From the NCBI RefSeq assembly GCF_030973515.1, contig NZ_JARGZA010000006.1, forward strand, positions 1-64,000: DNA of 64,000 bases. The letters run 5' to 3'. The translations under genes were made by a program, and so were the position numbers. Shown piece after piece: positions 1 through 64,000 of the stretch (its first letter is position 1; the number at the start of each line of letters is the position of its first letter). The DNA comes from Jannaschia maritima (GTDB lineage: Bacteria > Pseudomonadota > Alphaproteobacteria > Rhodobacterales > Rhodobacteraceae). The notes beneath the pieces are model-generated. The model had not been told where the DNA came from and did not search any database. It saw nothing but the letters and a program-made list of their open reading frames with translations.

Positions 1-2
1 GT

Positions 3-326
3 GAGATCCAGGTCGATGGCGACCTCATGGACGCGCTCGGGAAACTCGACGACGGAGACCTGGCCGGCGCCGCCGACGCCATAGCGTATCACGAGCAGGT
101 CGAGGTCGTGCAACCGGTCTACGAACGCCACCGGGACGCGTTCAAGTTCCTCAGCCAGGTCGATGGCACGATTCCCGGCGACCAGACGTCGATACCCGTG
201 TCGTACGAATGCGGGGGCGACACGCCGGTCACCCTGGGCGATCTGGAAATCCGCGAACCGCTGGATCGGGTGAAGTACTATCGTCGCCTGATGGATCGCA
301 TGCGGGAAATAGAGGGCATCAGGTGA
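3..326 (+). CDS. Hypothetical protein, 3' fragment (5' end outside window)
   Basis: The frame is open from the first complete codon of the window to a TGA at 324-326, so the true start lies upstream; the first internal ATG is at 27. About 107 residues are visible. They are soluble, rich in charged residues, with no membrane segment and one cysteine. I do not recognise the family. The stop overlaps the start of the next gene by one base (TGATG), so the two are probably co-transcribed and translationally coupled. Composition is less GC-rich than most of the window, which may mean an accessory origin. Confidence 0.55.
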   Translation, partial: EIQVDGDLMDALGKLDDGDLAGAADAIAYHEQVEVVQPVYERHRDAFKFLSQVDGTIPGDQTSIPVSYECGGDTPVTLGDLEIREPLDRVKYYRRLMDRMREIEGIR

Positions 327-1225
327 TGCTTCCACGCTGCGCCGTCGTCGTTCCCATCCTCGCCGGAGCGGTCGTTCTCAGCCACGCAACTTTCGCCGGG
401 AGCAAGCCTCGAATGGCAACGCAAGACAGACCCATCGTCACGATCGAGGCTCGGGTCCTCGATTCGATGAACCGCTACCTCGACGTCAACGAACTCGACG
501 GGCGGGAGGTCATGACGGGGCTGAACCGGCGCCAGCGGGTGAACGACCCCGAGCATCCCGACGCCTTCATGGAGTTCGTCGTCGCGCCCGCCGATGACGG
601 CGAGACGAGCCACCCGAGCGGCATCGTGCTGAGCTACGACCACCCCGATTGTCCCTTGCTGATCCCCCCTGGCCGACAGCTTTCCCTGACCCACATCGGG
701 CTGTTCATCGATAAGGTCGCCATGACCTTCCCGCTCGAACCGATGACCTGGGACGAGATGCAGGGGGAGTATCGAAGGGTGGTGGCCCAACTTGACCAAG
801 CGGGCTGGGTCCGCAGTTCGGGTCGGCACACCCCCTCGCAAGGGGTGAAGGAGGACATCACCTACGACGACTTCCTCGACAAGACCGGACCCAAATGGGC
901 GGGCGTCGGGTTCTGGGAGCAATGCGACAACCCGGCGATCAAGGCGGAATTCCAGATCAAACACTACAACGGCACCTCGCCCGGGTCGTTCATGCCGCCC
1001 GCCGCATTGTCGGAGCCGCTCGATCCCGGGGCGGAGGACACGTTCCTGTTCCACATCAGCATTGCGGCCGACTACCGAAGCCCCGTCGAGCGCGAGCTGA
1101 CCCGCCTCCGCGATGCCCGCCGGGCCGAGGTCAACGGCCGGACCGACGCGGAGATCCCGCTCTCCGTCTGGCTGGACGACCCCGACTGGCGCCCCGAGGA
1201 CTGGGACGGCATCTACGTCCCCTGA
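326..1225 (+). CDS. Hypothetical exported protein, 299 aa
   Basis: The start is ATG at 326, overlapping the stop of the upstream gene. The frame is open further upstream but there it runs inside the neighbour. Residues 1-24 form a plausible Sec signal peptide (a short basic start, a hydrophobic stretch of V, I, L and A, then a cleavage-like SHATFA-G). The mature part is hydrophilic and mixed alpha/beta, ends in a Trp/Asp-rich tail, and has no repeat or transmembrane helix. I do not recognise a family. Overlap with the preceding gene suggests a two-gene unit of linked function. Confidence 0.6.
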   Translation: MLPRCAVVVPILAGAVVLSHATFAGSKPRMATQDRPIVTIEARVLDSMNRYLDVNELDGREVMTGLNRRQRVNDPEHPDAFMEFVVAPADDGETSHPSGIVLSYDHPDCPLLIPPGRQLSLTHIGLFIDKVAMTFPLEPMTWDEMQGEYRRVVAQLDQAGWVRSSGRHTPSQGVKEDITYDDFLDKTGPKWAGVGFWEQCDNPAIKAEFQIKHYNGTSPGSFMPPAALSEPLDPGAEDTFLFHISIAADYRSPVERELTRLRDARRAEVNGRTDAEIPLSVWLDDPDWRPEDWDGIYVP

Positions 1226-1277
1226 GGCCGGGCGCCGGGGCGGTCCACGACGGTCCGCCGGCTACCCCATCCAGGTC

Positions 1278-1300
1278 ATCGTCGGGCTCGACCCGGCGAT
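1278..1300. repeat. REP-like palindrome (CGGGCTCGACCCG family)
   Basis: Arms at 1278-1286 and 1292-1300 pair around a 5-base loop with one G-T mismatch. It belongs to the short GGGCTYGACCC palindromes scattered through many alphaproteobacterial genomes. Four more relatives lie in this window (near 22751, 32778, 32837 and 42179). It sits in the 360-base gap between the exported protein gene and hemH, where a convergent transcription stop is expected, so it may also act as a terminator. Confidence 0.55.
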
Positions 1301-1530
1301 CCGGCGCGCGGCGCCCCCCGCCGGATCTGGCCGGGTGACCTCGCAGCGTCGCGGATGGGACGCCAGCGGATGCACGGTCGGCGAAGCGCCGGATGCCGCG
1401 AACGGGGCCACCGCAAGACGGTCTGGGCACTGGCCGGGGCCATGCCGAATCACCGTGGCCGGTTCGCTCCTGCACGGAACGCCGGGGCGTTGCATACCGC
1501 ACGCACGCAACACCCCCCGATGTGCCCCTC

Positions 1531-1575
1531 CGTATGCACGGGGGGTGTACGGGGGGTGTACGGGGGGTGCATGCG
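1531..1575 (+). repeat. 45-bp dispersed element with three 11-bp TGTACGGGGGG units, copy 1
   Basis: Three consecutive 11-base units occupy 1535-1567; the first has TGCAC instead of TGTAC. They are bounded by CGTATG on the left and TGCATGCG on the right. The reverse complement of 32623-32667 matches all 45 bases with one difference. Similarity continues left of the core: both copies have a C6 run some 20 bases away that can pair with a G6 run, and a GCACGGAAC motif further out. The rest of 1226-1585 holds no convincing gene; hemH ends at 1586. Confidence 0.75.
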
Positions 1576-1585
1576 ACGATCCGTC

Positions 1586-2674
1586 CTATTCGGCGGCCTG
1601 CGCCACCGCCCGCCGCGGCTCGATCCAGCCCGACAGGTTCTCCACCGCGATGGCCGCGAGCGCATCCATGTGCGTGGCGTCGTCGTTCAGGCAGGGGATA
1701 TAGGTGAACCGCTCGCCGCCCGCCTCCTCGAAGCTCTCCTTGATCTCCTCGTTGATCTCCTCGAGCGTCTCGATGCAGTCGGCGCTGAACGCAGGCGCGA
1801 TCACGGCGATGTTCCTCTTGCCCTCCTCCTCCGCCAGGCGGGCGACCTCCTCGACGGTATAGGGCTTCAGCCATTCCTCCGGGCCGAACTTGGACTGGAA
1901 CGTCGTCACGATCCGCGTCTCGTCCCAGCCCAGCCGCTCGCGCAGCAGGCGCGTCGTCTTCTGGCACTGGCAGTGATACGGATCCCCCTCCAGCAGGTAC
2001 CGCCTGGGCACCCCGTGATAGGAGCAGACAAGGATATCTGGCTTCGGATCCAACGACTTGTACGCCCGCTCGACCGACCGGGCCAGGGCCTCGACGTACC
2101 GCGCGTCGTCCGAATAGGCGGGGACCGTGCGCACCGACGGCTGCCATTTCATCTTCATCAGCACGCGGAAGAACTGGTCGCAGGCCGTGGCCGAGGTGGC
2201 CCCCGCATATTGCGGATAGAGGGGGAAGAACACGATCCGGTCGCAGCCCGCGGCCTTCATCTGCTCGACCTTCGACCGGGTCGACGGGTTGCCGTACCGC
2301 ATGGCGTAGTCGACCACCACGTCGTCCCCGAACATCGTCCGCATCCGCGCCGCCATCTCGGCGGTCTGGGCCTTCGTGATGGTCGCCAGGGGGGATTCGC
2401 CCTGCGCCTCGTTCCAGATCGACTTGTACGCCGATCCCGACGAGAACGGCCGCTTCGTCAGGATGATGCCCTGCAACAGGGGCTGCCACAGCCAGGGGGA
2501 GTAATCGATCACCCGCCGGTCCGACAGGAACTCGTTCAGGTAGCGGCGCATCGAGCGGTAGTCGTAGCCGTCCGGCGTGCCCAGGTTCGCCAGCAGCAGG
2601 CCGATCCGGCCCATGCGCAGGTTGGGATGGTCGCGCGGCGCGTGCGGCAATGGCGTGAACTCGTCGTGCTTCAT
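1586..2674 (-). CDS. hemH: Ferrochelatase HemH
   Basis: This enzyme inserts Fe(II) into protoporphyrin IX, the last step of protoheme synthesis, at the cytoplasmic membrane face. The 362-residue product has the family landmarks: LLANLGTPDG near residue 27, FFPLYPQYAGAT at 149-160, CSYHGVPRRY with the metal-binding His at about 220, and the conserved Glu in SADCIETLEEINEE near 302. Length is normal. The gene begins two bases after the stop of the upstream NDUFAF5-like methyltransferase, so the pair is an operon read leftwards. Confidence 0.96.
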   Translation of the reverse strand: MKHDEFTPLPHAPRDHPNLRMGRIGLLLANLGTPDGYDYRSMRRYLNEFLSDRRVIDYSPWLWQPLLQGIILTKRPFSSGSAYKSIWNEAQGESPLATITKAQTAEMAARMRTMFGDDVVVDYAMRYGNPSTRSKVEQMKAAGCDRIVFFPLYPQYAGATSATACDQFFRVLMKMKWQPSVRTVPAYSDDARYVEALARSVERAYKSLDPKPDILVCSYHGVPRRYLLEGDPYHCQCQKTTRLLRERLGWDETRIVTTFQSKFGPEEWLKPYTVEEVARLAEEEGKRNIAVIAPAFSADCIETLEEINEEIKESFEEAGGERFTYIPCLNDDATHMDALAAIAVENLSGWIEPRRAVAQAAE

Positions 2675-2676
2675 CT

Positions 2677-3483
2677 CTATCCCCGTCGTTCCTGCGTCCC
2701 CAGCGCGTCCGCCAGCCGGGTCGTCGCCGATCCGGGCCGCAGCGCCTTCGGCTGCGTCTCCGACGGCGCCCAGCCGGTCAGGAACACGGTCTGGAACGTT
2801 GCCCGGACCCCGTCCCCGTCGGCATAAGCGTCGTCATAGAGCCTGGCCGCCCGCGCGAACAGGTCGCGTGGCACCGTGCCGCGATGGCGGGCGGCCAGGG
2901 CGTTGGTCTCGCCCATGGCGCGCAGGTCGCAGATCAGATGGAACAGGTCGCGGTACCGCACCGTCTGGTCCGTCACGTCCGCCACCGGCAGGGCCAGGCC
3001 CGCACGCTGCAGCAGGGCGCCCAGGTCGCGCACCTCGCCCATGGGGGCCACGCGGGGGGACAGGCCGCCCGCGACCTCCACCTCCGCCTGCCCGAGGGCG
3101 GCGCGCAGCTCGGCCAAGGTGTCCCCGCCCAGGCAGCAGGCCAGCAGCAACCCGTCGGGGCGAAGCGCGCGGCGGCACTGCACCAGTTGCCCCACCGGGT
3201 CGTCCGCCCAGTGGAGCGCCATGAAGTGGACCACCAAGTCGTGCGCGCCGACCCCCAGCGCCAGCACGTCGTCGTCCGGCACGACGGTCGCGCCGGGCAG
3301 CACGGTGGTGGCGCGGTCCGGGAAGCCGGTCACCAGGGCCGGATCCGTAAACGATCTGTTAACGTCCCGCAGCCTTTCGCCCACCTCCGCGGCTGCGGCA
3401 TCGTGCAGGAACCACGCATCGTCCATCGCCCGCGCGCGGGCGCGGTGGTGGATCAGAGCGGTGCGGTCGGTCAAAGGGGCCAT
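2677..3483 (-). CDS. SAM-dependent methyltransferase-fold protein, NDUFAF5/BioC-like
   Basis: The protein (268 aa from ATG 3483) resembles the NDUFAF5 group: an HFMALHWADDPVG segment, then RRALRPDGLLLACCLGGDTLAELR, as in the complex I assembly factor. In mitochondria NDUFAF5 hydroxylates an arginine of a complex I subunit; the bacterial role is not established. The glycine-rich SAM loop near residues 50-75 is weak here. A longer start at 3510 would overlap the divergent comF gene, so 3483 is preferred. It is co-transcribed with hemH. A biotin-type O-methyltransferase is the alternative. Confidence 0.75.
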   Translation of the reverse strand: MAPLTDRTALIHHRARARAMDDAWFLHDAAAAEVGERLRDVNRSFTDPALVTGFPDRATTVLPGATVVPDDDVLALGVGAHDLVVHFMALHWADDPVGQLVQCRRALRPDGLLLACCLGGDTLAELRAALGQAEVEVAGGLSPRVAPMGEVRDLGALLQRAGLALPVADVTDQTVRYRDLFHLICDLRAMGETNALAARHRGTVPRDLFARAARLYDDAYADGDGVRATFQTVFLTGWAPSETQPKALRPGSATTRLADALGTQERRG

Positions 3484-3499
3484 CCGCCGGAGGTAGGCG

Positions 3500-4261
3500 A
3501 TGACGCACACGATTCAAAGCCTGTCCCGCCTGGCCTGGCGCGGCGCGGTCGACGCGCTCTATCCCCATGCCTGCGCGACCTGCGACGCGGCGGTGACCGA
3601 ACCGGGCCTGTGCCCCGCCTGCTGGCGCGACATGCCGTTCGGGCGCGGCGACGTCTGCCCCGTCTGCGCCACCCCGCAGGCGGGGGCCATCGACGGCCCC
3701 TGCGACGCCTGCCGCGCATCGCCCCCGCCCTGGGACGACGGCGTCGCGGCCCTGCGCTACGAAGGCGCGGGGCGGGGCTTCGCGCTGGCGTTGAAGCACG
3801 CCGACCGCACCCGTCATGCGCCACTGGCCGCGGACTGGCTGGCCCGGCGGCTGCGGGGCACGGCCGGGCCCGGCACGCTGGTCGTGCCCGTGCCGCTGCA
3901 CCCCCTGCGCCTGCTGACCCGCCGCTACAACCAGTCGGCCGAGATCGGGCGCCACCTCGCCCGCCTGTGCGGGGCGGACCACGCGCCCCGGACCCTGGTC
4001 CGCACGCGCCGCACCGCGCCGCAGGACCACCGCACCCGCGCCGACCGCTTCGCCAACCAGGCCGGGGCCTTCCGGGCGGCGGTGGGGGTGGAAGGGCGCC
4101 ACGTGGTCCTGGTCGACGACGTGATGGCGTCGGGCGCCACGATGCACCACTGCGCCTTGGCGCTCCGCCAGGCGGGCGCCACGCGCATCACGGTCGCCGC
4201 GCTGGCCCGCGTTGCGTCGGACCGGGCCGGGGCTATAACCTCCCCACATCCAACCAGCTGA
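3500..4261 (+). CDS. comF: ComF family phosphoribosyltransferase-like protein
   Basis: ComF proteins combine zinc-ribbon modules with a type I phosphoribosyltransferase fold and assist DNA uptake or recombination at the cytoplasmic side. Four CxxC pairs lie at residues 25/28, 38/41, 53/56 and 68/71. The RRYNQSAEIG segment and the PRPP loop VVLVDDVMASGATM (about 207-220) are characteristic. The length (253 aa) is standard. It is divergent from the methyltransferase gene with a 16-base gap, and grxC follows 11 bases downstream. Confidence 0.9.
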   Translation: MTHTIQSLSRLAWRGAVDALYPHACATCDAAVTEPGLCPACWRDMPFGRGDVCPVCATPQAGAIDGPCDACRASPPPWDDGVAALRYEGAGRGFALALKHADRTRHAPLAADWLARRLRGTAGPGTLVVPVPLHPLRLLTRRYNQSAEIGRHLARLCGADHAPRTLVRTRRTAPQDHRTRADRFANQAGAFRAAVGVEGRHVVLVDDVMASGATMHHCALALRQAGATRITVAALARVASDRAGAITSPHPTS

Positions 4262-4272
4262 AGGGCACCGCG

Positions 4273-4530
4273 ATGAAGCCGGTCACGATCTACACGCAGC
4301 CCTTGTGCGGGTTCTGCACCGCCGCCCTGCGCCTGCTGTCCCAGAAGGGTGCCCCCGTGACCGAGATCGACGTCGCCGCCACCCCCGGCGCGCGCGGCGA
4401 GATGGTGCAGAAGGCCGGCGGCGCGCGCACCACGCCGCAGATCTTCGTGGGCGACACCCATGTCGGCGGCTGCGACGACCTTTATGCCCTCGACCGCGCG
4501 GGCAAGCTGGATCCGCTGCTGGCGGCGTGA
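4273..4530 (+). CDS. grxC: Glutaredoxin 3
   Basis: An 85-residue class I glutaredoxin that reduces disulfides and glutathionylated proteins with GSH in the cytoplasm. The active site is CGFC at residues 12-15 (usually CPYC, so the proline is replaced by glycine). The cis-Pro loop is TTPQIFVG (about 53-60) and the GSH-binding segment is GGCDDL. ATG at 4273 lies 11 bases after comF, preceded by AAGGG. The comF-grxC order is common in Rhodobacteraceae. Confidence 0.93.
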   Translation: MKPVTIYTQPLCGFCTAALRLLSQKGAPVTEIDVAATPGARGEMVQKAGGARTTPQIFVGDTHVGGCDDLYALDRAGKLDPLLAA

Positions 4531-4537
4531 CCCCGGT

Positions 4538-4987
4538 TTGACCGCCCCCGACGAGGAAGGCCTAGCGGTCGCACTCTTCTCCGAGATGCTGACGGCGGAC
4601 CACCTGGCCCGCGCGCGCCTGTCCCGCGCCTTGCCCAAGGGCATGGAGCTCAGCCACTTCGTGCTGCTGAACTACCTGGCCCAGCACCCGGAGGAACGGA
4701 CCCCGGCCGAACTGGCGCGGCTGTTCCACCTGACCCGCGGGGCCATGACGAACACGCTGAACCGCCTGCAATGGGCGGGCCACGTCCACATCCGCCCCGA
4801 CTGGGAGGACGCGCGCCGCAAGCGGGTGGCGATCAGTCCCGCGGGCCAAGCCGCGCGCGAGGCCGCGCTGGCGGCGATCCGCCCCATCATGACCCAGGCC
4901 GTCCACGACATCGGCGCGGCCCGCACCCGCGCCGCGATCCCCGTGCTGCGCGCCTTGCGGGAGCGGTTCGCGGGGGGCGAGGGCTAG
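4538..4987 (+). CDS. MarR family transcriptional regulator
   Basis: This is a winged-helix dimeric regulator. The core LARLFHLTRGAMTNTLNRLQWAGHVHI followed by DWEDARRKRVAISPAG is the MarR recognition helix and wing. No ATG gives a full-length N-terminal helix without entering grxC: the TTG at 4538, eight bases after the grxC stop, gives 149 residues, normal for the family, whereas ATG 4586 would remove the first helix. The ligand is unknown. Proximity to grxC makes an oxidative or electrophile stress role possible, but that is inference. Confidence 0.85.
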   Translation: MTAPDEEGLAVALFSEMLTADHLARARLSRALPKGMELSHFVLLNYLAQHPEERTPAELARLFHLTRGAMTNTLNRLQWAGHVHIRPDWEDARRKRVAISPAGQAAREAALAAIRPIMTQAVHDIGAARTRAAIPVLRALRERFAGGEG

Positions 4988-5006
4988 GGCCGCGCCGCCC
5001 GACCCG

Positions 5007-5711
5007 TCAGTCCCGCCGCCGCACCATCAACTGCGCGCCGTCCTTTCGCGTCTCCAGCCGCTTGATGTCGCTGACCAGTTCGCTGAGCTTTCGCTTGCCA
5101 TAGGTCCGGGTGTCGAAATCCGGCGCCTCCGCCATGATCTGGCTGCCCAGCGCGCCCAGCGAATGCCAGTCGTCGTCCTGCTGGTCCATCCGATCCATGG
5201 CGCGGATGATCAGCGGCAGCGCGTCCTGCGGCTTGCGCTTGTCGGTGCCCCCGCGTTCGGCCGGCTCGTCGATCAGGTTCTCGATCAGGATGAAGCGGTT
5301 GCACACGTTGCGCAGCGATTCGGGGGCCTTGCCCTCGCCGATGCCCACGACCTCCAGCCCGTCCTCACGGATGCGGCTGGCCAGGCGCGTGAAATCGCTG
5401 TCGCTGCTGACCAACACGAAGCCGTCGAACCGGTCCTGGTGCAGGATGTCCATGGCATCGATCACCAGCCCGATGTCGCTGGCGTTCTTGCCCTTCGTGT
5501 TCGCCGTCTCCTGATGGGCCACCAACCCGAGCGCGTGGACCTTGTCGGCCCATTGCTTCAGGCGGTCGGACGACCAGTCGCCGTACACGCGGCGCAGGCC
5601 CGGCTCGCCCAGGCCCGTGATCTCCTTCAGGATGGCCTCCGCGAACTTGGCGGGGATGTTGTCGGCGTCAATCAGGACGGCCAGCAGGGGACGGTCGCGG
5701 CGGTTGGGCAT
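5007..5711 (-). CDS. NYN (PIN-like) RNase-fold protein with C-terminal OST-HTH/LOTUS domain
   Basis: Residues 8-150 form a NYN domain: LLAVLIDADNIP (first acidic cluster), KNASDIGLVIDAMDIL, and FVLVSSDSDFTRLASRIREDG. The aspartates are those expected to bind metal in PIN-like nucleases. A C-terminal region (about 165-230) with SLGALGSQI and RTYGKRKLSELV looks like the OST-HTH (LOTUS) RNA-binding module. The start at 5711 is chosen for a GGAG about nine bases upstream; the longer frame to 5768 has a proline-rich, non-conserved extension. It lies 60 bases downstream of the DHH phosphoesterase gene on the same strand. Confidence 0.88.
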   Translation of the reverse strand: MPNRRDRPLLAVLIDADNIPAKFAEAILKEITGLGEPGLRRVYGDWSSDRLKQWADKVHALGLVAHQETANTKGKNASDIGLVIDAMDILHQDRFDGFVLVSSDSDFTRLASRIREDGLEVVGIGEGKAPESLRNVCNRFILIENLIDEPAERGGTDKRKPQDALPLIIRAMDRMDQQDDDWHSLGALGSQIMAEAPDFDTRTYGKRKLSELVSDIKRLETRKDGAQLMVRRRD

Positions 5712-5771
5712 CGTGGGCTCCGGCAGGGTGTCCCCTCCCCCTACCGGCGGGGGCGGGGATCGTTCCACCCC

Positions 5772-6797
5772 TCAGGCCCGCATTTCGGGTCCGAAGCCCA
5801 GATCGTTCATCAGCGCGTTCCACGGCTCGTGCTCCAGCGTGCCGCCCGCGGCCTGCCGGTGGCCGTTGCCGTAATGCGCCGGATCGGCCCCGACGGGCCT
5901 GTGGCGGGCCAGCAGGTCGACGATGTCCCGGTCCTTCGGCGCGCGACCCGAGAACGAGACGCGGCCCGGCAGGTATCCGAAGTTGGCGCAGAACACGATC
6001 GCCCCGCGCAGGCGGCCGACCCAGGACTGCGCCGTCAGGGGGTGGACCTGGCAGGGGCTGTCGATCCGCACGATCGCCACGTCCGAGCCGTACCGCGAAC
6101 CGAAGCGCGGCGGCGCGCGGCGAGCCGCCGCGGTGGCGGCCTTCACCTCCTCGCGCGCGGCCTCGCACTCCGCCAGGCCGGGCAGATCGCCGGACAGGGC
6201 GTGGGCCGGGTCTTCGGCGGCCCGCAGCAGGGCCAGGGCGGGCGACGCGTCCCCCGACGCGGCCCGACGCGGTGCGTTCACCAGCGAGGTCAGCTCGCGC
6301 AGGCGACCCGCGCCCCACCGCTTCTTGGCGGGCGCGACCTCCAGATGGCCGCCCTTGTCGCCGTAATCCCCCATGCAGCCCAGCGCGGCCAGCCAGCCCC
6401 GGTCCTCCGGCGCGCCCAAGGCGTACCATGCCAGCAGCGACGTGGACGGCACCGGGTCCAGCGCCTCGCCGTGGATCACGGTCGCGCCTTCGGGCGTGCC
6501 CGTCGGCACGTGGTGGTCGATCACGCACAGACGCCGACCCAGCGTCCGCCCGCGCATCCCCAAATCCGCCACGATCACCGCCTCCTCGGCGACCTCCGCC
6601 GCGACGGGATCGGTCCACGCATTCGCCCCCCGCCCCACCAAGCGCACCGGCCGGCCCAGGGCATCGGCCAGCAGGGCGGCCGACGACAATCCGTCGGCGT
6701 CCACGTCCGACAGGATCCGGTCCGGCGGACCATCGGCCAGGAAGGCGTCCAGGCGGGTCCGGGCGTCGGCGGCGAAGGCGGGGTGCGTGATCTCCAT
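5772..6797 (-). CDS. DHH family phosphoesterase
   Basis: The 341-residue protein has the N-terminal DHH motifs SDVDADGLSSAALL (about 29-42) and CVIDHHVPTG, and a C-terminal DHHA1-like YGNGHRQAAGG (GGGHxxAxG class) near residue 315. Such proteins hydrolyse phosphodiesters of nanoRNA, single-stranded DNA or cyclic dinucleotides with two Mn ions. RecJ itself is far longer, so this is a short DHH-DHHA1 relative of unknown substrate. The ATG at 6797 is 84 bases from the divergent uvsE start. Confidence 0.88.
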   Translation of the reverse strand: MEITHPAFAADARTRLDAFLADGPPDRILSDVDADGLSSAALLADALGRPVRLVGRGANAWTDPVAAEVAEEAVIVADLGMRGRTLGRRLCVIDHHVPTGTPEGATVIHGEALDPVPSTSLLAWYALGAPEDRGWLAALGCMGDYGDKGGHLEVAPAKKRWGAGRLRELTSLVNAPRRAASGDASPALALLRAAEDPAHALSGDLPGLAECEAAREEVKAATAAARRAPPRFGSRYGSDVAIVRIDSPCQVHPLTAQSWVGRLRGAIVFCANFGYLPGRVSFSGRAPKDRDIVDLLARHRPVGADPAHYGNGHRQAAGGTLEHEPWNALMNDLGFGPEMRA

Positions 6798-6881
6798 GCG
6801 GGGGCAACCGGCGACGTCGCGCGACGTTCCGTCCGCGCCGTTGGTGGGAACGAAACCACCCCCGTCGGCCGTTGCCCCGGT

Positions 6882-7895
6882 ATGACCACGCCCGACACAT
6901 CCCCCCTGCGCCTGGGCTTCCCCGTCAAGGTCACGGCGCGCCCCGACCTGAAGTCCAACGACACGCGCCGCTGGAAGAACGACCCGCACCTGTCGGTGTC
7001 GCTCGACTACATGGACGCGATCCTGGACCACTGCGCCGCGCGGGGCATCCGCATGTACCGCATGTCGTCGGACCTGGCCCCCTATGCCACCCATCCCGAC
7101 ATGCCGCAGTTCCATTCCATGGTGGAGGACAGCGCCGACCGCCTGGCCGAGATCGGGGCGAAGGCGCGGGCGCTGGACGTGCGGCTGTCGTTCCACCCGT
7201 CCCAGTTCGTGCTGCTGAACGCCCCCGATCCGGACCTGGTGGCGAAGTCCGTCAAGGACCTGGCGTCGCAGGCGCGGATGCTGGACCTGATGGGGTGCGG
7301 CCCGGAATCGGTCCTGGTGACGCATGTGGGTGGCGTCTACGACGACAAGACCGCCGCCCGCGAACGGTGGTGTGCCGCGTGGGACGGTCTGCCCCCTCAC
7401 GTCCGCCGACGACTGGTGCTGGAGAACGACGACCTGCGCTTCTCCGCGACCGACACGCTGTGGATCAGCGAGCGGACCGGCGTGTCGCTGATCTTCGACC
7501 ACCAGCACTGGTGGTGCCTGCATGAGCCGGAGGAGGATCTGATCCCCACCTTCGCCGCCTGCCTGGCGACCTGGGCCGACGGCGTGCGGCCCAAGATGCA
7601 CTTCTCGTCGCCCCGGACTGAGATGCGCACCATCACGCGCAAGGACCGCAAGACCGGCAAGCCGGTCGTCACGACCGCGCCTCCGATCTGGACGGGGCAT
7701 GCCGACTACATCCAGCCGTTCGAGTTCATCCGTTTCATGCGCGACGCCGAGGATCTGACCTTCGACGTGATGCTGGAGGCCAAGATGAAGGACGCCGCCC
7801 TGGAACGCCTGCGGCTGGACCTGGCCCGCTACGCCCCCGACGTAGCGGCGCGGTTCGGGTTGGAGTCGGCGGAGGCGCGGGTGGCGGCGGAGTAG
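6882..7895 (+). CDS. uvsE: UV DNA damage endonuclease UvsE/UvdE
   Basis: A TIM-barrel, metal-dependent endonuclease that nicks DNA 5' of cyclobutane dimers, 6-4 photoproducts and abasic sites. The sequence follows the family closely: LGFPVKVTARPDLKSNDTRR at the start, GIRMYRMSSDLAPY, LSFHPSQFVLLN, LENDD, IFDHQHWW and KMHFSSPRTEMR, containing the His/Glu/Asp metal ligands. Length (337 aa) is typical. It is divergent from the DHH phosphoesterase gene, and only one base separates its stop from that of the convergent formaldehyde dehydrogenase gene. Confidence 0.95.
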   Translation: MTTPDTSPLRLGFPVKVTARPDLKSNDTRRWKNDPHLSVSLDYMDAILDHCAARGIRMYRMSSDLAPYATHPDMPQFHSMVEDSADRLAEIGAKARALDVRLSFHPSQFVLLNAPDPDLVAKSVKDLASQARMLDLMGCGPESVLVTHVGGVYDDKTAARERWCAAWDGLPPHVRRRLVLENDDLRFSATDTLWISERTGVSLIFDHQHWWCLHEPEEDLIPTFAACLATWADGVRPKMHFSSPRTEMRTITRKDRKTGKPVVTTAPPIWTGHADYIQPFEFIRFMRDAEDLTFDVMLEAKMKDAALERLRLDLARYAPDVAARFGLESAEARVAAE

Positions 7896-7896
7896 G

Positions 7897-9009
<1,113 letters not shown>

Positions 9010-9103
9010 GGTGATGTCCTCCCGGTTGTGGGGAAGGGGTGCCCGCGAGGGTTCGGGATTGCAAGGGTCGGGACGCCTCGGCGCCGGGCGGGGGCGGAGC
9101 GCG

Positions 9104-10246
9104 CTAGAGGCAGTCGTGGAACAGGGCTTCGGTGTTCTCCGCCGTCATCGCCCGCGGGTTGCCGCCCACGGACGGATCGCGCAACGCCATCTCCGCGAGT
9201 TCGGGGATGCGGTCCCCCCGCACCCCCATCGCGGCCAGACCCTTGGGAATCCCGAAGCGGTCGTTCAGCGATGCGACCGTATCGACGAACCCGTCGAACC
9301 CGCCCGCGATGCCCAGATAGGCGGCTGCGCGTTCGATCCGCCCCTCCACCTCCGCCCGGTTGAAGCGCAGGACCGGCACCATGACGGCGGCGTTCGTCGT
9401 GCCGTGATGGGTGCCGTAGACCGCGCCGACCGGGTGGCTGACCGCGTGGATCGCGCCCAGACCCTTCTGGAACGCCACGGCCCCCATGGTGGCGGCCGAC
9501 ATCATGTCGCCACGGGCGTCCAGGTCGGACCCGTCCTCGTAAACGCGCGGCAGGGCGTCCAGGACCAGCCGCATCCCTTCCAGCGCGATACCCTGAGACA
9601 TGGGGTGGTAATGGGGCGAGCAATACGCCTCCAGGCAGTGGGCGAAGGCGTCCATGCCGGTGCCCGCCGTGATGGCGCGTGGCATCGACACGGTCAGTTC
9701 GGGGTCGAGGATCGACGTGGCCGGCAGCAGCTTGGGGTGGAAGATGATCTTCTTCTCGTGCGTGCGGCTGTTGGTCAGCACGCTCGCACGCCCGACCTCC
9801 GACCCCGTGCCCGCCGTCGTGGGCACCGCGACGATGGGGGCGATGGCGTCGGCATCGGCGCGGGTCCACCAGTCTCCCACGTCCTCGAAGTCCCAGACGG
9901 GTCGGTCCTGTCCCGGCATCATCGCGACCAGCTTGCCCAGATCCAGGCCGGACCCGCCGCCGAAGGCCACGATCCCGTCGTGGCCGCCCGCGCGCCATGC
10001 CTCCACCCCGTCGGCCAGGTTGCCCTCGTGCGGGTTGGGGTCGACGCCGGCGAACATCGCCCAGCCCAGCCCGGCGTCGTCCAGCACGTCCAGCGCCGTC
10101 TGCGTCACGGGCAGGTCCGCCAACCCCCGGTCCGTGACCAGCAAGGGCCGCGTCATGCCCGCCGCGCGGCAGGCCTCGCCCAGCTCCGCGATGCGGCCGG
10201 CGCCGAAGCGGACGTTCGTGGGATAGCTCCAGGTCGCGGTCGTCAC
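9104..10246 (-). CDS. Iron-containing (group III) alcohol dehydrogenase
   Basis: The 380-residue protein begins at GTG 10246, five bases after the stop of the upstream aldehyde dehydrogenase and preceded by AAGGG. Family marks are [10 protein letters not shown] (NAD loop), TTAGTGSEV, and metal ligands in [14 protein letters not shown] and [18 protein letters not shown]. It interconverts a primary or amino alcohol and its aldehyde with NAD(P). As the third gene of a glutamine-synthetase-like/aldehyde dehydrogenase/alcohol dehydrogenase operon, it may oxidise a gamma-glutamylated amino alcohol; that substrate is inferred. Confidence 0.92.
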
Positions 10247-10251
10247 GGGGA

Positions 10252-11634
10252 TCAACCCTTCTTCAGGTGGAACGACTTGGGCTGCGTCAGCGCGTGGAAG
10301 CCCAGCACCGACAGGGACGCGCCGCGGCCCGTGTCCTTGCGCCCCGTCCAGCACAGCCCCGGGTCCAGGTAGTCCGCCCGGTTCATGAACACCGTGCCCG
10401 TGTCCAGCCGCCCCCCGATGCGCGCCGCACGGTCGGCGTCGCGCGTCCACAGCGAGGCGGTCAGGCCATAGGCGCTGTCGTTCATCAGACGGACCGCCTC
10501 GTCGTCGTCGTCCACGGGCATGATGCCGACGACGGGGCCGAAGTTCTCTTCCCGCATCAGGTCCATGTCGTGGGTCACGTCGGTCACGATCTGCGGGGCC
10601 ACGTACTGCCCCGCACCGTCGTCGGCGGGGAACAGGGCGGGATCCACATGCGTCCTGGCCCCCATCGAGACGGCCTGAGCCACCTGGTCGCGCACGCCCT
10701 TCGCCACGGACGCGTTGGCGACGGGACCCATCGTGGTCCCCTCCTCCATCGGGTCGCCCAGGACATAGGCGCGGGCCAGATCGGCGGCCTTGGCGACGAA
10801 GGCGTCGTAATGCGGACGGGCCACGTAGATGCGTTCGATCCCGCAGCAGCACTGCCCGGAATTGTATATCGCCGCGTCGATCAGGGTGGCGGCCGCCGCA
10901 TTCAGATCCGCGTCGTCCATGACATAGCCCGGATCCTTGCCGCCCAGTTCCAGCCCCGTGCCGGTGAAGGTGCCCGCCGCCGCCCGTTCGATGGCACGGC
11001 CGCCCCGGACCGAACCGGTGAAGTTCACGAAGTCGAACGACCCGGCCGCGATCGCGGCCTCCGTCCCGTCGTGGTCCAGGTAGAGGACCGGCATCAGGTC
11101 GGCGGGCAGGCCGCCCGCGACGAAGGCCGCGGCCATGCGCTCGCCCGTCAGCAGCGTCTGGGTCGCGGGCTTCACCGCCACCGCGTTGCCCGCTATCAAC
11201 GCGGGCACGATCACGTTGGTGGACGTCAGATAGGGATAGTTCCAGGGCGCGATCACGAAGACGATCCCGTGGGGGTCGCGCACGATGCGCCGCTCGAACC
11301 GATCGGATTCCTCGACGACGTGCGGCGCCAGGGCCGTCGCCGCGATCTCCGCGCAATAGTCGGCCCGTTCGCGCACGCCCCCGAACTCGCCGCCGTAGCG
11401 GGTCGGACGGCCCATCATGCGGGCCAGCTCCGGCACCGCCTCCGCGTCGGCGCACAGCACGTCGACGCCCGCCATGACGACCGCGATCCGTTCCTCCAGC
11501 GGGCGGGCGGCCCATTCGGCCTGCGCGGCGCGCGCGCGGGCCAGCAGGTCGGCGATCCGGTCCGCGTCCATGACGTCGCGTTCCGCCACCACCGATCCGT
11601 CGATGGGCGAGATACAGGTCAGCATTCGGGTCAT
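10252..11634 (-). CDS. NAD(P)-dependent aldehyde dehydrogenase
   Basis: A 460-residue aldehyde dehydrogenase. It has the APWNYPYLTSTNV cofactor segment, FTGSVRGGRAI, the general base Glu in GLELGGKDPGYV, and the catalytic Cys in NSGQCCCGIERIYV, where three cysteines are adjacent. ATG at 11634 overlaps the stop of the glutamine-synthetase-like gene (ATGA), so expression is coupled. The enzyme should oxidise the aldehyde made by the iron alcohol dehydrogenase next in the operon to an acid. Substrate specificity cannot be read from sequence. Confidence 0.93.
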   Translation of the reverse strand: MTRMLTCISPIDGSVVAERDVMDADRIADLLARARAAQAEWAARPLEERIAVVMAGVDVLCADAEAVPELARMMGRPTRYGGEFGGVRERADYCAEIAATALAPHVVEESDRFERRIVRDPHGIVFVIAPWNYPYLTSTNVIVPALIAGNAVAVKPATQTLLTGERMAAAFVAGGLPADLMPVLYLDHDGTEAAIAAGSFDFVNFTGSVRGGRAIERAAAGTFTGTGLELGGKDPGYVMDDADLNAAAATLIDAAIYNSGQCCCGIERIYVARPHYDAFVAKAADLARAYVLGDPMEEGTTMGPVANASVAKGVRDQVAQAVSMGARTHVDPALFPADDGAGQYVAPQIVTDVTHDMDLMREENFGPVVGIMPVDDDDEAVRLMNDSAYGLTASLWTRDADRAARIGGRLDTGTVFMNRADYLDPGLCWTGRKDTGRGASLSVLGFHALTQPKSFHLKKG

Positions 11635-12995
11635 CCCCCTTCGAACAGGCGCCGACGTTCCACGTCCGTGACGCGGGTGTCGGACACCCGCTGCTCCCAC
11701 CGTGCGGCGTGCAGGTAATGGTCGACCACGGCATCCCCCATCGCGGCCCGCAGCGCCGTGGAGGCATCGGCGGCCGCGACCGCGTCGCGCAACGTGCCGG
11801 GGATCTCCCGCGCGGCCCCGTCGCCATAGGCGTCGCCGGTGAAGGCGGGTTCCAGATCGAGGTCGCGATCCAAACCGTCCAGCCCGGCGGCGATCTGCGC
11901 GGCCAGCGCCAGATAGGGATTCAGGTCCGACCCGCCCACGCGGCATTCGACGCGCACGGCCTTCGTTCCCTCGCCCACGACGCGGTAGCCCGCGGTGCGG
12001 TTATCCATCGACCAACAGATCTTCGTGGGCGCGAAGGTGCCCGCCGCGAAGCGCTTGTAGCTGTTGACGTTGGGCGCCAGGAACAGCGTCGTCGCCTCGG
12101 CGTGCTCCAATAGGCCCGCCACGTAGGATCGCATCGCCGTCGACATGCCGTGCTCCGCGTCCGGGTCGTGGAACAGGGGGGTGCCGTCCCGCCACAGCGA
12201 TTGGTGGACATGGCTGGACGATCCCGCGCTGCCGTCGTGCCATTTCGCCATGAAGGTGACGGCCGTGCCCGCCCCGTGCGCCATCTCCTTCACGCCGTTC
12301 TTCAGGATCGCGTGGCGGTCGGCCATCGTCAGCGCGTCGGCATAGCGGACGTTGACCTCCGCCTGGCCGGCGCTGGCCTCGCCCTTGGTGTTCTCGACCG
12401 GGATGCCCGCGCCCGACAGGCCGTTGCGGATGGCCCGCATCAGGGGCTCGGTCTTGGTCGTCTGGAAGATGTGGTAGTCTTCGTTGTAGTCGCTGGCCAA
12501 TCGGCCCGTCGGGTATCCGTCGGCGGCCAGGGACCGGAAGTCGCGGTCGAAGACGAAGAACTCCAACTCGGTCGCGCACATCGCGGTCAGCCCGCGCTCG
12601 GCCAAGCGTTCGACCTGCCGCTTCAGCACGGCGCGGGGCGAATGGGGCACGGGCGCATGGGTCGCGTGGTCGATCACGTCACACAGGACCAGGGCCGTGG
12701 CGGGAAGCCAGGGCACCCGGCGCAGCGTGTCCAGATCCGGCACCATCGTGTAGTCGCCATAGCCCGACGCCCAGGACGTCGAGGCGTATCCTTCGACGGT
12801 GTGCATCTCCATGTCGGTGGCGAGCAGGTAGTTGCAGGAATGCGTTTCCTCCAACGCGCCGTCCAGGAAGAAGGGCGCGTGGAACCGCTTGCCCATCAGC
12901 CGGCCCTGCATGTCCACCTGCACGGCCAGCACGGTGTCGATCGTTCCATCGGCGACGGCGGCGCGCAGGTCTTCCAATGTCATCGGTGCAGCCAT
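11631..12995 (-). CDS. Glutamine synthetase family protein, probable gamma-glutamyl-amine ligase
   Basis: The 454-residue protein has the glutamine synthetase beta-grasp and catalytic domains: ELEFFVFDRD, NEDYHIFQTTKTEP, GQAEVNVRYAD, the ATP-site SSSHVHQSLW, and RVECRVGGSDLNPYLA near the C-terminus. The adenylylation loop of housekeeping GlnA is absent. In PuuA, IpuC and GlnA4-type enzymes this fold joins glutamate to amines. The operon continues with aldehyde and alcohol dehydrogenases, which suits a gamma-glutamylation pathway. ATG 12995 is preceded by AGAGG. The exact amine is unknown. Confidence 0.88.
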   Translation of the reverse strand: MAAPMTLEDLRAAVADGTIDTVLAVQVDMQGRLMGKRFHAPFFLDGALEETHSCNYLLATDMEMHTVEGYASTSWASGYGDYTMVPDLDTLRRVPWLPATALVLCDVIDHATHAPVPHSPRAVLKRQVERLAERGLTAMCATELEFFVFDRDFRSLAADGYPTGRLASDYNEDYHIFQTTKTEPLMRAIRNGLSGAGIPVENTKGEASAGQAEVNVRYADALTMADRHAILKNGVKEMAHGAGTAVTFMAKWHDGSAGSSSHVHQSLWRDGTPLFHDPDAEHGMSTAMRSYVAGLLEHAEATTLFLAPNVNSYKRFAAGTFAPTKICWSMDNRTAGYRVVGEGTKAVRVECRVGGSDLNPYLALAAQIAAGLDGLDRDLDLEPAFTGDAYGDGAAREIPGTLRDAVAAADASTALRAAMGDAVVDHYLHAARWEQRVSDTRVTDVERRRLFEGG

Positions 12996-13084
12996 GTGCC
13001 AACCTCTACACCCGCCCGGGGCGGTGGCAATGGGCCGTGTCCTGGTGCAGGGTCCGCTTCGGAACGGCCGACCCGGAGGATCCG
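12996..13084. promoter_or_regulatory. Divergent promoter region between the GS-like operon and the ThDP enzyme
   Basis: The 89-base gap must hold the promoters of both divergent units. A clear ribosome-binding site, GGAGG, precedes the ThDP enzyme start at 13085. No strong palindrome or convincing -35/-10 pair stands out by eye, and no dedicated regulator gene is adjacent. Confidence 0.4.
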
Positions 13085-14713
13085 ATGACGCATGGCGGCG
13101 CGCTGCTGGTACGATGTCTGGAGGCGCAGGGCGTGGATCGCGCCTTCTGCATTCCGGGCGAAAGCTTCCTGGCGGTGCTGGACGGCTTGCACGATTCCCC
13201 CATCGACCTGATCGTCGCCCGCCAGGAAGGCGGGGCCGCCATGATGGCGGAGGCGACGGGCAAGCTGACGGGGCGGCCCGGCATTGCCTTCGTCACGCGG
13301 GGCCCCGGCGCCACGAACGCCAGCGCGGGCGTCCACGTGGCGTTCCAGGACAGCACGCCCATGATCCTGTTCGTAGGCGACGTCGCATCCGACCAGCGCG
13401 ACCGGGAGGCGTTCCAGGAAGTCGATTACGGCGCCATGTTCGGTCCCCTGGCCAAGTGGGTGGCGCGCATCGACAGGGCCGACCGCATCCCCGAATACGT
13501 CAGCCGTGCCTTCCACGTCGCGCAGTCCGGCCGCCCCGGCCCCGTCGTCCTGGCCCTGCCGGAGGACATGCTGTCGGGCCCCGCGGACGGCACCCCCGTC
13601 CCCGCCGCCACCCTGCCGTCCGGCAAGGCGGCGGACGACGACGTCGCCGCGATCGTGGACTGGCTGGCGGGCGCGGAACGGCCCTTCGTGCTGATCGGCG
13701 GGGGCGGCTGGGACGCGGCTGCCGGCCGGGCGATCGGCGATCTCGCGGAAGCCATGGACCTGCCCGTGGGCGCGTCGTTCCGGTGCCAGGATTACATCGA
13801 CAACCGGCATCCCTGCTACGCGGGCGACGTGGGCATCGGTCCGAACCCCGCCTTGGCCGACCGCGTGCGCGGGGCGGACGTCCTCCTGGCCCTGGGGCCC
13901 CGGCTGGGCGAGATGACGACCTCGGGCTACACGCTGCCCGTCCCCCCCGTTCCCGCGCAATCGCTGATCCACGTCCACCCGGACCCGTCCGAGCTGGGCC
14001 GCGTCTATCGTCCCGACCTCGCCGTCGCCGCCCGCCCCGGCGCGGTGGCGGCGCAGCTGGCCCGAGCGGCGCGGACCAGGACGGGCGACCGTGCGGCACG
14101 CGCGCATGCCGACTACGAAACGTGGCAGACCCCGGAAGAAACGCCGGGCGCGGTGAAGATGGAACGCGTGATCGCGCATCTGAACGACGTCCTGCCCGAC
14201 GACGCGGTGGTCACGAACGGGGCGGGCAACTACGCGTCCTGGCTGCACCGCTACTATCGCTACCGCGGGTGGCGCACGCAGCTGGCCCCCACCAGCGGGT
14301 CCATGGGCTATGGCCTGCCCGCCGCGGTCGCGGCCAAGCTGCACGACCCGTCCCGCGACGTGGTCTGCCTGGCGGGCGACGGCTGCTTCCAGATGGTGTC
14401 GCAGGAATTCGCGACCGCCGTTCAGTACGGGGCGGCGATCGTCGTGCTGGTCTGCGACAACGCCCGCTACGGCACGATCCGGATGCATCAGCACCGCGCC
14501 TATCCGGGCCGCGTGTCGGGAACGGAGATGGTCAATCCCAACTTCGCGGCCCTGGCCCGCGCCTATGGCGGGTTCGGCGCCACGGTCGCGACGGATGCGG
14601 ATCTTCCGGCGGCCTTCGCCCGGGCGCGGGGCAGCGGGGTGCCCGCCATCGTGCACCTGATCCTGGATCCGGCCGCGCTGTCGCCCAGGCTGACGCTGCC
14701 AGCGGACGCCTGA
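13085..14713 (+). CDS. Thiamine diphosphate-dependent enzyme, acetolactate synthase large-subunit-like
   Basis: A 542-residue ThDP enzyme with the usual three domains: N-terminal Pyr domain with the activating Glu in IVARQEGGAAMMAEATGK, a central domain with ALGPRLGEM, and a C-terminal PP domain with LAGDGCFQM (Mg/ThDP motif GDG...). IlvB would normally be followed by ilvH and this is not, so it is probably a catabolic or unassigned carboligase/decarboxylase. It is transcribed away from the GS-like operon and shares its control region, which suggests that it uses a product of that pathway. ATG 13085 follows GGAGG. Confidence 0.85.
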   Translation: MTHGGALLVRCLEAQGVDRAFCIPGESFLAVLDGLHDSPIDLIVARQEGGAAMMAEATGKLTGRPGIAFVTRGPGATNASAGVHVAFQDSTPMILFVGDVASDQRDREAFQEVDYGAMFGPLAKWVARIDRADRIPEYVSRAFHVAQSGRPGPVVLALPEDMLSGPADGTPVPAATLPSGKAADDDVAAIVDWLAGAERPFVLIGGGGWDAAAGRAIGDLAEAMDLPVGASFRCQDYIDNRHPCYAGDVGIGPNPALADRVRGADVLLALGPRLGEMTTSGYTLPVPPVPAQSLIHVHPDPSELGRVYRPDLAVAARPGAVAAQLARAARTRTGDRAARAHADYETWQTPEETPGAVKMERVIAHLNDVLPDDAVVTNGAGNYASWLHRYYRYRGWRTQLAPTSGSMGYGLPAAVAAKLHDPSRDVVCLAGDGCFQMVSQEFATAVQYGAAIVVLVCDNARYGTIRMHQHRAYPGRVSGTEMVNPNFAALARAYGGFGATVATDADLPAAFARARGSGVPAIVHLILDPAALSPRLTLPADA

Positions 14714-14773
14714 ACACCGAGCGGCACGCCATGAAGGCCATCCGCGTGCCGCTCGGGCGTACCCCGACGGGTC

Positions 14774-15388
14774 CTAGCCGGAGACCCGCGCCTCCACGCT
14801 GTAGCGATCCTTGATGGCGCTGTAATCGCCGAGCGACTGGACGAAGTTCCGCAGCAGCGCCCCATAGAAGATCAGTTCGCTCTGAACCGCCTCGGCCGGG
14901 GACCCGTCCTCGATCATGGCCATCATGGTACGGCACAAATCGATCAGCGCGCGCGCCTCCACGACCTCGCGCGGATCCCGCCAAGCATCCGGATCGGACC
15001 CGCCGCCCAGCAGGACCTGGGGATCGCCGACGAGGAACCGGAACCGGATCCGCGCCGAAAGGCCCCCGCCGTCATGCGACTGCACCGCGACGCACAGCCC
15101 CCCCAGCAATGCACCCCCCAGATCCACCACGGCCCCCGGGTCGGCATGCCGTCCACCGCCGCGACGGGCCGCGGCCAGCCATTCGGGCACGCGTGCCGCC
15201 AGGACGGGGGGCAGGGAATCGCCTAGGGGCATCGGATCGACATGGCTCAGCCGGTGGTGGAACCCTGGCTGGATCACGTCGACCTCCGCCAGGCGCGGGT
15301 CGGGCCACAGGCCCTGGCGCAGCACGTGCAGGACCACCATGTCCGCCGCCGTCCGCATCGCCGGGATGCAGGATGCGCGCACGCCCAT
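14774..15388 (-). CDS. Hypothetical protein, 204 aa (second gene of a pair)
   Basis: The start at ATG 15388 lies two bases after the stop of the upstream gene, so the two form an operon; the frame is open to 15502 but that part overlaps the neighbour. The protein has a His/Pro-rich region (PGFHHRLSHVDPMP), a short Gly/Leu-rich segment (GGALLGGLCVAV) and an alpha-helical C-terminus. No membrane helix or signal peptide is clear, and I do not recognise a family. It ends 60 bases from the convergent ThDP enzyme gene. Confidence 0.6.
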   Translation of the reverse strand: MGVRASCIPAMRTAADMVVLHVLRQGLWPDPRLAEVDVIQPGFHHRLSHVDPMPLGDSLPPVLAARVPEWLAAARRGGGRHADPGAVVDLGGALLGGLCVAVQSHDGGGLSARIRFRFLVGDPQVLLGGGSDPDAWRDPREVVEARALIDLCRTMMAMIEDGSPAEAVQSELIFYGALLRNFVQSLGDYSAIKDRYSVEARVSG

Positions 15389-15390
15389 CG

Positions 15391-16011
15391 TCAGGCCGCG
15401 TCGTGCAGGGCCGCGGGCGCGATCGCATCCGCGCGGCTGACATAGCGGTCCAGCAACCCCAGGCGCAGGCGCATCGCCTCGATCCGATCCTGCAGCGCGC
15501 ACTCGATGCCGTGCAGTCGCGCATCGTCCGTCAACCCGCCCTGCGCACGGGCCTGAACCACGGCCGTGGCGTCCGAGAAGGTGCGCCCGAGCGAGTCGAT
15601 CGCGATGTCCATCAGCGTCGAGCGCAACCCTTCTGCCGACGATCGCAGCAAGGGGCGGACGTCGCCCTCCTCCACGTCGAACCGAACCGTGACGTGACTG
15701 TCCGGACCGTCCACGGCCACGGTGACGCGGGCGGGGCCCAGCGCCACCAGCCCCAACGTGAAATCCGATTCCACCGCGATGCTTCCGTCCCGCGACGGGT
15801 CCACGGAGGCCAGGACCGCTCGGACATGCTCCGCGAGCCTGACGTCCATGACCCCGTTCAGATCGCTCGCGATGCGCGGCTGCACCATGTGCACGGACCG
15901 TGCCTCCGTGACTTGGACATAGTCGACGCAGGGGTTCGCGCCGTCGGCGTCGAACGTCAGTCCGACCTCGAAGAAAGCCGTTACGTCAATATGATAGGTC
16001 ATGCTCGTCAC
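15391..16011 (-). CDS. Hypothetical protein with possible FliK-C-like segment, 206 aa
   Basis: The start is ATG 16011 (or 16002, three codons later). The region around residues 85-145 (LGPARVTVAVDG, then VTVRFDVEEGDVRPLLRSS) has the alternating strands and the helix with a leucine pair seen in FliK/YscP C-terminal domains. Those set hook or needle length, but no flagellar or type III secretion genes are in the window. The similarity is judged by eye and is weak. A coiled segment (DRIEAMRLRLGLLDRYV) follows. It is first in a two-gene operon. Confidence 0.55.
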   Translation of the reverse strand: MTSMTYHIDVTAFFEVGLTFDADGANPCVDYVQVTEARSVHMVQPRIASDLNGVMDVRLAEHVRAVLASVDPSRDGSIAVESDFTLGLVALGPARVTVAVDGPDSHVTVRFDVEEGDVRPLLRSSAEGLRSTLMDIAIDSLGRTFSDATAVVQARAQGGLTDDARLHGIECALQDRIEAMRLRLGLLDRYVSRADAIAPAALHDAA

Positions 16012-16129
16012 TCCCCGCTATACCCAATGCCTCCCCTGCGCCCGAAACCTTAACAACCCGTTAAGTCCATGGCCCGAGACATGGCGGTCCGGTTCGATCG
16101 GCGGATCGCCGCCCCCGATCGGGACGGGT

Positions 16130-17770
16130 TCAGCCCGCGCGCTTGGCGTTCGCGCGGGCGCGGTTCTTCTTGCTGCTCGGCTTGCCCTGCGGCGGCCTTG
16201 GCCCCTTACGCGCGTCGGTGGGGGCCGCCGCCCGGCGGACGGAGAGGTCGGCAGCGTCCAACCCGCGCTCGAAGGCGTCGGCCTTCCCGGCGGCCACCTC
16301 CACGAAGGTTTCGCGCGGCTTGATGCGGATGGCGCCGACGTCGCCGCGGTCCAGCCCCCCCGCTTGGCTCAGCATCGGCAGCAGACGGCGCGGTTCGTGC
16401 CCCGCCTGCCGGCCGCCGGCGACGGCGAACCAGACCGACGGCCCAAAGGGTGCGCGCCGCTCCGGCCGATCGGCGGCGACCGGGGCGAGTTCCTCCGGCG
16501 CGGTCAGACGGTCGGCCCGCAGCCGAAGCAGGGCGGCGGCCAATTGCGGGGCGTCGAACCGCTCCGCCAGGGCGGCCACGGCCTCCGCGTCGCCGGGGGC
16601 GGGCCCTTCCGTCCAGGCCGGATCCTCCAGCAGGCGGGCCATGTCGCGCGCGCGCACCGCATCGGCCGAAGGCGGCAGCGTCCACTCCGCCGCCAGGCCC
16701 GCATCGCGCAGCAGGCGCGTGGCCTTGCCCTTCGCGCCCGGCGGGACGATCAGCGCGCTCACGCCCTTGCGCCCCGCCCGACCCGTCCGGCCCGATCGGT
16801 GCAACAACGTGTCGGCCGATGACGGAAGCTCGGCGTGGATGACCAGATCGAGGTTCGGCAGGTCGATGCCCCGCGCCGCCACGTCCGTCGCGACGCAGAT
16901 CCGCGCCCGCCCGTCGCGCATCGACTGCAGGGCGTGGGACCGGGCTTCCTGGTTCAGTTCGCCCGACAGGACCACGACGGCGAAGCCCCGGTTCCCCAGC
17001 CGCGTGGCGATCCGACCGACCGCCGCCCGCGTGTTCGCGAAGACGATGGCGCCCGGCGCGTCATGGAACCGCAGCACGTTGACGATGGCGTTCTCGCCGT
17101 CCCGCGGGGCGACCGACAGGGCCTGATACGCGATGTCCGCGTGCTGCGACGCCCCCGCCGCCGTGGCGATGCGCCGTGCGTCGCGCTGATACCGGTCGGC
17201 CAGGCGCTCGATGGCGTCCGGCACGGTGGCGCTGAACAGCAGCGTCTGACGGTCCGCGGGAGCCGCGCCCAGGATGAATTCCAGATCCTCGCGGAAGCCC
17301 AGGTCCAGCATCTCGTCGGCCTCGTCCAGCACCACGGCGCGCAGGGCGGACAGGTCGATGCCACCCCGCGCGATGTGGTCGCGCAGACGGCCCGGCGTGG
17401 CGACCACGACATGCGCGCCGCGGGCCAGGGCACGCCGCTCGTCGCGCATGTCCATCCCGCCGACCGTGGATGCCAGCACCGCCCCCGCATCGGCATAGAG
17501 CCAGGCCAGCTCGCGCCGGACCTGCAACGCCAGTTCGCGGGTGGGCGCGATTACCAGCGCCAGGGGGGCGCCCGCGCGCGGCAAGACATCGGATCCGTGC
17601 AGGATCGTGCGCCCGATGGCCAGACCGAACGCCACCGTCTTGCCCGATCCCGTCTGCGCGGACACGAGCAGGTCGGCCCCCGCCAGCGCCGGATCGGCAA
17701 CGGCGGCCTGCACCGGCATCGGCGTGTCATAGCCCTTGCGCGCGAGCGCGGCATCGAACGGGGTCTGCAT
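16130..17770 (-). CDS. DEAD-box ATP-dependent RNA helicase with DbpA-type RNA-binding domain
   Basis: Motifs in order: Q-motif region YDTPMPVQAA, SAQTGSGKT (motif I), APTRELALQ (Ia), VLDEADEMLD (II), SATV (III), ATDVAARGIDLPNL (V) and HRSGRTGRAGRKG (VI). Residues about 440-510 form a DbpA-type RNA-binding domain (GPSVWFAVAGGRQAG and VEVAAGKADAFE). The tail is Lys/Arg-rich. Such DeaD/CsdA-type helicases act in ribosome assembly and RNA turnover, often at low temperature. The 118 bases upstream of its stop hold no other gene. Confidence 0.93.
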   Translation of the reverse strand: MQTPFDAALARKGYDTPMPVQAAVADPALAGADLLVSAQTGSGKTVAFGLAIGRTILHGSDVLPRAGAPLALVIAPTRELALQVRRELAWLYADAGAVLASTVGGMDMRDERRALARGAHVVVATPGRLRDHIARGGIDLSALRAVVLDEADEMLDLGFREDLEFILGAAPADRQTLLFSATVPDAIERLADRYQRDARRIATAAGASQHADIAYQALSVAPRDGENAIVNVLRFHDAPGAIVFANTRAAVGRIATRLGNRGFAVVVLSGELNQEARSHALQSMRDGRARICVATDVAARGIDLPNLDLVIHAELPSSADTLLHRSGRTGRAGRKGVSALIVPPGAKGKATRLLRDAGLAAEWTLPPSADAVRARDMARLLEDPAWTEGPAPGDAEAVAALAERFDAPQLAAALLRLRADRLTAPEELAPVAADRPERRAPFGPSVWFAVAGGRQAGHEPRRLLPMLSQAGGLDRGDVGAIRIKPRETFVEVAAGKADAFERGLDAADLSVRRAAAPTDARKGPRPPQGKPSSKKNRARANAKRAG

Positions 17771-17901
17771 GGCGGGACATCCTTCGGGGGAAGCCTAGCC
17801 CGCTACGCCCCCGGCGCCGGGAAGTATAGGGGCGGCGGCGCCTTTTCGGGTCTTGGCAAACGCCGCCCCGCGTCCCACGCTTCCCCCGCAGGGAGGGCGC
17901 G

Positions 17902-18627
17902 ATGAACCGATACGACTACGAAGGCCGCCGCGCGGTCGTCACGGGCGGCTGCAACGGCATTGGGGCCGCGGTCGCGGAGCGCATGGCCGCGTCGGGGGCG
18001 CGCGTGACCCTGTGGGACCTGGACCCCGACGCCCCCGAACCCCGCGTGGCCGACCTGAACGCCATCGCCTGCGACGTGGCCGACATGGCCAGCGTCCGGG
18101 CCGCGATGGACCGGACAGGCCCCGTCGACGTGCTGGTCAACAGCGCGGGCATCGCGGGACCGACCCATTCGCTGCTGGACTATCCCCTGGACGACTGGGC
18201 CCGCATCCAGCGCGTCAACGTCGATGGCACGCTGCATTGCTGCAAGGCGGTCCTGCCCGGCATGACCGCGAACGGATACGGCCGCATCGTCAACGTCGCC
18301 TCCATCGCGGGAAAGGAGGGCAACCCGATGGCATCGGCCTATTCCGCATCGAAGGCCGCCGTGATCGCCCTGACGAAGTCCCTGGGCAAGGAGATGGCGG
18401 AAACGGGCGACATCGCGGTGAACTGCGTGACGCCGGCCACCGCGCAGACCCGCATCCTGGAACAGGTTTCGGCCGAGTTCACCGAGTACATGCGCTCCAA
18501 GATCCCGCGTGGCCGCTTCGTGACGGTGGACGAGATCGCGTCGATGATCCTGTGGGTCGCATCCGCGGAGAACAGCTTCACCACCGGGTTCGCCTTCGAC
18601 CTGTCGGGCGGGCGGGCGACCTATTGA
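17902..18627 (+). CDS. SDR family NAD(P)-dependent oxidoreductase
   Basis: A classical 241-residue short-chain dehydrogenase: TGGCNGIGAAVAERM (cofactor loop), VNSAGIAG, catalytic Ser in NVASIAGKEGNP and YSASKAAVIALTK (Tyr/Lys). It keeps the C-terminal FDLSGGRATY end. It is preceded by GGGAGGG and followed 17 bases later by a second SDR gene, so they form an operon. The family includes sugar-acid and 2-keto-3-deoxy-sugar-acid dehydrogenases; substrate is not readable from sequence. Confidence 0.88.
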   Translation: MNRYDYEGRRAVVTGGCNGIGAAVAERMAASGARVTLWDLDPDAPEPRVADLNAIACDVADMASVRAAMDRTGPVDVLVNSAGIAGPTHSLLDYPLDDWARIQRVNVDGTLHCCKAVLPGMTANGYGRIVNVASIAGKEGNPMASAYSASKAAVIALTKSLGKEMAETGDIAVNCVTPATAQTRILEQVSAEFTEYMRSKIPRGRFVTVDEIASMILWVASAENSFTTGFAFDLSGGRATY

Positions 18628-18644
18628 TCCGGGAAGGACACGAC

Positions 18645-19373
18645 ATGGACGGCAAGGGACGGACGGCGCTGGTGACGGCGGCGGGCCAGGGCATTGGGCG
18701 CGCCTGTGCGGAACGGCTGGTCGCGGACGGCTGGACGGTCCACGCGTCCGACCTGGACGCGGACCTCCTGGACGGGCTGGACGCGGCCAGCGTGCAGGCG
18801 GTGGACGGCACCGACGCGGACGCCGTCGCGGCTTGGGTCGATCCTCATCCGCGCATCGACGCGCTGGTCCACGCGGTGGGCTACGTCCACCAGGGCAGCA
18901 TCGAGGATTGCCCCCCCGAAGCCTGGCGGCGGTCGATGGCGATCACGCTCGACAGCGCCTACGTGGTGTTCCGCGCCTGCGTGCCGCGCATGAAGGCGCA
19001 TGGCGGCTCCGTGGTGGCCATCGCATCGGTCGCCGCGGTCAAGGGCCTGCCCAAGCGCGCGGCCTATACCGCGGGCAAGGCGGGCATCGTGGGTCTGGTG
19101 AAGGCCTGCGCGGCCGATTACCTGCGCGACGGGATCCGCTTCAACGCGGTCAATCCGGGCACCGTCGACAGTCCCAGCCTGCGGGGCCGCATGGCCGAAC
19201 TGGCGAAGACCATGGGTCCGGAGGCGGCGGAGCGGTTCTTCCTCGACCGCCAGCCCATGGGCCGGCTGGGTCAGGCCGACGAGATCGCGGATGCGGTGGC
19301 GTTCCTGTGCGGCGACGGATCGAGGATGATGACGGGCCAGGCGATGAACGTCGACGGCGGCATGACGGTGTGA
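18645..19373 (+). CDS. SDR family oxidoreductase, 2-keto-3-deoxy-L-fuconate dehydrogenase-like
   Basis: This 242-residue SDR has TAAGQGIGRACAERL, HAVGYVHQGSIEDC, SVAAVKGLPKRAAYTAGKAG (Ser/Tyr/Lys), NPGTVDSPSLRGRM and RQPMGRLGQADEIADAVAFL. The segments YVHxGxIxDC and PGTVxSPSLxxR are typical of the 2-keto-3-deoxy-L-fuconate dehydrogenase/BDH2 group, from memory of the family. It is the second gene of a two-SDR operon; the start follows GGGAAGGA. An acid sugar or hydroxy-acid substrate is plausible. No sugar transporter or aldolase gene is adjacent, so the pathway is incomplete here. Confidence 0.82.
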   Translation: MDGKGRTALVTAAGQGIGRACAERLVADGWTVHASDLDADLLDGLDAASVQAVDGTDADAVAAWVDPHPRIDALVHAVGYVHQGSIEDCPPEAWRRSMAITLDSAYVVFRACVPRMKAHGGSVVAIASVAAVKGLPKRAAYTAGKAGIVGLVKACAADYLRDGIRFNAVNPGTVDSPSLRGRMAELAKTMGPEAAERFFLDRQPMGRLGQADEIADAVAFLCGDGSRMMTGQAMNVDGGMTV

Positions 19374-19481
19374 CGCGCCGCGCGGCGCCGCCCCGCCCGG
19401 CCCCGCGCTCGGATCGATGGATCGGGGACGTTCCCCCGCCCCCGGCGGGATGGGGGGCAGGCATCGGCGGGAAATCGCGCC

Positions 19482-19502
19482 CCGGACGGTTCAGCCGTCC
19501 GG
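19482..19502 (-). terminator. Hairpin spanning the lytic transglycosylase stop codon
   Basis: CCGGACGG (19482-19489) and CCGTCCGG (19495-19502) pair perfectly around a 5-base loop that contains the TGA stop of the minus-strand gene. The position between convergent genes suits a terminator, but there is no run of U after the stem on the minus strand, so strength is uncertain. Confidence 0.35.
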
Positions 19503-20093
19503 GCAGCCGTCCCCGAACAACGCCGCCACGCCCGTGCGCGGCGTGCAGGTCGGTTCCGCCCGCACCACGTTCCCCTGCGCATCGAGGGCGGGCATGTCCC
19601 GCACGCCCGCGTCGTAGTCGCGCCAAAGCGTCCCGCGCAGCCCCGTTTCCTGCAGGAGGCCTTGGTCGCGCGCCTCGTAGTAGTATCCACGCGCGTACCA
19701 CATCATCGCCTCGCGCTCGTCGGCATCGGACACCATCCAGGCCCCGCGCAGGTACCGGATCGAATACTTCAGCGCCGTGTCCGCCTCCAGCAGGTCGGAC
19801 GGCTTGCCGCGAAAGCCCATGTTGCGCGCGGTGGCGGGCAGGATCTGCATCATCCCCCAGTACAGCCGCGACGGCGCGACCGCGTTCGCGCGATAGTCGC
19901 TCTCGCGCTGGATGACCCGGTGCACCAGGCTGCGTGGCACGTCGTAGTAGTCGGCCCACTTGTTCACCAGCCGTCGCACGGCGGGCGTCTCGCCCGGGTG
20001 GAGCGGCAGGGCCTGCCGTGTGGACGCGCCGGGGTCGGAGGTCGTGGCACAGGCGGACAGGAGGACAGTCAGGCATATCGCGATGAGGCGCAT
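19491..20093 (-). CDS. Lipoprotein soluble lytic transglycosylase-like protein
   Basis: The 200-residue product starts with a lipoprotein signal ending in LSAC (Cys15), so it should be anchored in the outer membrane. The transglycosylase domain has the catalytic Glu in RVIQRESDYRANAV (Glu64), then YWGMMQILPATARNMGF and TALKYSIRYLRGAW. It cleaves peptidoglycan to 1,6-anhydromuropeptides. The domain is followed by a short region with YARGYYYEARDQG. It is divergent from the acyltransferase gene, with 120 bases between starts. Confidence 0.9.
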   Translation of the reverse strand: MRLIAICLTVLLSACATTSDPGASTRQALPLHPGETPAVRRLVNKWADYYDVPRSLVHRVIQRESDYRANAVAPSRLYWGMMQILPATARNMGFRGKPSDLLEADTALKYSIRYLRGAWMVSDADEREAMMWYARGYYYEARDQGLLQETGLRGTLWRDYDAGVRDMPALDAQGNVVRAEPTCTPRTGVAALFGDGCPDG

Positions 20094-20213
20094 GGATTCA
20101 CACCGGGTCGTTTTTCCTGGCCGGCGCGATAGCGCATCGCGGATGCTGCCGGAAGACCGTTCGCGCCCGCATCCGCCTTGCCATCCGACCCTGGCCTGCG
20201 GCACGGGGGGATC

Positions 20214-21062
20214 ATGGACCTCGACCGCCTCCAGGCCGGTGCGTTGCGCGGGCTCTTGCGCCTGCTGCGGCCCCTGCCGTTCCACGCCCGTCAGACCGTC
20301 ACGGGTCAGGTGACGGAGGCGCTGGTCCGCCTGTCCCCGTCGTTGCGGAACCGCGCGCTCGACAACCTGGCCCATGTCCGCCCCGACATGTCCATGGCCC
20401 AGCGCCGCGCCCTGACGCTGGCCGCCGCGCGCAACGTAGGGCGGTCGCTCGCGGCGATCTGGTTCGCGCCCGACGCCGCCCGCGCGTGCCGGGGCGAACC
20501 CATCCACGGCCCGGGCCTCGCCGTGCTGGATCGCGCGAAGGCGGAGGGGCGCGGGGCGATCGTCGTATCGGGCCATTACGGCGAGTGGGACACTATCCGG
20601 CACCTGCTGCGCGAACGGGGGCTGGAGGTCGGCGCGCTGTACCGGCCCAACAACAACGAGCATTACGACCCGATCTTCCTGGCCGGGATCGAGGTCGCGG
20701 GCGGCCCGATCGTGCCGCGCGGGACCAAGGGGTTCCGGGTCATGCTGCGCCACGTCCGGGACGGGGGCTTCATGGCGCTCCTGCCCGATCAGGCGATGCG
20801 CGACGGCACGCCCCTGCGCTTCCTGGGCCGTCCGGCGCTGACCTCGCTGAATGCCGCCGAACTCGCGTTGCGCTACGACGTGCCCCTGGTGCCGGCCTTC
20901 GCGCCGCGCATCGACGGGCGCCCGCGCGTCACGATCCAGGCGCCCATCCCGCGCACCGACCCCGCGACCATGATGCAGGACTTCAACGACCGCCTGTCCG
21001 AACGCGTGAACGCGCATCCGGAACAATGGCACTGGTTCCACCGCCGCTGGAAAGGCACCTGA
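20214..21062 (+). CDS. LpxL/HtrB-like lysophospholipid or lipid A acyltransferase
   Basis: The 282-residue protein has the acyltransferase HxxxxD motif HYGEWD (His121/Asp126), then YRPNNNEHYD and IVPRGTKGFRVMLRHV, as in bacterial lauroyl/myristoyl transferases that acylate Kdo-lipid IVA at the inner membrane. The ATG at 20214 after GGGGGG is preferred over 20178. A strong N-terminal membrane helix is not obvious; the helix near residues 10-22 is amphipathic. The stop overlaps the start of sdaA by one base. Confidence 0.86.
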   Translation: MDLDRLQAGALRGLLRLLRPLPFHARQTVTGQVTEALVRLSPSLRNRALDNLAHVRPDMSMAQRRALTLAAARNVGRSLAAIWFAPDAARACRGEPIHGPGLAVLDRAKAEGRGAIVVSGHYGEWDTIRHLLRERGLEVGALYRPNNNEHYDPIFLAGIEVAGGPIVPRGTKGFRVMLRHVRDGGFMALLPDQAMRDGTPLRFLGRPALTSLNAAELALRYDVPLVPAFAPRIDGRPRVTIQAPIPRTDPATMMQDFNDRLSERVNAHPEQWHWFHRRWKGT

Positions 21063-22456
21063 TGTTCCTGTCCATCTTCGACATCTTCAAGCCCGGCATA
21101 GGCCCATCCTCGTCGCACACGATGGGACCCATGGTGGCCGCCGCGCGCTTCCTGGGCGCGCTGCGCACCGGCGAGCGGGAGCCGGGCGCGGGCCCGCCCG
21201 CCCGCGTCACCGCGCATCTGCACGGATCGCTGGCCTGGACCGGCAAGGGCCACGCGACCGACCGGGCCGTGACGCTGGGCCTGATGGGATTCGTGCCCGC
21301 CACGCTCGACGCGGATGCGGCCGACGCCGCCCTGGCGGCGCTGCCGCGGACCCGGACCGTGACGCCCCCGGACCTGCCGCCCCTGGCCTTCGATCCCGAC
21401 ACGGACCTGGCGTTCGATTGGGGCCCGCCCCTGGAGGGTCACGCCAACGGCCTGGTGCTGCGGGCCTTCGACGCGCAGGGCAACCTCGCGCTGGAAGAGA
21501 CGTATTACAGCATCGGCGGCGGCTTCGTCGTCACGGCGGCCGAACACCGCACGCCCCCGGACCTGCACGATGCCAAGGCCGCCGCGGGCTATCCCCATCC
21601 CTTCGGCACCGCCGCGGAGATGCTGGCCATGGGCGAGGCATCCGGCCTGACGGTCGCGCAGATGAAGCGCGCCAACGAGGCGGTGGCCCACCCCGCCAGC
21701 CTGGACGCGCGCATCGACGCGCTGTGGGCCATGATGGACGACTGCATCGACCGGGGACTGGCCACCGACGGCATCCTGCCCGGCGGCCTGTCGGTGCGAC
21801 GCCGCGCCAAGCGCATCCACGAGCAGTTGCAGGCGGAGGCGGGGCGCAACCTGGCCCAGCCCCACGTGGTGAACGACTGGCTGTCGGTCTATGCCATGGC
21901 CGTGAACGAGGAGAACGCGGCCGGCGGGCGCGTCGTCACCTCGCCCACCAACGGGGCCGCGGGGGTCGTGCCCAGCGTCATCCGGTACTACCGCGACCAT
22001 TGCATCGGCGCCACGCAGGCGGGCATCCGGGACTTCCTGCTGACGGCGTCGGCGATCGGTGGGCTGGTCAAGCACAACGCCAGCATCTCCGGCGCGGAAG
22101 TCGGTTGCCAGGGCGAGGTCGGGAGCGCGGCGGCCATGGCCGCCGCGGGGCTGTGCGCCGCCCTGGGCGGCACCAACGCGCAGGTGGAGAACGCGGCCGA
22201 GATCGCGCTGGAGCACCACCTCGGCATGACCTGCGACCCCGCCGCCGGCCTGGTCCAGGTGCCCTGCATCGAGCGCAACGGCCTGGGCGCCATCAAGGCG
22301 GTGTCGGCGGCGTCGTTGTCCCTGCGGGGCGACGGCACGCATTTCATGCCGCTCGACAACTGCATCGAGGCGATGCGCCAGACGGGCCGCGACATGTCCA
22401 GCAAGTACAAGGAGACGTCGCAGGGCGGGCTGGCGGTCAACCTGCCGGAGTGTTGA
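21062..22456 (+). CDS. sdaA: L-serine ammonia-lyase (iron-sulfur serine dehydratase)
   Basis: This single-chain enzyme deaminates L-serine to pyruvate using a [4Fe-4S] cluster. The N-terminal beta-domain begins [21 protein letters not shown] and includes SIGGGFV. The C-terminal alpha-domain has [29 protein letters not shown] and [14 protein letters not shown], with the three cluster cysteines. Length (464 aa) is standard. ATG 21062 overlaps the acyltransferase stop (TGATG), a coupling with no obvious metabolic reason. Confidence 0.96.
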
Positions 22457-22803
22457 CGGGAACAGCCTTCGCTGCGGTGCGGCGATAAGTTCTCCGGCCT
22501 GGGGCGGCGAGGGGGTGTCCCTTGGAACCAGTATGGCCCGGAGCGGGGTGGCGGGGCAAGCGGGGCGGGCGCCCAGCGGGGATTGGGGATCCTGTCAGGA
22601 ATCGTCGGGGTGGCGGGGTCGTTCGGATGGGGCGGAGCCCGTGCGGCGACGTGTCTGCGAAGCGTCTGCGGCGCGTCTGCCCTGCGTCGGACAAATGTGC
22701 CACGAACGTGCGACGGACGGGCGCGCGGGTGCGCGCCACAGCACGCCGTCGTCCCCGGGTCGAGCCCGGGGACGGCCGATCGCGTGGCGGCGGCGTTCGG
22801 ACC
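22457..22803. other. Non-coding interval between convergent sdaA and bicupin genes
   Basis: The 347 bases carry short overlapping open frames without ribosome sites or family features. Only a CCCGGG palindrome at 22748-22776 stands out. Both flanking genes end here, so no promoter is required. Confidence 0.5.
22748..22776. repeat. REP-like CCCGGG palindrome
   Basis: GTCCCCGGG (22751-22759) and CCCGGGGAC (22765-22773) pair perfectly around TCGAG-type loop bases, and three further outer pairs (one G-U) extend the stem. It belongs to the dispersed alphaproteobacterial GGGTCGAGCCC family. Placed between convergent sdaA and bicupin genes, it could terminate both. Confidence 0.65.
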
Positions 22804-23775
22804 CTATCCCCGCCAGGTGGGGCCGGCGGGATCGTCGGTCTGCGTCACGCGGAAGAGGCTCGCCTCGCCGGTCATGGACGGCTCGACGGCATAGCCTTCG
22901 CCGGGCTTCACCAGGCAGGTGTCGCCGGGGTTCAGGATGCGTTCGCCCGCATCGACCCGCAGGCGCCAGTGCCCGCGCATCGGCATCAGGACGACGTGCT
23001 TGTCGGGCGTCCGGTGGCCTTCGGGTTCCGCCGCGCCGGACAGGAACTCGACCTCGAACCCGGGACGGTCGCGCAGCAGCGCGTCGGCGCCGATGACCTT
23101 CACTGCGCCGTCGGCGGCCAAGGACAGCATGTCGTGATAGCGCGCGACGTGGTTGGGGATCACCTCCGCCGCCTTGGGTTCCGCGATCTCCGCCAGCTGC
23201 GCATCGTTCAGCACGGGCATGGGGCCCACGCCCTCGGGCAGCGCCTGCCCCTTCTTCGTGTCGTAGAGCTTGCCGTTCTCGCCCAGCACCAGGCCGTGCG
23301 CCTGCGCGTCCTCGATCACCTGGGGCGCCCAGACCACGCCGCCGCCGGCGTCGTCGCCGCCCAGGATCGCCATGATCATCCCGTAATCGGTGCCCACGTT
23401 CTCGAACCCGCGGAAGATGCCGGTGGGGATGTTGAAGATGTCCCCTTCCTCGGCGATGAAGCTGCCCGCATTTCCCCAACGACCCCAGAAGAACCGCCAG
23501 CGCCCCTTGAGGACGAAGAACACCTCCGCCGTGCGGTGGTTGTGCAGGCTGTTGCGGCAATAGGGCGGCTGCCCCGCCGCGCCGATGTTGAAGCCCGGCG
23601 TGTCCTTGATGTGCACGTGCTGATCGGGCGATTCCGAAACGCCGCCGCCGATGATGGTGAAGTTCTCCTTGCGGTCGCTGCCCGGCGTGTGGGCGTCGAT
23701 GAAGGCCGTCTTGCAGGGCTTCAACTCGCCATAGCGCACGATGCGCGCGTCGATGTCCTGTGTGGTCTGCAGCAT
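22804..23775 (-). CDS. Bicupin protein of unknown function
   Basis: The 323-residue protein has two cupin-like halves. The first (about 70-140) contains SLHNHRTAEVFFVLKGRWRF and GDIFNIPTGIFRGFEN with metal-type His residues (HNH...E); the second (about 245-310) has DKHVVLMPMRGHWRLRV and NPGDTCLVKPGEGYAVE and seems metal-poor. Layout resembles gentisate dioxygenase-like bicupins, but no reaction can be assigned. It is the last gene of the hpsN-lacI-bicupin operon; AAGGA lies before the start. A role in the same catabolic route is likely. Confidence 0.8.
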   Translation of the reverse strand: MLQTTQDIDARIVRYGELKPCKTAFIDAHTPGSDRKENFTIIGGGVSESPDQHVHIKDTPGFNIGAAGQPPYCRNSLHNHRTAEVFFVLKGRWRFFWGRWGNAGSFIAEEGDIFNIPTGIFRGFENVGTDYGMIMAILGGDDAGGGVVWAPQVIEDAQAHGLVLGENGKLYDTKKGQALPEGVGPMPVLNDAQLAEIAEPKAAEVIPNHVARYHDMLSLAADGAVKVIGADALLRDRPGFEVEFLSGAAEPEGHRTPDKHVVLMPMRGHWRLRVDAGERILNPGDTCLVKPGEGYAVEPSMTGEASLFRVTQTDDPAGPTWRG

Positions 23776-23790
23776 GGTCGTTCCTTTCGG

Positions 23791-24801
23791 CTAGGGGGCG
23801 GCGCGGACGCTGCCGCGCTCGATCAGGTCGGACCGGATCTCGGTCAGCCGGTCGGGGACCGGACGGCCGTCGATCAGGTCCATCAACATTCCTATCGTCG
23901 CGTCGACCATCCGGCCGGCGGGCTGGCGGAAGGTGGTCAGGTCGAATTCGGGCCAGGCGGCCATGGCCACGTCGTCGTAGCCCAGCACCGACACGTCGCG
24001 GGGGACCGAAAGGCCCAGGTCGTGGCGAAGCGCGGACAGGACGGCGAAGGCGATCAGGTCGTTGCCCGCGAAGATGGCATCGGGCGTCACGTCCGCGCCG
24101 AACAGGTCGTGGACGGCCCGCCGCGCCCGGTCGCGGTCGTAGCGGCTGTCGATGCAGGCCAGCGGGGCCACGCCCCGGTCGGCCATCCCGTCCAAGAAGC
24201 CCCGCTGCCGGTCCACACCGGTCGCCGACCCCTGCCAGCCGCTGACATGGGCGATGCGGCGATGGCCCCGGTCCACCAGCAGATGCGCGGCGCGGCGCCC
24301 GCCGTCGTGGTTGGCCGAGGTCACGGTCGGCAGGTCGGTTCCGTGCTGGCCCCGGTTGAACAGCACCAGCGGCACGCCCGCCTGCGAGGCGGCCCGCGCC
24401 AGGGCGTTGTCGATCGAGACGGAGGCCAGGATCAGGCCGTCGACCTGCATCGCCAGGATGTCGCGGACCTGCCCGTCCAGATCGGCCGCGTCGTTCGACG
24501 CGGTGACGATCACGGCATGATAGCCCCGCGCCTGCAGCGCCCGGCTGAACCGGTCCACCGCGTCGGCATAGAACGGATTGTCCAGCCCGGCCACGATCAG
24601 GCCTACCGTGTGGCTGCGCCCGCGCGACATGGCGCGGGCCAGCCGGTTGGGCCGGTAGCCCAGATCGCCCGCCGCGCGCATCACGCGGTCGCGGGTGGCG
24701 GGATCGACGCGGGCATTGTCCGCGAAGACGCGGCTGACGGTGGGTTGGCTGACCCCCGCCGCCGCCGCGACGTCGCGCGCCGTGATCCGGGACCTGCCCA
24801 C
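23791..24801 (-). CDS. LacI family transcriptional repressor
   Basis: The N-terminal helix-turn-helix TARDVAAAAGVSQPTVSRVF and hinge RPNRLARAMSRGRSHTVGLIV precede a periplasmic-binding-protein-like effector domain (NPFYADAVDRF, IFAGNDLIAFAVL, VLGYDDVAMA). The GTG at 24801, ten bases after the hpsN-like stop, puts the usual few residues before the helix-turn-helix; an ATG at 24852 would overlap the neighbour by 41 bases. It probably represses its own operon through the 18-bp palindrome at 26163-26180. Confidence 0.92.
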   Translation of the reverse strand: MGRSRITARDVAAAAGVSQPTVSRVFADNARVDPATRDRVMRAAGDLGYRPNRLARAMSRGRSHTVGLIVAGLDNPFYADAVDRFSRALQARGYHAVIVTASNDAADLDGQVRDILAMQVDGLILASVSIDNALARAASQAGVPLVLFNRGQHGTDLPTVTSANHDGGRRAAHLLVDRGHRRIAHVSGWQGSATGVDRQRGFLDGMADRGVAPLACIDSRYDRDRARRAVHDLFGADVTPDAIFAGNDLIAFAVLSALRHDLGLSVPRDVSVLGYDDVAMAAWPEFDLTTFRQPAGRMVDATIGMLMDLIDGRPVPDRLTEIRSDLIERGSVRAAP

Positions 24802-24811
24802 GGGTCGCGCC

Positions 24812-26143
24812 CTACTCCGCCGCGTGGGCGGTGCGGGGGGCGGGACCGGCATAGGGCACGTTCACCCCGCCATAGCGGCGCACGCGGACGTTGCACTGCT
24901 CCGCATGGCCCGCGAACCCTTCCAGCAGGCACAGGCGGCTGCCATAGGCGCCGATCTCGGCGGCGGCCGCGTCGGTCGTGACCTTCTGGTAGCTGTGCGT
25001 CTTCAGGAACTTGCCCACCCAAAGGCCGCCCGTGTAGCGGCCGGCCTTCTTCGTGGGCAGGGTGTGGTTCGTGCCGATCACCTTGTCGCCGTTGGCGACG
25101 TTGGTGCGCGGCCCGAGGAACAGGGCGCCGTAGCAGGTCATCTTGTCCAGGAACCAGTCATCGCGGTCGGTCATCACCTGCACGTGCTCCGACGCGATGT
25201 CGTCGGCGACTTCCAGCATCTCGTCGTAGGTGTCGCACAGGATCACCTCGCCGTAGTCGCGCCAGCTGACGGACGCGGTGTCCTTCGTGGGCAGGATCTC
25301 CAACAGGCGGTCGATCTCCCCCAGCGTCGCCTCGGCCAGCTTACGGCTGTTCGTGACCATCACGGCGGGGGAGTTGTAGCCGTGCTCCGCCTGGCCGAGC
25401 AGGTCGGTGGCGCACATCTCGGCGTCCACGGTATCGTCGGCGATCACCATCGTCTCCGTCGGACCGGCGAACAGGTCGATGCCCACGCGGCCGAACAGCT
25501 GCCGCTTGGCTTCGGCCACGAAGGCGTTGCCGGGTCCGACCAGCAGGTGGACGGGGTCGATCGTCTCCGTCCCGATGGCCATGGCCCCCACGGCCTGGAT
25601 GCCGCCCAGGACATAGATCTCGTGCGCCCCGCCGAGGTGCATCGCGGCGATCACGGCGGGGTTGGGCTCGCCCTTGAAGGGCGGCGTGCAGGCCACGATG
25701 CGCGGCACGCCCGCGACCGATGCCGTGGCGACCGACATGTGCGCGGAGGCGACCATGGGGAACTTGCCGCCCGGCACGTAGCAGCCGACGGATTGCACGG
25801 GGATGTTCTTGTGGCCCAGGATCACGCCGGGCCGCGTCTCCACCTCCACGTCCAGCATGGAATCGCGCTGGATCCGGGCGAAGGCGCGGACCTGCTCCTG
25901 CGCGAAGCGGATGTCGGCCATGTCCTCGGGGCTGACCTTGGCGACGATGGCCTCGATCTCGTCCTCGGTCAGGCGATAGCCGTCGCGGTCGAACCCGTCG
26001 AACTTGTTCGCCAGCTCGCGGATGGCCACGTCGCCCCGATCCTCGATGTCCTTCAGGGTGCCGGACACGATGGCGGCGGTCTTGGCGTCGTCCTCCAAGC
26101 GTTCCGTCTCGGGCTTGCCGCGCTTGAGGTACTCGATAGCCAT
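24812..26143 (-). CDS. hpsN: HpsN-like sulfopropanediol 3-dehydrogenase (histidinol dehydrogenase family)
   Basis: The 443-residue zinc enzyme is of the HisD fold, with [21 protein letters not shown] and [19 protein letters not shown] holding the metal and catalytic His/Glu residues. Its start, [12 protein letters not shown], and the [20 protein letters not shown] block match the HpsN group as I remember it, not HisD of histidine synthesis. HpsN oxidises (R)-2,3-dihydroxypropane-1-sulfonate to (R)-sulfolactate with NAD+. The link to a TRAP transporter fits, but hpsO/hpsP and sulfolyase genes are absent nearby, so another diol is possible. Confidence 0.82.
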
Positions 26144-26162
26144 TGGTCGTCTCCCCGAGGTC

Positions 26163-26180
26163 TGTGAATACGTATTCACA
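26163..26180. promoter_or_regulatory. Perfect 18-bp LacI-type operator
   Basis: TGTGAATACGTATTCACA is a perfect palindrome with the central CG step typical of LacI-family operators. It lies 20 bases upstream of the hpsN-like start, just downstream of the predicted -10 box, so bound repressor would block initiation. The second gene of the operon encodes a LacI-type protein, the natural ligand of this site. Confidence 0.82.
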
Positions 26181-26183
26181 AGG

Positions 26184-26212
26184 CGGATACGGCGATCGGC
26201 GCATCCTCGCAA
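26184..26212 (-). promoter_or_regulatory. Predicted sigma-70-type promoter of the hpsN-lacI-bicupin operon
   Basis: On the minus strand TTGCGA (26212-26207) and TATCCG (26189-26184) are separated by 17 bases. Transcription would start inside or next to the operator palindrome. The rest of the 26144-26284 gap holds no gene; GGGGAG before 26143 is the ribosome-binding site. Confidence 0.5.
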
Positions 26213-26284
26213 CGGAAATGCGCGTGCCCATCCCTCGGATGCGGATTTGCGCGGACGGGGACGCCCGTCATGGGTGCGGACGCG

Positions 26285-27514
26285 TCAGGACGTCCCCAGG
26301 ATCCGATCCTTGTCCAAGCCGAGCTTCACGATCTTCTCGTTCAATGTGCGGCGCCCCAGGCCCAGATGGGCTGCCACGTCGTCCATGCGGCCGTCATGCG
26401 CGCGCAGGGCGCGTCCGATCAGGCGGCGCTCGAAGGCGGCGACGGCCTCGCGCAGGGTGGGGGCCATCGGCGCGTCGGGGGTGCCGGCCAGGATGGCGCG
26501 GGCGACCCGCCCCCTTCCCGGGGGCTGCAGGGCGGCGCGTTCGGCCACCGCGCGCAGCTCGCGCAGGTTGCCGGGCCAGGGATGCGCGATCAGGAGCGAA
26601 AGGTCGTCCGGGTCCAGCGCGGGCGGGGGCGCGTCCGGAGCGAGGTCGCCCCATTCCAGCAGGAACAGGTCCACCACGTCGTCCGGCCGGTCCCGCAGGG
26701 CCGGCACGGGCAGGACGTGCCCGGCCAGCCGCCACCGCAGGTCGGGCAGCATGGTGGCGACGTGACCCTCGCTCACGGTGCACAGCAGCCGGAGACCGTG
26801 CGGCAGGTGCGGCACCAGCCGGGCCTGGGCCGCGCGGTCGAGCGCATCGACCCCTTCCAGCAGCACGGTGCCCCCCGCGGGGACCGCGGCCCCCGGCAGG
26901 GCGTCCGCGGGCAGGACCGCGAAGTCCGCCCCGGGGCCCGGACCGTTGTCGTGGATCGCGCGCGCGATCGCCGCCCTGCGGGTGCCGGGCGGCCCTTCGA
27001 TCGTCAGGGGGTGGGTGGCGGCGGCGGCGTCCAGGATGCCCCGGCGCAGGGCCGTGGCGGACGTCGAGCCGCCATGCGCGATGCGGTCGAGGGCCGACAT
27101 GCCGTCCATCCGCGCGCGCAGGGTCGCGGCATGGCGCCCGTTGCGCCGGGTGCGGGCCGCGTGGTCCAGGGCGCTGCGCAGGGCATCGGGGTGGCATGGC
27201 TTCTCCAGGAACCCGTGGGCGCCGGCCTGCACGGCCTCGACCGCGGTGGCGATGTCGCCGAAGGCGGACAGCAGCACGACGGGCGGGGCGTCGGGGCCGC
27301 GCAGGGCCTGCACCACGTCCAGCCCGGACAGGCCGGGCATCCGCAGGTCGCACAGGACGACGTCGGGCGGATCGCTGCGGGTCGCCGCGATCCCGTCGGC
27401 GCCGCGCGCGGCTGTGTCCACGCGCCACCCGGCGCGGGTCAGCAGCATGCGGGTCGAGTCGCGCATCGCGGAATCGTCGTCGATCACCAGCACGTGCAGG
27501 GGCGCGTCCGTCAT
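26285..27514 (-). CDS. DctD-type response regulator with degenerate AAA+ domain
   Basis: Residues 1-120 are a receiver domain with Asp12/13, phospho-acceptor Asp56 (VLCDLRM) and Lys105 (FLEKP). The middle has AAA+ outlines (ATHPLTIEGPPGTRRAAIARAIH, HPWPGNLRELRAVAERAAL) but the Walker A Lys is missing, the Walker B DE is EG (TVLLEGVDAL), and the ELFGHEKGAFTGA segment is deleted. A Fis-type helix-turn-helix (AAHLGLGRRTLNEKIVKLGL) ends the 409 residues. It should bind DNA on phosphorylation by DctB but is unlikely to activate sigma-54 polymerase. ATG 27514 overlaps the dctB stop (ATGA). Confidence 0.9.
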   Translation of the reverse strand: MTDAPLHVLVIDDDSAMRDSTRMLLTRAGWRVDTAARGADGIAATRSDPPDVVLCDLRMPGLSGLDVVQALRGPDAPPVVLLSAFGDIATAVEAVQAGAHGFLEKPCHPDALRSALDHAARTRRNGRHAATLRARMDGMSALDRIAHGGSTSATALRRGILDAAAATHPLTIEGPPGTRRAAIARAIHDNGPGPGADFAVLPADALPGAAVPAGGTVLLEGVDALDRAAQARLVPHLPHGLRLLCTVSEGHVATMLPDLRWRLAGHVLPVPALRDRPDDVVDLFLLEWGDLAPDAPPPALDPDDLSLLIAHPWPGNLRELRAVAERAALQPPGRGRVARAILAGTPDAPMAPTLREAVAAFERRLIGRALRAHDGRMDDVAAHLGLGRRTLNEKIVKLGLDKDRILGTS

Positions 27515-29199
27515 GCGGGCGGCAGGCGGAGCACGAAGGCCGCGCCCCCGAGGTCGGAGGTCCGCGCCGTCATCGTCCCGCCATGCTCGCGCACGATCTC
27601 GGCGGCGATGGCCAGCCCCAGACCGGTCCCCTCGCCGGAAGCGCGGGTGGTGAAGAAGGGCTCCACCGCGGCGTCGAAGGGGACGGGCAGGCCGGGTCCG
27701 CTGTCGGCGATGGTCAGGACGACCGCATCGCCGTCCCGCGCCGCGGTCACGCGGACGATGCGGTTCTCGGCCCCCTCCAGGGCATCGAGCGCGTTGCGGA
27801 TCAGGTTGACGGCGACCTGTTCCAGCCGCCCGGCATCGCCGCGCACGGTGGGCGCCGCGTCCGGCAGGCGCAGAACGGCGTCTAGGCGCTCCACCTCCCC
27901 GGCGAGCACGTCGGCGGCATAGCGCAGGACGTCGTCCAGGGGCACGGCGCGCATGGCGGGGGGTTCGGCGCGCGCGAAGAAGCGCAGCTGCCGCGCGATG
28001 CCGTCCAGGCGGTCCAGGAGGTCGTCGATGCGGCGGCCGGTCTCGGTCGTCGCGGTGCCGTCGGCGTGCAGATAGTTGCGCATCGCCGCGATGGGCTGGC
28101 CCAGTTCGTGGCAGACGCTGGCCGCGACGCGGCCCAGCACGGCCAGCCGGCCCGCGCGCAGCAGTTCGGCCTGCGCCCGGGACAGCTGCGCCTCCGCCGC
28201 CTGCCGGTCCGCGACCTCCCGCGTCAGGCGGCGGTTCATCCGGCGCAGCGCGACCTCCTTGGCCTCCACCCGGCGCAGGTCGGCGGTCGCGCGGATGGCC
28301 CGGCGCCCGGCCCATGCGAAGGAGGCCAGCGCCATGCCCAGCGCCACCGCCCCCGCCACGGCGAAGGCCCACAGCGCCGCCCGGCCCGTGGCGGGCCGAT
28401 AGCCGACCGTCCAGGGCATGCCGTCGAGGGGCTGCATCAGCATCCCCGCGGGCACGGGCAACGGGTCGGACAGGGCGGCTGCCGCGCCGAACTGACGGGT
28501 GGCGGCCAGCCGCGCCAGGGTCGCGTCGTCCAAGGCGGCCACGGGGCGATAGCGCCAGTCGTCGCGCGAGGTCAGGACCGTGATGCCGTCGGCGTTCAGG
28601 ACGCGCACGGCCTCGTCGGCGCGGGCCCAGTCCCGCTCCAGCCGGGACAGGTCCAACTTGACGGCCAGGACGCCCGCGACGTCGCCCGCGGCGTCACGGA
28701 CGGGTTCCGCGATGAAGTGACCGGGACGCCGGGTCGTCGCGCCGACCCCGAAGAAGGTGCCCGTCCCGCCCCGCAGCGCGTCGCCCACATAGGGCCGGAA
28801 GGCATAGGACTGGCCCACGAAGGATCCCGGACCGCCCGCGTTCGACGCCGCCAGGGTCAGCCCGGACCGGTCCATCAGGTAGATCGCATCCACGCCCGCG
28901 CGTGCCGCGATGCCCGCCAGCTTGGCGTCCAGGGGCCCGGGCGGCGCGCCCGCGGCGACCGCGCCCACGAGGGGGTCGTCCGCCAGGACGTGCGGCAGAT
29001 GGGCGACGCGACCCAGTTCGGCCTCGATGCCGGACGCATAGAGCGCGAGGCGGCCGGCCGCGCGCGCCCCCTCGATCCGTGCCAGCAAGGTCAGCGTCAC
29101 GGCGAAGGCCAGCGCCGCGGCCAGCACGGTCGCCCCGAGCGCCAGGGCACCCAGGCGCAGCGCGGGCCGATCGGCGGAAAGGGGCAGGCGCAGTTCCAT
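27511..29199 (-). CDS. DctB-like sensor histidine kinase
   Basis: A membrane kinase with one helix near residues 17-41, a periplasmic double-PAS/dCache-like sensor (about 45-285; IYLMDRSGLTLAASN and FRPYVGDALRGGTGTFFGVG), a second helix, a coiled segment, then HisKA (SVCHELGQPIAAMRNYL, phospho-His) and HATPase motifs (NLIRNALDAL, DSGPGLP, GTGLGLAIA). In DctB proteins the sensor binds the transported carboxylate. 562 residues from ATG 29199; ATG 29223 is an alternative. The next gene is its regulator and the TRAP transporter is divergent. Confidence 0.93.
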   Translation of the reverse strand: MELRLPLSADRPALRLGALALGATVLAAALAFAVTLTLLARIEGARAAGRLALYASGIEAELGRVAHLPHVLADDPLVGAVAAGAPPGPLDAKLAGIAARAGVDAIYLMDRSGLTLAASNAGGPGSFVGQSYAFRPYVGDALRGGTGTFFGVGATTRRPGHFIAEPVRDAAGDVAGVLAVKLDLSRLERDWARADEAVRVLNADGITVLTSRDDWRYRPVAALDDATLARLAATRQFGAAAALSDPLPVPAGMLMQPLDGMPWTVGYRPATGRAALWAFAVAGAVALGMALASFAWAGRRAIRATADLRRVEAKEVALRRMNRRLTREVADRQAAEAQLSRAQAELLRAGRLAVLGRVAASVCHELGQPIAAMRNYLHADGTATTETGRRIDDLLDRLDGIARQLRFFARAEPPAMRAVPLDDVLRYAADVLAGEVERLDAVLRLPDAAPTVRGDAGRLEQVAVNLIRNALDALEGAENRIVRVTAARDGDAVVLTIADSGPGLPVPFDAAVEPFFTTRASGEGTGLGLAIAAEIVREHGGTMTARTSDLGGAAFVLRLPPA

Positions 29200-29236
29200 C
29201 GCGATCCAGGTTACAGCATCCATCCGGCGGGGGCCT

Positions 29237-29276
29237 TGCGGAAATCCGCAGGGCGGAAAAAGGGGATCCTGCGGAT
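29237..29276. promoter_or_regulatory. DctD-type binding palindrome in the dctB/dctP divergent region
   Basis: TGCGGAAATCCGCA (29237-29250) is a palindrome with 6-base arms and an AA centre. A second TGCGGAT starts at 29270, and ATCCGCAG (29244-29251) pairs with CTGCGGAT (29269-29276), so three half-sites recur in 40 bases. From memory this resembles sites of DctD/DctR regulators of dicarboxylate transport. The position, between the sensor gene and dctP, suits control of both. No GG-N10-GC sigma-54 promoter was found in the 29224-29347 gap. Confidence 0.65.
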
Positions 29277-29347
29277 TAATTCCGATTGCGTGCCGCGCGG
29301 ATGCGATAGCACGATGCCACGCACGATCCCCTGGGAGGAGAGAGAGA

Positions 29348-30346
29348 ATGTTCAAGACCATCGTCCTGGCCGCCACCGCGTCGGCCATCGCCCTGCCCGC
29401 CCTGGCGGAGGAATGGGACGTCAGCCTGTGGGGCAAGCGCCGCGCCTTCACGGAGCACGTCGAGAAGCTGGCCGAATTGGTCAGCGAGAAGACGGGTGGC
29501 GAGTTCACGCTGAACATCAGCTATGGCGGCCTGTCCGGCGAGCGCGAGAATCTGGACGGCATCAGCATCGGCGCGTTCGAGATGGCGCAGTTCTGCGCGG
29601 GCTATCATCCCGACAAGAACCCGTCGCTGACCGTGCTGGAGCTGCCGTTCCTGGGCGTCGAGACCCTGGAGGAGGAGCGCGAGATCAGCCAGGCCGTCTA
29701 TGCCAGCGACGCCGTGCGCGACGACCTGGCGCGGTGGAACGCGACCGCCCTGATGCCCAGCCCGCTGCCGCAGTACAACCTGGTCGGCAAGGGCGCGGTG
29801 CCGTCCTCGCTGGCGGACCTGTCGGGGCTGTCGGTCCGCGCGACGGGCGGGATCGGCGACGCGATGGCCGAACTGGGCGCGACCCCGACCTCCATGAGCG
29901 CAACGGAGGTGCGGCAGGCCATGGATTCGGGCGTGGTGCAGGCGGTGTCCTTCGCGCCGCACGCGCACATGTCCTTCGGCACGGCGGACGCGGCCGATTG
30001 GTGGACCACGAACCTGAACCCCGGCACGGTCAACTGCCCCGTGGTCGTCAACACCGACGCGCTGAACGGCCTGTCGGACGCGCACCGCGAGGCGCTGCTG
30101 GGGTCCGTGGACGAGGCGCTGGACTACTACGTCCAGTACTACAACGACGAGACGATGGCCGCCTGGGGTCCCCTGCTGCAGGAGAACGGCATCGCGGAGG
30201 TCAGCTTCGACCCCGACAACCTGGCGGATCTGAAGGCGCGCGTGGCCGAGCCCGCCGCCGCCGCCTGGGTCGAGGAGAACAGCGCCCGGGGCATCGACGC
30301 GCAGGGCCTGCTGGACATGGTGCAGACCATGGCGGCCGAGCAGTGA
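29348..30346 (+). CDS. TRAP transporter solute-binding protein (DctP family)
   Basis: The 332-residue protein has a Sec signal peptide cleaved after LPALA (residue 20) and the DctP fold: LSGERENLDGISIGAFEMAQFCAGY, a hinge LSGLSVRATGGIGDAMAELGATPTSM containing the conserved Arg that grips the substrate carboxylate or sulfonate, and AMDSGVVQAVSFAPHAHMSF. It binds an organic anion in the periplasm and delivers it to DctQM. A strong GGGAGGAG site precedes the start. The hpsN-like neighbour suggests a sulfonate such as DHPS, but C4-dicarboxylates remain possible. Confidence 0.93.
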   Translation: MFKTIVLAATASAIALPALAEEWDVSLWGKRRAFTEHVEKLAELVSEKTGGEFTLNISYGGLSGERENLDGISIGAFEMAQFCAGYHPDKNPSLTVLELPFLGVETLEEEREISQAVYASDAVRDDLARWNATALMPSPLPQYNLVGKGAVPSSLADLSGLSVRATGGIGDAMAELGATPTSMSATEVRQAMDSGVVQAVSFAPHAHMSFGTADAADWWTTNLNPGTVNCPVVVNTDALNGLSDAHREALLGSVDEALDYYVQYYNDETMAAWGPLLQENGIAEVSFDPDNLADLKARVAEPAAAAWVEENSARGIDAQGLLDMVQTMAAEQ

Positions 30347-30418
30347 TCGACGTCCGCGTGTGACGACGGCACGGGCGGCCCCTGCGGCCGCCCGCGTTCC
30401 ATCGGGGGAGGGAAATCC

Positions 30419-31045
30419 ATGGCCGGAACCGCCAACGTCCGCGAGGACGCGTCCGCGCTGTCGCGGTTGGACCGCGCCCTGTTCCGCGTCGAGACGGCGA
30501 TGACGCTGATCGCGGGGCTGGCGGTGCTGTCGCTGATGCTGCTGGCGGTGGTGTCGGTGGGGGGGCGCAACTTCTTCGACACGCCGCTGCCCGGCTACGT
30601 CGACTGGATCGAGCAGATCATGCCCGCCATCGCCCTCCTGGGCATCGCCTATACCCAGCGGACGGGCGCCCATATCCGCATGGATCTGGTCGTGGGGCAA
30701 TTGCGCGGCCGCACGCTGTGGATCGCCGAATGGCTGACCACGTTCGCGATGCTGGTCCTGACGGTCCTGCTGATCTGGGGCACCTGGTCGCATTTCGACC
30801 GCAGCTTCGACTGGGGCCGTCCGCTGTTCTCGGCCGACAGCTCGATGGATATCGGCCTGCCGATCTGGCCCGCCAAGCTGGTCGTCCCCGTGGCGCTGGC
30901 CGTCCTGGCCCTGCGCCTGACGCTGCAACTGGTCGGCTATGGCCGGGGCGTGCGCCACGGCGGTACGCCGGTGGGGGTGCCCCTGGTCGAGAGCCCGGCG
31001 GAGCAGGCCGCCGCCGAGGCCGCCGCGATGGAGGACCGGCGATGA
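30419..31045 (+). CDS. TRAP transporter small membrane subunit (DctQ)
   Basis: This 208-residue protein has four predicted transmembrane helices (about 28-50, 64-78, 103-122 and 155-172) and the DctQ features GGRNFFDTPLPGYVDWIEQ and AYTQRTGAHIRMDL. It pairs with DctM in a sodium-driven importer. The stop overlaps the dctM start (ATGA). The last 25 residues are an Ala/Glu-rich tail. It follows dctP after 72 bases and GGGGGAGGG. Confidence 0.92.
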   Translation: MAGTANVREDASALSRLDRALFRVETAMTLIAGLAVLSLMLLAVVSVGGRNFFDTPLPGYVDWIEQIMPAIALLGIAYTQRTGAHIRMDLVVGQLRGRTLWIAEWLTTFAMLVLTVLLIWGTWSHFDRSFDWGRPLFSADSSMDIGLPIWPAKLVVPVALAVLALRLTLQLVGYGRGVRHGGTPVGVPLVESPAEQAAAEAAAMEDRR

Positions 31046-32445
31046 CCTCGCTGGAGATCGGGCTGTGGGTCACGGGCGGCCTGCTGGCGCTGGTCGTCCT
31101 GGGGATGCGGGTCGGGTTCGCCGCAGCCCTGTCCGGGGTCGCGGGCCTGGTCTGGATCTTCTGGGAGAAGAAGGACTACGCCTGGAGCGAGTTCGGCTGG
31201 GCCCTGGGCGTCGCGGTCAAGACGGCCGGGCAGATCCCCCATTCCAAGACCGCCAGCCAGGCGCTGTCGCTGATCCCGATCTTCATCCTGATCGGCTATC
31301 TGGCGTATCAGGCCGGCCTGACGCGCGCCCTGTTCGAGGCGGCGAAGCGCTGGGTCGGCTGGCTGCCGGGGGGCCTGGGCGTGGCGTCGGTCTTCGCCAC
31401 CGCGGGCTTCTCGGCCGTGTCGGGGGCATCCGTCGCGACGTCGGCCGTGTTCGCGCGCATCGCCATCCCCGAGATGCTGGCGCTGGGCTACGACAAGCGG
31501 TTCGCGGCGGGCGTCGTGGCGGCGGCCGGGACGCTGGCATCGCTGATCCCGCCCTCCGCCATCCTGGTGATCTACGCCATCATCGTGGAGGAGGACGTGG
31601 GCGCCTTGCTGTTGGCGGGGTTCCTGCCGGGCGCGTTCAGCGCGCTGGTCTATGGGGGGCTGGTGGTGGGGCTGGCGCTGGTGTGGCGCAAGCTGGGGCC
31701 GCCCGTGGGCGGGTTCACATGGGGCGAACGGTTCCGCGCCCTGCCCGGCGCGCTGCCGATCTTCGCGGTGATCGCGCTGATCATCCTGTTCGTCTACAAC
31801 CCCTTCGGCGAGGCGTTCGGCACGCCCACCGAAGGGGGCGCCCTGGCCGCGGCGCTGATCCTGTGCATCGCGTTGGCCAAGGGCACGCGCTGGACGGAAC
31901 TGAAGGGCGCGCTGCTGGAGACCGCCAAGCTGACGGCGATGATCTTCACGATCATCTGGGGCGTGCTGATCTATGTCCGGTTCCTCGGATTCGCCGACCT
32001 TCCGAACGCGTTCGCCGACTGGATCGGCGGGCTGAACCAGTCGCCGATGCTGACCTTGGTCCTCATCCTGCTGGCCTATGCGGTGCTCGGCATGTTCATG
32101 GACGCGATCGGGATGCTGCTGCTGACGCTGCCCATCGTGTTCCCCGCGGTGATCGCGCTGAACGGGGGTCCGGGGGTCACGGCGGCGGAATCGCCGTTCG
32201 GATTATCGTCGGGGGAGGTCGGGATCTGGTTCGGGATCCTCGTGGTGAAGATGGCGGAGTTCTGCCTCATCACCCCGCCCATCGGCCTGAACTGCTTCGT
32301 GGTGGCGGGGGTGCGCGACGACCTTTCGGTGCAGGACGTGTTCCGTGGCGTGACGCCGTTCTTCGTCGCCGACGCGCTGACCATCGCCGCGCTGGTGGCG
32401 TTTCCGGGCATCGTGATGTGGCTGCCGCGACTGCTGGGATTCTAG
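31042..32445 (+). CDS. TRAP transporter large membrane subunit (DctM)
   Basis: The 467-residue polytopic subunit carries the substrate and Na+ path. Repeated-hairpin signatures are present: FATAGFSAVSGASVATSAVF, AAAGTLASLIPPSAILVIYAI (first hairpin) and AEFCLITPPIGLNCFVVAGV (second). A charged insertion near residues 40-65 (WEKKDYAWSEFGW) makes it longer than the common 425-residue form. It ends the dctPQM operon; a strong hairpin lies at 32449-32513. Confidence 0.94.
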   Translation: MTSLEIGLWVTGGLLALVVLGMRVGFAAALSGVAGLVWIFWEKKDYAWSEFGWALGVAVKTAGQIPHSKTASQALSLIPIFILIGYLAYQAGLTRALFEAAKRWVGWLPGGLGVASVFATAGFSAVSGASVATSAVFARIAIPEMLALGYDKRFAAGVVAAAGTLASLIPPSAILVIYAIIVEEDVGALLLAGFLPGAFSALVYGGLVVGLALVWRKLGPPVGGFTWGERFRALPGALPIFAVIALIILFVYNPFGEAFGTPTEGGALAAALILCIALAKGTRWTELKGALLETAKLTAMIFTIIWGVLIYVRFLGFADLPNAFADWIGGLNQSPMLTLVLILLAYAVLGMFMDAIGMLLLTLPIVFPAVIALNGGPGVTAAESPFGLSSGEVGIWFGILVVKMAEFCLITPPIGLNCFVVAGVRDDLSVQDVFRGVTPFFVADALTIAALVAFPGIVMWLPRLLGF

Positions 32446-32448
32446 CCT

Positions 32449-32513
32449 GCGTCGGGGGTGTGATTCGGGACGTGTTCGGCGTTTGGCGTGGTCGTAACGC
32501 CGAACGCCGACGC
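32449..32513 (+). terminator. Two-tier stem-loop after dctM, probable terminator
   Basis: GTTCGGCGTT (32474-32483) pairs perfectly with AACGCCGAAC (32496-32505) around 12 bases; an outer 7-bp stem joins GCGTCGG (32449-32455) with CCGACGC (32507-32513). It starts four bases after the dctM stop. No U-tract follows, so release may be Rho-assisted. Confidence 0.6.
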
Positions 32514-32622
32514 GGGGGGGACCGATTTCCGTCGAATCGTCCGGGTCTGAAATTCGTCCAACGATATCAACGCCGTTGCGCGGTTCGGTCGAATGAGGGG
32601 CATCCCGTTCGCGGCACGGTGC

Positions 32623-32667
32623 CGCATGCACCCCCCGTACACCCCCCGTACACCCCCCGTACATACG
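32623..32667 (-). repeat. 45-bp dispersed element with three 11-bp units, copy 2
   Basis: This is the reverse complement of the element at 1531-1575 with a single difference (GTAC instead of GCAC in the first unit). Three C6 runs at 32631-32636, 32642-32647 and 32653-32658 are spaced exactly 11 bases apart. On the far side, G6 at about 32679-32684 can pair with a C6 run, as in copy 1, and GTTCCGTGC near 32729 matches the outer motif. Confidence 0.75.
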
Positions 32668-32777
32668 CGCGGGCAGACGGGGGGTCGTGCGGGGCAGGGG
32701 GGTTGCCGTGCGGTGGTGTTCCGTGCCGGGGGGTGGTCCGGCGGCCTGAAGGTGCCGGGGCACCTCGTAGATCGAGG

Positions 32778-32796
32778 CCCCGGGTCAAGCCCGGGG
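32778..32796. repeat. REP-like CCCGGG palindrome
   Basis: CCCCGGGTCAAGCCCGGGG is a perfect 7-bp-arm palindrome with loop TCAAG, the commonest alphaproteobacterial form of this dispersed family. Confidence 0.65.
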
Positions 32797-32836
32797 TGCG
32801 TGCGCCGGCGGCGCGGTGCGCCGTGCGGGTCGGGGA

Positions 32837-32853
32837 CCCGGGTCGAGCCCGGG
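32837..32853. repeat. REP-like CCCGGG palindrome
   Basis: CCCGGGTCGAGCCCGGG has 6-bp arms and lies 40 bases from the previous copy in the same orientation class, 12 bases from the end of the exported-protein gene. It may form the terminator of the leftward operon. Confidence 0.65.
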
Positions 32854-32864
32854 GCGCCGGCCCC

Positions 32865-33341
32865 TCACTCCGCCGAACAGCCCCCGTCACGCAGGCAGGA
32901 CAGGACCCGGGCTTCGACGTCGGGCGTGGCCGCGAACACGTCGCGGGGGCACGGACCGATGGTCAGCACGTAGCCCGCGCCCGCGTCGCGGCGCAGGAAC
33001 ATCACCGCCTCGCCGTCCGGCGGGGTGCCGCACCAGGGGCCGGCGCAGGCCAGGTCGAGGCGGACGGGCAAGGTCACGGGGCGGTCGAAGCCGTCGCGCG
33101 TCAGGGTCTCGCCCCGGAACGTCCCCGTCAGGCTGTAGGGTTCGGGTTCCGCGGCATCGACGGCCCCACGGACCGTCTGGCCGGGGTCGAGCGCGATCGT
33201 CCCGCGACCGACGTGATAGATGTCCGGCGCCTCGTCGGCATAGCCGTAGCTGCGGGTCACGTCGGGGCGCAGGCAGGACAGGGCCGCGGCGGGCTGCACG
33301 CCCACGGCCAGCAACGCCATCGCCAGACCCGCGCGGATCAC
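32865..33341 (-). CDS. Hypothetical exported cysteine-rich protein, 158 aa
   Basis: GTG at 33341 overlaps the rppH stop (GTGA), so the gene is coupled to rppH. Residues 1-21 are a signal peptide (IRAGLAMALLAVGVQPAAA) and the mature part starts LSCLRPDV. Six mature cysteines suggest disulfides in the periplasm. A likely beta-rich core has YSLTGTFRGETL and DLACAGPWCG. I do not recognise the family. It is last in the rsfS-to-rppH direction of transcription. Confidence 0.75.
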   Translation of the reverse strand: MIRAGLAMALLAVGVQPAAALSCLRPDVTRSYGYADEAPDIYHVGRGTIALDPGQTVRGAVDAAEPEPYSLTGTFRGETLTRDGFDRPVTLPVRLDLACAGPWCGTPPDGEAVMFLRRDAGAGYVLTIGPCPRDVFAATPDVEARVLSCLRDGGCSAE

Positions 33342-33811
33342 GCCATCACCCCGAAGCCGCGCAGGACGGCCGTGTAGATGTCGCGCTTGAAGGGCACGAT
33401 GCTGTCCAACAGCGCGCCCGCGTCCATCCACCGCCATTGCGCGAACTCCCGGTCGTGGGCGTCCAGGTCCACCGCGTCGTCCGGCCCGTCGTAGCGCATG
33501 TGGAACCAGCGCTGCTCCTGCCCCTTGAAGCGGCCCTTCCACAGGGTCCGCGCCAGGTCGGGAGGCAGGTCGTAGCGCAGGGGGTCGGGCCGTTCCGCCA
33601 CGATCCTGACGGCATCGGCGGCCAGGCCCGTCTCCTCGGCCAGCTCGCGCAGGGCGGCGGCGCGGGCGTCCTCGCCCGGGTCCACCCCGCCCTGCGGCAT
33701 CTGCCAGGCGCCGAGGTTGTCCAGCCGCTCGCCGGCCCAGACCAGGCCGGCGGGGTTCGTCAGGCAGACGCCCACGTTGGGACGATAGGCGCCGCCGCCG
33801 CCGTCGCTCAT
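33338..33811 (-). CDS. rppH: RNA pyrophosphohydrolase, Nudix family
   Basis: RppH removes pyrophosphate from mRNA 5' ends and so starts decay; alphaproteobacterial members also hydrolyse Ap4A-type nucleotides. The 157-residue protein has YRPNVGVCLTNPAGLVWAGERLD, LGAWQMPQGGVDPGED, the Nudix box ending RELAEETG, and FKGQEQRWFHMRY. Its ATG overlaps the ctpA stop (ATGA) and its stop overlaps the next start, in a tightly coupled run. Confidence 0.95.
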   Translation of the reverse strand: MSDGGGGAYRPNVGVCLTNPAGLVWAGERLDNLGAWQMPQGGVDPGEDARAAALRELAEETGLAADAVRIVAERPDPLRYDLPPDLARTLWKGRFKGQEQRWFHMRYDGPDDAVDLDAHDREFAQWRWMDAGALLDSIVPFKRDIYTAVLRGFGVMA

Positions 33812-35163
33812 TCGTCGACCAACTCCGCCAGGTCGATGGCGGACAGGCCCTTCAGGATGTCGATGGCATAGGCCAGCTGGTAATCCTCGTCGCGCAGCTT
33901 CGCGGCCTCCTCGGCGGCGGCCTGCTCCTCGCGGACCTGCTCCTGCTGGTCCTCGGTCAGGCTGTCGTTGTCGAGCGACCCGCGCAGGCCCGCCTCCGTC
34001 CGGTTGGGCCGTTCGGGCGCGTCGTCCTCCGCCTCCTCGCCTTCCAGCGCGGGGACGCGGGGGGGCTGCTGCACGACGATGTCGGGCGAGATGCCCAGCG
34101 CCTGGATCGAGCGTCCCGACGGCGTGTAGTAGCGCGACGTCGTCAGGCGGATGGCCCCGTCGCCCTGCACGGGCATGATGGTCTGGACCGATCCCTTGCC
34201 GAACGACTTGGTGCCCACGACGACCGCGCGGCGGTGGTCCTGCAGCGCGCCGGCCACGATCTCGGACGCGGACGCCGAGCCCCCGTTGATCAGGACGACC
34301 ATCGGCTTGCCGTCGATCAGGTCGCCCGGCGTCGCGTTGAAGCGGTCGCCGTCGCGCGGATCGCGGCCGCGGGTCGACACGACCTCGCCCTGCTCCAGGA
34401 AGGCGTCGGACAGGTCGATGCCCGCGTTCAAGAGGCCGCCGGGATTGTTGCGCAGGTCCAGGACGACGCCGTTGATCGCGTCCAGGCCGCCCATCTCGTC
34501 CAGAACCGTTTCCAGGCCCTCGCGGACCTGGGGGACGGATTGCTCGTTGAACGTGGCCACGCGGATCACGACGCTGTCGCCTTCCTGGCGGACGCGGGCG
34601 GCGGTCAGCTTGATCGTGTCGCGGGTGATGGTGATGTCGATGGGCTCCTCCAGCCCTTCGCGCACGACCGTGATCAGCACGTCGGACCCCACGGGCCCGC
34701 GCATCATCTCGACCGCGTCCTCCAGCGACAGGCCGAGCAGGTTCTCGCCGTCCACGGCGGTGATGAAGTCGCCCGCCTCGACGCCCGCCTCGTAGGCCGG
34801 GGTGCCGTCCATCGGCGTGATGACCTTGATGAAGCCTTCCTCCTGCGTGACCTCGATCCCCAGGCCGCCGAACTCGCCGCGGGTGTCGACCTGCATGTCC
34901 TCGAAGTCGCGGGGCGGCAGGAAGCCCGAATGGGGGTCGAGCGAGGTCAGCATGCCGTTGATCGCGGCCTCGATCAGCTCGCCCTCGTCGACGTCCTCGA
35001 CGTACTGGCTGCGGATCCGCTCGAAGACGATGCCGAACAGGTCGAGCTGCTCGTACACGGAGGACTCGTCGGCCTCCTGCGCCAGGACCGGACCGGCGAC
35101 CTGCGTCGTCACCAGGATGCCGGCCAGGATGCCGCCGCCTGCGGCCATCGCGAACTTGTTCAT
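33808..35163 (-). CDS. ctpA: C-terminal processing peptidase CtpA (S41 family)
   Basis: A periplasmic, membrane-tethered protease with an N-terminal signal or anchor (residues 1-28), a PDZ domain (about 85-165; GLGIEVTQEEGFIKV), and the S41 catalytic core with Ser in NGGSASASEIVAGAL and Lys in GTKSFGKGSVQT. An acidic, glutamine-rich tail follows from about residue 375. It trims envelope proteins. It follows the degenerate M23 protein gene by four bases, and the EnvC-CtpA pairing is conserved in alphaproteobacteria. Confidence 0.95.
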   Translation of the reverse strand: MNKFAMAAGGGILAGILVTTQVAGPVLAQEADESSVYEQLDLFGIVFERIRSQYVEDVDEGELIEAAINGMLTSLDPHSGFLPPRDFEDMQVDTRGEFGGLGIEVTQEEGFIKVITPMDGTPAYEAGVEAGDFITAVDGENLLGLSLEDAVEMMRGPVGSDVLITVVREGLEEPIDITITRDTIKLTAARVRQEGDSVVIRVATFNEQSVPQVREGLETVLDEMGGLDAINGVVLDLRNNPGGLLNAGIDLSDAFLEQGEVVSTRGRDPRDGDRFNATPGDLIDGKPMVVLINGGSASASEIVAGALQDHRRAVVVGTKSFGKGSVQTIMPVQGDGAIRLTTSRYYTPSGRSIQALGISPDIVVQQPPRVPALEGEEAEDDAPERPNRTEAGLRGSLDNDSLTEDQQEQVREEQAAAEEAAKLRDEDYQLAYAIDILKGLSAIDLAELVDE

Positions 35164-35167
35164 GTCC

Positions 35168-36295
35168 CTATCCCTGCTCTACGGCGAACCAGCCCGCCGG
35201 ATCCACGGACCTGCCGCCCGTCCTTACCTCGACATAAAGCGTCTCCGTGCGCGGAACGCCACCTCCGGCGGTGGCGGCCTGCCGAAAATCGCCCGCCCCC
35301 CCGGGGGATCCCCCCATCGCGCCCAGCGGATCGCCCGGCGCCACGACGTCCCCACGGGCCACATAGGCTTCCCCCAGCCCGGCGAGAACGACAAGGGCGC
35401 CCGCCGCAGGCTCCAAGACGATCACGATGCCGTAATCGAGGAGCGGTCCGGCATGGCGCACGGTGCCCGTCAGGGGGGATTGCAGCAACGCGCCCGGGGC
35501 CGCGGCGAGGACCAGGCCGGGCCGCGTGACGCCCGCGGCGTCCGTCGCCCCGAAGGGCCGCAGGAGGACGGCGTCCAGGGGCAGCGGCACCGGGCGGTCG
35601 GGCAAAGCTGCGTTCCCAGGCGCGGCGGGCAGCGCGCCGAGGCCGTCGGCGAAGTCGGCCAAGTTCGCGGCGCGCGCCAGCAGGTCGTCCAGCCGCGCGT
35701 CGTCGGCCAGGCGCGGGGGCAGATCGGTGCGGTCCGACACGGCGCGCGACAGGGCGGCGCGGGCCGCCTGCACCCCGGCCAGCCCTTCGGTCAGGTCGGC
35801 CACGGCCGCGTCCTCCAGGGCGCGCAGGGTGGACAGGCGCGCGACGTCGGCGCGCAGGGCAGCGGCGCGGGCGTCGAGCGCGGGCGCGGCATGGCCCAGG
35901 AGCATCGCGGCGCGCGCGGTGCCCAGGGCGCCGTCGGGATGCAGCAGCAGCACCGGGTCCGGCGCGCGGTCCAGCGCGGCCAGCGCGCCCAGGAGCGACG
36001 CGACCCGGTCGTCCCGCACGGCCAGGTCGCCCGCGAGCGCGCGGCGCGACAGGTCGATCCGGCGCAGGTCGGCGCGCAGGGCCGCGAGCCCGTCCTCGTA
36101 GGCGCGGACCGCCTCGCCCAGGGCGCGGATCCGGTCGGGCGCGGTGCGCGCCTCGGCCAGCAGGGCGCCCGCCCGCCCGATCGCCGCGGAGGCCGCGCGC
36201 ACGTCGTCCGACCCCTGCGCGCGGACCGCCGGGGCCGGCAGGACGGCCGCGCCGATCCACAGCAGGAGGACCGCCAGGATCAGGCGAACAGGCAT
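35168..36295 (-). CDS. EnvC-like degenerate M23 (LytM) peptidase-family protein
   Basis: The 375-residue protein has a signal peptide (about 1-27), a long Ala/Arg/Leu coiled-coil (about 35-215) and a C-terminal LytM-like fold. Catalytic positions are lost: the HxxxD site reads TRPGLVLA, LYAHL reads VVLAGLG, and LHFEIR reads LYVEVR. Like EnvC or NlpD it should activate an amidase rather than cut peptidoglycan, so a cell-division role is likely. ATG 36295 overlaps the gpmI end by 16 bases. Confidence 0.88.
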   Translation of the reverse strand: MPVRLILAVLLLWIGAAVLPAPAVRAQGSDDVRAASAAIGRAGALLAEARTAPDRIRALGEAVRAYEDGLAALRADLRRIDLSRRALAGDLAVRDDRVASLLGALAALDRAPDPVLLLHPDGALGTARAAMLLGHAAPALDARAAALRADVARLSTLRALEDAAVADLTEGLAGVQAARAALSRAVSDRTDLPPRLADDARLDDLLARAANLADFADGLGALPAAPGNAALPDRPVPLPLDAVLLRPFGATDAAGVTRPGLVLAAAPGALLQSPLTGTVRHAGPLLDYGIVIVLEPAAGALVVLAGLGEAYVARGDVVAPGDPLGAMGGSPGGAGDFRQAATAGGGVPRTETLYVEVRTGGRSVDPAGWFAVEQG

Positions 36296-37788
36296 CGGCC
36301 GGTCATCTGCTCGGGCGGGTCGATCCCCATCAAGGCCAGTAGCGTCGGCGCCAGGTCGGCCAGGCGCCCGTCGGACATCGCGGCGCCCGCGGGGCCGCCC
36401 CACAGGATCACGGGAACGGGGTTCAGCGTGTGCGCGGTGTGGGGCCTGCCGGTGTCGGGGTCGATCATCGTCTCGCAGTTGCCGTGATCGGCGCAGACGA
36501 TCATCGCGCCGTCCGTGCCTTCCAGCGCGGCCAGGGCGCGGCCCAGCCCCGCATCCACCGCCTCGCAGGCGCGGGCGGCGGCGCCGAGGTCGCCCGTGTG
36601 CCCCACCATGTCCGGGTTCGCGTAGTTGACGACGATCAGGTCGTAGCCCGCCCCGATCGCGTCCACGAAGGCGTCCGTCACCGCCTGGGCCGACATCTCC
36701 GGCGCCAGGTCGTAGGTCGCGACCCGGGGCGAGGGGGGCATGGTCCGGTCCTCGCCCGGCTCCGGGGCCTCCCTGCCGCCGTTGAGGAAGAAGGTCACGT
36801 GGGGGTACTTCTCCGTTTCCGCCACGTGGAACTGCCGCAGGCCGTGGCGCGACACCCAGGCCGCGAGCGTGTTCTCGACGACGGCCTTGGGGAAGATCGC
36901 CTCCATGAACCCGTCATGCGCCTCCGAATAATCCACCATCCCCAGGAGCGACAGCGCGGGCCGGTCGGCCACGTCGAAGCCCGCGAAGGCCGGATCGCCC
37001 AGGGCGGACAGGATCTCGCGCGCGCGGTCGGCGCGGAAGTTGGTGCACAGGACCCCGTCGCCGTCCGCCATGCCGCCGTATCCGTCCAGCACGGTGGGGC
37101 GGACGAACTCGTCGCCCTCGCCCCGCGCGTAGGACAGCGTCACGGCGTCCGCGGCGTCGGCGGCGGCCTCGCCCCGGCCCCGCGCCATCGCGTCGTAGGC
37201 CAGCCGCACCCGGTCCCAGCGGCTGTCGCGGTCCATCGCGTAGTAGCGCCCCGACAGGGTGCCGACGGTCACGCCGCGGGGCAGCTCGCGCAGGCGGTCC
37301 ACGAACCCTTCGGCCGACCGGGGGGCCACGTCGCGGCCGTCGGTGACGGCATGCAGGACGACGGGCAGCCCCGCCTGCCGCAGGATGCCGCAGGCCTCGA
37401 TCACGTGGTCGATGTGGCCGTGGACCCCGCCGTCGGAGATCACGCCGATCACGTGCGCCGTGCCGTCGCGCGCGCGCAGGGCGGCGATCCAGTCCTTCAG
37501 CGCGTCCACGTCGCGGAACGCGTCCGTGGCGAAGGCGTGGTCGATCAGGCCCAGGTCCATGCGCACCACGCGCCCGGCGCCGATGTTCATGTGCCCGACC
37601 TCCGAGTTGCCCATCTGCCCGTCCGGCAGGCCCACGTCGGGTCCGAAGGTGGTCAGGGTGGCATGGGGGCAGGTCGCCATCAGGCGGTCGAAATGGGGCG
37701 TGTCCGCCCTGTCGGGCGCGGACTGCTCGGGCCGGTCCGAGATCCCCCATCCATCCAGGATGCACAGGACGACGGGCTTGCGGGTCAT
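36280..37788 (-). CDS. gpmI: 2,3-bisphosphoglycerate-independent phosphoglycerate mutase
   Basis: This Mn-dependent enzyme interconverts 3- and 2-phosphoglycerate in glycolysis and gluconeogenesis. The 502-residue product starts VVLCILDGWG and has the phospho-Ser in GQMGNSEVGHMNIGAGR, GGVHGHIDH, GRYYAMDRD, CTNFRADRAREI, and the metal ligands NPDMVGHTGD and CADHGNCE. It lies in the rsfS-rlmH-gpmI-envC-ctpA run; 49 bases separate it from rlmH. Confidence 0.97.
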   Translation of the reverse strand: MTRKPVVLCILDGWGISDRPEQSAPDRADTPHFDRLMATCPHATLTTFGPDVGLPDGQMGNSEVGHMNIGAGRVVRMDLGLIDHAFATDAFRDVDALKDWIAALRARDGTAHVIGVISDGGVHGHIDHVIEACGILRQAGLPVVLHAVTDGRDVAPRSAEGFVDRLRELPRGVTVGTLSGRYYAMDRDSRWDRVRLAYDAMARGRGEAAADAADAVTLSYARGEGDEFVRPTVLDGYGGMADGDGVLCTNFRADRAREILSALGDPAFAGFDVADRPALSLLGMVDYSEAHDGFMEAIFPKAVVENTLAAWVSRHGLRQFHVAETEKYPHVTFFLNGGREAPEPGEDRTMPPSPRVATYDLAPEMSAQAVTDAFVDAIGAGYDLIVVNYANPDMVGHTGDLGAAARACEAVDAGLGRALAALEGTDGAMIVCADHGNCETMIDPDTGRPHTAHTLNPVPVILWGGPAGAAMSDGRLADLAPTLLALMGIDPPEQMTGRCLFA

Positions 37789-37837
37789 GGGGGGTCCTCC
37801 GGGTGCGGGCGCGTTCGGCCGGGACCCTAGGGGACCG

Positions 37838-38290
37838 CTAGGCGCGATGGTAGGGCCCGCCCGACAGGATGCTGGCCGCGCGGTACAGTTGTTCGGCCAG
37901 CATGACGCGGGCCAGCATGTGCGGCCACACCATGCGCCCGAAGGACACGGCGCGGTCGGCGCGGGCGCGCAGCGCGGGGTCGAGGCCGTCCGCGCCCCCG
38001 ATCATCAGGCACAGGTCGCGCGCGTCGTCGCGGTAGCCCGCCAGCATGGCTGCGATGTCGGGCGAGGTCGCGAGCGTTCCGCGTTCGTCCAGGGCGACCA
38101 GCGCGGCGCCGGCGGGGACGGCGCGCGACAGGGCCTCGGCCTCCGACGGGCGGCCTTCGACCTCGACCATCGCCACGGGGGGCAGGCCCGTGGCGCGCCC
38201 GGCCTTGGCGAAGCGGTCCAGGTAGTCGGTCAGCAGCGTCCGCTCCGGGCCCCGGCGCATGCGCCCGACGGCCAGCAGCGTGATGCGCAT
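37838..38290 (-). CDS. rlmH: 23S rRNA pseudouridine-1915 N3-methyltransferase RlmH
   Basis: A 150-residue SPOUT methyltransferase that methylates pseudouridine 1915 of helix 69 in the assembled ribosome. Typical segments are VALDERGTLATSPD, FGRMVWPHMLARVMLAEQLYRA and the C-terminal GGPYHRA; the SAM knot holds MIGGADGLDP. It starts one base after the rsfS stop. Confidence 0.96.
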   Translation of the reverse strand: MRITLLAVGRMRRGPERTLLTDYLDRFAKAGRATGLPPVAMVEVEGRPSEAEALSRAVPAGAALVALDERGTLATSPDIAAMLAGYRDDARDLCLMIGGADGLDPALRARADRAVSFGRMVWPHMLARVMLAEQLYRAASILSGGPYHRA

Positions 38291-38291
38291 G

Positions 38292-38681
38292 TCAGCTGGG
38301 GCGCTGCGCGTCGCCCGTGCCGTCCTGCCACATCGCTTCGAGCTGATAGAACTCGCGCACCTCCGGACGGAAGATGTGGACGATCACGTCGCCCGCATCG
38401 ACGAGGACCCAGTCGCCCTGCCCCTTGCCTTCGGTGCGGGGCGCGCGGCCCAGGACGGGCTTCAGGCGGTCGGACAGCTTCTCGGCGATCGCGGTGACCT
38501 GGCGCGAGGACCGGCCGGAGCAGACGATCATGTGGTCGGCGACCGACGACTTGCCGCGCAGGTCGATGGCGACCACGTCCTCCGCCTTGTCGTCGTCCAG
38601 GGACTTCAGCGTCAGCGCCAGCATGGTGTCGACCGCCGTGGCGCCGGCCTTGCGGCCCGCGGCGGCGTGGTTCGTGTTCAA
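38292..38681 (-). CDS. rsfS: Ribosomal silencing factor RsfS
   Basis: RsfS binds L14 and blocks subunit joining when nutrients are low. The 129-residue protein has LKSLDDDKAEDVVAIDLRGKSSVADHMIVCSGRSSRQVTAIAEKL in the expected order, followed by EGKGQGDWVLVDAGDVIVHIFRPEVREFYQLE. It is the first gene of the leftward operon; the 127 bases up to mscS must contain the promoter. Confidence 0.95.
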   Translation of the reverse strand: MNTNHAAAGRKAGATAVDTMLALTLKSLDDDKAEDVVAIDLRGKSSVADHMIVCSGRSSRQVTAIAEKLSDRLKPVLGRAPRTEGKGQGDWVLVDAGDVIVHIFRPEVREFYQLEAMWQDGTGDAQRPS

Positions 38682-38808
38682 CGTCTCGACAGACAGATCC
38701 CATCCCTCCGGCTCGGGGCGGCACCGGGCTGGTGCCCATTGCGTAAGCTAGCATCGCCGGACGGTTCCGGCAACGCCAGCCCTCAGATGGTGGCGGGGAG
38801 CCGTGGGT

Positions 38809-40164
38809 TCAATCGGGGGGGTTTCCGCCGTCGCGGGCGGGTGCGGCGTCGGCGTCGGCGTCGCCCAGCATCCGAACCTCCCGCTGGGGGAAGGGGATGG
38901 AGACGCCGTTGGCCCGGAACGCGTCCCACAGCGCCAGATAGACGTTGCCGCGGATGTTGGTCAGCCCGCCGGTGGGATCGGCGATCCAGAACCGCAGGAT
39001 GTAGTCCACGCTGCTGTCCCCGAAGCCCACGATGTGGCAGACGGCGGGCTTCGACGACAGGACGCGCGGGACGCCCTGCGCCGCCTCCACCGCGACGCGG
39101 CGGACCAGGTGGGGGTCGTCGCCGTAGGCCGTGCCGAAGAAGATGTCCAAGCGCACGAAGTCGTTGGAATGGGACCAGTTGACCACGCGCGTGGTGATCA
39201 GGTCCTCGTTTGGGATGAGGTATTCCTTGCCGTCGCGCGTGGTGATGCCGACGTAGCGCGCGGTCAGCGTCGTGACCCAGCCGAACGTCTCGCCCAGGGA
39301 TATCACGTCGCCGGGCTTGATCGACTTGTCGAGCAGGATGATGAAGCCCGACACGAGGTTCGAGATGACCTTCTGCAGGCCGAAGCCCAGGCCCACGCCG
39401 ATGGCGCCCGACAGCACCGCGAGGCCCGTCAGGTCGACGCCAACGGCCTTCAGCCCCAGGAAGAACGCCCCCGCATAGAGCACCGTCTGCAAGAGCTTGA
39501 CGATCAGCACACGCATGGACGGGCTGATGTCCTCGTTGCGCTGGATGCGCGCGCCGGTCGTCGTGGCGACGAAGCGCGCGCCGGTGAACAGGATCCCGAT
39601 CAGCACGAGCGCGGTCAGGACCGCCAGCATCGAGATGCGCAGGTCGCCGATGCTGAAGGCGACGCTGTCGAGGAACGACTCCACCGCCGGCAGGAGGCCC
39701 AGGTAAAACAGCGTGACCCAGATCCACAGCCCCCAGGCCACGATGCGGCGCAGGAGCGGGTTGCGCACGATCCGCGACACGAAGGCCACCAGCACCCAGG
39801 CGTTCGCGATGGTGGCGGCCAGGCCGATCAGGTAGCTGCGCGACGGCCAGGTGACCTGCTGCATCGTCCCGTAGACCGCCCAGGCCAGCGCCGCGAAGAT
39901 CAGCAGCCCTAGCCGGTTGCGCACGATCACCAGCGCGCGGAGCTGCCACTTCGGACGGTCCGTGAGCGTCCGCATCCAGGCGGTCATCTGCGTCGCGGTC
40001 CAGCTGCGCAGCACGTAGGCCGACGCGCCCAGCCCCAGCAGGATCAGGACCTGCCACAGCTTCCACCCCGGCCGCAGCAGGTCGGTGCCGAAGACGCGGA
40101 TCTGCGTCCAAAGCGATCCGAGTTCCTCGGTCAGGGGCACGGCCTGGAGCAGCGTCTCGTCCAT
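38809..40164 (-). CDS. Mechanosensitive ion channel, MscS family
   Basis: The 451-residue protein has several N-terminal helices (about 35-55, 85-100, 115-135, 145-165 and 180-200), the pore helix VLSGAIGVGLGFGLQKVISNLVSGFIILLD, then the soluble beta domain (IKPGDVISLGETFGWVTTLTARYVGI, NEDLITTRVVNWSH) and C-terminal vestibule. It releases solutes on hypo-osmotic shock. The ATG at 40164 follows AAGG at five bases. The C-terminal tail (DADADAAPARDGGNPPD) is disordered. Confidence 0.92.
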   Translation of the reverse strand: MDETLLQAVPLTEELGSLWTQIRVFGTDLLRPGWKLWQVLILLGLGASAYVLRSWTATQMTAWMRTLTDRPKWQLRALVIVRNRLGLLIFAALAWAVYGTMQQVTWPSRSYLIGLAATIANAWVLVAFVSRIVRNPLLRRIVAWGLWIWVTLFYLGLLPAVESFLDSVAFSIGDLRISMLAVLTALVLIGILFTGARFVATTTGARIQRNEDISPSMRVLIVKLLQTVLYAGAFFLGLKAVGVDLTGLAVLSGAIGVGLGFGLQKVISNLVSGFIILLDKSIKPGDVISLGETFGWVTTLTARYVGITTRDGKEYLIPNEDLITTRVVNWSHSNDFVRLDIFFGTAYGDDPHLVRRVAVEAAQGVPRVLSSKPAVCHIVGFGDSSVDYILRFWIADPTGGLTNIRGNVYLALWDAFRANGVSIPFPQREVRMLGDADADAAPARDGGNPPD

Positions 40165-40195
40165 GGACGCCTTGTGGAGCGCGCCGCCCCCGCGA

Positions 40196-40450
40196 TCAAC
40201 AGCCCAGGGTCGCGCGACCCGCGCGGCGATGCGTCCTAGCCCATGCCCAGGATGCCGGTGATGCGCGCATGGTCGGGTCGGTCGACACCATCGCGGCGGC
40301 CTGGAACAGGCCCACCCGCAGCGACAGCGTGCGCGCCACGTCCGGCAGGTGGATCGCGGCGCGGATCGCGGCCACGGCATCGCGATCCTGGAACAGGTCG
40401 TCCGGCAGGGCCAGGTCGAAGGTGGACGTGTCGGCGGTCAGATCGAGCAT
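40196..40450 (-). CDS. Small hypothetical protein upstream of mscS, 84 aa
   Basis: The first 60 residues (TFDLALPDDLFQDRD, ARTLSLRVGLFQAAAMVST) look like ordinary helical protein. The last 20 residues (PASWAWARTHRRAGRATLGC) look like out-of-frame sequence; shifting frame near 40265 would give an ending RITGILGMG and a stop. It may therefore be a frameshifted or chance gene. It would be co-transcribed with mscS, 31 bases away. Family unknown. Confidence 0.35.
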   Translation of the reverse strand: MLDLTADTSTFDLALPDDLFQDRDAVAAIRAAIHLPDVARTLSLRVGLFQAAAMVSTDPTMRASPASWAWARTHRRAGRATLGC

Positions 40451-40713
40451 TCCGGAAGGTCCGTCGGCGGAAGGGTCCCGGCCTCCCTGGCATGCCCGGC
40501 GTGAAGGTCCGGTAAACCGTGCGCGCTTGTTTCCCCCGATCCGCCGGCGTAACGTCCGCGCCACCATGCGACGGGTGCACGACCTTTGCGATCACGACTT
40601 CCTGCCCTGGCGGTTCTTCGGCCGGGCGCATGGCGTGACCGCGCGCGGCTGATCCGCGGACGCACCCGCACCACCCGATTCCCCCATTCCTTCCCCACCC
40701 GGAGGATGCCGCC

Positions 40714-42120
<1,407 letters not shown>

Positions 42121-42121
42121 C

Positions 42122-42151
42122 GGTTCCGTCCGCGGCGTGCGGGACGGAACC
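42122..42151 (+). terminator. leuC downstream hairpin
   Basis: GGTTCCGTCC (42122-42131) and GGACGGAACC (42142-42151) are perfect 10-bp arms around a 10-base loop, two bases after the leuC stop. No U-tract follows. Confidence 0.6.
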
Positions 42152-42178
42152 CGGACGCCGCTTGCGTGTCGCACCACC

Positions 42179-42203
42179 GTCCCCGGGCCGAAAGCCCGGG
42201 GAC
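42179..42203. repeat. REP-like CCCGGG palindrome, likely bidirectional terminator
   Basis: GTCCCCGGGC (42179-42188) and GCCCGGGGAC (42194-42203) pair perfectly around CGAAA. It lies between convergent leuC and the ABC permease gene, ending seven bases before the latter's stop. Confidence 0.65.
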
Positions 42204-42210
42204 ACCCCCT

Positions 42211-42969
42211 TCAGACGCCGCGGTCGGCCCAGCCGGCGAAGGTCCGTTCCAGCGCGACCACGACGTAGTAGAGGACGATCCCCAGGAACGCCAAGGCGAT
42301 CAGGACGGCGAACATCAGGGGATAGTCGCTGTTGGTCTTGCCCGAATCGAACAGCGCGCCCAGGCCGCGCCCGTGGGGGGACACGATCTCCATCAGGTTG
42401 GTGCCGATGAAGGCCAGCGTCACGCTGACCTTCAGGGCGCCGAAGAACTCCGGCAGGGTCTTGGGCAGGGCGATCTTGCGGAAGATGGTCGCCTGCGACG
42501 CCCCCAAACTACGCAGGATGTCGCGGTATTCGGGTTCGAGCGTGGACAGCCCGATCGAGACGCTGACCGCGATGGGGAAGAACGAGATCATGAAGGCGAT
42601 CAGCACGGTGTTGAAGTCGTGCTGGCCCACGAACAGCAGCGCCACGATGGGCACGACGGTGGCCTTGGGCACCGCGTTGAAGCCCACCAGCAGCGGATAG
42701 AGCGCGTCGCGCATCGTCCGGCTGAACCCCATCACCATGCCCAGGGCGGTGCCGAAGATCACGGCCAGGACCAGCCCCGCCACCGTGCGCCACAGCGTCT
42801 GCCAGCCCATCGTCAGGAACAGTTCCCAGTACCGCCCGTAGGCCGGGATCAGGTCGGAGGGCGACGCCATCTTGTAGTTGGGCCAGCCCATCGCCCAGAC
42901 CAGCGCCTCCCACAGGACGAGGAAGATCGCGATGGCGAGGAGCGGGACGAGGACCTTGCGGGCGGTCAT
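42211..42969 (-). CDS. ABC transporter permease (SsuC/TauC-like)
   Basis: The 252-residue permease has six predicted helices and the EAA loop YRDILRSLGASQATIFRKIALPKTLPEFFGALKVS, which docks on the ATPase. Type and partner genes match importers of the nitrate/sulfonate/taurine or hydroxymethylpyrimidine class. Its start overlaps the ATPase stop (ATGA), as the third gene of the operon (binding protein, ATPase, permease). Confidence 0.92.
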   Translation of the reverse strand: MTARKVLVPLLAIAIFLVLWEALVWAMGWPNYKMASPSDLIPAYGRYWELFLTMGWQTLWRTVAGLVLAVIFGTALGMVMGFSRTMRDALYPLLVGFNAVPKATVVPIVALLFVGQHDFNTVLIAFMISFFPIAVSVSIGLSTLEPEYRDILRSLGASQATIFRKIALPKTLPEFFGALKVSVTLAFIGTNLMEIVSPHGRGLGALFDSGKTNSDYPLMFAVLIALAFLGIVLYYVVVALERTFAGWADRGV

Positions 42970-43841
42970 GGCACCGCCCCCGTCACGGCGCCCTGCCGTC
43001 CCGGCGCGGGCGGGCCTGGCACCGGTTCCGGCGCGGCGGCGGCGGCGTGTTCCTCCGCCGGCGCCCGCCCCTGCGCGATCTCGATCTGGCGGCGCAGGAC
43101 GGCCAGCATCTCGGCCGCCTCCGGCGTGTAGAGATGGTCCAGGTCGCGGGGGCCGGTGTCGGGCACGTCGAGGACGTACTGCGTGCGCGCGGGGCGGCCC
43201 GACAGGACGACGACGCGGTCCGCCAGGAAGATGGATTCCCGCAGGTCGTGGGTGATCAGGACGCCGGTGAAGGGTTCGCGTTCCTTCACGCGGTGCATGA
43301 TCTGCCACAGATCCTCGCGCGTGAAGGCGTCGAGCGCGCCGAAGGGTTCGTCCAGGATCAGGACCTCCGGGCGGTGGATCAGCGCACGGCAGAGCGACGC
43401 GCGCTGGCGCATGCCGCCCGACAGCTCGGACGGGCGCTTGTCCTCGAACCCCTCCAGCCCCACCAGGGCCAGCAGCGCGCGGGCGCGGTCCGTGCCTTCC
43501 GCCTTCGTCATGCCGGTGCGCACGATCTCCAAGGGCAGCAGGACGTTGTCCAGGATCGTGCGCCATTCCAGCAGCACGGGGTTCTGGAACGCCATGCCGA
43601 CGTTGGACCGCGGCCCCGTCACGGGCTGACCGTGGACCCGCACCTCGCCCGCGTCGGGGATCAGGAGGCCCGCGACCAGCCGCGTGAGCGTGGACTTGCC
43701 GCAGCCCGACGGCCCGACCACGGCGGTGAACCCCCCGTCCGCCACCGCGACGTCCAGGCCGTCCAGCACGGGCAGCGGACCGCCCGCCGTGCGGTAGGCA
43801 TGGCGGACGCCGCGGATGTCGATCAGGGGGCCGTCGGTCAT
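42966..43841 (-). CDS. ABC transporter ATP-binding protein
   Basis: This 291-residue ATPase has Walker A VVGPSGCGKSTL (about residues 40-51), Q-loop MAFQNPVLLEW, signature LSGGMRQRASLCRAL, Walker B VLILDEPFGALD and the H-loop LITHD. The extra 35-residue C-terminal Ala/Pro-rich tail is not needed for catalysis. It is coupled to both neighbours by ATGA overlaps. Confidence 0.94.
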   Translation of the reverse strand: MTDGPLIDIRGVRHAYRTAGGPLPVLDGLDVAVADGGFTAVVGPSGCGKSTLTRLVAGLLIPDAGEVRVHGQPVTGPRSNVGMAFQNPVLLEWRTILDNVLLPLEIVRTGMTKAEGTDRARALLALVGLEGFEDKRPSELSGGMRQRASLCRALIHRPEVLILDEPFGALDAFTREDLWQIMHRVKEREPFTGVLITHDLRESIFLADRVVVLSGRPARTQYVLDVPDTGPRDLDHLYTPEAAEMLAVLRRQIEIAQGRAPAEEHAAAAAPEPVPGPPAPGRQGAVTGAVP

Positions 43842-44836
43842 TTCAGGATGAATCCGCCCTCGGGCAGATAGGCGTCCGTGAAGTAGAGCGAGGCGTCGGG
43901 TTCGTTCTGGAACTCGTAGGTCGTGGCGATCTGCTCCAGCGCGCTGGCCATGCGGTCGCCGTCGATCGTGCCGAACCCGTTCTCGGCCACCGACTCGGTG
44001 TCCACGTTCGCGTCGATCGCCAGTTGCAGGCGGCGCCGTTCCAGGTCGGCGTCGGCGGCCGGGTTGCGCTCGATCAGCATGGGGACGACCGACCCGGGAT
44101 CGGCCACGGCGTCGGACCAGCCGCGCGCGACCGCCTGCAGGAAGCCGCGCACCGCGTCGGGGTTGGCTTCGGCGAAGTCGGTGTTCACGATGACCGCGTT
44201 GCCGTAGAGGTCCACGCCGTAATCCGACATCAGCAGCGTCACCAGGTCGTCCTCCGGCACGCCCAGGCGGGCGGCGTTCAGGAACGACGTGAAGCTGAAG
44301 CCCGTGATGGCCGCGACCTCGCCCTCGGCCAGCATGGGCTCGCGCGTGGGGAAGCCCACGGGCTCCACGGTGATCCGGTCCATGTCCAGGTCGTTCTCGG
44401 CGGCGAAGATGGGGAACTGCGCCCAGGCCCCGTCGGGCGGCGGCGCGCCCAGGACGCGGTCCATCAGATCCGCGGGCTCCTCCACCCCCAGGGACCGGCG
44501 GCCGATCACGGCGAAGGGCGGCTTGTCGTAGATCATCATGGCGGCCGTCACGGGCGCGCCGGGGTTCTGGTCGAGGAACTTGATGAGGCTGTTGATGTCC
44601 GCGAAGCCCACGGGGAACGCGCCGGTGGCGACCTTCGGGATGGCGTCCAGCGATCCCGACCCGGCCTCGATCGTGACGTTCAGGTCGGCATCGGCGAAGT
44701 GCCCGTTGTCGATGGCCGCGAAGTAGGGGGCGGCGGGCCCCTCGAACTTCCAGTCGAGTGCGAAGGGCATGTCGGTCTGGGCGGCGGCGGCCGTGCCGAG
44801 GACGGCGAAGGCTGCGGTCAGGATGGCGTGTCGCAT
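43838..44836 (-). CDS. ABC transporter substrate-binding protein, NMT1/SsuA-like
   Basis: A 332-residue periplasmic binding protein with signal peptide (cleavage after TAAAA, about residue 19). It starts MPFALDWKFEGPAAPYFAAIDNGHFADADLNVTIEAGSGS in type, as NMT1/THI5 proteins do, and has VATGAFPVGFADINSLIKF. Related proteins bind sulfonates, nitrate or thiamine pyrimidine precursors; the ligand is unassigned. First gene of a three-gene importer operon. Confidence 0.9.
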   Translation of the reverse strand: MRHAILTAAFAVLGTAAAAQTDMPFALDWKFEGPAAPYFAAIDNGHFADADLNVTIEAGSGSLDAIPKVATGAFPVGFADINSLIKFLDQNPGAPVTAAMMIYDKPPFAVIGRRSLGVEEPADLMDRVLGAPPPDGAWAQFPIFAAENDLDMDRITVEPVGFPTREPMLAEGEVAAITGFSFTSFLNAARLGVPEDDLVTLLMSDYGVDLYGNAVIVNTDFAEANPDAVRGFLQAVARGWSDAVADPGSVVPMLIERNPAADADLERRRLQLAIDANVDTESVAENGFGTIDGDRMASALEQIATTYEFQNEPDASLYFTDAYLPEGGFILK

Positions 44837-44995
44837 GGTGGGCTCCCCGTTCTGTCGTTCGCGCGGGATGCTGCCGCATCCGCGCGGCGAACGCCATGGG
44901 TCCCGCGGCGATATCGCCTTTCGCCGCGGCAGATGCCCAAGTCTTGGGCACGCCCTGCGGCGTCCTGCACGCTCGTCCGCCTGCCCGGCCCCGCT

Positions 44996-46330
44996 ATGTC
45001 CGCCCGCATGGACGATTCCACGAACCAAGGCCGCGCCCTGCCCGTCCCCGCTGGGCGGCTGAACCGCATCGGACGGCTGGGCGGTCTGGGCGCGGGCGTG
45101 GCGGGACGCGCGGCCCTGGGCGGGCTGGCGGAGCTGTCGCGGGGGCGCAAGCCGGTTCTGCGCGACCTGCTGCTGACGCCCGGCAACGTGCGGCGCGTGA
45201 CGGACCAGCTGGCGCAGATGCGCGGTGCGGCGATGAAGCTGGGGCAACTGGTGTCGATGGACACGGGCGACGTCCTGCCGCCCGAACTGGCGGGAATCAT
45301 GGCCCGCCTGCGCGACGACGCCCACACGATGCCGCCCGCGCAGCTCAAGCAGGTGCTGGGCCGCGAATGGCCCCAGGGCTGGCTGGGGCGGTTCCGATCG
45401 TTCGACGTGAACCCGATCGCCGCCGCCTCCATCGGGCAGGTGCACCGCGCGGTGCTGCGCGACGGCCGCGAACTGGCGGTCAAGGTCCAGTACCCCGGCG
45501 TGGCAGGCAGCATCGACAGCGACGTGGCCAACGTGGGCGCCCTGATCCGCATGTCGGGCCTGCTGCCCAAGGGGTTCGACCTGAAACCCTATCTCGCGGA
45601 GGCCGCAGCACAGCTGCACGAGGAGACGGACTACGTCCGCGAAGGCCGCTGGCTGGGCTGGTGGCACGACCGCATGGCCGGCGACGGCCGCTTCGCCGTG
45701 CCCGCCCCCGTGCCCGAATGGACCACGCCGCACGTCCTGGCGATGGACTACGTCGCATCCAAGCCCATCGAGGCGGCGGCGGACGCTCCGCAGGAGGTCC
45801 GCGACCGCATCGTGACCGACCTGATCGAGCTGACCCTGCAGGAGCTGTTCGCGTTCGGCGTGATGCAGACCGACCCCAACTTCGCGAACTATCGCTGGCA
45901 GCCCGACACGGGCCGCATCGTCCTTCTGGACTTCGGCGCCACGCGCGAGATCCCCGCTGCCGTCGCGGATCTGCACCGCCGGATGCTGCGCGCGGGCCTG
46001 GACGGGGATGCGGACGGCTTGCGCGACACGACGCGGGCGATGGGCTTCGTCACCTCCGACACCGATCCCGACCATGCCGAACGCATCGACGCCATGGTGG
46101 CCACCATGTTCGACGACCTGCGCCGCGGGGGCCCGTTCGACATGGCCGCGACCGACCTGCCCGAGCGGATGCGCGACCAGGGGATCGCCCTGGCCGAGGC
46201 CGGCTACGTCCCGCCGCCCCTGCCCGTGGACATCCTGCATCTGCAGCGCAAGTTCGGCGGCATCTTCCTTCTGGGCGCGCGGCTGCGGGCGCGGGTCCCC
46301 GCGGCGGCGATGCTGGGGCGCTTCGTCTGA
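44996..46330 (+). CDS. ABC1/UbiB-family atypical kinase
   Basis: The 444-residue protein has the UbiB KxGQ signature GAAMKLGQLVSMD, the Ala-rich loop AAASIGQVHRAVL, VKVQYPG (catalytic Lys), and LLDFGATREI (metal Asp). The usual DPHPGN site reads DPNFANY. Such proteins support coenzyme Q synthesis or lipid handling by ATPase activity. It is divergent from the ABC transporter by 160 bases. ATG 45008 is an alternative start four codons later. Confidence 0.88.
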   Translation: MSARMDDSTNQGRALPVPAGRLNRIGRLGGLGAGVAGRAALGGLAELSRGRKPVLRDLLLTPGNVRRVTDQLAQMRGAAMKLGQLVSMDTGDVLPPELAGIMARLRDDAHTMPPAQLKQVLGREWPQGWLGRFRSFDVNPIAAASIGQVHRAVLRDGRELAVKVQYPGVAGSIDSDVANVGALIRMSGLLPKGFDLKPYLAEAAAQLHEETDYVREGRWLGWWHDRMAGDGRFAVPAPVPEWTTPHVLAMDYVASKPIEAAADAPQEVRDRIVTDLIELTLQELFAFGVMQTDPNFANYRWQPDTGRIVLLDFGATREIPAAVADLHRRMLRAGLDGDADGLRDTTRAMGFVTSDTDPDHAERIDAMVATMFDDLRRGGPFDMAATDLPERMRDQGIALAEAGYVPPPLPVDILHLQRKFGGIFLLGARLRARVPAAAMLGRFV

Positions 46331-46395
46331 CCCCGGTTCCCCCGGAGGGCGGAACGTGGCAGGACCGCGCGGCACGGATACGGGGGACCTGGACC

Positions 46396-49185
46396 ATGGC
46401 TTTCGGCAAGGGATGCCACCTGCACCTGATCGACGGGTCGGCCTATATCTTCCGCGCGTTCCACGCCCTGCCGCCGCTCGCGCGCAAGTCCGACGGCCTG
46501 CCCGTGGGGGCGGTGCGCGGCTTCTGCGACATGCTGGACCGCTACGTGCAGGGGAACACCGGACCCGATGCCGCGACGCACGTGGCGGTGGTGTTCGACA
46601 AGGGGTCGATCACGTTCCGCAACGAGATCTACGACCGGTACAAGGCCAACCGGTCCGAGATGCCCGAGGATCTGCGCCCCCAGATCCCCCTGACCCGCGA
46701 CGCCAGCCGGGCCTTCAACCTCTACACCATCGAGATGGAGGGGTTCGAGGCCGACGACATCATCGCGGCCCTGTCCTGCCGCGCGCGCGACGCGGGCGGG
46801 CGCGTCACCATCCTGTCGTCCGACAAGGACCTGATGCAGCTGGTCGGCGACGGGGTCGAGATGCTGGACCCGATGAAGAACAAGCGCATCGACGTGGACG
46901 GCGTGCGCGACAAGTTCGGCGTGGATCCGGCACAGGTCGTGGACGTGCAGGCCCTGGCGGGCGACAGCGTGGACAACGTCCCCGGCGCGCCGGGCATCGG
47001 GATCAAGACCGCCGCGCAGCTGATCGACGAGTTCGGATCGCTGGAGGAGCTGCTCGACCGTGCGGACGAGATCAAGCAGCCCAAGCGCCGCCAGACCCTG
47101 ATCGACCACCGCGCGCAGATCGAGCTGTCGAAGCGGCTGGTCCAGCTCGACTGCGACATGGACGTTCCCGTCACGCTGGACGAGCTGGAGCTGCGCGACC
47201 CCGACCCGGACGTGTTGCTGGAGTTCCTGAACGCGATGGAGTTCCGGACCATGACCCGCAAGATCGCGGAGCGTCTGGACGCCGACGTCCCCGCCGTGAT
47301 CGAGGCCGCCGCGGCGGAGGCACCGGCCGCCCCCGAGGCCACCGCGATCGACCGTTCGCTGTACGAGGTCGTGCGCGACGCGGACGCCCTGCGCGCCTGG
47401 ATCGACCGCATCCAGGCCGTGGGCGCCGTCGCGGTGGACACGGAAACGACGTCGCTGGACGAGATGCGGGCCGAACTGGTGGGCGTGTCGCTGTGCACCG
47501 GGCCCGGCATGGCCTGCTACGTGCCGCTGGGCCACAAGTCGGGTGACGACGACCTGTTCGGTGGCGGCGCGCTGGCCGACGGGCAGATGCCCCTGGGCGA
47601 CGCGCTGGCGATCCTGAAGCCGATGCTGGCCGATCCCGCGATCCTGAAGATCGGCCAGAACATGAAGTACGACTTCAAGGTCCTGGCGCGTCACGGCCTG
47701 GACGTGACCCCCATCGACGACACGATGCTGCTGTCCTACGCCCAGCACGCGGGCCTGCACGGGCACGGCATGGACGAGTTGGCGGACCGCTACCTGAACC
47801 ACCGATGCGTGCCCATCAAGGACCTGATCGGCACCGGCAAGGCGAAGGTCACCTTCGACCGCGTCGCCATCGACAAGGCTGCCCCCTATGCCGCGGAGGA
47901 CGCGGAGGTCACCTGGCGGCTGTGGGACCTGCTGAAGCCCCGCCTGCATGTCGAGCGGGTCACCCAGGTCTACGAGACCCTGGAACGCCCCATGGTCCCC
48001 GTCCTCGCGCGGATGGAGATGGCGGGCGTCATGGTCGACCGGGACCACCTGTCGCGCATGTCGGGCGCCTTCGCGCAGACCATGGCCCGGTTGGAGGCCG
48101 ACATCCACGCGCTGGCGGGCAAGCCGTTCAACGTGGGCTCGCCGTCCCAGGTGGGCGAGATCCTATTCGGCGACATGGGCCTGCCCGGCGGCAAGAAGAC
48201 CAAGGCGGGCAAGTGGGCCACCGGCGCCGACGTGCTGGAGGATCTGGCCACCGAGCACGACATCGCGCGGCGCATGCTGGACTGGCGCCAGGTCGCCAAG
48301 CTGAAGAACACCTATACCGACAACCTGCAGGGCCACATCGATCCCGACACGGGCCGGGTCCACACGTCCTATTCCATCGCGGGCGCCAACACGGGGCGGC
48401 TGGCTTCGAGCGATCCCAACCTCCAGAACATCCCCGTCCGCACCGAGGAGGGCCGCCGCATCCGCGAGGCCTTCGTCGCCCCCGAGGGCCGCGTGCTGGT
48501 CAGCCTGGACTACAGCCAGATCGAGCTGCGGCTGCTGACCGAGTTCGCGGACGTCCCGGCCCTGGAGGACGCGTTCCGCAAGGGCGACGACGTCCATGCC
48601 GTCACCGCGTCCGAGATGTTCGGCATCCCCTTGGCCGACATGACGCCCGACGTGCGCCGGTCGGCGAAGGCCATCAACTACGGCATCGTCTATGGCATCA
48701 GCAGCTTCGGGCTGGCCCGCAACCTGCGCATTCCACGCGACGAGGCGGGCGACTTCATCAAGCGATATTTCGAGAAGTTCCCGGGCATCAAGGACTACAT
48801 GGACGCGACCACGAAAGCGGCGAAGAAGGACGGCTACGTCACCACCCTGTTCGGCCGCAAGGTCCACACGCCGGGCGTGTCCTCCAGCGGGCCCGCCGCC
48901 GGATACGCCCGCCGCGCCGCGATCAACGCGCCGATCCAGGGGTCGAACGCGGACATCATCCGCCGCGCCATGGTCCGTATGGAAGCCGCGACCCGGGGCA
49001 TCGACGCGCGGATGCTGCTGCAGGTCCACGACGAGTTGCTGTTCGAGGTGGCCGAGGACGCGGCCGATGCCCTGATCGAGCGGGCGCGGGAGGTCATGGT
49101 CGCCGCCAACCTGCCCGTCCGTCCCCTGTCGGTCCCCATCGTCGTGGACGCGGGCATCGGCAAGACCTGGGCGGAGGCGCATTGA
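46396..49185 (+). CDS. polA: DNA polymerase I
   Basis: The 929-residue enzyme has all three activities: a 5'-3' exonuclease (about 1-290; LIDGSAYIFRAFHALPP, EGFEADDIIAAL, GDSVDNVPGAPGIGIKTA), a 3'-5' proofreading domain with intact AVDTETTSLDEM (about 347) and a polymerase domain with motif A LDYSQIELRL (about 704), motif B RRSAKAINYGIVYG and motif C QVHDELLFEV (about 875). ATG 46396 follows GGGGGA. It removes RNA primers and fills repair gaps. It overlaps the next gene by TTGA. Confidence 0.98.
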   Translation: MAFGKGCHLHLIDGSAYIFRAFHALPPLARKSDGLPVGAVRGFCDMLDRYVQGNTGPDAATHVAVVFDKGSITFRNEIYDRYKANRSEMPEDLRPQIPLTRDASRAFNLYTIEMEGFEADDIIAALSCRARDAGGRVTILSSDKDLMQLVGDGVEMLDPMKNKRIDVDGVRDKFGVDPAQVVDVQALAGDSVDNVPGAPGIGIKTAAQLIDEFGSLEELLDRADEIKQPKRRQTLIDHRAQIELSKRLVQLDCDMDVPVTLDELELRDPDPDVLLEFLNAMEFRTMTRKIAERLDADVPAVIEAAAAEAPAAPEATAIDRSLYEVVRDADALRAWIDRIQAVGAVAVDTETTSLDEMRAELVGVSLCTGPGMACYVPLGHKSGDDDLFGGGALADGQMPLGDALAILKPMLADPAILKIGQNMKYDFKVLARHGLDVTPIDDTMLLSYAQHAGLHGHGMDELADRYLNHRCVPIKDLIGTGKAKVTFDRVAIDKAAPYAAEDAEVTWRLWDLLKPRLHVERVTQVYETLERPMVPVLARMEMAGVMVDRDHLSRMSGAFAQTMARLEADIHALAGKPFNVGSPSQVGEILFGDMGLPGGKKTKAGKWATGADVLEDLATEHDIARRMLDWRQVAKLKNTYTDNLQGHIDPDTGRVHTSYSIAGANTGRLASSDPNLQNIPVRTEEGRRIREAFVAPEGRVLVSLDYSQIELRLLTEFADVPALEDAFRKGDDVHAVTASEMFGIPLADMTPDVRRSAKAINYGIVYGISSFGLARNLRIPRDEAGDFIKRYFEKFPGIKDYMDATTKAAKKDGYVTTLFGRKVHTPGVSSSGPAAGYARRAAINAPIQGSNADIIRRAMVRMEAATRGIDARMLLQVHDELLFEVAEDAADALIERAREVMVAANLPVRPLSVPIVVDAGIGKTWAEAH

Positions 49186-49634
49186 CGGCGTGGGCACATA
49201 ACGCGGTCGTCGTTCTGCGATTGGCCCTTGCGGCGGCGACGTTCGCCGCGACGCAGGCCCTTCTGAACGGGTACTACTTCGACGAGCTGCATCCCGGCTT
49301 CCGCGCTTTCGGATGGTTGACGGCCCTGGCCTGCGGCGGCGCGGTCCTCATGCTGGGCGCGGGCCCGCGGGAGGCGGCCGGGGTGGGCTTCCTGTCGCTC
49401 GGCGGTCTGATCGCCGCGGCGCCCATCCTGCTAATGCCGACCCTCTTCGCCCTCGTGGGCCCACATCTGGCGGACGTCCTGCTGGAATACCCCACCCCCG
49501 GCCTTCGGATCGCCATCATGGTGGGCGGCACCATCGCCCTGGCCCTGGGCCTGGTGCAGATCGGTGCCTTCGCCCTTGTGATGGGGGCGATCCCGCTGAC
49601 CATAGGGTATTTCTTGTGGTATGGGCGGAGGTAA
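49182..49634 (+). CDS. Hypothetical integral membrane protein, 150 aa
   Basis: TTG at 49182 overlaps the polA stop (TTGA) and gives a protein whose first helix (VVVLRLALAAATFAATQAL) starts at once; no upstream ATG is available. Four transmembrane helices are predicted (about 8-26, 42-57, 65-90 and 108-145 in two parts). No family was recognised. Coupling to polA suggests it is expressed with it. Confidence 0.7.
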   Translation: MTAWAHNAVVVLRLALAAATFAATQALLNGYYFDELHPGFRAFGWLTALACGGAVLMLGAGPREAAGVGFLSLGGLIAAAPILLMPTLFALVGPHLADVLLEYPTPGLRIAIMVGGTIALALGLVQIGAFALVMGAIPLTIGYFLWYGRR

Positions 49635-49665
49635 TGGGACGCCAGAACACGAAAGGGTTTGAGAG

Positions 49666-50226
49666 ATGATCGGACGGACGATCGGCGTTATCCTCGTAGC
49701 GCTACTTGGAGCGGGCTGCTCAACGCAGGGTCTACTGCAAGCGACGATGGAGCCTCAGGATCGACAGCGCTTCAACGCACTGCTCGCCGATGAAGACGCG
49801 CTTAGTGCGTTCCTCAGCAATACGACGACCCGGAATTGGGAGCCATCACATGGTACTCAGATAAACTATCTTGCGCCCGATGGAACAGCATACCTTGTAT
49901 ATCCGGGAGCCATGCGGACCAATTTGGGCCGCTGGAGGATCGAAGAGCGAGGAGAGACCGCGAATATCTGTTTCAACTACGGGCCAAACAGCTTCAATCC
50001 GGTGACCGGACGCCGGGGCGGCACCTGGAATTGTTGGTCGGCGGCCTGGGTCCTAGTCTCGGACGAGATCGTGGAGGGTGATCCGCTACGGCTCGTCGCA
50101 CAGGATCAGCGTCCTTACCCGCAACCCTTACCGCGCGAAATCTCCGTCTCTCTTACCGAGGTAACGCAAGCCTTGGGCTATGGTCCATTGCGTGCTCGGA
50201 ACAAGACGTTCGACCCGGACCGTTGA
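49666..50226 (+). CDS. Hypothetical lipoprotein, 186 aa, lower-GC island
   Basis: The lipobox LLGAGC (Cys18) follows a short signal sequence, so this is an envelope lipoprotein. Six tryptophans in the mature part ([44 protein letters not shown]) and a repeated aromatic pattern suggest a beta-sheet fold, and two cysteines in it may form a disulfide. Codon use is AT-richer than neighbours. Family unknown; it may be recently acquired. It ends ten bases before the rluE start. Confidence 0.75.
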
Positions 50227-50236
50227 AACATCCTCG

Positions 50237-50767
50237 GTGATCGTCCTTCTCAACAAGCCGATGAACGTCCTGTCCCAGTTCACGCCGGAAGGGCGGTGGG
50301 AGGGGCTCGCGGGGCTGGGGTTGCCGAAGGACGTGTACGCCGCCGGGCGGCTGGACCGGGACAGCGAGGGGCTGCTGGTGCTGACCGACGACGGGCGGTT
50401 GCAGGCGCGGATCACGGAACCGAAGGCCCAGACCCCCAAGACCTACTTCGCCCTGGTCGAAGGGATACCGGACGACGCCGCGTTGCAAGCGCTGCAGGCG
50501 GGCGTGATGCTGAAGGACGGCCCGACCCGGCCCGCAGCGCTGCAACCGGTTGCAACGCCGGACTGGCTGTGGCCCCGCGACCCGCCCGTGCGTGTCCGGA
50601 AGTCCATCGCCGACACGTGGCTGCGCCTGACGATCACCGAAGGCCGCAACCGGCAGGTCCGGCGCATGTGCGCCCATGTCGGCCACCCCGTCCTGCGCCT
50701 GATCCGCTGGTCCGTGGGCGACTGGACGCTGGACGGCCTGCCCCCGGGCGAATGGCGCGAAGCATGA
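50237..50767 (+). CDS. rluE: 23S rRNA pseudouridine-2457 synthase RluE-like
   Basis: A 176-residue RsuA-family pseudouridine synthase starting at GTG 50237, since the frame further upstream lies in the lipoprotein gene. Motifs are [31 protein letters not shown] (catalytic Asp40), KTYFALVEG, and [38 protein letters not shown] is near identical in type to RluE. No S4 domain is present, as in RluE. The stop overlaps the next start (ATGA). Confidence 0.93.
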
Positions 50768-51261
50768 CGGAGGTGCTGAAGGGCCGGGCGGTCGTGACGG
50801 TGCCGTCCCGCGCGGCCCTGCGGGACTGGCTGGCGGCGGTGGAGGAGTTGCTCTGCTGGGGCTGGGTCGATGCGGTCACCCAGAAGGTGGACGACGACCG
50901 GTCGGCCCATCTGATCGCACCCCGCAAGCCGACGTCGGCCTGGTCCGCGCTGAACAAGCGACTGGTGGATCAGGCCCGGGCATCCGGCGCCATGACCCCT
51001 GCGGGCGAGGCCGCGATCGCGGTGGCGCAGGGCAGCGGGACGTGGAGCTTCCTGGACGACGTGGAGGCGGGGATCGTGCCGGACGACCTGGCCGCCGTCC
51101 TGGGGACCTTGAACGCGTGGAACGCCTGGCCCCGGTCCGTCCGGCGGGGCACGCTGGAATGGATCAAGACGGCCCGGACCGCACCCACCCGCGCCAAGCG
51201 CATCGCCGACGTGGCGGACGCCGCGTCCCGCAGCCTGCGCCCATCGCCCTTCCGGCGCTGA
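50764..51261 (+). CDS. YdeI/OmpD-associated family protein
   Basis: The 165-residue protein contains a YdeI-like region, with [19 protein letters not shown] near the start and a YdeI-type C-terminus ([29 protein letters not shown]). Members are linked to peptide resistance in some bacteria, but the mechanism is unknown. It overlaps rluE by ATGA, so they form a pair. Confidence 0.8.
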
Positions 51262-51271
51262 CGGGGCCGTC

Positions 51272-51300
51272 TTGATCGCCCCATTAAACGTGTGTATACG
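51272..51300 (+). promoter_or_regulatory. Predicted brnTA promoter
   Basis: TTGATC (51272-51277) and TATACG (51295-51300) are separated by exactly 17 bases. The brnT ATG at 51306 lies only five bases after the -10, so transcription may begin at or next to the start codon and the mRNA may be leaderless. Confidence 0.55.
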
Positions 51301-51305
51301 AACCG

Positions 51306-51587
51306 ATGAAGCTGGAATGGGACGAAGCCAAGCGCAGGGCGACGCTGCGGGAGCGTGGGCTGGACTTCGCGGACTTCGGCTCGGTGGATTGGGACGAAGC
51401 GCAGACCGGGAAGGATACGCGACGGAACTACGACGAGGTCAGGTTCATCACGATCGTCCCACTCGGAGGACGACTGGTAGTCGTATGCTGGACACGGCGC
51501 GAAGACCGCGTGCGGGTTATCAGCATGCGGAAGGCGAACGAACGGGAGCGACGGAAGCATGAACGCAACAGAACCCTATACGGATGA
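51306..51587 (+). CDS. brnT: BrnT family toxin
   Basis: A 93-residue RNase of the RelE-like fold: MKLEWDEAKRRATLRERGLDFADF, GSVDWDEAQTGKDTRRNYDEVRFITI, and RVISMRKANERERRKHER. BrnT slows translation by cleaving RNA until bound by BrnA. The toxin gene comes first, unlike most type II pairs, and its end overlaps brnA by 29 bases. Confidence 0.92.
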   Translation: MKLEWDEAKRRATLRERGLDFADFGSVDWDEAQTGKDTRRNYDEVRFITIVPLGGRLVVVCWTRREDRVRVISMRKANERERRKHERNRTLYG

Positions 51588-51792
51588 GGACGGCGAAGTG
51601 CGTGAACTCGACGACGCGTTCTTCGCCAACGCCGTCCGCGGCCGCCCCCCCCTGCCCCCCGCATCCCGCAAGCGGCGGATGAACCTGATGCTCGACCCTG
51701 ACGTGATCGAAGGGCTGCGGGCGAGGGGCAAAATGTCGGCCCACGTGAACGCCCTGCTGCGGCGTGACCTGGGGCTGGATCCGGCCGACTGA
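51559..51792 (+). CDS. brnA: BrnA antitoxin
   Basis: The 77-residue antitoxin has a disordered acidic N-terminus (EPYTDEDGEVRELDDAFF) and a C-terminal DNA-binding domain (RMNLMLDPDVIEGLRARGK, NALLRRDLGL), which autoregulates the pair. It overlaps brnT by 29 bases. This is the usual order for brnTA. Confidence 0.9.
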   Translation: MNATEPYTDEDGEVRELDDAFFANAVRGRPPLPPASRKRRMNLMLDPDVIEGLRARGKMSAHVNALLRRDLGLDPAD

Positions 51793-51802
51793 CCGATGTC
51801 GC

Positions 51803-52024
51803 TCAGACGGTGACGCGCGCCACGATGCGGCGGGCGACGGGGGCCACCACCAGCACGGCGGGGAACGCGATGGCCCAGCTTCCCAGCCAGGCGGGGATCC
51901 ACAGCCCCGCGAAGCCGTCGATCATCCCCACCGCCCGCCAGGTCGAGAAGCCGGAGACGAGGAACGACATCATTCCCGACAACAGCAGCGAGAACAGGAC
52001 GGGGGCGAAGCGTGCGGGGATCAT
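51803..52024 (-). CDS. DUF2798 family membrane protein
   Basis: A 73-residue protein with two predicted helices: PARFAPVLFSLLLSGMMSFLV and LGSWAIAFPAVLVVAPVARR, the DUF2798 pattern. The start at 52024 (MIPARF) is preferred to the longer frame to 52099. Function is unknown. It is convergent with brnA, with 10 bases between stops. Confidence 0.85.
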   Translation of the reverse strand: MIPARFAPVLFSLLLSGMMSFLVSGFSTWRAVGMIDGFAGLWIPAWLGSWAIAFPAVLVVAPVARRIVARVTV

Positions 52025-52165
52025 GGCGTGGCCTTTCGGATGCTGCGGTGGACCTAGACTTCGCGGCACCGCCGCGCCATCGCCGCGACCGCACGCCACC
52101 CCCTGCGCCAGGGAACAGGTCCCCGCCGCGTCCGTTGAACGCCCGACAATCGCAGGAGCGGACCC

Positions 52166-52483
52166 ATGACAGGTAAGGACGACGACGGACCCAAGAAGGA
52201 CGGCAAGGAGCTGGCCTACGATCCCGACACCCCCCTGGAGGAGCGGGAGGGCGCGACCGCGGCGATGCTGAAGGACGACATCTCGTCGGGGCGCACGGGC
52301 GACAAGCAGGGCTTCCCCGACCCCGGCGCGGCCCCCCTGGGCACGGGCGCGGAGGCTGCCGGAACCCCCAGCTCGCGCGAGCAGATGGCGACCGCCCGCC
52401 GGCAGGAGACGGCGCGTCCCGACGACCGCGTCAGCGACGACGACCGCCGCCCCGTCACGCCCGAAGGGCCCGGCGGCGACTGA
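52166..52483 (+). CDS. Small disordered hydrophilic protein, 105 aa
   Basis: The protein is almost entirely charged or small residues (TGKDDDGPKKDGKELAYDP and RRQETARPDDRVSDD), with no hydrophobic core, so it is likely disordered. I do not recognise a family. ATG 52166 follows AGGAG. It is convergent with folC. Confidence 0.6.
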   Translation: MTGKDDDGPKKDGKELAYDPDTPLEEREGATAAMLKDDISSGRTGDKQGFPDPGAAPLGTGAEAAGTPSSREQMATARRQETARPDDRVSDDDRRPVTPEGPGGD

Positions 52484-52526
52484 TGCGGGGCACGCGCGCC
52501 CCCGAAACGGGGGCGCCGTCCGCCGC

Positions 52527-53786
52527 CTAGCCCATCCGAAGCACGTGGCCTGCCAGATAGAGCGATCCGCAGATCAGGATCCGCGCGCCGGGTGCCCGCG
52601 CGGCGATGTCCCCCACCGCGGCTTCGACGTTCGCCGAAGGGACCGCCGCCAGCCCCGCGCGGTTGGCCGCCTCCGCCGTCTCGTCCGCCGACAGGGTCGC
52701 GGCCTCGCCGGGGATCGACACCGTGCGCACGCCGCTCAGGCGACTGGCCAGCGGCGCGAAGTAGCCTGCCGCGTCCTTCGTGCGCAGCAGCCCCGCCACC
52801 GCGTGCGTGGCGCGCGGGGGCATCGCGGCCAGGGTGTCGGCCACGGCCCGTCCCGCCGCGGGGTTGTGCCCGCCGTCGAGCCACAGCTCGGCCCCGTGGG
52901 CCAGGGCGTTCAGCGGATGACCCGTCAACCTCTGCATGCGCGCGGGCCATTCGGTGCGCGTGACCGCGGCCTCCGCGCCCCCCGCACGGCCCAGGGCGCG
53001 CAGGGCGGCGATGGCGATGCCCGCGTTCCCGATCTGATGCGGCCCCGGAAGGACGGGCAGGGGCAGGTCCATCAGACCGTCGCCGTCCTGGAACACCAGG
53101 CGGTCCCCGTCCCGCCCGACATGCCAGTCCTGTCCGTGGATCCGCAGCGGCGCGCCGACCCGCGCCGCGCGATCCTCGATCACGGCCAGCGCCTCGTCCT
53201 CCTGCGGCCCGACCACGCAGGGCACGCCCCGCTTCAGGATGCCGGCCTTCTCGCCCGCGATGGCCTCCAGCGTGTCGCCCAGGAACGCCTGGTGGTCCAT
53301 CGCGACCGGCGTGATCGCGCACAGGCGGGGCGCGATCACGTTCGTCGCGTCCAGCCGGCCGCCCAGGCCGACCTCCAGCAGGGTCCAGTCCGCGGGCGTC
53401 CGCGCGAAGGCCAGCAGCGCGGCGCAGGTCGTGATCTCGAAATAGGTGATCGGCGCGTCGCCGTTCGCGGCCTCGCACTCGGCCAGGACGTCCGCCAGGG
53501 CGTCCTCCGCGATCAGCGCGCCGCCCAGACGGATCCGTTCGTGGAAGCGCGCCAGATGCGGCGAGGTATAGGCGTGGACCCGTTCGCCCGCCCCTTCCAG
53601 GCCCGCGCGGATCGTCGCCACCGTGCTGCCCTTGCCGTTCGTGCCCGCCACGTGGACCACGGGCGGCAGGTCGCGTTCGGGATGGCCCAGGGCCGCCAGC
53701 AGGCGGTGCATCCGGTCCAGCGACAGGTCGATGACCTTCGGGTGCAGCGCCATCAGACGCTCCAGCACGGCGTCGGAGCGAGCCAT
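52527..53786 (-). CDS. folC: Bifunctional folylpolyglutamate/dihydrofolate synthase
   Basis: The enzyme adds glutamate to dihydropteroate and folates with ATP. The 419 residues show the Mur-ligase P-loop HVAGTNGKGSTVATI near residue 45, TSPHLARFHERIRLGG, GGRLDATNVI, AMDHQAFLG, EKAGILKRG and LDGGHNPAAG. The start is 12 bases from the end of accD, with both read leftwards, as in most alphaproteobacteria. Confidence 0.96.
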   Translation of the reverse strand: MARSDAVLERLMALHPKVIDLSLDRMHRLLAALGHPERDLPPVVHVAGTNGKGSTVATIRAGLEGAGERVHAYTSPHLARFHERIRLGGALIAEDALADVLAECEAANGDAPITYFEITTCAALLAFARTPADWTLLEVGLGGRLDATNVIAPRLCAITPVAMDHQAFLGDTLEAIAGEKAGILKRGVPCVVGPQEDEALAVIEDRAARVGAPLRIHGQDWHVGRDGDRLVFQDGDGLMDLPLPVLPGPHQIGNAGIAIAALRALGRAGGAEAAVTRTEWPARMQRLTGHPLNALAHGAELWLDGGHNPAAGRAVADTLAAMPPRATHAVAGLLRTKDAAGYFAPLASRLSGVRTVSIPGEAATLSADETAEAANRAGLAAVPSANVEAAVGDIAARAPGARILICGSLYLAGHVLRMG

Positions 53787-53797
53787 GGCGCGGGCCG

Positions 53798-54718
53798 TCA
53801 GCCCTGCGGCGCGGGCGCGGCGACCGCGAGCGCGGCGTCGGGCTTGGGCAGGTCGCCGTGGACCACGGGGCCCGCGCCGGTCAGCATCCGCAGGATCGTC
53901 GCGATCTCGGCCTTCTGCTCGGCCCGCGGGGTGACGCGGTCGATCATGCCGTGGTCGCGCAGGTATTCGGCCCGCTGGAACCCTTCGGGCAGCGTTTCCC
54001 GGATCGTCTGCTCGATCACGCGGGGGCCCGCGAAGCAGATCAGCGCGCCGGGCTCCGCGATGTGGACATCACCCAGCATGGCATAGGACGCGGTGACGCC
54101 GCCCGTCGTGGGGTGGGTCAGCACGACGACGTAGGGCACGCCGGCCTCCGCCATCATCTCGACCGCGACGGTGGTGCGGGGCATCTGCATCAGCGAAAGG
54201 ATCCCCTCCTGCATCCGCGCGCCGCCCGCGGCGGTGAAGACGACGAGGGGCTTGCGCCGTTCGACCGCGCGCTCGGCCGCGGCGATCATCGCGTTGCCGA
54301 CCTGCATCCCCATAGACCCGGCCATGAAGCCGAAATCCTGCACGGCCACCAGGGCGGGGGTGCGCAGGATCTCGCCCTCGGCGACGATCATCGCCTCCGC
54401 CTCCGACGTGGCCTTCTGCGCGGCCTTCAGGCGTTCGGGATACCGCTTCTGGTCGCGGAACTGCAGCGGGTCGGCGATGGGCTGGGGGACCGGCACCTCC
54501 GTATAGGCGCCGCCGTCGAACAGGGCCTCCAGCCGCTCGCGGGGTGGGATGTACATGTGGTGGCCGCAATTGGTACAGACGCGCAGGTTGTCCTTCACCT
54601 CGCGGTGAAACAGCATCGTGCCGCACTCGTCGCACTTGGCCCACAGGTTCTCCGGCACCTCGCGACGCGAGAACAGGCTGTTAATCTTCGGCCGGACGTA
54701 GTTGTCGATCCAGTTCAT
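53798..54718 (-). CDS. accD: Acetyl-CoA carboxylase carboxyltransferase beta subunit
   Basis: AccD with AccA transfers carboxyl from biotin to acetyl-CoA, forming malonyl-CoA. The 306-residue protein starts [12 protein letters not shown] at 54718, then has the zinc finger ([25 protein letters not shown]) and the carboxyltransferase core with [19 protein letters not shown] and [17 protein letters not shown] start at 54772 would add a non-conserved extension. Confidence 0.97.
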
Positions 54719-54797
54719 GCGTGTCCCCCGGGTCTGCGGGATGCAGATATGCGGGGGGCGGAGGGCACGCAACCGCGCCGCCCGCGCGCCATCCGCG

Positions 54798-55688
54798 TCA
54801 GCCCAGCCCCCGGCGCGCCATCCACAGCCGGATCGTGGCCCAGATGATGACCGTCATCGCCATGTCCTGCCCCAGCAGCAGCGGCAGACGGGCCGCGTCC
54901 TCCGTGCCGAAGGGCGTGGTCCACAGCGACAGGCCCGACAGCGACCCCTGGACGCCGACGATCAGCAGCGCGACCACGTTGTTGGCGAAGTGCATGCCCC
55001 AGGCCGCGCCGATGTTGCCCGACACCCGCGTCAGGTCGGCGGCCAGCAACCCGAACAGCGTCGTCGCCGCGACGATCAGCCAGGCGTTCGGCCCCGTCCC
55101 CGCGGGGTCGTAGTGCAGCATCCCGAACCCGACCGACGGCAGGACCATCCACGCCGCCGGGTGGTCGAACCGCGCGGCCAACTGCTGCTGCAGGTATCCC
55201 CGGAACGCCACCTCCTCCGCCCCGGTCTGGACCAGCAGCAGGCCCAGCGCCGGGACCAGGAAGGCCAGCCACGTTCCCGCATCCGTGTTCGGGACCAGGT
55301 CGAAGGGGCGGGGCACCAGCACGATGGCGGCCAGCCCCAGGACCAGCGTCGCCGCCGCGGCCACCGCGAAGGGCGCCGTCCAATCCGGCCCCAGCAGCGT
55401 CCGGGGGGACCGGGCGTGCAGGGCGCGCACGGCCACGGCCGGGCCCAGGGCAAGCCCCGCGAAGGTGGCCAGGATGATCAGGATGAACACCGGGCCCGTG
55501 CCGTCGGCCAGCCCCAGCATCCAGCGGTCCAGGTCCGCGGGTCCCGCCAGCACCGCGACGGCGGCGAACAGCGACATGATCGTCGCGCCGTAGATCGCGG
55601 TGATCAGCACGATGCCCACGCCCACGCGCCACAGCTCCGGCCTAGCCCGGGCAGGGGCGACGTACTGCGCGAAGGGAAGGGTCCACAT
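54798..55688 (-). CDS. CPBP (CAAX-like) intramembrane metalloprotease
   Basis: The 296-residue polytopic protein has about eight helices and the CPBP motifs [15 protein letters not shown] (EExxxR), FGMLHYD (FxxxH) and HFANN (HxxxN/B). In other bacteria these cleave or protect peptides in the membrane; the substrate is unknown. It starts at ATG 55688 with the longer frame to 55745 rejected. Confidence 0.9.
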
Positions 55689-55817
55689 GGGCGGGCACCG
55701 GCGGCGGGGTCGCCCCCGCCTAGCCCAGCGGCGCGGGCCAAACAATCGGGCGCGGTTGCCCTCCGGGTCGTGCCCCGCCTATGCAGGGCCCCAACGGGGA
55801 CACGGGGAGAGACGGCC

Positions 55818-57581
55818 ATGCTGAAGCGGCCCACCGACAAGACCAACCTGCCCAGCCGGCACGTCACGGAAGGGCCGGCGCGCGCACCGCACCGGAGCTA
55901 CTTCTACGCGATGGGCCTGGGGGACGAGGAGATCCACCAGCCCTTCGTCGGCGTCGCGACCTGCTGGAACGAGGCCGCACCCTGCAACATCGCACTGAGC
56001 CGGCAGGCCCAGGCCGTGAAGCTGGGCGTCAAGCAGGGCGGCGGCACGCCCCGCGAGTTCACGACCATCACCGTGACGGACGGCATCGCCATGGGCCACG
56101 AGGGGATGCGGTCGTCGCTGGCCTCGCGCGATGCCATCGCGGACACCGTGGAGCTGACGATGCGCGGCCATTGCTACGACGCGCTGGTGGGGCTCGCGGG
56201 CTGCGACAAGTCCCTGCCCGGCATGATGATGGCGATGGTCCGCCTGAACACGCCCAGCGTCTTCATCTATGGCGGGTCGATCCTGCCCGGCCGCGCCCCC
56301 GCCGGCGCCCCCGTGCCGGAGCAGTACCGCGACCGCGACCTGACCGTGCAGGACATGTTCGAGGCGGTGGGCAACCACCAGGCCGGCACCCTGTCGGACG
56401 AGGCGCTGGACGTGCTGGAGCGCGTCGCCTGCCCGTCGGCGGGTGCCTGCGGCGGGCAGTTCACCGCCAACACCATGGCCTGCGTGTCCGAAGCCATCGG
56501 CCTGGCCCTGCCGAACAGCAGCGGCGCGCCGGCGCCCTACGAGAGCCGCGATCAATATTCCGTCGCGTCGGGCGAGGCGGTCATGCGCCTGATCGAGAAG
56601 AACGTCCGCGCCCGCGACGTCGTCACCCGCAAGTCGCTGGAGAACGCGGCGCGGGTGGTGGCCTGCACCGGGGGCAGCACCAACGCGGGCCTGCACCTGC
56701 CCGCCATCGCGCACGAGGCGGGGATCGATTTCGACCTGATGGACGTCTGCGCGATCTTCCGCGACACGCCTTATTTCGTCGACCTGAAGCCCGGCGGCCA
56801 GTTCGTCGCCAAGGACCTCTATGAAGCGGGCGGTGTGCCCGTCGTGATGAAGGAACTGCGTAAGGCCGGCCTGATCCACGAGGATTGCATCACCGCCACC
56901 GGCAAGACCATTGGCGAGACCCTGGACGAGACGCGGGGCGAGGCCGACGGCCGCGTGATCCACCCCGCCGCCAACCCCATCACGCCCACCGGCGGCGTGG
57001 TCGGCCTGCAGGGCAACCTGGCCCCGGACGGCGCCATCGTGAAGGTCGCCGGCATGAAGGCCGAGGACCAGCGCTTCACCGGTCCCGCCCGCGTCTTCGA
57101 GTCCGAGGAGGACGCGTTCGAGGCGGTGCGCGCGCGCCGCTACGAGGAAGGCGAGGTCCTGGTCATCCGCAACGAGGGTCCCGCGGGCGGTCCCGGCATG
57201 CGCGAGATGCTGGCCACCACCGCGGCCCTGTCCGGCCAGGGCATGGGCAAGAAGGTCGCGCTGATCACCGACGGCCGCTTCTCGGGTGCCACGCGTGGCT
57301 TCTGCGTGGGCCATGTCGGCCCGGAGGCCGCCCATGCCGGTCCCATCGGCCTGCTGCGCGACGGCGACGTCATCACGATCGACGCGGTCGCGGGCGAGCT
57401 GTCCGTGGCCCTGTCGGCGGAGGAACTGGAGGCCCGCAAAGCCGCCTGGACCGGTGCCAAGCCCACGATCTATTCGTCCGGTGCGCTGTGGAAGTACGCC
57501 AAACTGGTCGGCTCCGCCCGCAAGGGCGCCGCGACCCATCCGGGTGCGGTGGGCGAGAGCCACGTCTACATGGACCTGTAG
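55818..57581 (+). CDS. ilvD: Dihydroxy-acid dehydratase
   Basis: IlvD dehydrates dihydroxyisovalerate and dihydroxymethylvalerate in branched-chain amino acid synthesis using an Fe-S cluster. The 587-residue protein has the cysteines in VGVATCWNEAAPCN, LVGLAGCDKSLPGMMM and ACPSAGACGGQFTANTMA, then ITDGRFSGATRGFCVGHV. ATG 55818 follows GGAGAG. It is divergent from the CPBP gene with 129 bases between starts. Confidence 0.97.
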   Translation: MLKRPTDKTNLPSRHVTEGPARAPHRSYFYAMGLGDEEIHQPFVGVATCWNEAAPCNIALSRQAQAVKLGVKQGGGTPREFTTITVTDGIAMGHEGMRSSLASRDAIADTVELTMRGHCYDALVGLAGCDKSLPGMMMAMVRLNTPSVFIYGGSILPGRAPAGAPVPEQYRDRDLTVQDMFEAVGNHQAGTLSDEALDVLERVACPSAGACGGQFTANTMACVSEAIGLALPNSSGAPAPYESRDQYSVASGEAVMRLIEKNVRARDVVTRKSLENAARVVACTGGSTNAGLHLPAIAHEAGIDFDLMDVCAIFRDTPYFVDLKPGGQFVAKDLYEAGGVPVVMKELRKAGLIHEDCITATGKTIGETLDETRGEADGRVIHPAANPITPTGGVVGLQGNLAPDGAIVKVAGMKAEDQRFTGPARVFESEEDAFEAVRARRYEEGEVLVIRNEGPAGGPGMREMLATTAALSGQGMGKKVALITDGRFSGATRGFCVGHVGPEAAHAGPIGLLRDGDVITIDAVAGELSVALSAEELEARKAAWTGAKPTIYSSGALWKYAKLVGSARKGAATHPGAVGESHVYMDL

Positions 57582-57603
57582 GACGCATGCCGTCGCTCGA
57601 TGG

Positions 57604-57651
57604 TTGACCTGCATCATGGAGTGCATCATATGATGCGCCCCATGATGCAGG
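57604..57651. promoter_or_regulatory. vapBC promoter with nested palindromic operators
   Basis: TTGACC (57604-57609) and CATATG (57627-57632), 17 bases apart, form a promoter. Four GCATCAT/ATGATGC half-sites lie in it: a central perfect 14-bp palindrome GCATCATATGATGC (57623-57636) and perfect 12-bp outer arms at 57608-57619 and 57640-57651. VapB bound here would cover the -10, as in autoregulated toxin-antitoxin operons. Confidence 0.75.
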
Positions 57652-57659
57652 AGGCTGCC

Positions 57660-57869
57660 ATGCGCACGACCGTTACCCTCGACGACAAGCTGATGCGGGA
57701 CGCGATGGAGATGACGGGGATCGAGAACCGATCCCAACTGATCCAGAAGGCGCTTCGCGACATGATGCACATGGAAGCGTCGCGCAGGTTGGCGCTCATG
57801 GGTGGGTCCGACCCGAACGCCGAAGCGCCGCCACGCAGACGGTACTGGGAGACCATGGATCCGGAATGA
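57660..57869 (+). CDS. vapB: VapB-type antitoxin
   Basis: The 69-residue antitoxin has a ribbon-helix-helix N-terminus (MRTTVTLDDKLMRDAMEMTG, NRSQLIQKALRDMM) and a proline-rich tail that binds the toxin. ATG 57660 is supported by AGGAGG five bases before it; the longer frame to 57600 runs through the operator. It overlaps vapC by ATGA. Confidence 0.92.
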   Translation: MRTTVTLDDKLMRDAMEMTGIENRSQLIQKALRDMMHMEASRRLALMGGSDPNAEAPPRRRYWETMDPE

Positions 57870-58237
57870 TCCTGGTCGATACGTCCGTCTGGATCGACCA
57901 CATTCGAAGCCCGGTTCCGCTGCTGACCGATCGGTTGGCGGCGAACCGGATCGCCTGCCATCCCTTCGTGGTGACCGAACTGGCGCTCGGCAGCATCGCG
58001 AACCGCACCGCGGTCCTGCGGGAATTGAGCAAGCTCGTGCGGACCCGCTTCGTGAGCGTGACGGAAGTGCAGGAGTTCATCGAACGTCATCCCCTCCATA
58101 ATCGTGGGATCGGCACGGTCGATGCGACGCTTCTGCTGTCATGCGTCGTCACGGAAGGCGCCCGGCTCTGGACACGCGACAAACGCTTGCACGCTTTAGC
58201 GCTCGAACTCGACTGCGCCATGATCGGACCGAACTGA
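57866..58237 (+). CDS. vapC: VapC toxin, PIN-domain RNase
   Basis: The 123-residue PIN nuclease has the acidic metal residues Asp5 (ILVDTSVW), Glu38 (VVTELALG), Asp86 (GTVDATLL) and Asp105 (WTRDKRL), all intact. VapC toxins cleave tRNA or rRNA at specific sites; the target cannot be read from sequence. Coupled to vapB. Confidence 0.93.
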   Translation: MILVDTSVWIDHIRSPVPLLTDRLAANRIACHPFVVTELALGSIANRTAVLRELSKLVRTRFVSVTEVQEFIERHPLHNRGIGTVDATLLLSCVVTEGARLWTRDKRLHALALELDCAMIGPN

Positions 58238-58270
58238 CGCGGCAGCATCGCGACGCCGCGTCGCCCGTGA

Positions 58271-60346
<2,076 letters not shown>

Positions 60347-60366
60347 GGGGTCCTCGAAGCGAAGGA

Positions 60367-60382
60367 CGCCCCGCGCGGGGCG
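60367..60382 (+). terminator. Hairpin after fadH
   Basis: CGCCCCGCGCGGGGCG is a perfect 16-base palindrome 21 bases after the fadH stop. It could act as a terminator before lysR; there is no U-run. The rest of the 173-base gap includes the lysR promoter and its AGGG site. Confidence 0.4.
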
Positions 60383-60519
60383 AAAGGGCGCCCCACCCCC
60401 CATGCCCCTCGCGATTCGTCTCAAACCCTTCGGAACCAGTGCGTTTCCGTCCCCCCTTTCGCCCCATTCGGGAATCACACCGTCGCGCAACCGTCACCAA
60501 TCCCACCGGGAGGGCGCGC

Positions 60520-61446
60520 ATGGATCGTTTGTCCGAAATGGAAGCCTTCGCCACCGTCGTCGATCAGGGCGGCTTCACCGATGCGGCCCGCAAGCTCGGC
60601 ATCTCGAAGTCCGCCGTCTCCAAGCACGTCTCGTCGCTGGAAACGCGGCTGGGCGCGCGTCTGCTGAACCGAACCACGCGGCGGGTCAGCCCGACCGACA
60701 TCGGCCTGGCATACTACGACCGCGCGCGGCGCGTCTTGCTGGACGCGGGCGACGCGGACGCGCTGGTCACGGCCATGCAGGCGGCGCCCTCGGGCCTGCT
60801 GCGCGTTCACGTAACCACCGATTTCGGCGTCAACCACCTATCCCCGATCCTGGGCCCCTTCCTGCACGACTATCCGGAGATCACGGTCAACGTCGTGCTC
60901 GACAACCACTACGTCGAGTTGATCTCCGAAGGGTTCGACCTCGCCATCCGCGTGGGCGAGTTGGAGGATTCGTCCCTGATGGCCCGTAAGCTGGCCGAAA
61001 CGCACAAGATGATGATCGCCTCCCCCCGCTACCTGGAAGATTACGGCCGCCCCGCGCGGATCGAGGATCTGAACGACCACAAGCTCCTGCACTATTCCAA
61101 CCAGGCCGATGGCAGCGTGTGGCGCGTGACCTCCCCCACGGGCGAGGCGCGGCAGGTCCGCTCCAGCGGCTGGCTGACGGTGAACGACGGGCAGTCGCTC
61201 CTGAACGCCGCCGTGGAAGGGCTGGGCATCGCCTATCTGCCCGCGTTCCTCTACGCCGACGCCCTGCGCGACGGGCGCCTCGTGCCCGCCATCGAAGGCC
61301 TGGAGCCGGAGGTGCAGGGCGTGTACGCGCTCTATCCGCCGGGCCGCTACACGCAGCCCAAGGTGCGGGCCTTCATCGACTATCTGGTGGGGGCGTACCG
61401 GGATCGGGGGCCAGGGGACTGGCACCGGTCGCGCCCACCGATGTGA
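60520..61446 (+). CDS. LysR family transcriptional regulator
   Basis: The 308-residue regulator has the N-terminal winged HTH (MEAFATVVDQGGFTDAARKLG, SKSAVSKHVSSLETRLGARLL, TTRRVSPTDIG) and a substrate-binding domain with YPEITVNVVLDNHYVELISEGFDLAIRVG. It resembles the CrgA/DsdC-type LysR group that controls nearby oxidoreductases, so fadH is a candidate target. The C-terminus (RDRGPGDWHRSRPPM) overlaps the convergent OmpA-like gene by 74 bases. Confidence 0.93.
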   Translation: MDRLSEMEAFATVVDQGGFTDAARKLGISKSAVSKHVSSLETRLGARLLNRTTRRVSPTDIGLAYYDRARRVLLDAGDADALVTAMQAAPSGLLRVHVTTDFGVNHLSPILGPFLHDYPEITVNVVLDNHYVELISEGFDLAIRVGELEDSSLMARKLAETHKMMIASPRYLEDYGRPARIEDLNDHKLLHYSNQADGSVWRVTSPTGEARQVRSSGWLTVNDGQSLLNAAVEGLGIAYLPAFLYADALRDGRLVPAIEGLEPEVQGVYALYPPGRYTQPKVRAFIDYLVGAYRDRGPGDWHRSRPPM

Positions 61447-62347
61447 CCACCACCTCCACCCGCCGGTTCAGGGCCCGCCCCGCGGCGTCCGCGTTGGACG
61501 CGAGCGGCGCGAAGTACGCGACGCCGCGCGCCTCCACCCGTGCCGGGTCCACGCCATGCTCGGCGATCAGCCGGTCGCGCACCGCCTCCGCCCTGCGGCG
61601 CGAGATGGCCAGGTTGCCTTCCGTCCCCCCTTCGGCGTCCGTGTGCCCGACCAGGGCCACCGTGGCGTCCGGGTCGTCGCGCAGGAACGCCGCCACCATC
61701 GCCAGCGAGGCGTAGTCCCGCGTCGTCAGCGCCGTGCCGCCCGGCGCGAAGGTCAGGTCCGACAGGATGGCCCGGCCCCGCGCGGCCAGGTCCGCCGCCA
61801 CGGCGGGGGCGCCTGCCGGCGCGGCCGCGCGTCCGGTCGGCGCCGCCGCCACCGCATCCTCGTCCGGCGGCCCCACATGCGTCGCCTGCACATAGGCCAC
61901 GCCCGCCGACACGCTGGCCAGCACTGTCAGCCAGGCGTCGTCCTTGACGGCCGACAGATAGCGGAACGCGTTCAGGTCCACGAACATCGCGGGCGCGGGC
62001 GTCACGTCCACCGCGAAGCGGAAGTCGAACCCGCCGCAGGCCCGTGCCTCGCAATCGAGCGCCACGCGCCAGCCGTCCGCCGCCAGCGCCTCGCGCAGCG
62101 GCGCCACCACCATCAGGGGGGTCCCGCCCGGCGGCAGGGGCGCGCGCCAGACCTGCCGCGTGACCACCCCCTCCACCGCGCGGCGGGGCACCGTTTCGCC
62201 GTCGAAGGGGGCCACCGCGACCCGATGCGTCGCCAGGGGCACGGTGGCCGCGTGCGTCCGCTCCGCCCCCGCGGGCAGCACCAGGTCGACCGCCCCGGCC
62301 CGTCCCGCCAGCGACGCCAGCAACGCCAGCGCGGCGGCCAAGCGCAT
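61373..62347 (-). CDS. OmpA-family periplasmic protein, 324 aa
   Basis: The protein has a signal peptide (residues 1-19), a long region of unknown fold (about 20-200) with FVDLNAFRYLSAVKDDAW, and a C-terminal OmpA/Pal domain with ATVALVGHTDAEGG, RRAEAVRDRLIAEHGVDP and ALNRRVEVVV, which binds peptidoglycan. ATG 62347 overlaps the GNAT gene stop (TGATG). No transmembrane barrel is seen, so it should be periplasmic. Confidence 0.87.
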   Translation of the reverse strand: MRLAAALALLASLAGRAGAVDLVLPAGAERTHAATVPLATHRVAVAPFDGETVPRRAVEGVVTRQVWRAPLPPGGTPLMVVAPLREALAADGWRVALDCEARACGGFDFRFAVDVTPAPAMFVDLNAFRYLSAVKDDAWLTVLASVSAGVAYVQATHVGPPDEDAVAAAPTGRAAAPAGAPAVAADLAARGRAILSDLTFAPGGTALTTRDYASLAMVAAFLRDDPDATVALVGHTDAEGGTEGNLAISRRRAEAVRDRLIAEHGVDPARVEARGVAYFAPLASNADAAGRALNRRVEVVVTSVGATGASPLAPDPGTPPPDSR

Positions 62348-63063
62348 CACGCCCGCGGCGCCCGGCGGTAATGGTATCCGCCCAGCCGCGCCATGCCGTG
62401 CGCGGCATAGGCGGCATTCGCGGCCGCGTTGTCGCGCGTCGTCACCAGGCCCAGCACCGCGCAACCCCGCGACGCCGCCCAGACCAGCCCCGCCCGCAGC
62501 AGGAGGCCCGCCAGGCCCCGGCGGCGGCACGGGGGCAGGACCTCCACCGCGGACAGCATGGCGGCGTCGCCGTGGGCCGCCACGAACGCGGTCCCGCCCG
62601 CCCGGTCCCCGCACCGCGCCAGCAGGCCCGTGGGATCGGCCGCCCGCGCCATGACCGCCTGCCGCGCGGGGCCGATGCCGCCCGCCTCCCAGATGTCGCG
62701 CATGGCCTGCAGGGGCGGCCAAACGGGGAACGCCGTGGCGATGGGCGGGGGTTCGGCGCCCGCGACCGCCACGGCGTACAGGTTCACCGCGTCCTCGACG
62801 ACGTAGCCGCGGGCCGCCAGCGCCGCGTCCAGCGCGCCCTGGTGCGGCCACACGACGAAGCCGGGCCGCTGCCCTTCGGCCCGCGTGGCGGCGATCGCCC
62901 GGTCCAGGTCGTCCGGCGCGTCGCCCGAGATCGCCGAGACCCGCCCCCCGGCGCCATGCGTCACGCGGATGGTCCAGGGTCCCGCGCGGACCACGCGCGC
63001 CGCGGGCCAGCAACCGTCGATCACGGTCTGCCAGTCGCGGTCCTGGACCCCCTCAGCCGGCAT
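62347..63063 (-). CDS. GNAT family N-acetyltransferase
   Basis: The 238-residue protein has a GNAT core in its C-terminal half: AMLSAVEVLPPCRRRGLAG, the acetyl-CoA loop LLLRAGLVWAASRGC, and VTTRDNAAANAAYAAHGMARLG. The N-terminal half (WTIRVTHGAGGRVSAISG) is like a second acetyltransferase-like lobe. Substrate unknown. It overlaps the cinA-like start by 11 bases and the OmpA-like gene by 1 base, giving a three-gene operon. Confidence 0.85.
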   Translation of the reverse strand: MPAEGVQDRDWQTVIDGCWPAARVVRAGPWTIRVTHGAGGRVSAISGDAPDDLDRAIAATRAEGQRPGFVVWPHQGALDAALAARGYVVEDAVNLYAVAVAGAEPPPIATAFPVWPPLQAMRDIWEAGGIGPARQAVMARAADPTGLLARCGDRAGGTAFVAAHGDAAMLSAVEVLPPCRRRGLAGLLLRAGLVWAASRGCAVLGLVTTRDNAAANAAYAAHGMARLGGYHYRRAPRA

Positions 63064-63808
63064 CCGCGCCGAACGCGTCGCGCAGCGCCGCCACCGCCCG
63101 GTCCAGCGCCGCCCGGTCCGTGCCCCGCACCACCACGTTCGCCCCGAAGGACCCGTCCCTGTCCGCGAACGGATAGGACCCGAAGCGGCAATCCGGGTGC
63201 GCCGCCACGACCTCCCCCAGGGGGCCCGCGACGTCCCCCTCGCCCCGGTGGACGCGGATCGAATCCGACAGGAGCGGCGCGCCGCCCGTCAGCGTGGGGA
63301 TCACCGACTCCACCATCGCAGCGAATATCTTCGGCACGCCCGCCATCACGTGGACGTTGCGGATCGTGAAGCCCGGCGCGGCGCTGACGGGGTTGTCGAT
63401 CAGGGTGGCACCCTCGGGGATGCGCGCCATGCGCAGCCGCGCCTCGTTCAGTTCGATCCCGCGGGGGGCGTAATGCGCGGCCAGCAGCGCGCGCGCGTCG
63501 TCGCGCACGTCCACCGCCGCGCCGAAGGCCGCGCCCACCGCGTCCGCCGTGATGTCGTCGTGGGTGGGACCGATCCCGCCCGACGTGAACACGGTGTCCC
63601 ACGCCTCCGACAGGGCGCGCAGGGCCGCCACGATGGCGTCCGGGTCGTCGCGCACCACGCGCACTTCGGCCAGGTCGATGCCCGCCTCCGTCAGGCGGTT
63701 CGCCAGGTGGTGCATGTTCGCGTCGCGCGTGCGGCCCGACAGGATCTCGTCGCCCACGACCAGCATCGCGGCGGTGGGTCGGGGGGCGGTGGGGGTCTGT
63801 TCGCTCAT
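63053..63808 (-). CDS. CinA-like molybdopterin-binding domain protein
   Basis: The 251-residue protein is a stand-alone MoCF/CinA N-terminal domain: LVVGDEILSGRTRDANMHHLANRL, FTSGGIGPTHDDIT, VAAHPDCRFGSYPF. CinA proteins hydrolyse ADP-ribose and NMN; only full-length ones carry the C-terminal deamidase. Its 99-base upstream gap also serves the divergent map gene. Confidence 0.9.
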   Translation of the reverse strand: MSEQTPTAPRPTAAMLVVGDEILSGRTRDANMHHLANRLTEAGIDLAEVRVVRDDPDAIVAALRALSEAWDTVFTSGGIGPTHDDITADAVGAAFGAAVDVRDDARALLAAHYAPRGIELNEARLRMARIPEGATLIDNPVSAAPGFTIRNVHVMAGVPKIFAAMVESVIPTLTGGAPLLSDSIRVHRGEGDVAGPLGEVVAAHPDCRFGSYPFADRDGSFGANVVVRGTDRAALDRAVAALRDAFGADAG

Positions 63809-63907
63809 GTCTGGAAGGTATAGGTCCGCCGCCCCGGGCCGCCCATCCCTTTATCCCGGGGGGTCGTTGCATTACATCCCCTCCCGACAGCGCAGGAAAG
63901 GTGACGC

Positions 63908-64000
63908 GTGGACCAACACACCGGCCGACTGACCCGCGACGGCATCCGCATCCACGAGGACGCGGACTTCGCCGGCATGCACGCGGCGGGCCGCCTGGCC
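63908..64000 (+). CDS. map: Methionine aminopeptidase type I, 5' fragment
   Basis: GTG at 63908 after GGAAAGGTGA starts a frame that runs off the window (31 codons). The start DQHTGRLTRDGIRIHEDADF and FAGMHAAGRLA fit the N-terminus of alphaproteobacterial MAP, which removes initiator methionine. The fragment is too short to show catalytic residues. Confidence 0.72.
   Translation, partial: MDQHTGRLTRDGIRIHEDADFAGMHAAGRLA

Follow-up and report, generated by a model that had tools for sequence, protein, structure and literature searches.

The genome of Jannaschia maritima (the host) carries short arrays of 11-bp direct repeats dispersed between its genes, and in related species arrays of the same period stand at many of the same places, in the same orientation, with differently spelled repeat units. 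The period, the dispersal, the existence of several such spellings, which we call dialects, and the conservation of place and orientation across dialects are established observations. Arrays in three dialects also anchor a one-sided domain of altered base composition, and the fourth dialect contributes one match to this pattern. The explanation we prefer, with a probability of roughly 40%, is that the arrays act in cis as polar sites recognised in DNA processing of a recombination or DNA-exchange type.

Two of these arrays, here termed G-type, lie in the window, i.e. the whole stretch of 64,000 nt that was analysed (C42:1–64000 of the host genome, G000, which comprises 3.67 Mb in 45 contigs). 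A preliminary description had placed the two 45-bp copies on opposite strands, with three 11-bp units each and a one-base difference, outside of genes and flanked by common outer motifs. All of these points were confirmed: the copies occupy convergent gaps (1226–1585 and 32446–32864), and GCACGGAAC together with a C6 run adjoins both (Table 1). Copy 1 lies 15 bp beyond the 3′ end of hemH, and copy 2 is flanked by a dctM-like gene and by one whose family is unknown; gene calls throughout come from a home-made caller, and neighbouring genes were named by NCBIfam models, with the dctM-like gene scoring below the cut-off of its model. In the same window, TGTACGGGGGG with at most one mismatch occurs seven times against 1.5 expected, a number reached by none of 100 shuffles, and a scan at lags 7–19, requiring 24 or more matches in 33 positions, detected arrays in intergenic DNA solely at lag 11, namely the two G-type copies and one further array termed K-type, with one coding hit apiece at lags 12 and 15. 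This third 11-bp array, overlooked in the preliminary description, sits on the minus strand in a convergent gap after an L-serine ammonia-lyase gene.

Table 1. Arrays, adjoining blocks and the rising-skew stretch in the 64,000-nt window
Feature	Position	Strand	Description
G-type array copy 1	1531-1575	+	CGTATG(YACGGGGGGTG)3CATGCG
Copy 1 units	1535-1545, 1546-1556, 1557-1567	+	11 bp each
G-type array copy 2	32623-32667	-	units 32653-32663, 32642-32652, 32631-32641
K-type array	22653-22709 (lag-scan extent 22644-22709)	-	six 11-bp units, AC in phase, GCAGACGCNNC + diverged units
Host-type A-block upstream of copy 1	1472-1519	+	GCACGGAAC + C6 run
Upstream block of copy 2	32670-32735	-	C6 runs + GCACGGAAC
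Rising cumulative GC skew stretch	21612-51603	none	skew minimum 21612, later maximum 51603

Across the host genome, 70 places match CGTATGYACRGGGGGTGYACRGGGGG within two mismatches (43 on the plus and 27 on the minus strand; 0 for the reversed-pattern control), a G-type density of about one array per 50 kb. With this number of places in the host, and with counterparts in relatives, the scenario of just two copies lacking any counterpart elsewhere, raised in the preliminary description, fails, and the notion of a dispersed repeat family resembling a protein-binding site gains support. Among 67 host loci, which were chosen as array-bearing, a scan over lags 6–25 returned 57 intergenic arrays with the 11-bp period, as opposed to 4 for the remaining lags combined; in the same kind of scan of genome G010, runs of N gave false hits at all lags. 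The orientation of arrays along the chromosome showed no significant clustering (runs test, 0.75, 0.52 and 0.09).

The distribution of G-type arrays is patchy. Matches were found in 9 of 60 genomes, including the host and seven of its 19 congeners, with two weak matches in another genus, and in 6 of 394 genomes of the family (nearly one per genus, host counted). The named genome collection contained at least 96 G-type stretches; among the matches listed (80) were Nioella, Jannaschia, strain W635, and MAGs called Planktomarina, Cypionkella and Rhodobacteraceae. The viral contigs of that collection yielded one match, and plasmid and phage records had no match to a 101-base query, in a BLAST search whose low-complexity filter may mask G-runs. 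Rfam covariance models, run on 10 loci, did not match at the arrays. Their sole match was PYLIS_3 at 652–751 (minus strand) of locus L164, some 5 kb from the array (44 bits, gathering threshold 38), and is probably due to chance or to an mttB-like gene. No earlier account of these arrays was found in the open-licence literature.

A G-type array is built from CGTMTG followed by two to four units of YACRGGGGGTG. An upstream block consisting of a C-run and GCACGGAAC is found at many host copies, so that the homologous block of about 100 bp noted before holds for many of them, but not for all, and the corresponding gaps of G007 did not show it. Some host copies (L067, L075, L082, L069, L102) are part of tandem units of ~150–172 bp with three hairpin-forming blocks; at L102, two adjoining tandem units share an identical variable part. 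In genera other than Jannaschia, the 3′ part of many G-type copies is a C-run followed by a T-tract, with T at the tract in about half. A separate side observation concerns gaps of G007 (e.g. at L164, L165 and L149), where another dispersed repeat lies just 3′ of stop codons (AAATACCTCGGGG... GGCGGGGGCAGAGCCCCC).

The sequence of the unit is not constant. At the cysS–cimA gap (where the name cysS is our own assignment, made from the sequence), other Jannaschia species have a different 11-bp repeat. Aligned in one orientation, the four unit spellings by our reading are YACRG-GGGGTG (G), CRYRG-ATCACC (D), CACRG-CCRTAA (T) and CGCAG-ACGCNN (K), with a 5-bp half, YRYRG, common to all and a 6-bp half that differs and constitutes the dialect. 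The D-type pattern, allowing up to three mismatches, was detected in 11 of 20 Jannaschia genomes (control 0), with high counts in G010 (48), G014 (42), G005 (37), G001 (29), G004 (26) and G016 (11), lower ones in G003 (6), G018 (4), G015 (2), G009 (1) and G012 (1), and zero matches in G000, G007 and G013; beyond the genus it is rare (5 of 198 genomes, one or two matches each). A T-type array precedes lpd in G011 and G017, and the T-type pattern has 17 and 19 matches in these two genomes and none in the other 18 (control 0). For the K-type pattern, with 76 matches in the host versus 0–5 in each of 19 other species, these sister species serve as the comparison, since the unit is a mirror palindrome and the reversed control is therefore invalid.

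In a phylogeny built from cimA, hemH and lpd, G000, G007, G013 and G015 form a G-type-rich clade and G011 and G017 a T-type clade (support 1.0 for each), with D-type arrays across the remainder. The fit between dialect and tree is imperfect, in that G012 has seven G-type matches and G003 has one. Both D- and G-type matches occur in each of G005 and G001, possibly species between dialects and in transition, and at L411 (G012, before lpd) ATACG is repeated three times at 11-bp spacing, a possible fifth dialect.

These spellings bear directly on the idea of a G-quadruplex or another structure formed by G-runs. G-type arrays such as copies 1 and 2 do have three G6 runs with 5-base spacers, but D-type (GATCACCC) and T-type (TAACAC) arrays have no G6 runs, and arrays of both types occupy the same sites with the same composition domain. 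We consider a G-quadruplex function very improbable because same-gap D- and T-type arrays of sister species lack the runs, and the earlier suggestion of such a potential does not extend to a conserved function. The nearby C-run able to fold back on the G-runs fares similarly: it adjoins many host copies, lies on the other side in G007 and in non-Jannaschia genera, and is absent from the printed D- and T-type arrays.

Conservation of place was assessed on conserved gene adjacencies (reciprocal best hits) between array-bearing loci of different species. For pairs of G-type loci with gaps of at least 60 bp, both gaps carried an array in 28 cases, neither in 109 and only one in 2 (p = 5e-27), with similar figures at a 70-bp filter (28, 96 and 1) and without a size filter (28, 229 and 10). 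Orientation was equal in 27 of the 28 shared gaps, the exception lying in a convergent gap. Shared gaps include several among close Nioella species and ten between Jannaschia species, and they also cross genera (host and a Planktomarina MAG; Jannaschia Os4 and Nioella; Cypionkella and a Rhodobacteraceae MAG; Nioella and W635). The same holds across dialects. Comparing D-type with G-type loci, an array was present in both gaps in 11 cases, in neither in 66 and in one only in 6 (p = 6e-9; e.g. before lpd, L126 and L369), with equal orientation in 12 of 12 pairs. T-type gaps had a G- or D-type array in the same gap in 17 of 25 comparisons, always in equal orientation (17/17), and had no array in 8, although these 25 comparisons are not independent because G011 and G017 are closely related. 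All p-values of the place test are indicative, as loci were chosen for bearing arrays and pairs share loci. In the printed Jannaschia gaps, little besides the array appeared alike by eye between the genes.

At the same time, many arrays of one species found no partner in another, and the hemH gap of copy 1 has an array in the host only, among the 14 of 20 Jannaschia species parsed there. Variation in copy number between species, the dispersal, the patchy presence across genera and the tandem hairpin blocks at host copies would suit a mobile or selfish repeat (MITE- or REP-like) inserting between genes. Such an element, also proposed in the preliminary description, nevertheless appears improbable to us because place and orientation are conserved: the arrays of different species, of some different genera and of different dialects share gaps and orientations. 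The plasmid and phage records without a match to the 101-base query, and the single viral contig, point the same way.

Within the host, 66 of the 70 copies were placed between two called genes, with two overlapping called genes and two at contig ends. The placed copies fall into 24 convergent, 36 tandem and 6 divergent gaps, as compared with 56, 139 and 84 among all gaps of at least 100 bp at the same loci (array gaps included); at the tandem copies, the genes run with the direction of the array in 23 cases and against it in 13. Other neighbours of host arrays named by NCBIfam include lpd, glmS and citramalate synthase. The excess in convergent gaps and the scarcity in divergent ones would suit a transcription terminator or 3′-end element, by which the arrays would end or insulate the transcripts of neighbouring genes, and the C-run and T-tract at many non-Jannaschia G-type copies could form a hairpin. 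Against this, 19 of the 66 placed copies have no gene on the 5′ side that is directed toward the array, which is why we rate an intrinsic terminator low; same-gap D- and T-type arrays show no G-run/C-run hairpin, and a one-sided composition domain of ~10 kb is left unexplained. Overall, termination is a rather unlikely function.

Another candidate would be a transcription factor of the OmpR/PhoB kind whose specificity has changed between clades. OmpR-type regulators bind direct repeats one helical turn apart, so 11-bp direct repeats with a conserved half would suit such a protein, and conserved place and orientation would suit regulation. However, 24 of the 66 placed host copies have the end of a gene on either side and no gene start next to them, and a regulator of single genes leaves the composition domain unexplained; we regard this reading as unlikely.

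The orientation of the arrays also predicts local GC skew, as examined in pieces of 12–16 kb around the loci. In the frame of the array, C exceeds G on the top strand over a tract that starts at about +1 kb, includes the array and extends ~10 kb to the 5′ side; beyond about +1 kb on the 3′ side, skew is near zero. With both-strand loci excluded and only the first array per locus counted, the sign was as predicted at 60 of 67 loci in G000 (6 exceptions and one zero), 35 of 40 in G007 (5 exceptions), 12 of 13 in G013 (1), 18 of 19 in G014 (1), 17 of 19 in G010 (2) and 70 of 95 other G-type loci (25). With gene strand allowed for, the orientation term had |t| values of 5.5–11.8. The signal resides on the 5′ side, which alone gave the predicted sign at 37 of 40 loci in G007 and 19 of 19 in G014; the 3′ side alone did so at 24 and 10 of these loci, respectively. 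T-type arrays follow the same rule (predicted sign at 22 of 23 loci; mean skew −0.061 versus −0.010 beyond +1 kb).

When loci were pooled, skew stepped at +750 to +1250 bp, with change points at +950 in G007, +750 in G014, +1100 in G010, +925 in G013 (broad) and +1900 in G000; those of single loci scatter widely. The effect is clear out to 10 kb and was not detected at 10–20 kb (G007 and G014), and in these two genomes the DNA outside the domains is almost devoid of large-scale GC skew. Fourfold-degenerate sites show a skew difference of ~0.1–0.2 in genes of either direction, and intergenic DNA shifts in the same direction, more weakly and less evenly. AT skew did not change consistently at the domains, and no strand-biased oligomer within them stood far above base composition. 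GC content at fourfold sites was raised inside the domain at 136 of 178 loci (p = 4e-12; loci with more than 300 fourfold sites per side, for which 25 of the 96 other loci qualify), with the exception of G013, where the mean was slightly lower although 9 of 13 loci were higher (p = 0.11).

Inside the window, cumulative GC skew reaches its minimum at 21612, roughly 1 kb to the 3′ side of the K-type array, an array that was found by its period alone. Copy 2 sits within the rising stretch and departs from the rule, with a skew of +0.002 over 32.9–38.9 kb. On the 3′ side of copy 1, negative skew persists over 1600–20000 with no array found there; a decayed array may be located near 18–20 kb.

Composition alone cannot separate cause from effect, and the domains might have come first, with the arrays as passengers that settled or persisted at their 3′ edge. 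Species that lack the array at lpd also have negative skew on the 5′ side (−0.058), which would suit this order. Yet at lpd and cimA, the two orthologous loci compared, 5′-side skew over 1.15 kb is ~0.046 lower where the array is present (p = 0.03 and 0.016; 17 and 19 of 20 species parsed, respectively, the species not being independent), with no significant difference over the first 0.7 kb of the two genes (p = 0.145 and 0.08), and in three dialects that differ greatly in base composition the sign is set by the orientation of the array. We assign passenger status a low probability.

If the arrays are recognition sites for DNA processing, an oligomeric DNA-binding protein would touch the same face of the double helix once every turn, at each of three to six 11-bp units, which would account for the 11-bp period. 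This putative protein would read the common YRYRG half as well as the clade-specific 6-bp dialect half, and a change in its specificity would account for different dialects at fixed places. Once bound, it would set the place and direction of a strand-specific machine, whose tract would start (or stop) ~1 kb 3′ of the array and span ~10 kb on the 5′ side. The sign and shape of the skew would fit either a machine moving 5′-ward from about +1 kb or one arriving from the 5′ side and halting there. Because the leading strand usually carries an excess of G, the machine could be read as fork-like. The raised GC content in the tract hints at recombination with biased conversion. Molecular drive may allow such sites to spread and to be retained, as would suit the turnover of sequence at conserved places. 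On present data, the versions of this explanation look alike, be they recombination-dependent synthesis (Chi-like), uptake (DUS-like), packaging (pac-like) or other.

A bolder form of the same explanation, which we hold to be doubtful, would have DNA exchange start at tens of polar sites per chromosome, each marked by its dialect. A protein bound to the array would launch a one-way tract of ~10 kb, by recombination, uptake or packaging; the sites would spread by molecular drive, the dialect would pick the exchange partner, and the footprint of the tracts would override the usual origin-to-terminus GC skew. If this were true, the dialect would amount to a species-recognition code for DNA exchange. 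Should the array cause the domain, bacterial chromosomes would host an undescribed strand-specific process that sequence data suffice to locate. Maps of GC skew in this group may also need rereading, given that G007 and G014 have almost no large-scale skew beyond the domains. Sites that keep their place and direction while their sequence is rewritten genome-wide recall DNA-exchange codes such as the DUS dialects, and we know of no DNA-exchange code in which tandem direct repeats of 11 bp go together with a composition domain that reaches ~10 kb to one side.

Several known systems share part of these properties. Chi sites of RecBCD and AddAB are oriented and exert a one-sided effect over kilobases. 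They resemble the arrays in being oriented and in differing between bacteria, and the one-sided composition domain of ~10 kb may be a counterpart of their reach, but Chi is one short, frequent motif, in contrast to arrays of 11-bp units at about one per 50 kb (G-type, host). REP and BIME elements are likewise intergenic, near 3′ ends and sometimes tandem, and the upstream blocks of host arrays do contain hairpins; their core is palindromic, whereas here direct repeats change sequence at constant place and direction.

Cyanobacterial STRR are dispersed short direct repeats. The TAACTGA heptamers of Beggiatoaceae are also intergenic short direct repeats (PMC4679880). Both families resemble the arrays in being intergenic, patchy and made of two to several short direct repeats, at about 170 per genome in one case. 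The heptamers differ in having a period of 7 and in lying mostly just before start codons (PMC4679880). Neither family is known to us to have a series of dialects in the same gap or a composition domain. By our comparison, the TAACTGA heptamer is the nearest repeat.

Packaging from pac sites of a phage or gene transfer agent (GTA) would account both for the polarity of the start and for a tract measuring a few head lengths. The Rhodobacter capsulatus GTA is reported to begin packaging at no discrete site, with a TerS that shows no specificity in DNA binding (PMC7947584), which speaks against site-specific terminase binding. GTA-like packaging is accordingly kept, in our analysis, only as a sub-option of DNA processing at recognition sites.

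The DNA uptake sequences (DUS) of Neisseriaceae come in clade-specific dialects with a three-base core (PMC3630211). They resemble the arrays in having clade dialects around a short common core (here the YRYRG half), in lying between genes near gene ends, in being oriented motifs read by a protein (a putative one here) and, as may also hold for the arrays, in persisting by biased transfer. DUS differ in being single 10–12-mers in thousands of copies, often as inverted pairs, compared with tens of arrays of 11-bp direct repeats here (PMC3630211). As an idea, the DUS dialect nonetheless comes nearest, by our comparison, to what the arrays display.
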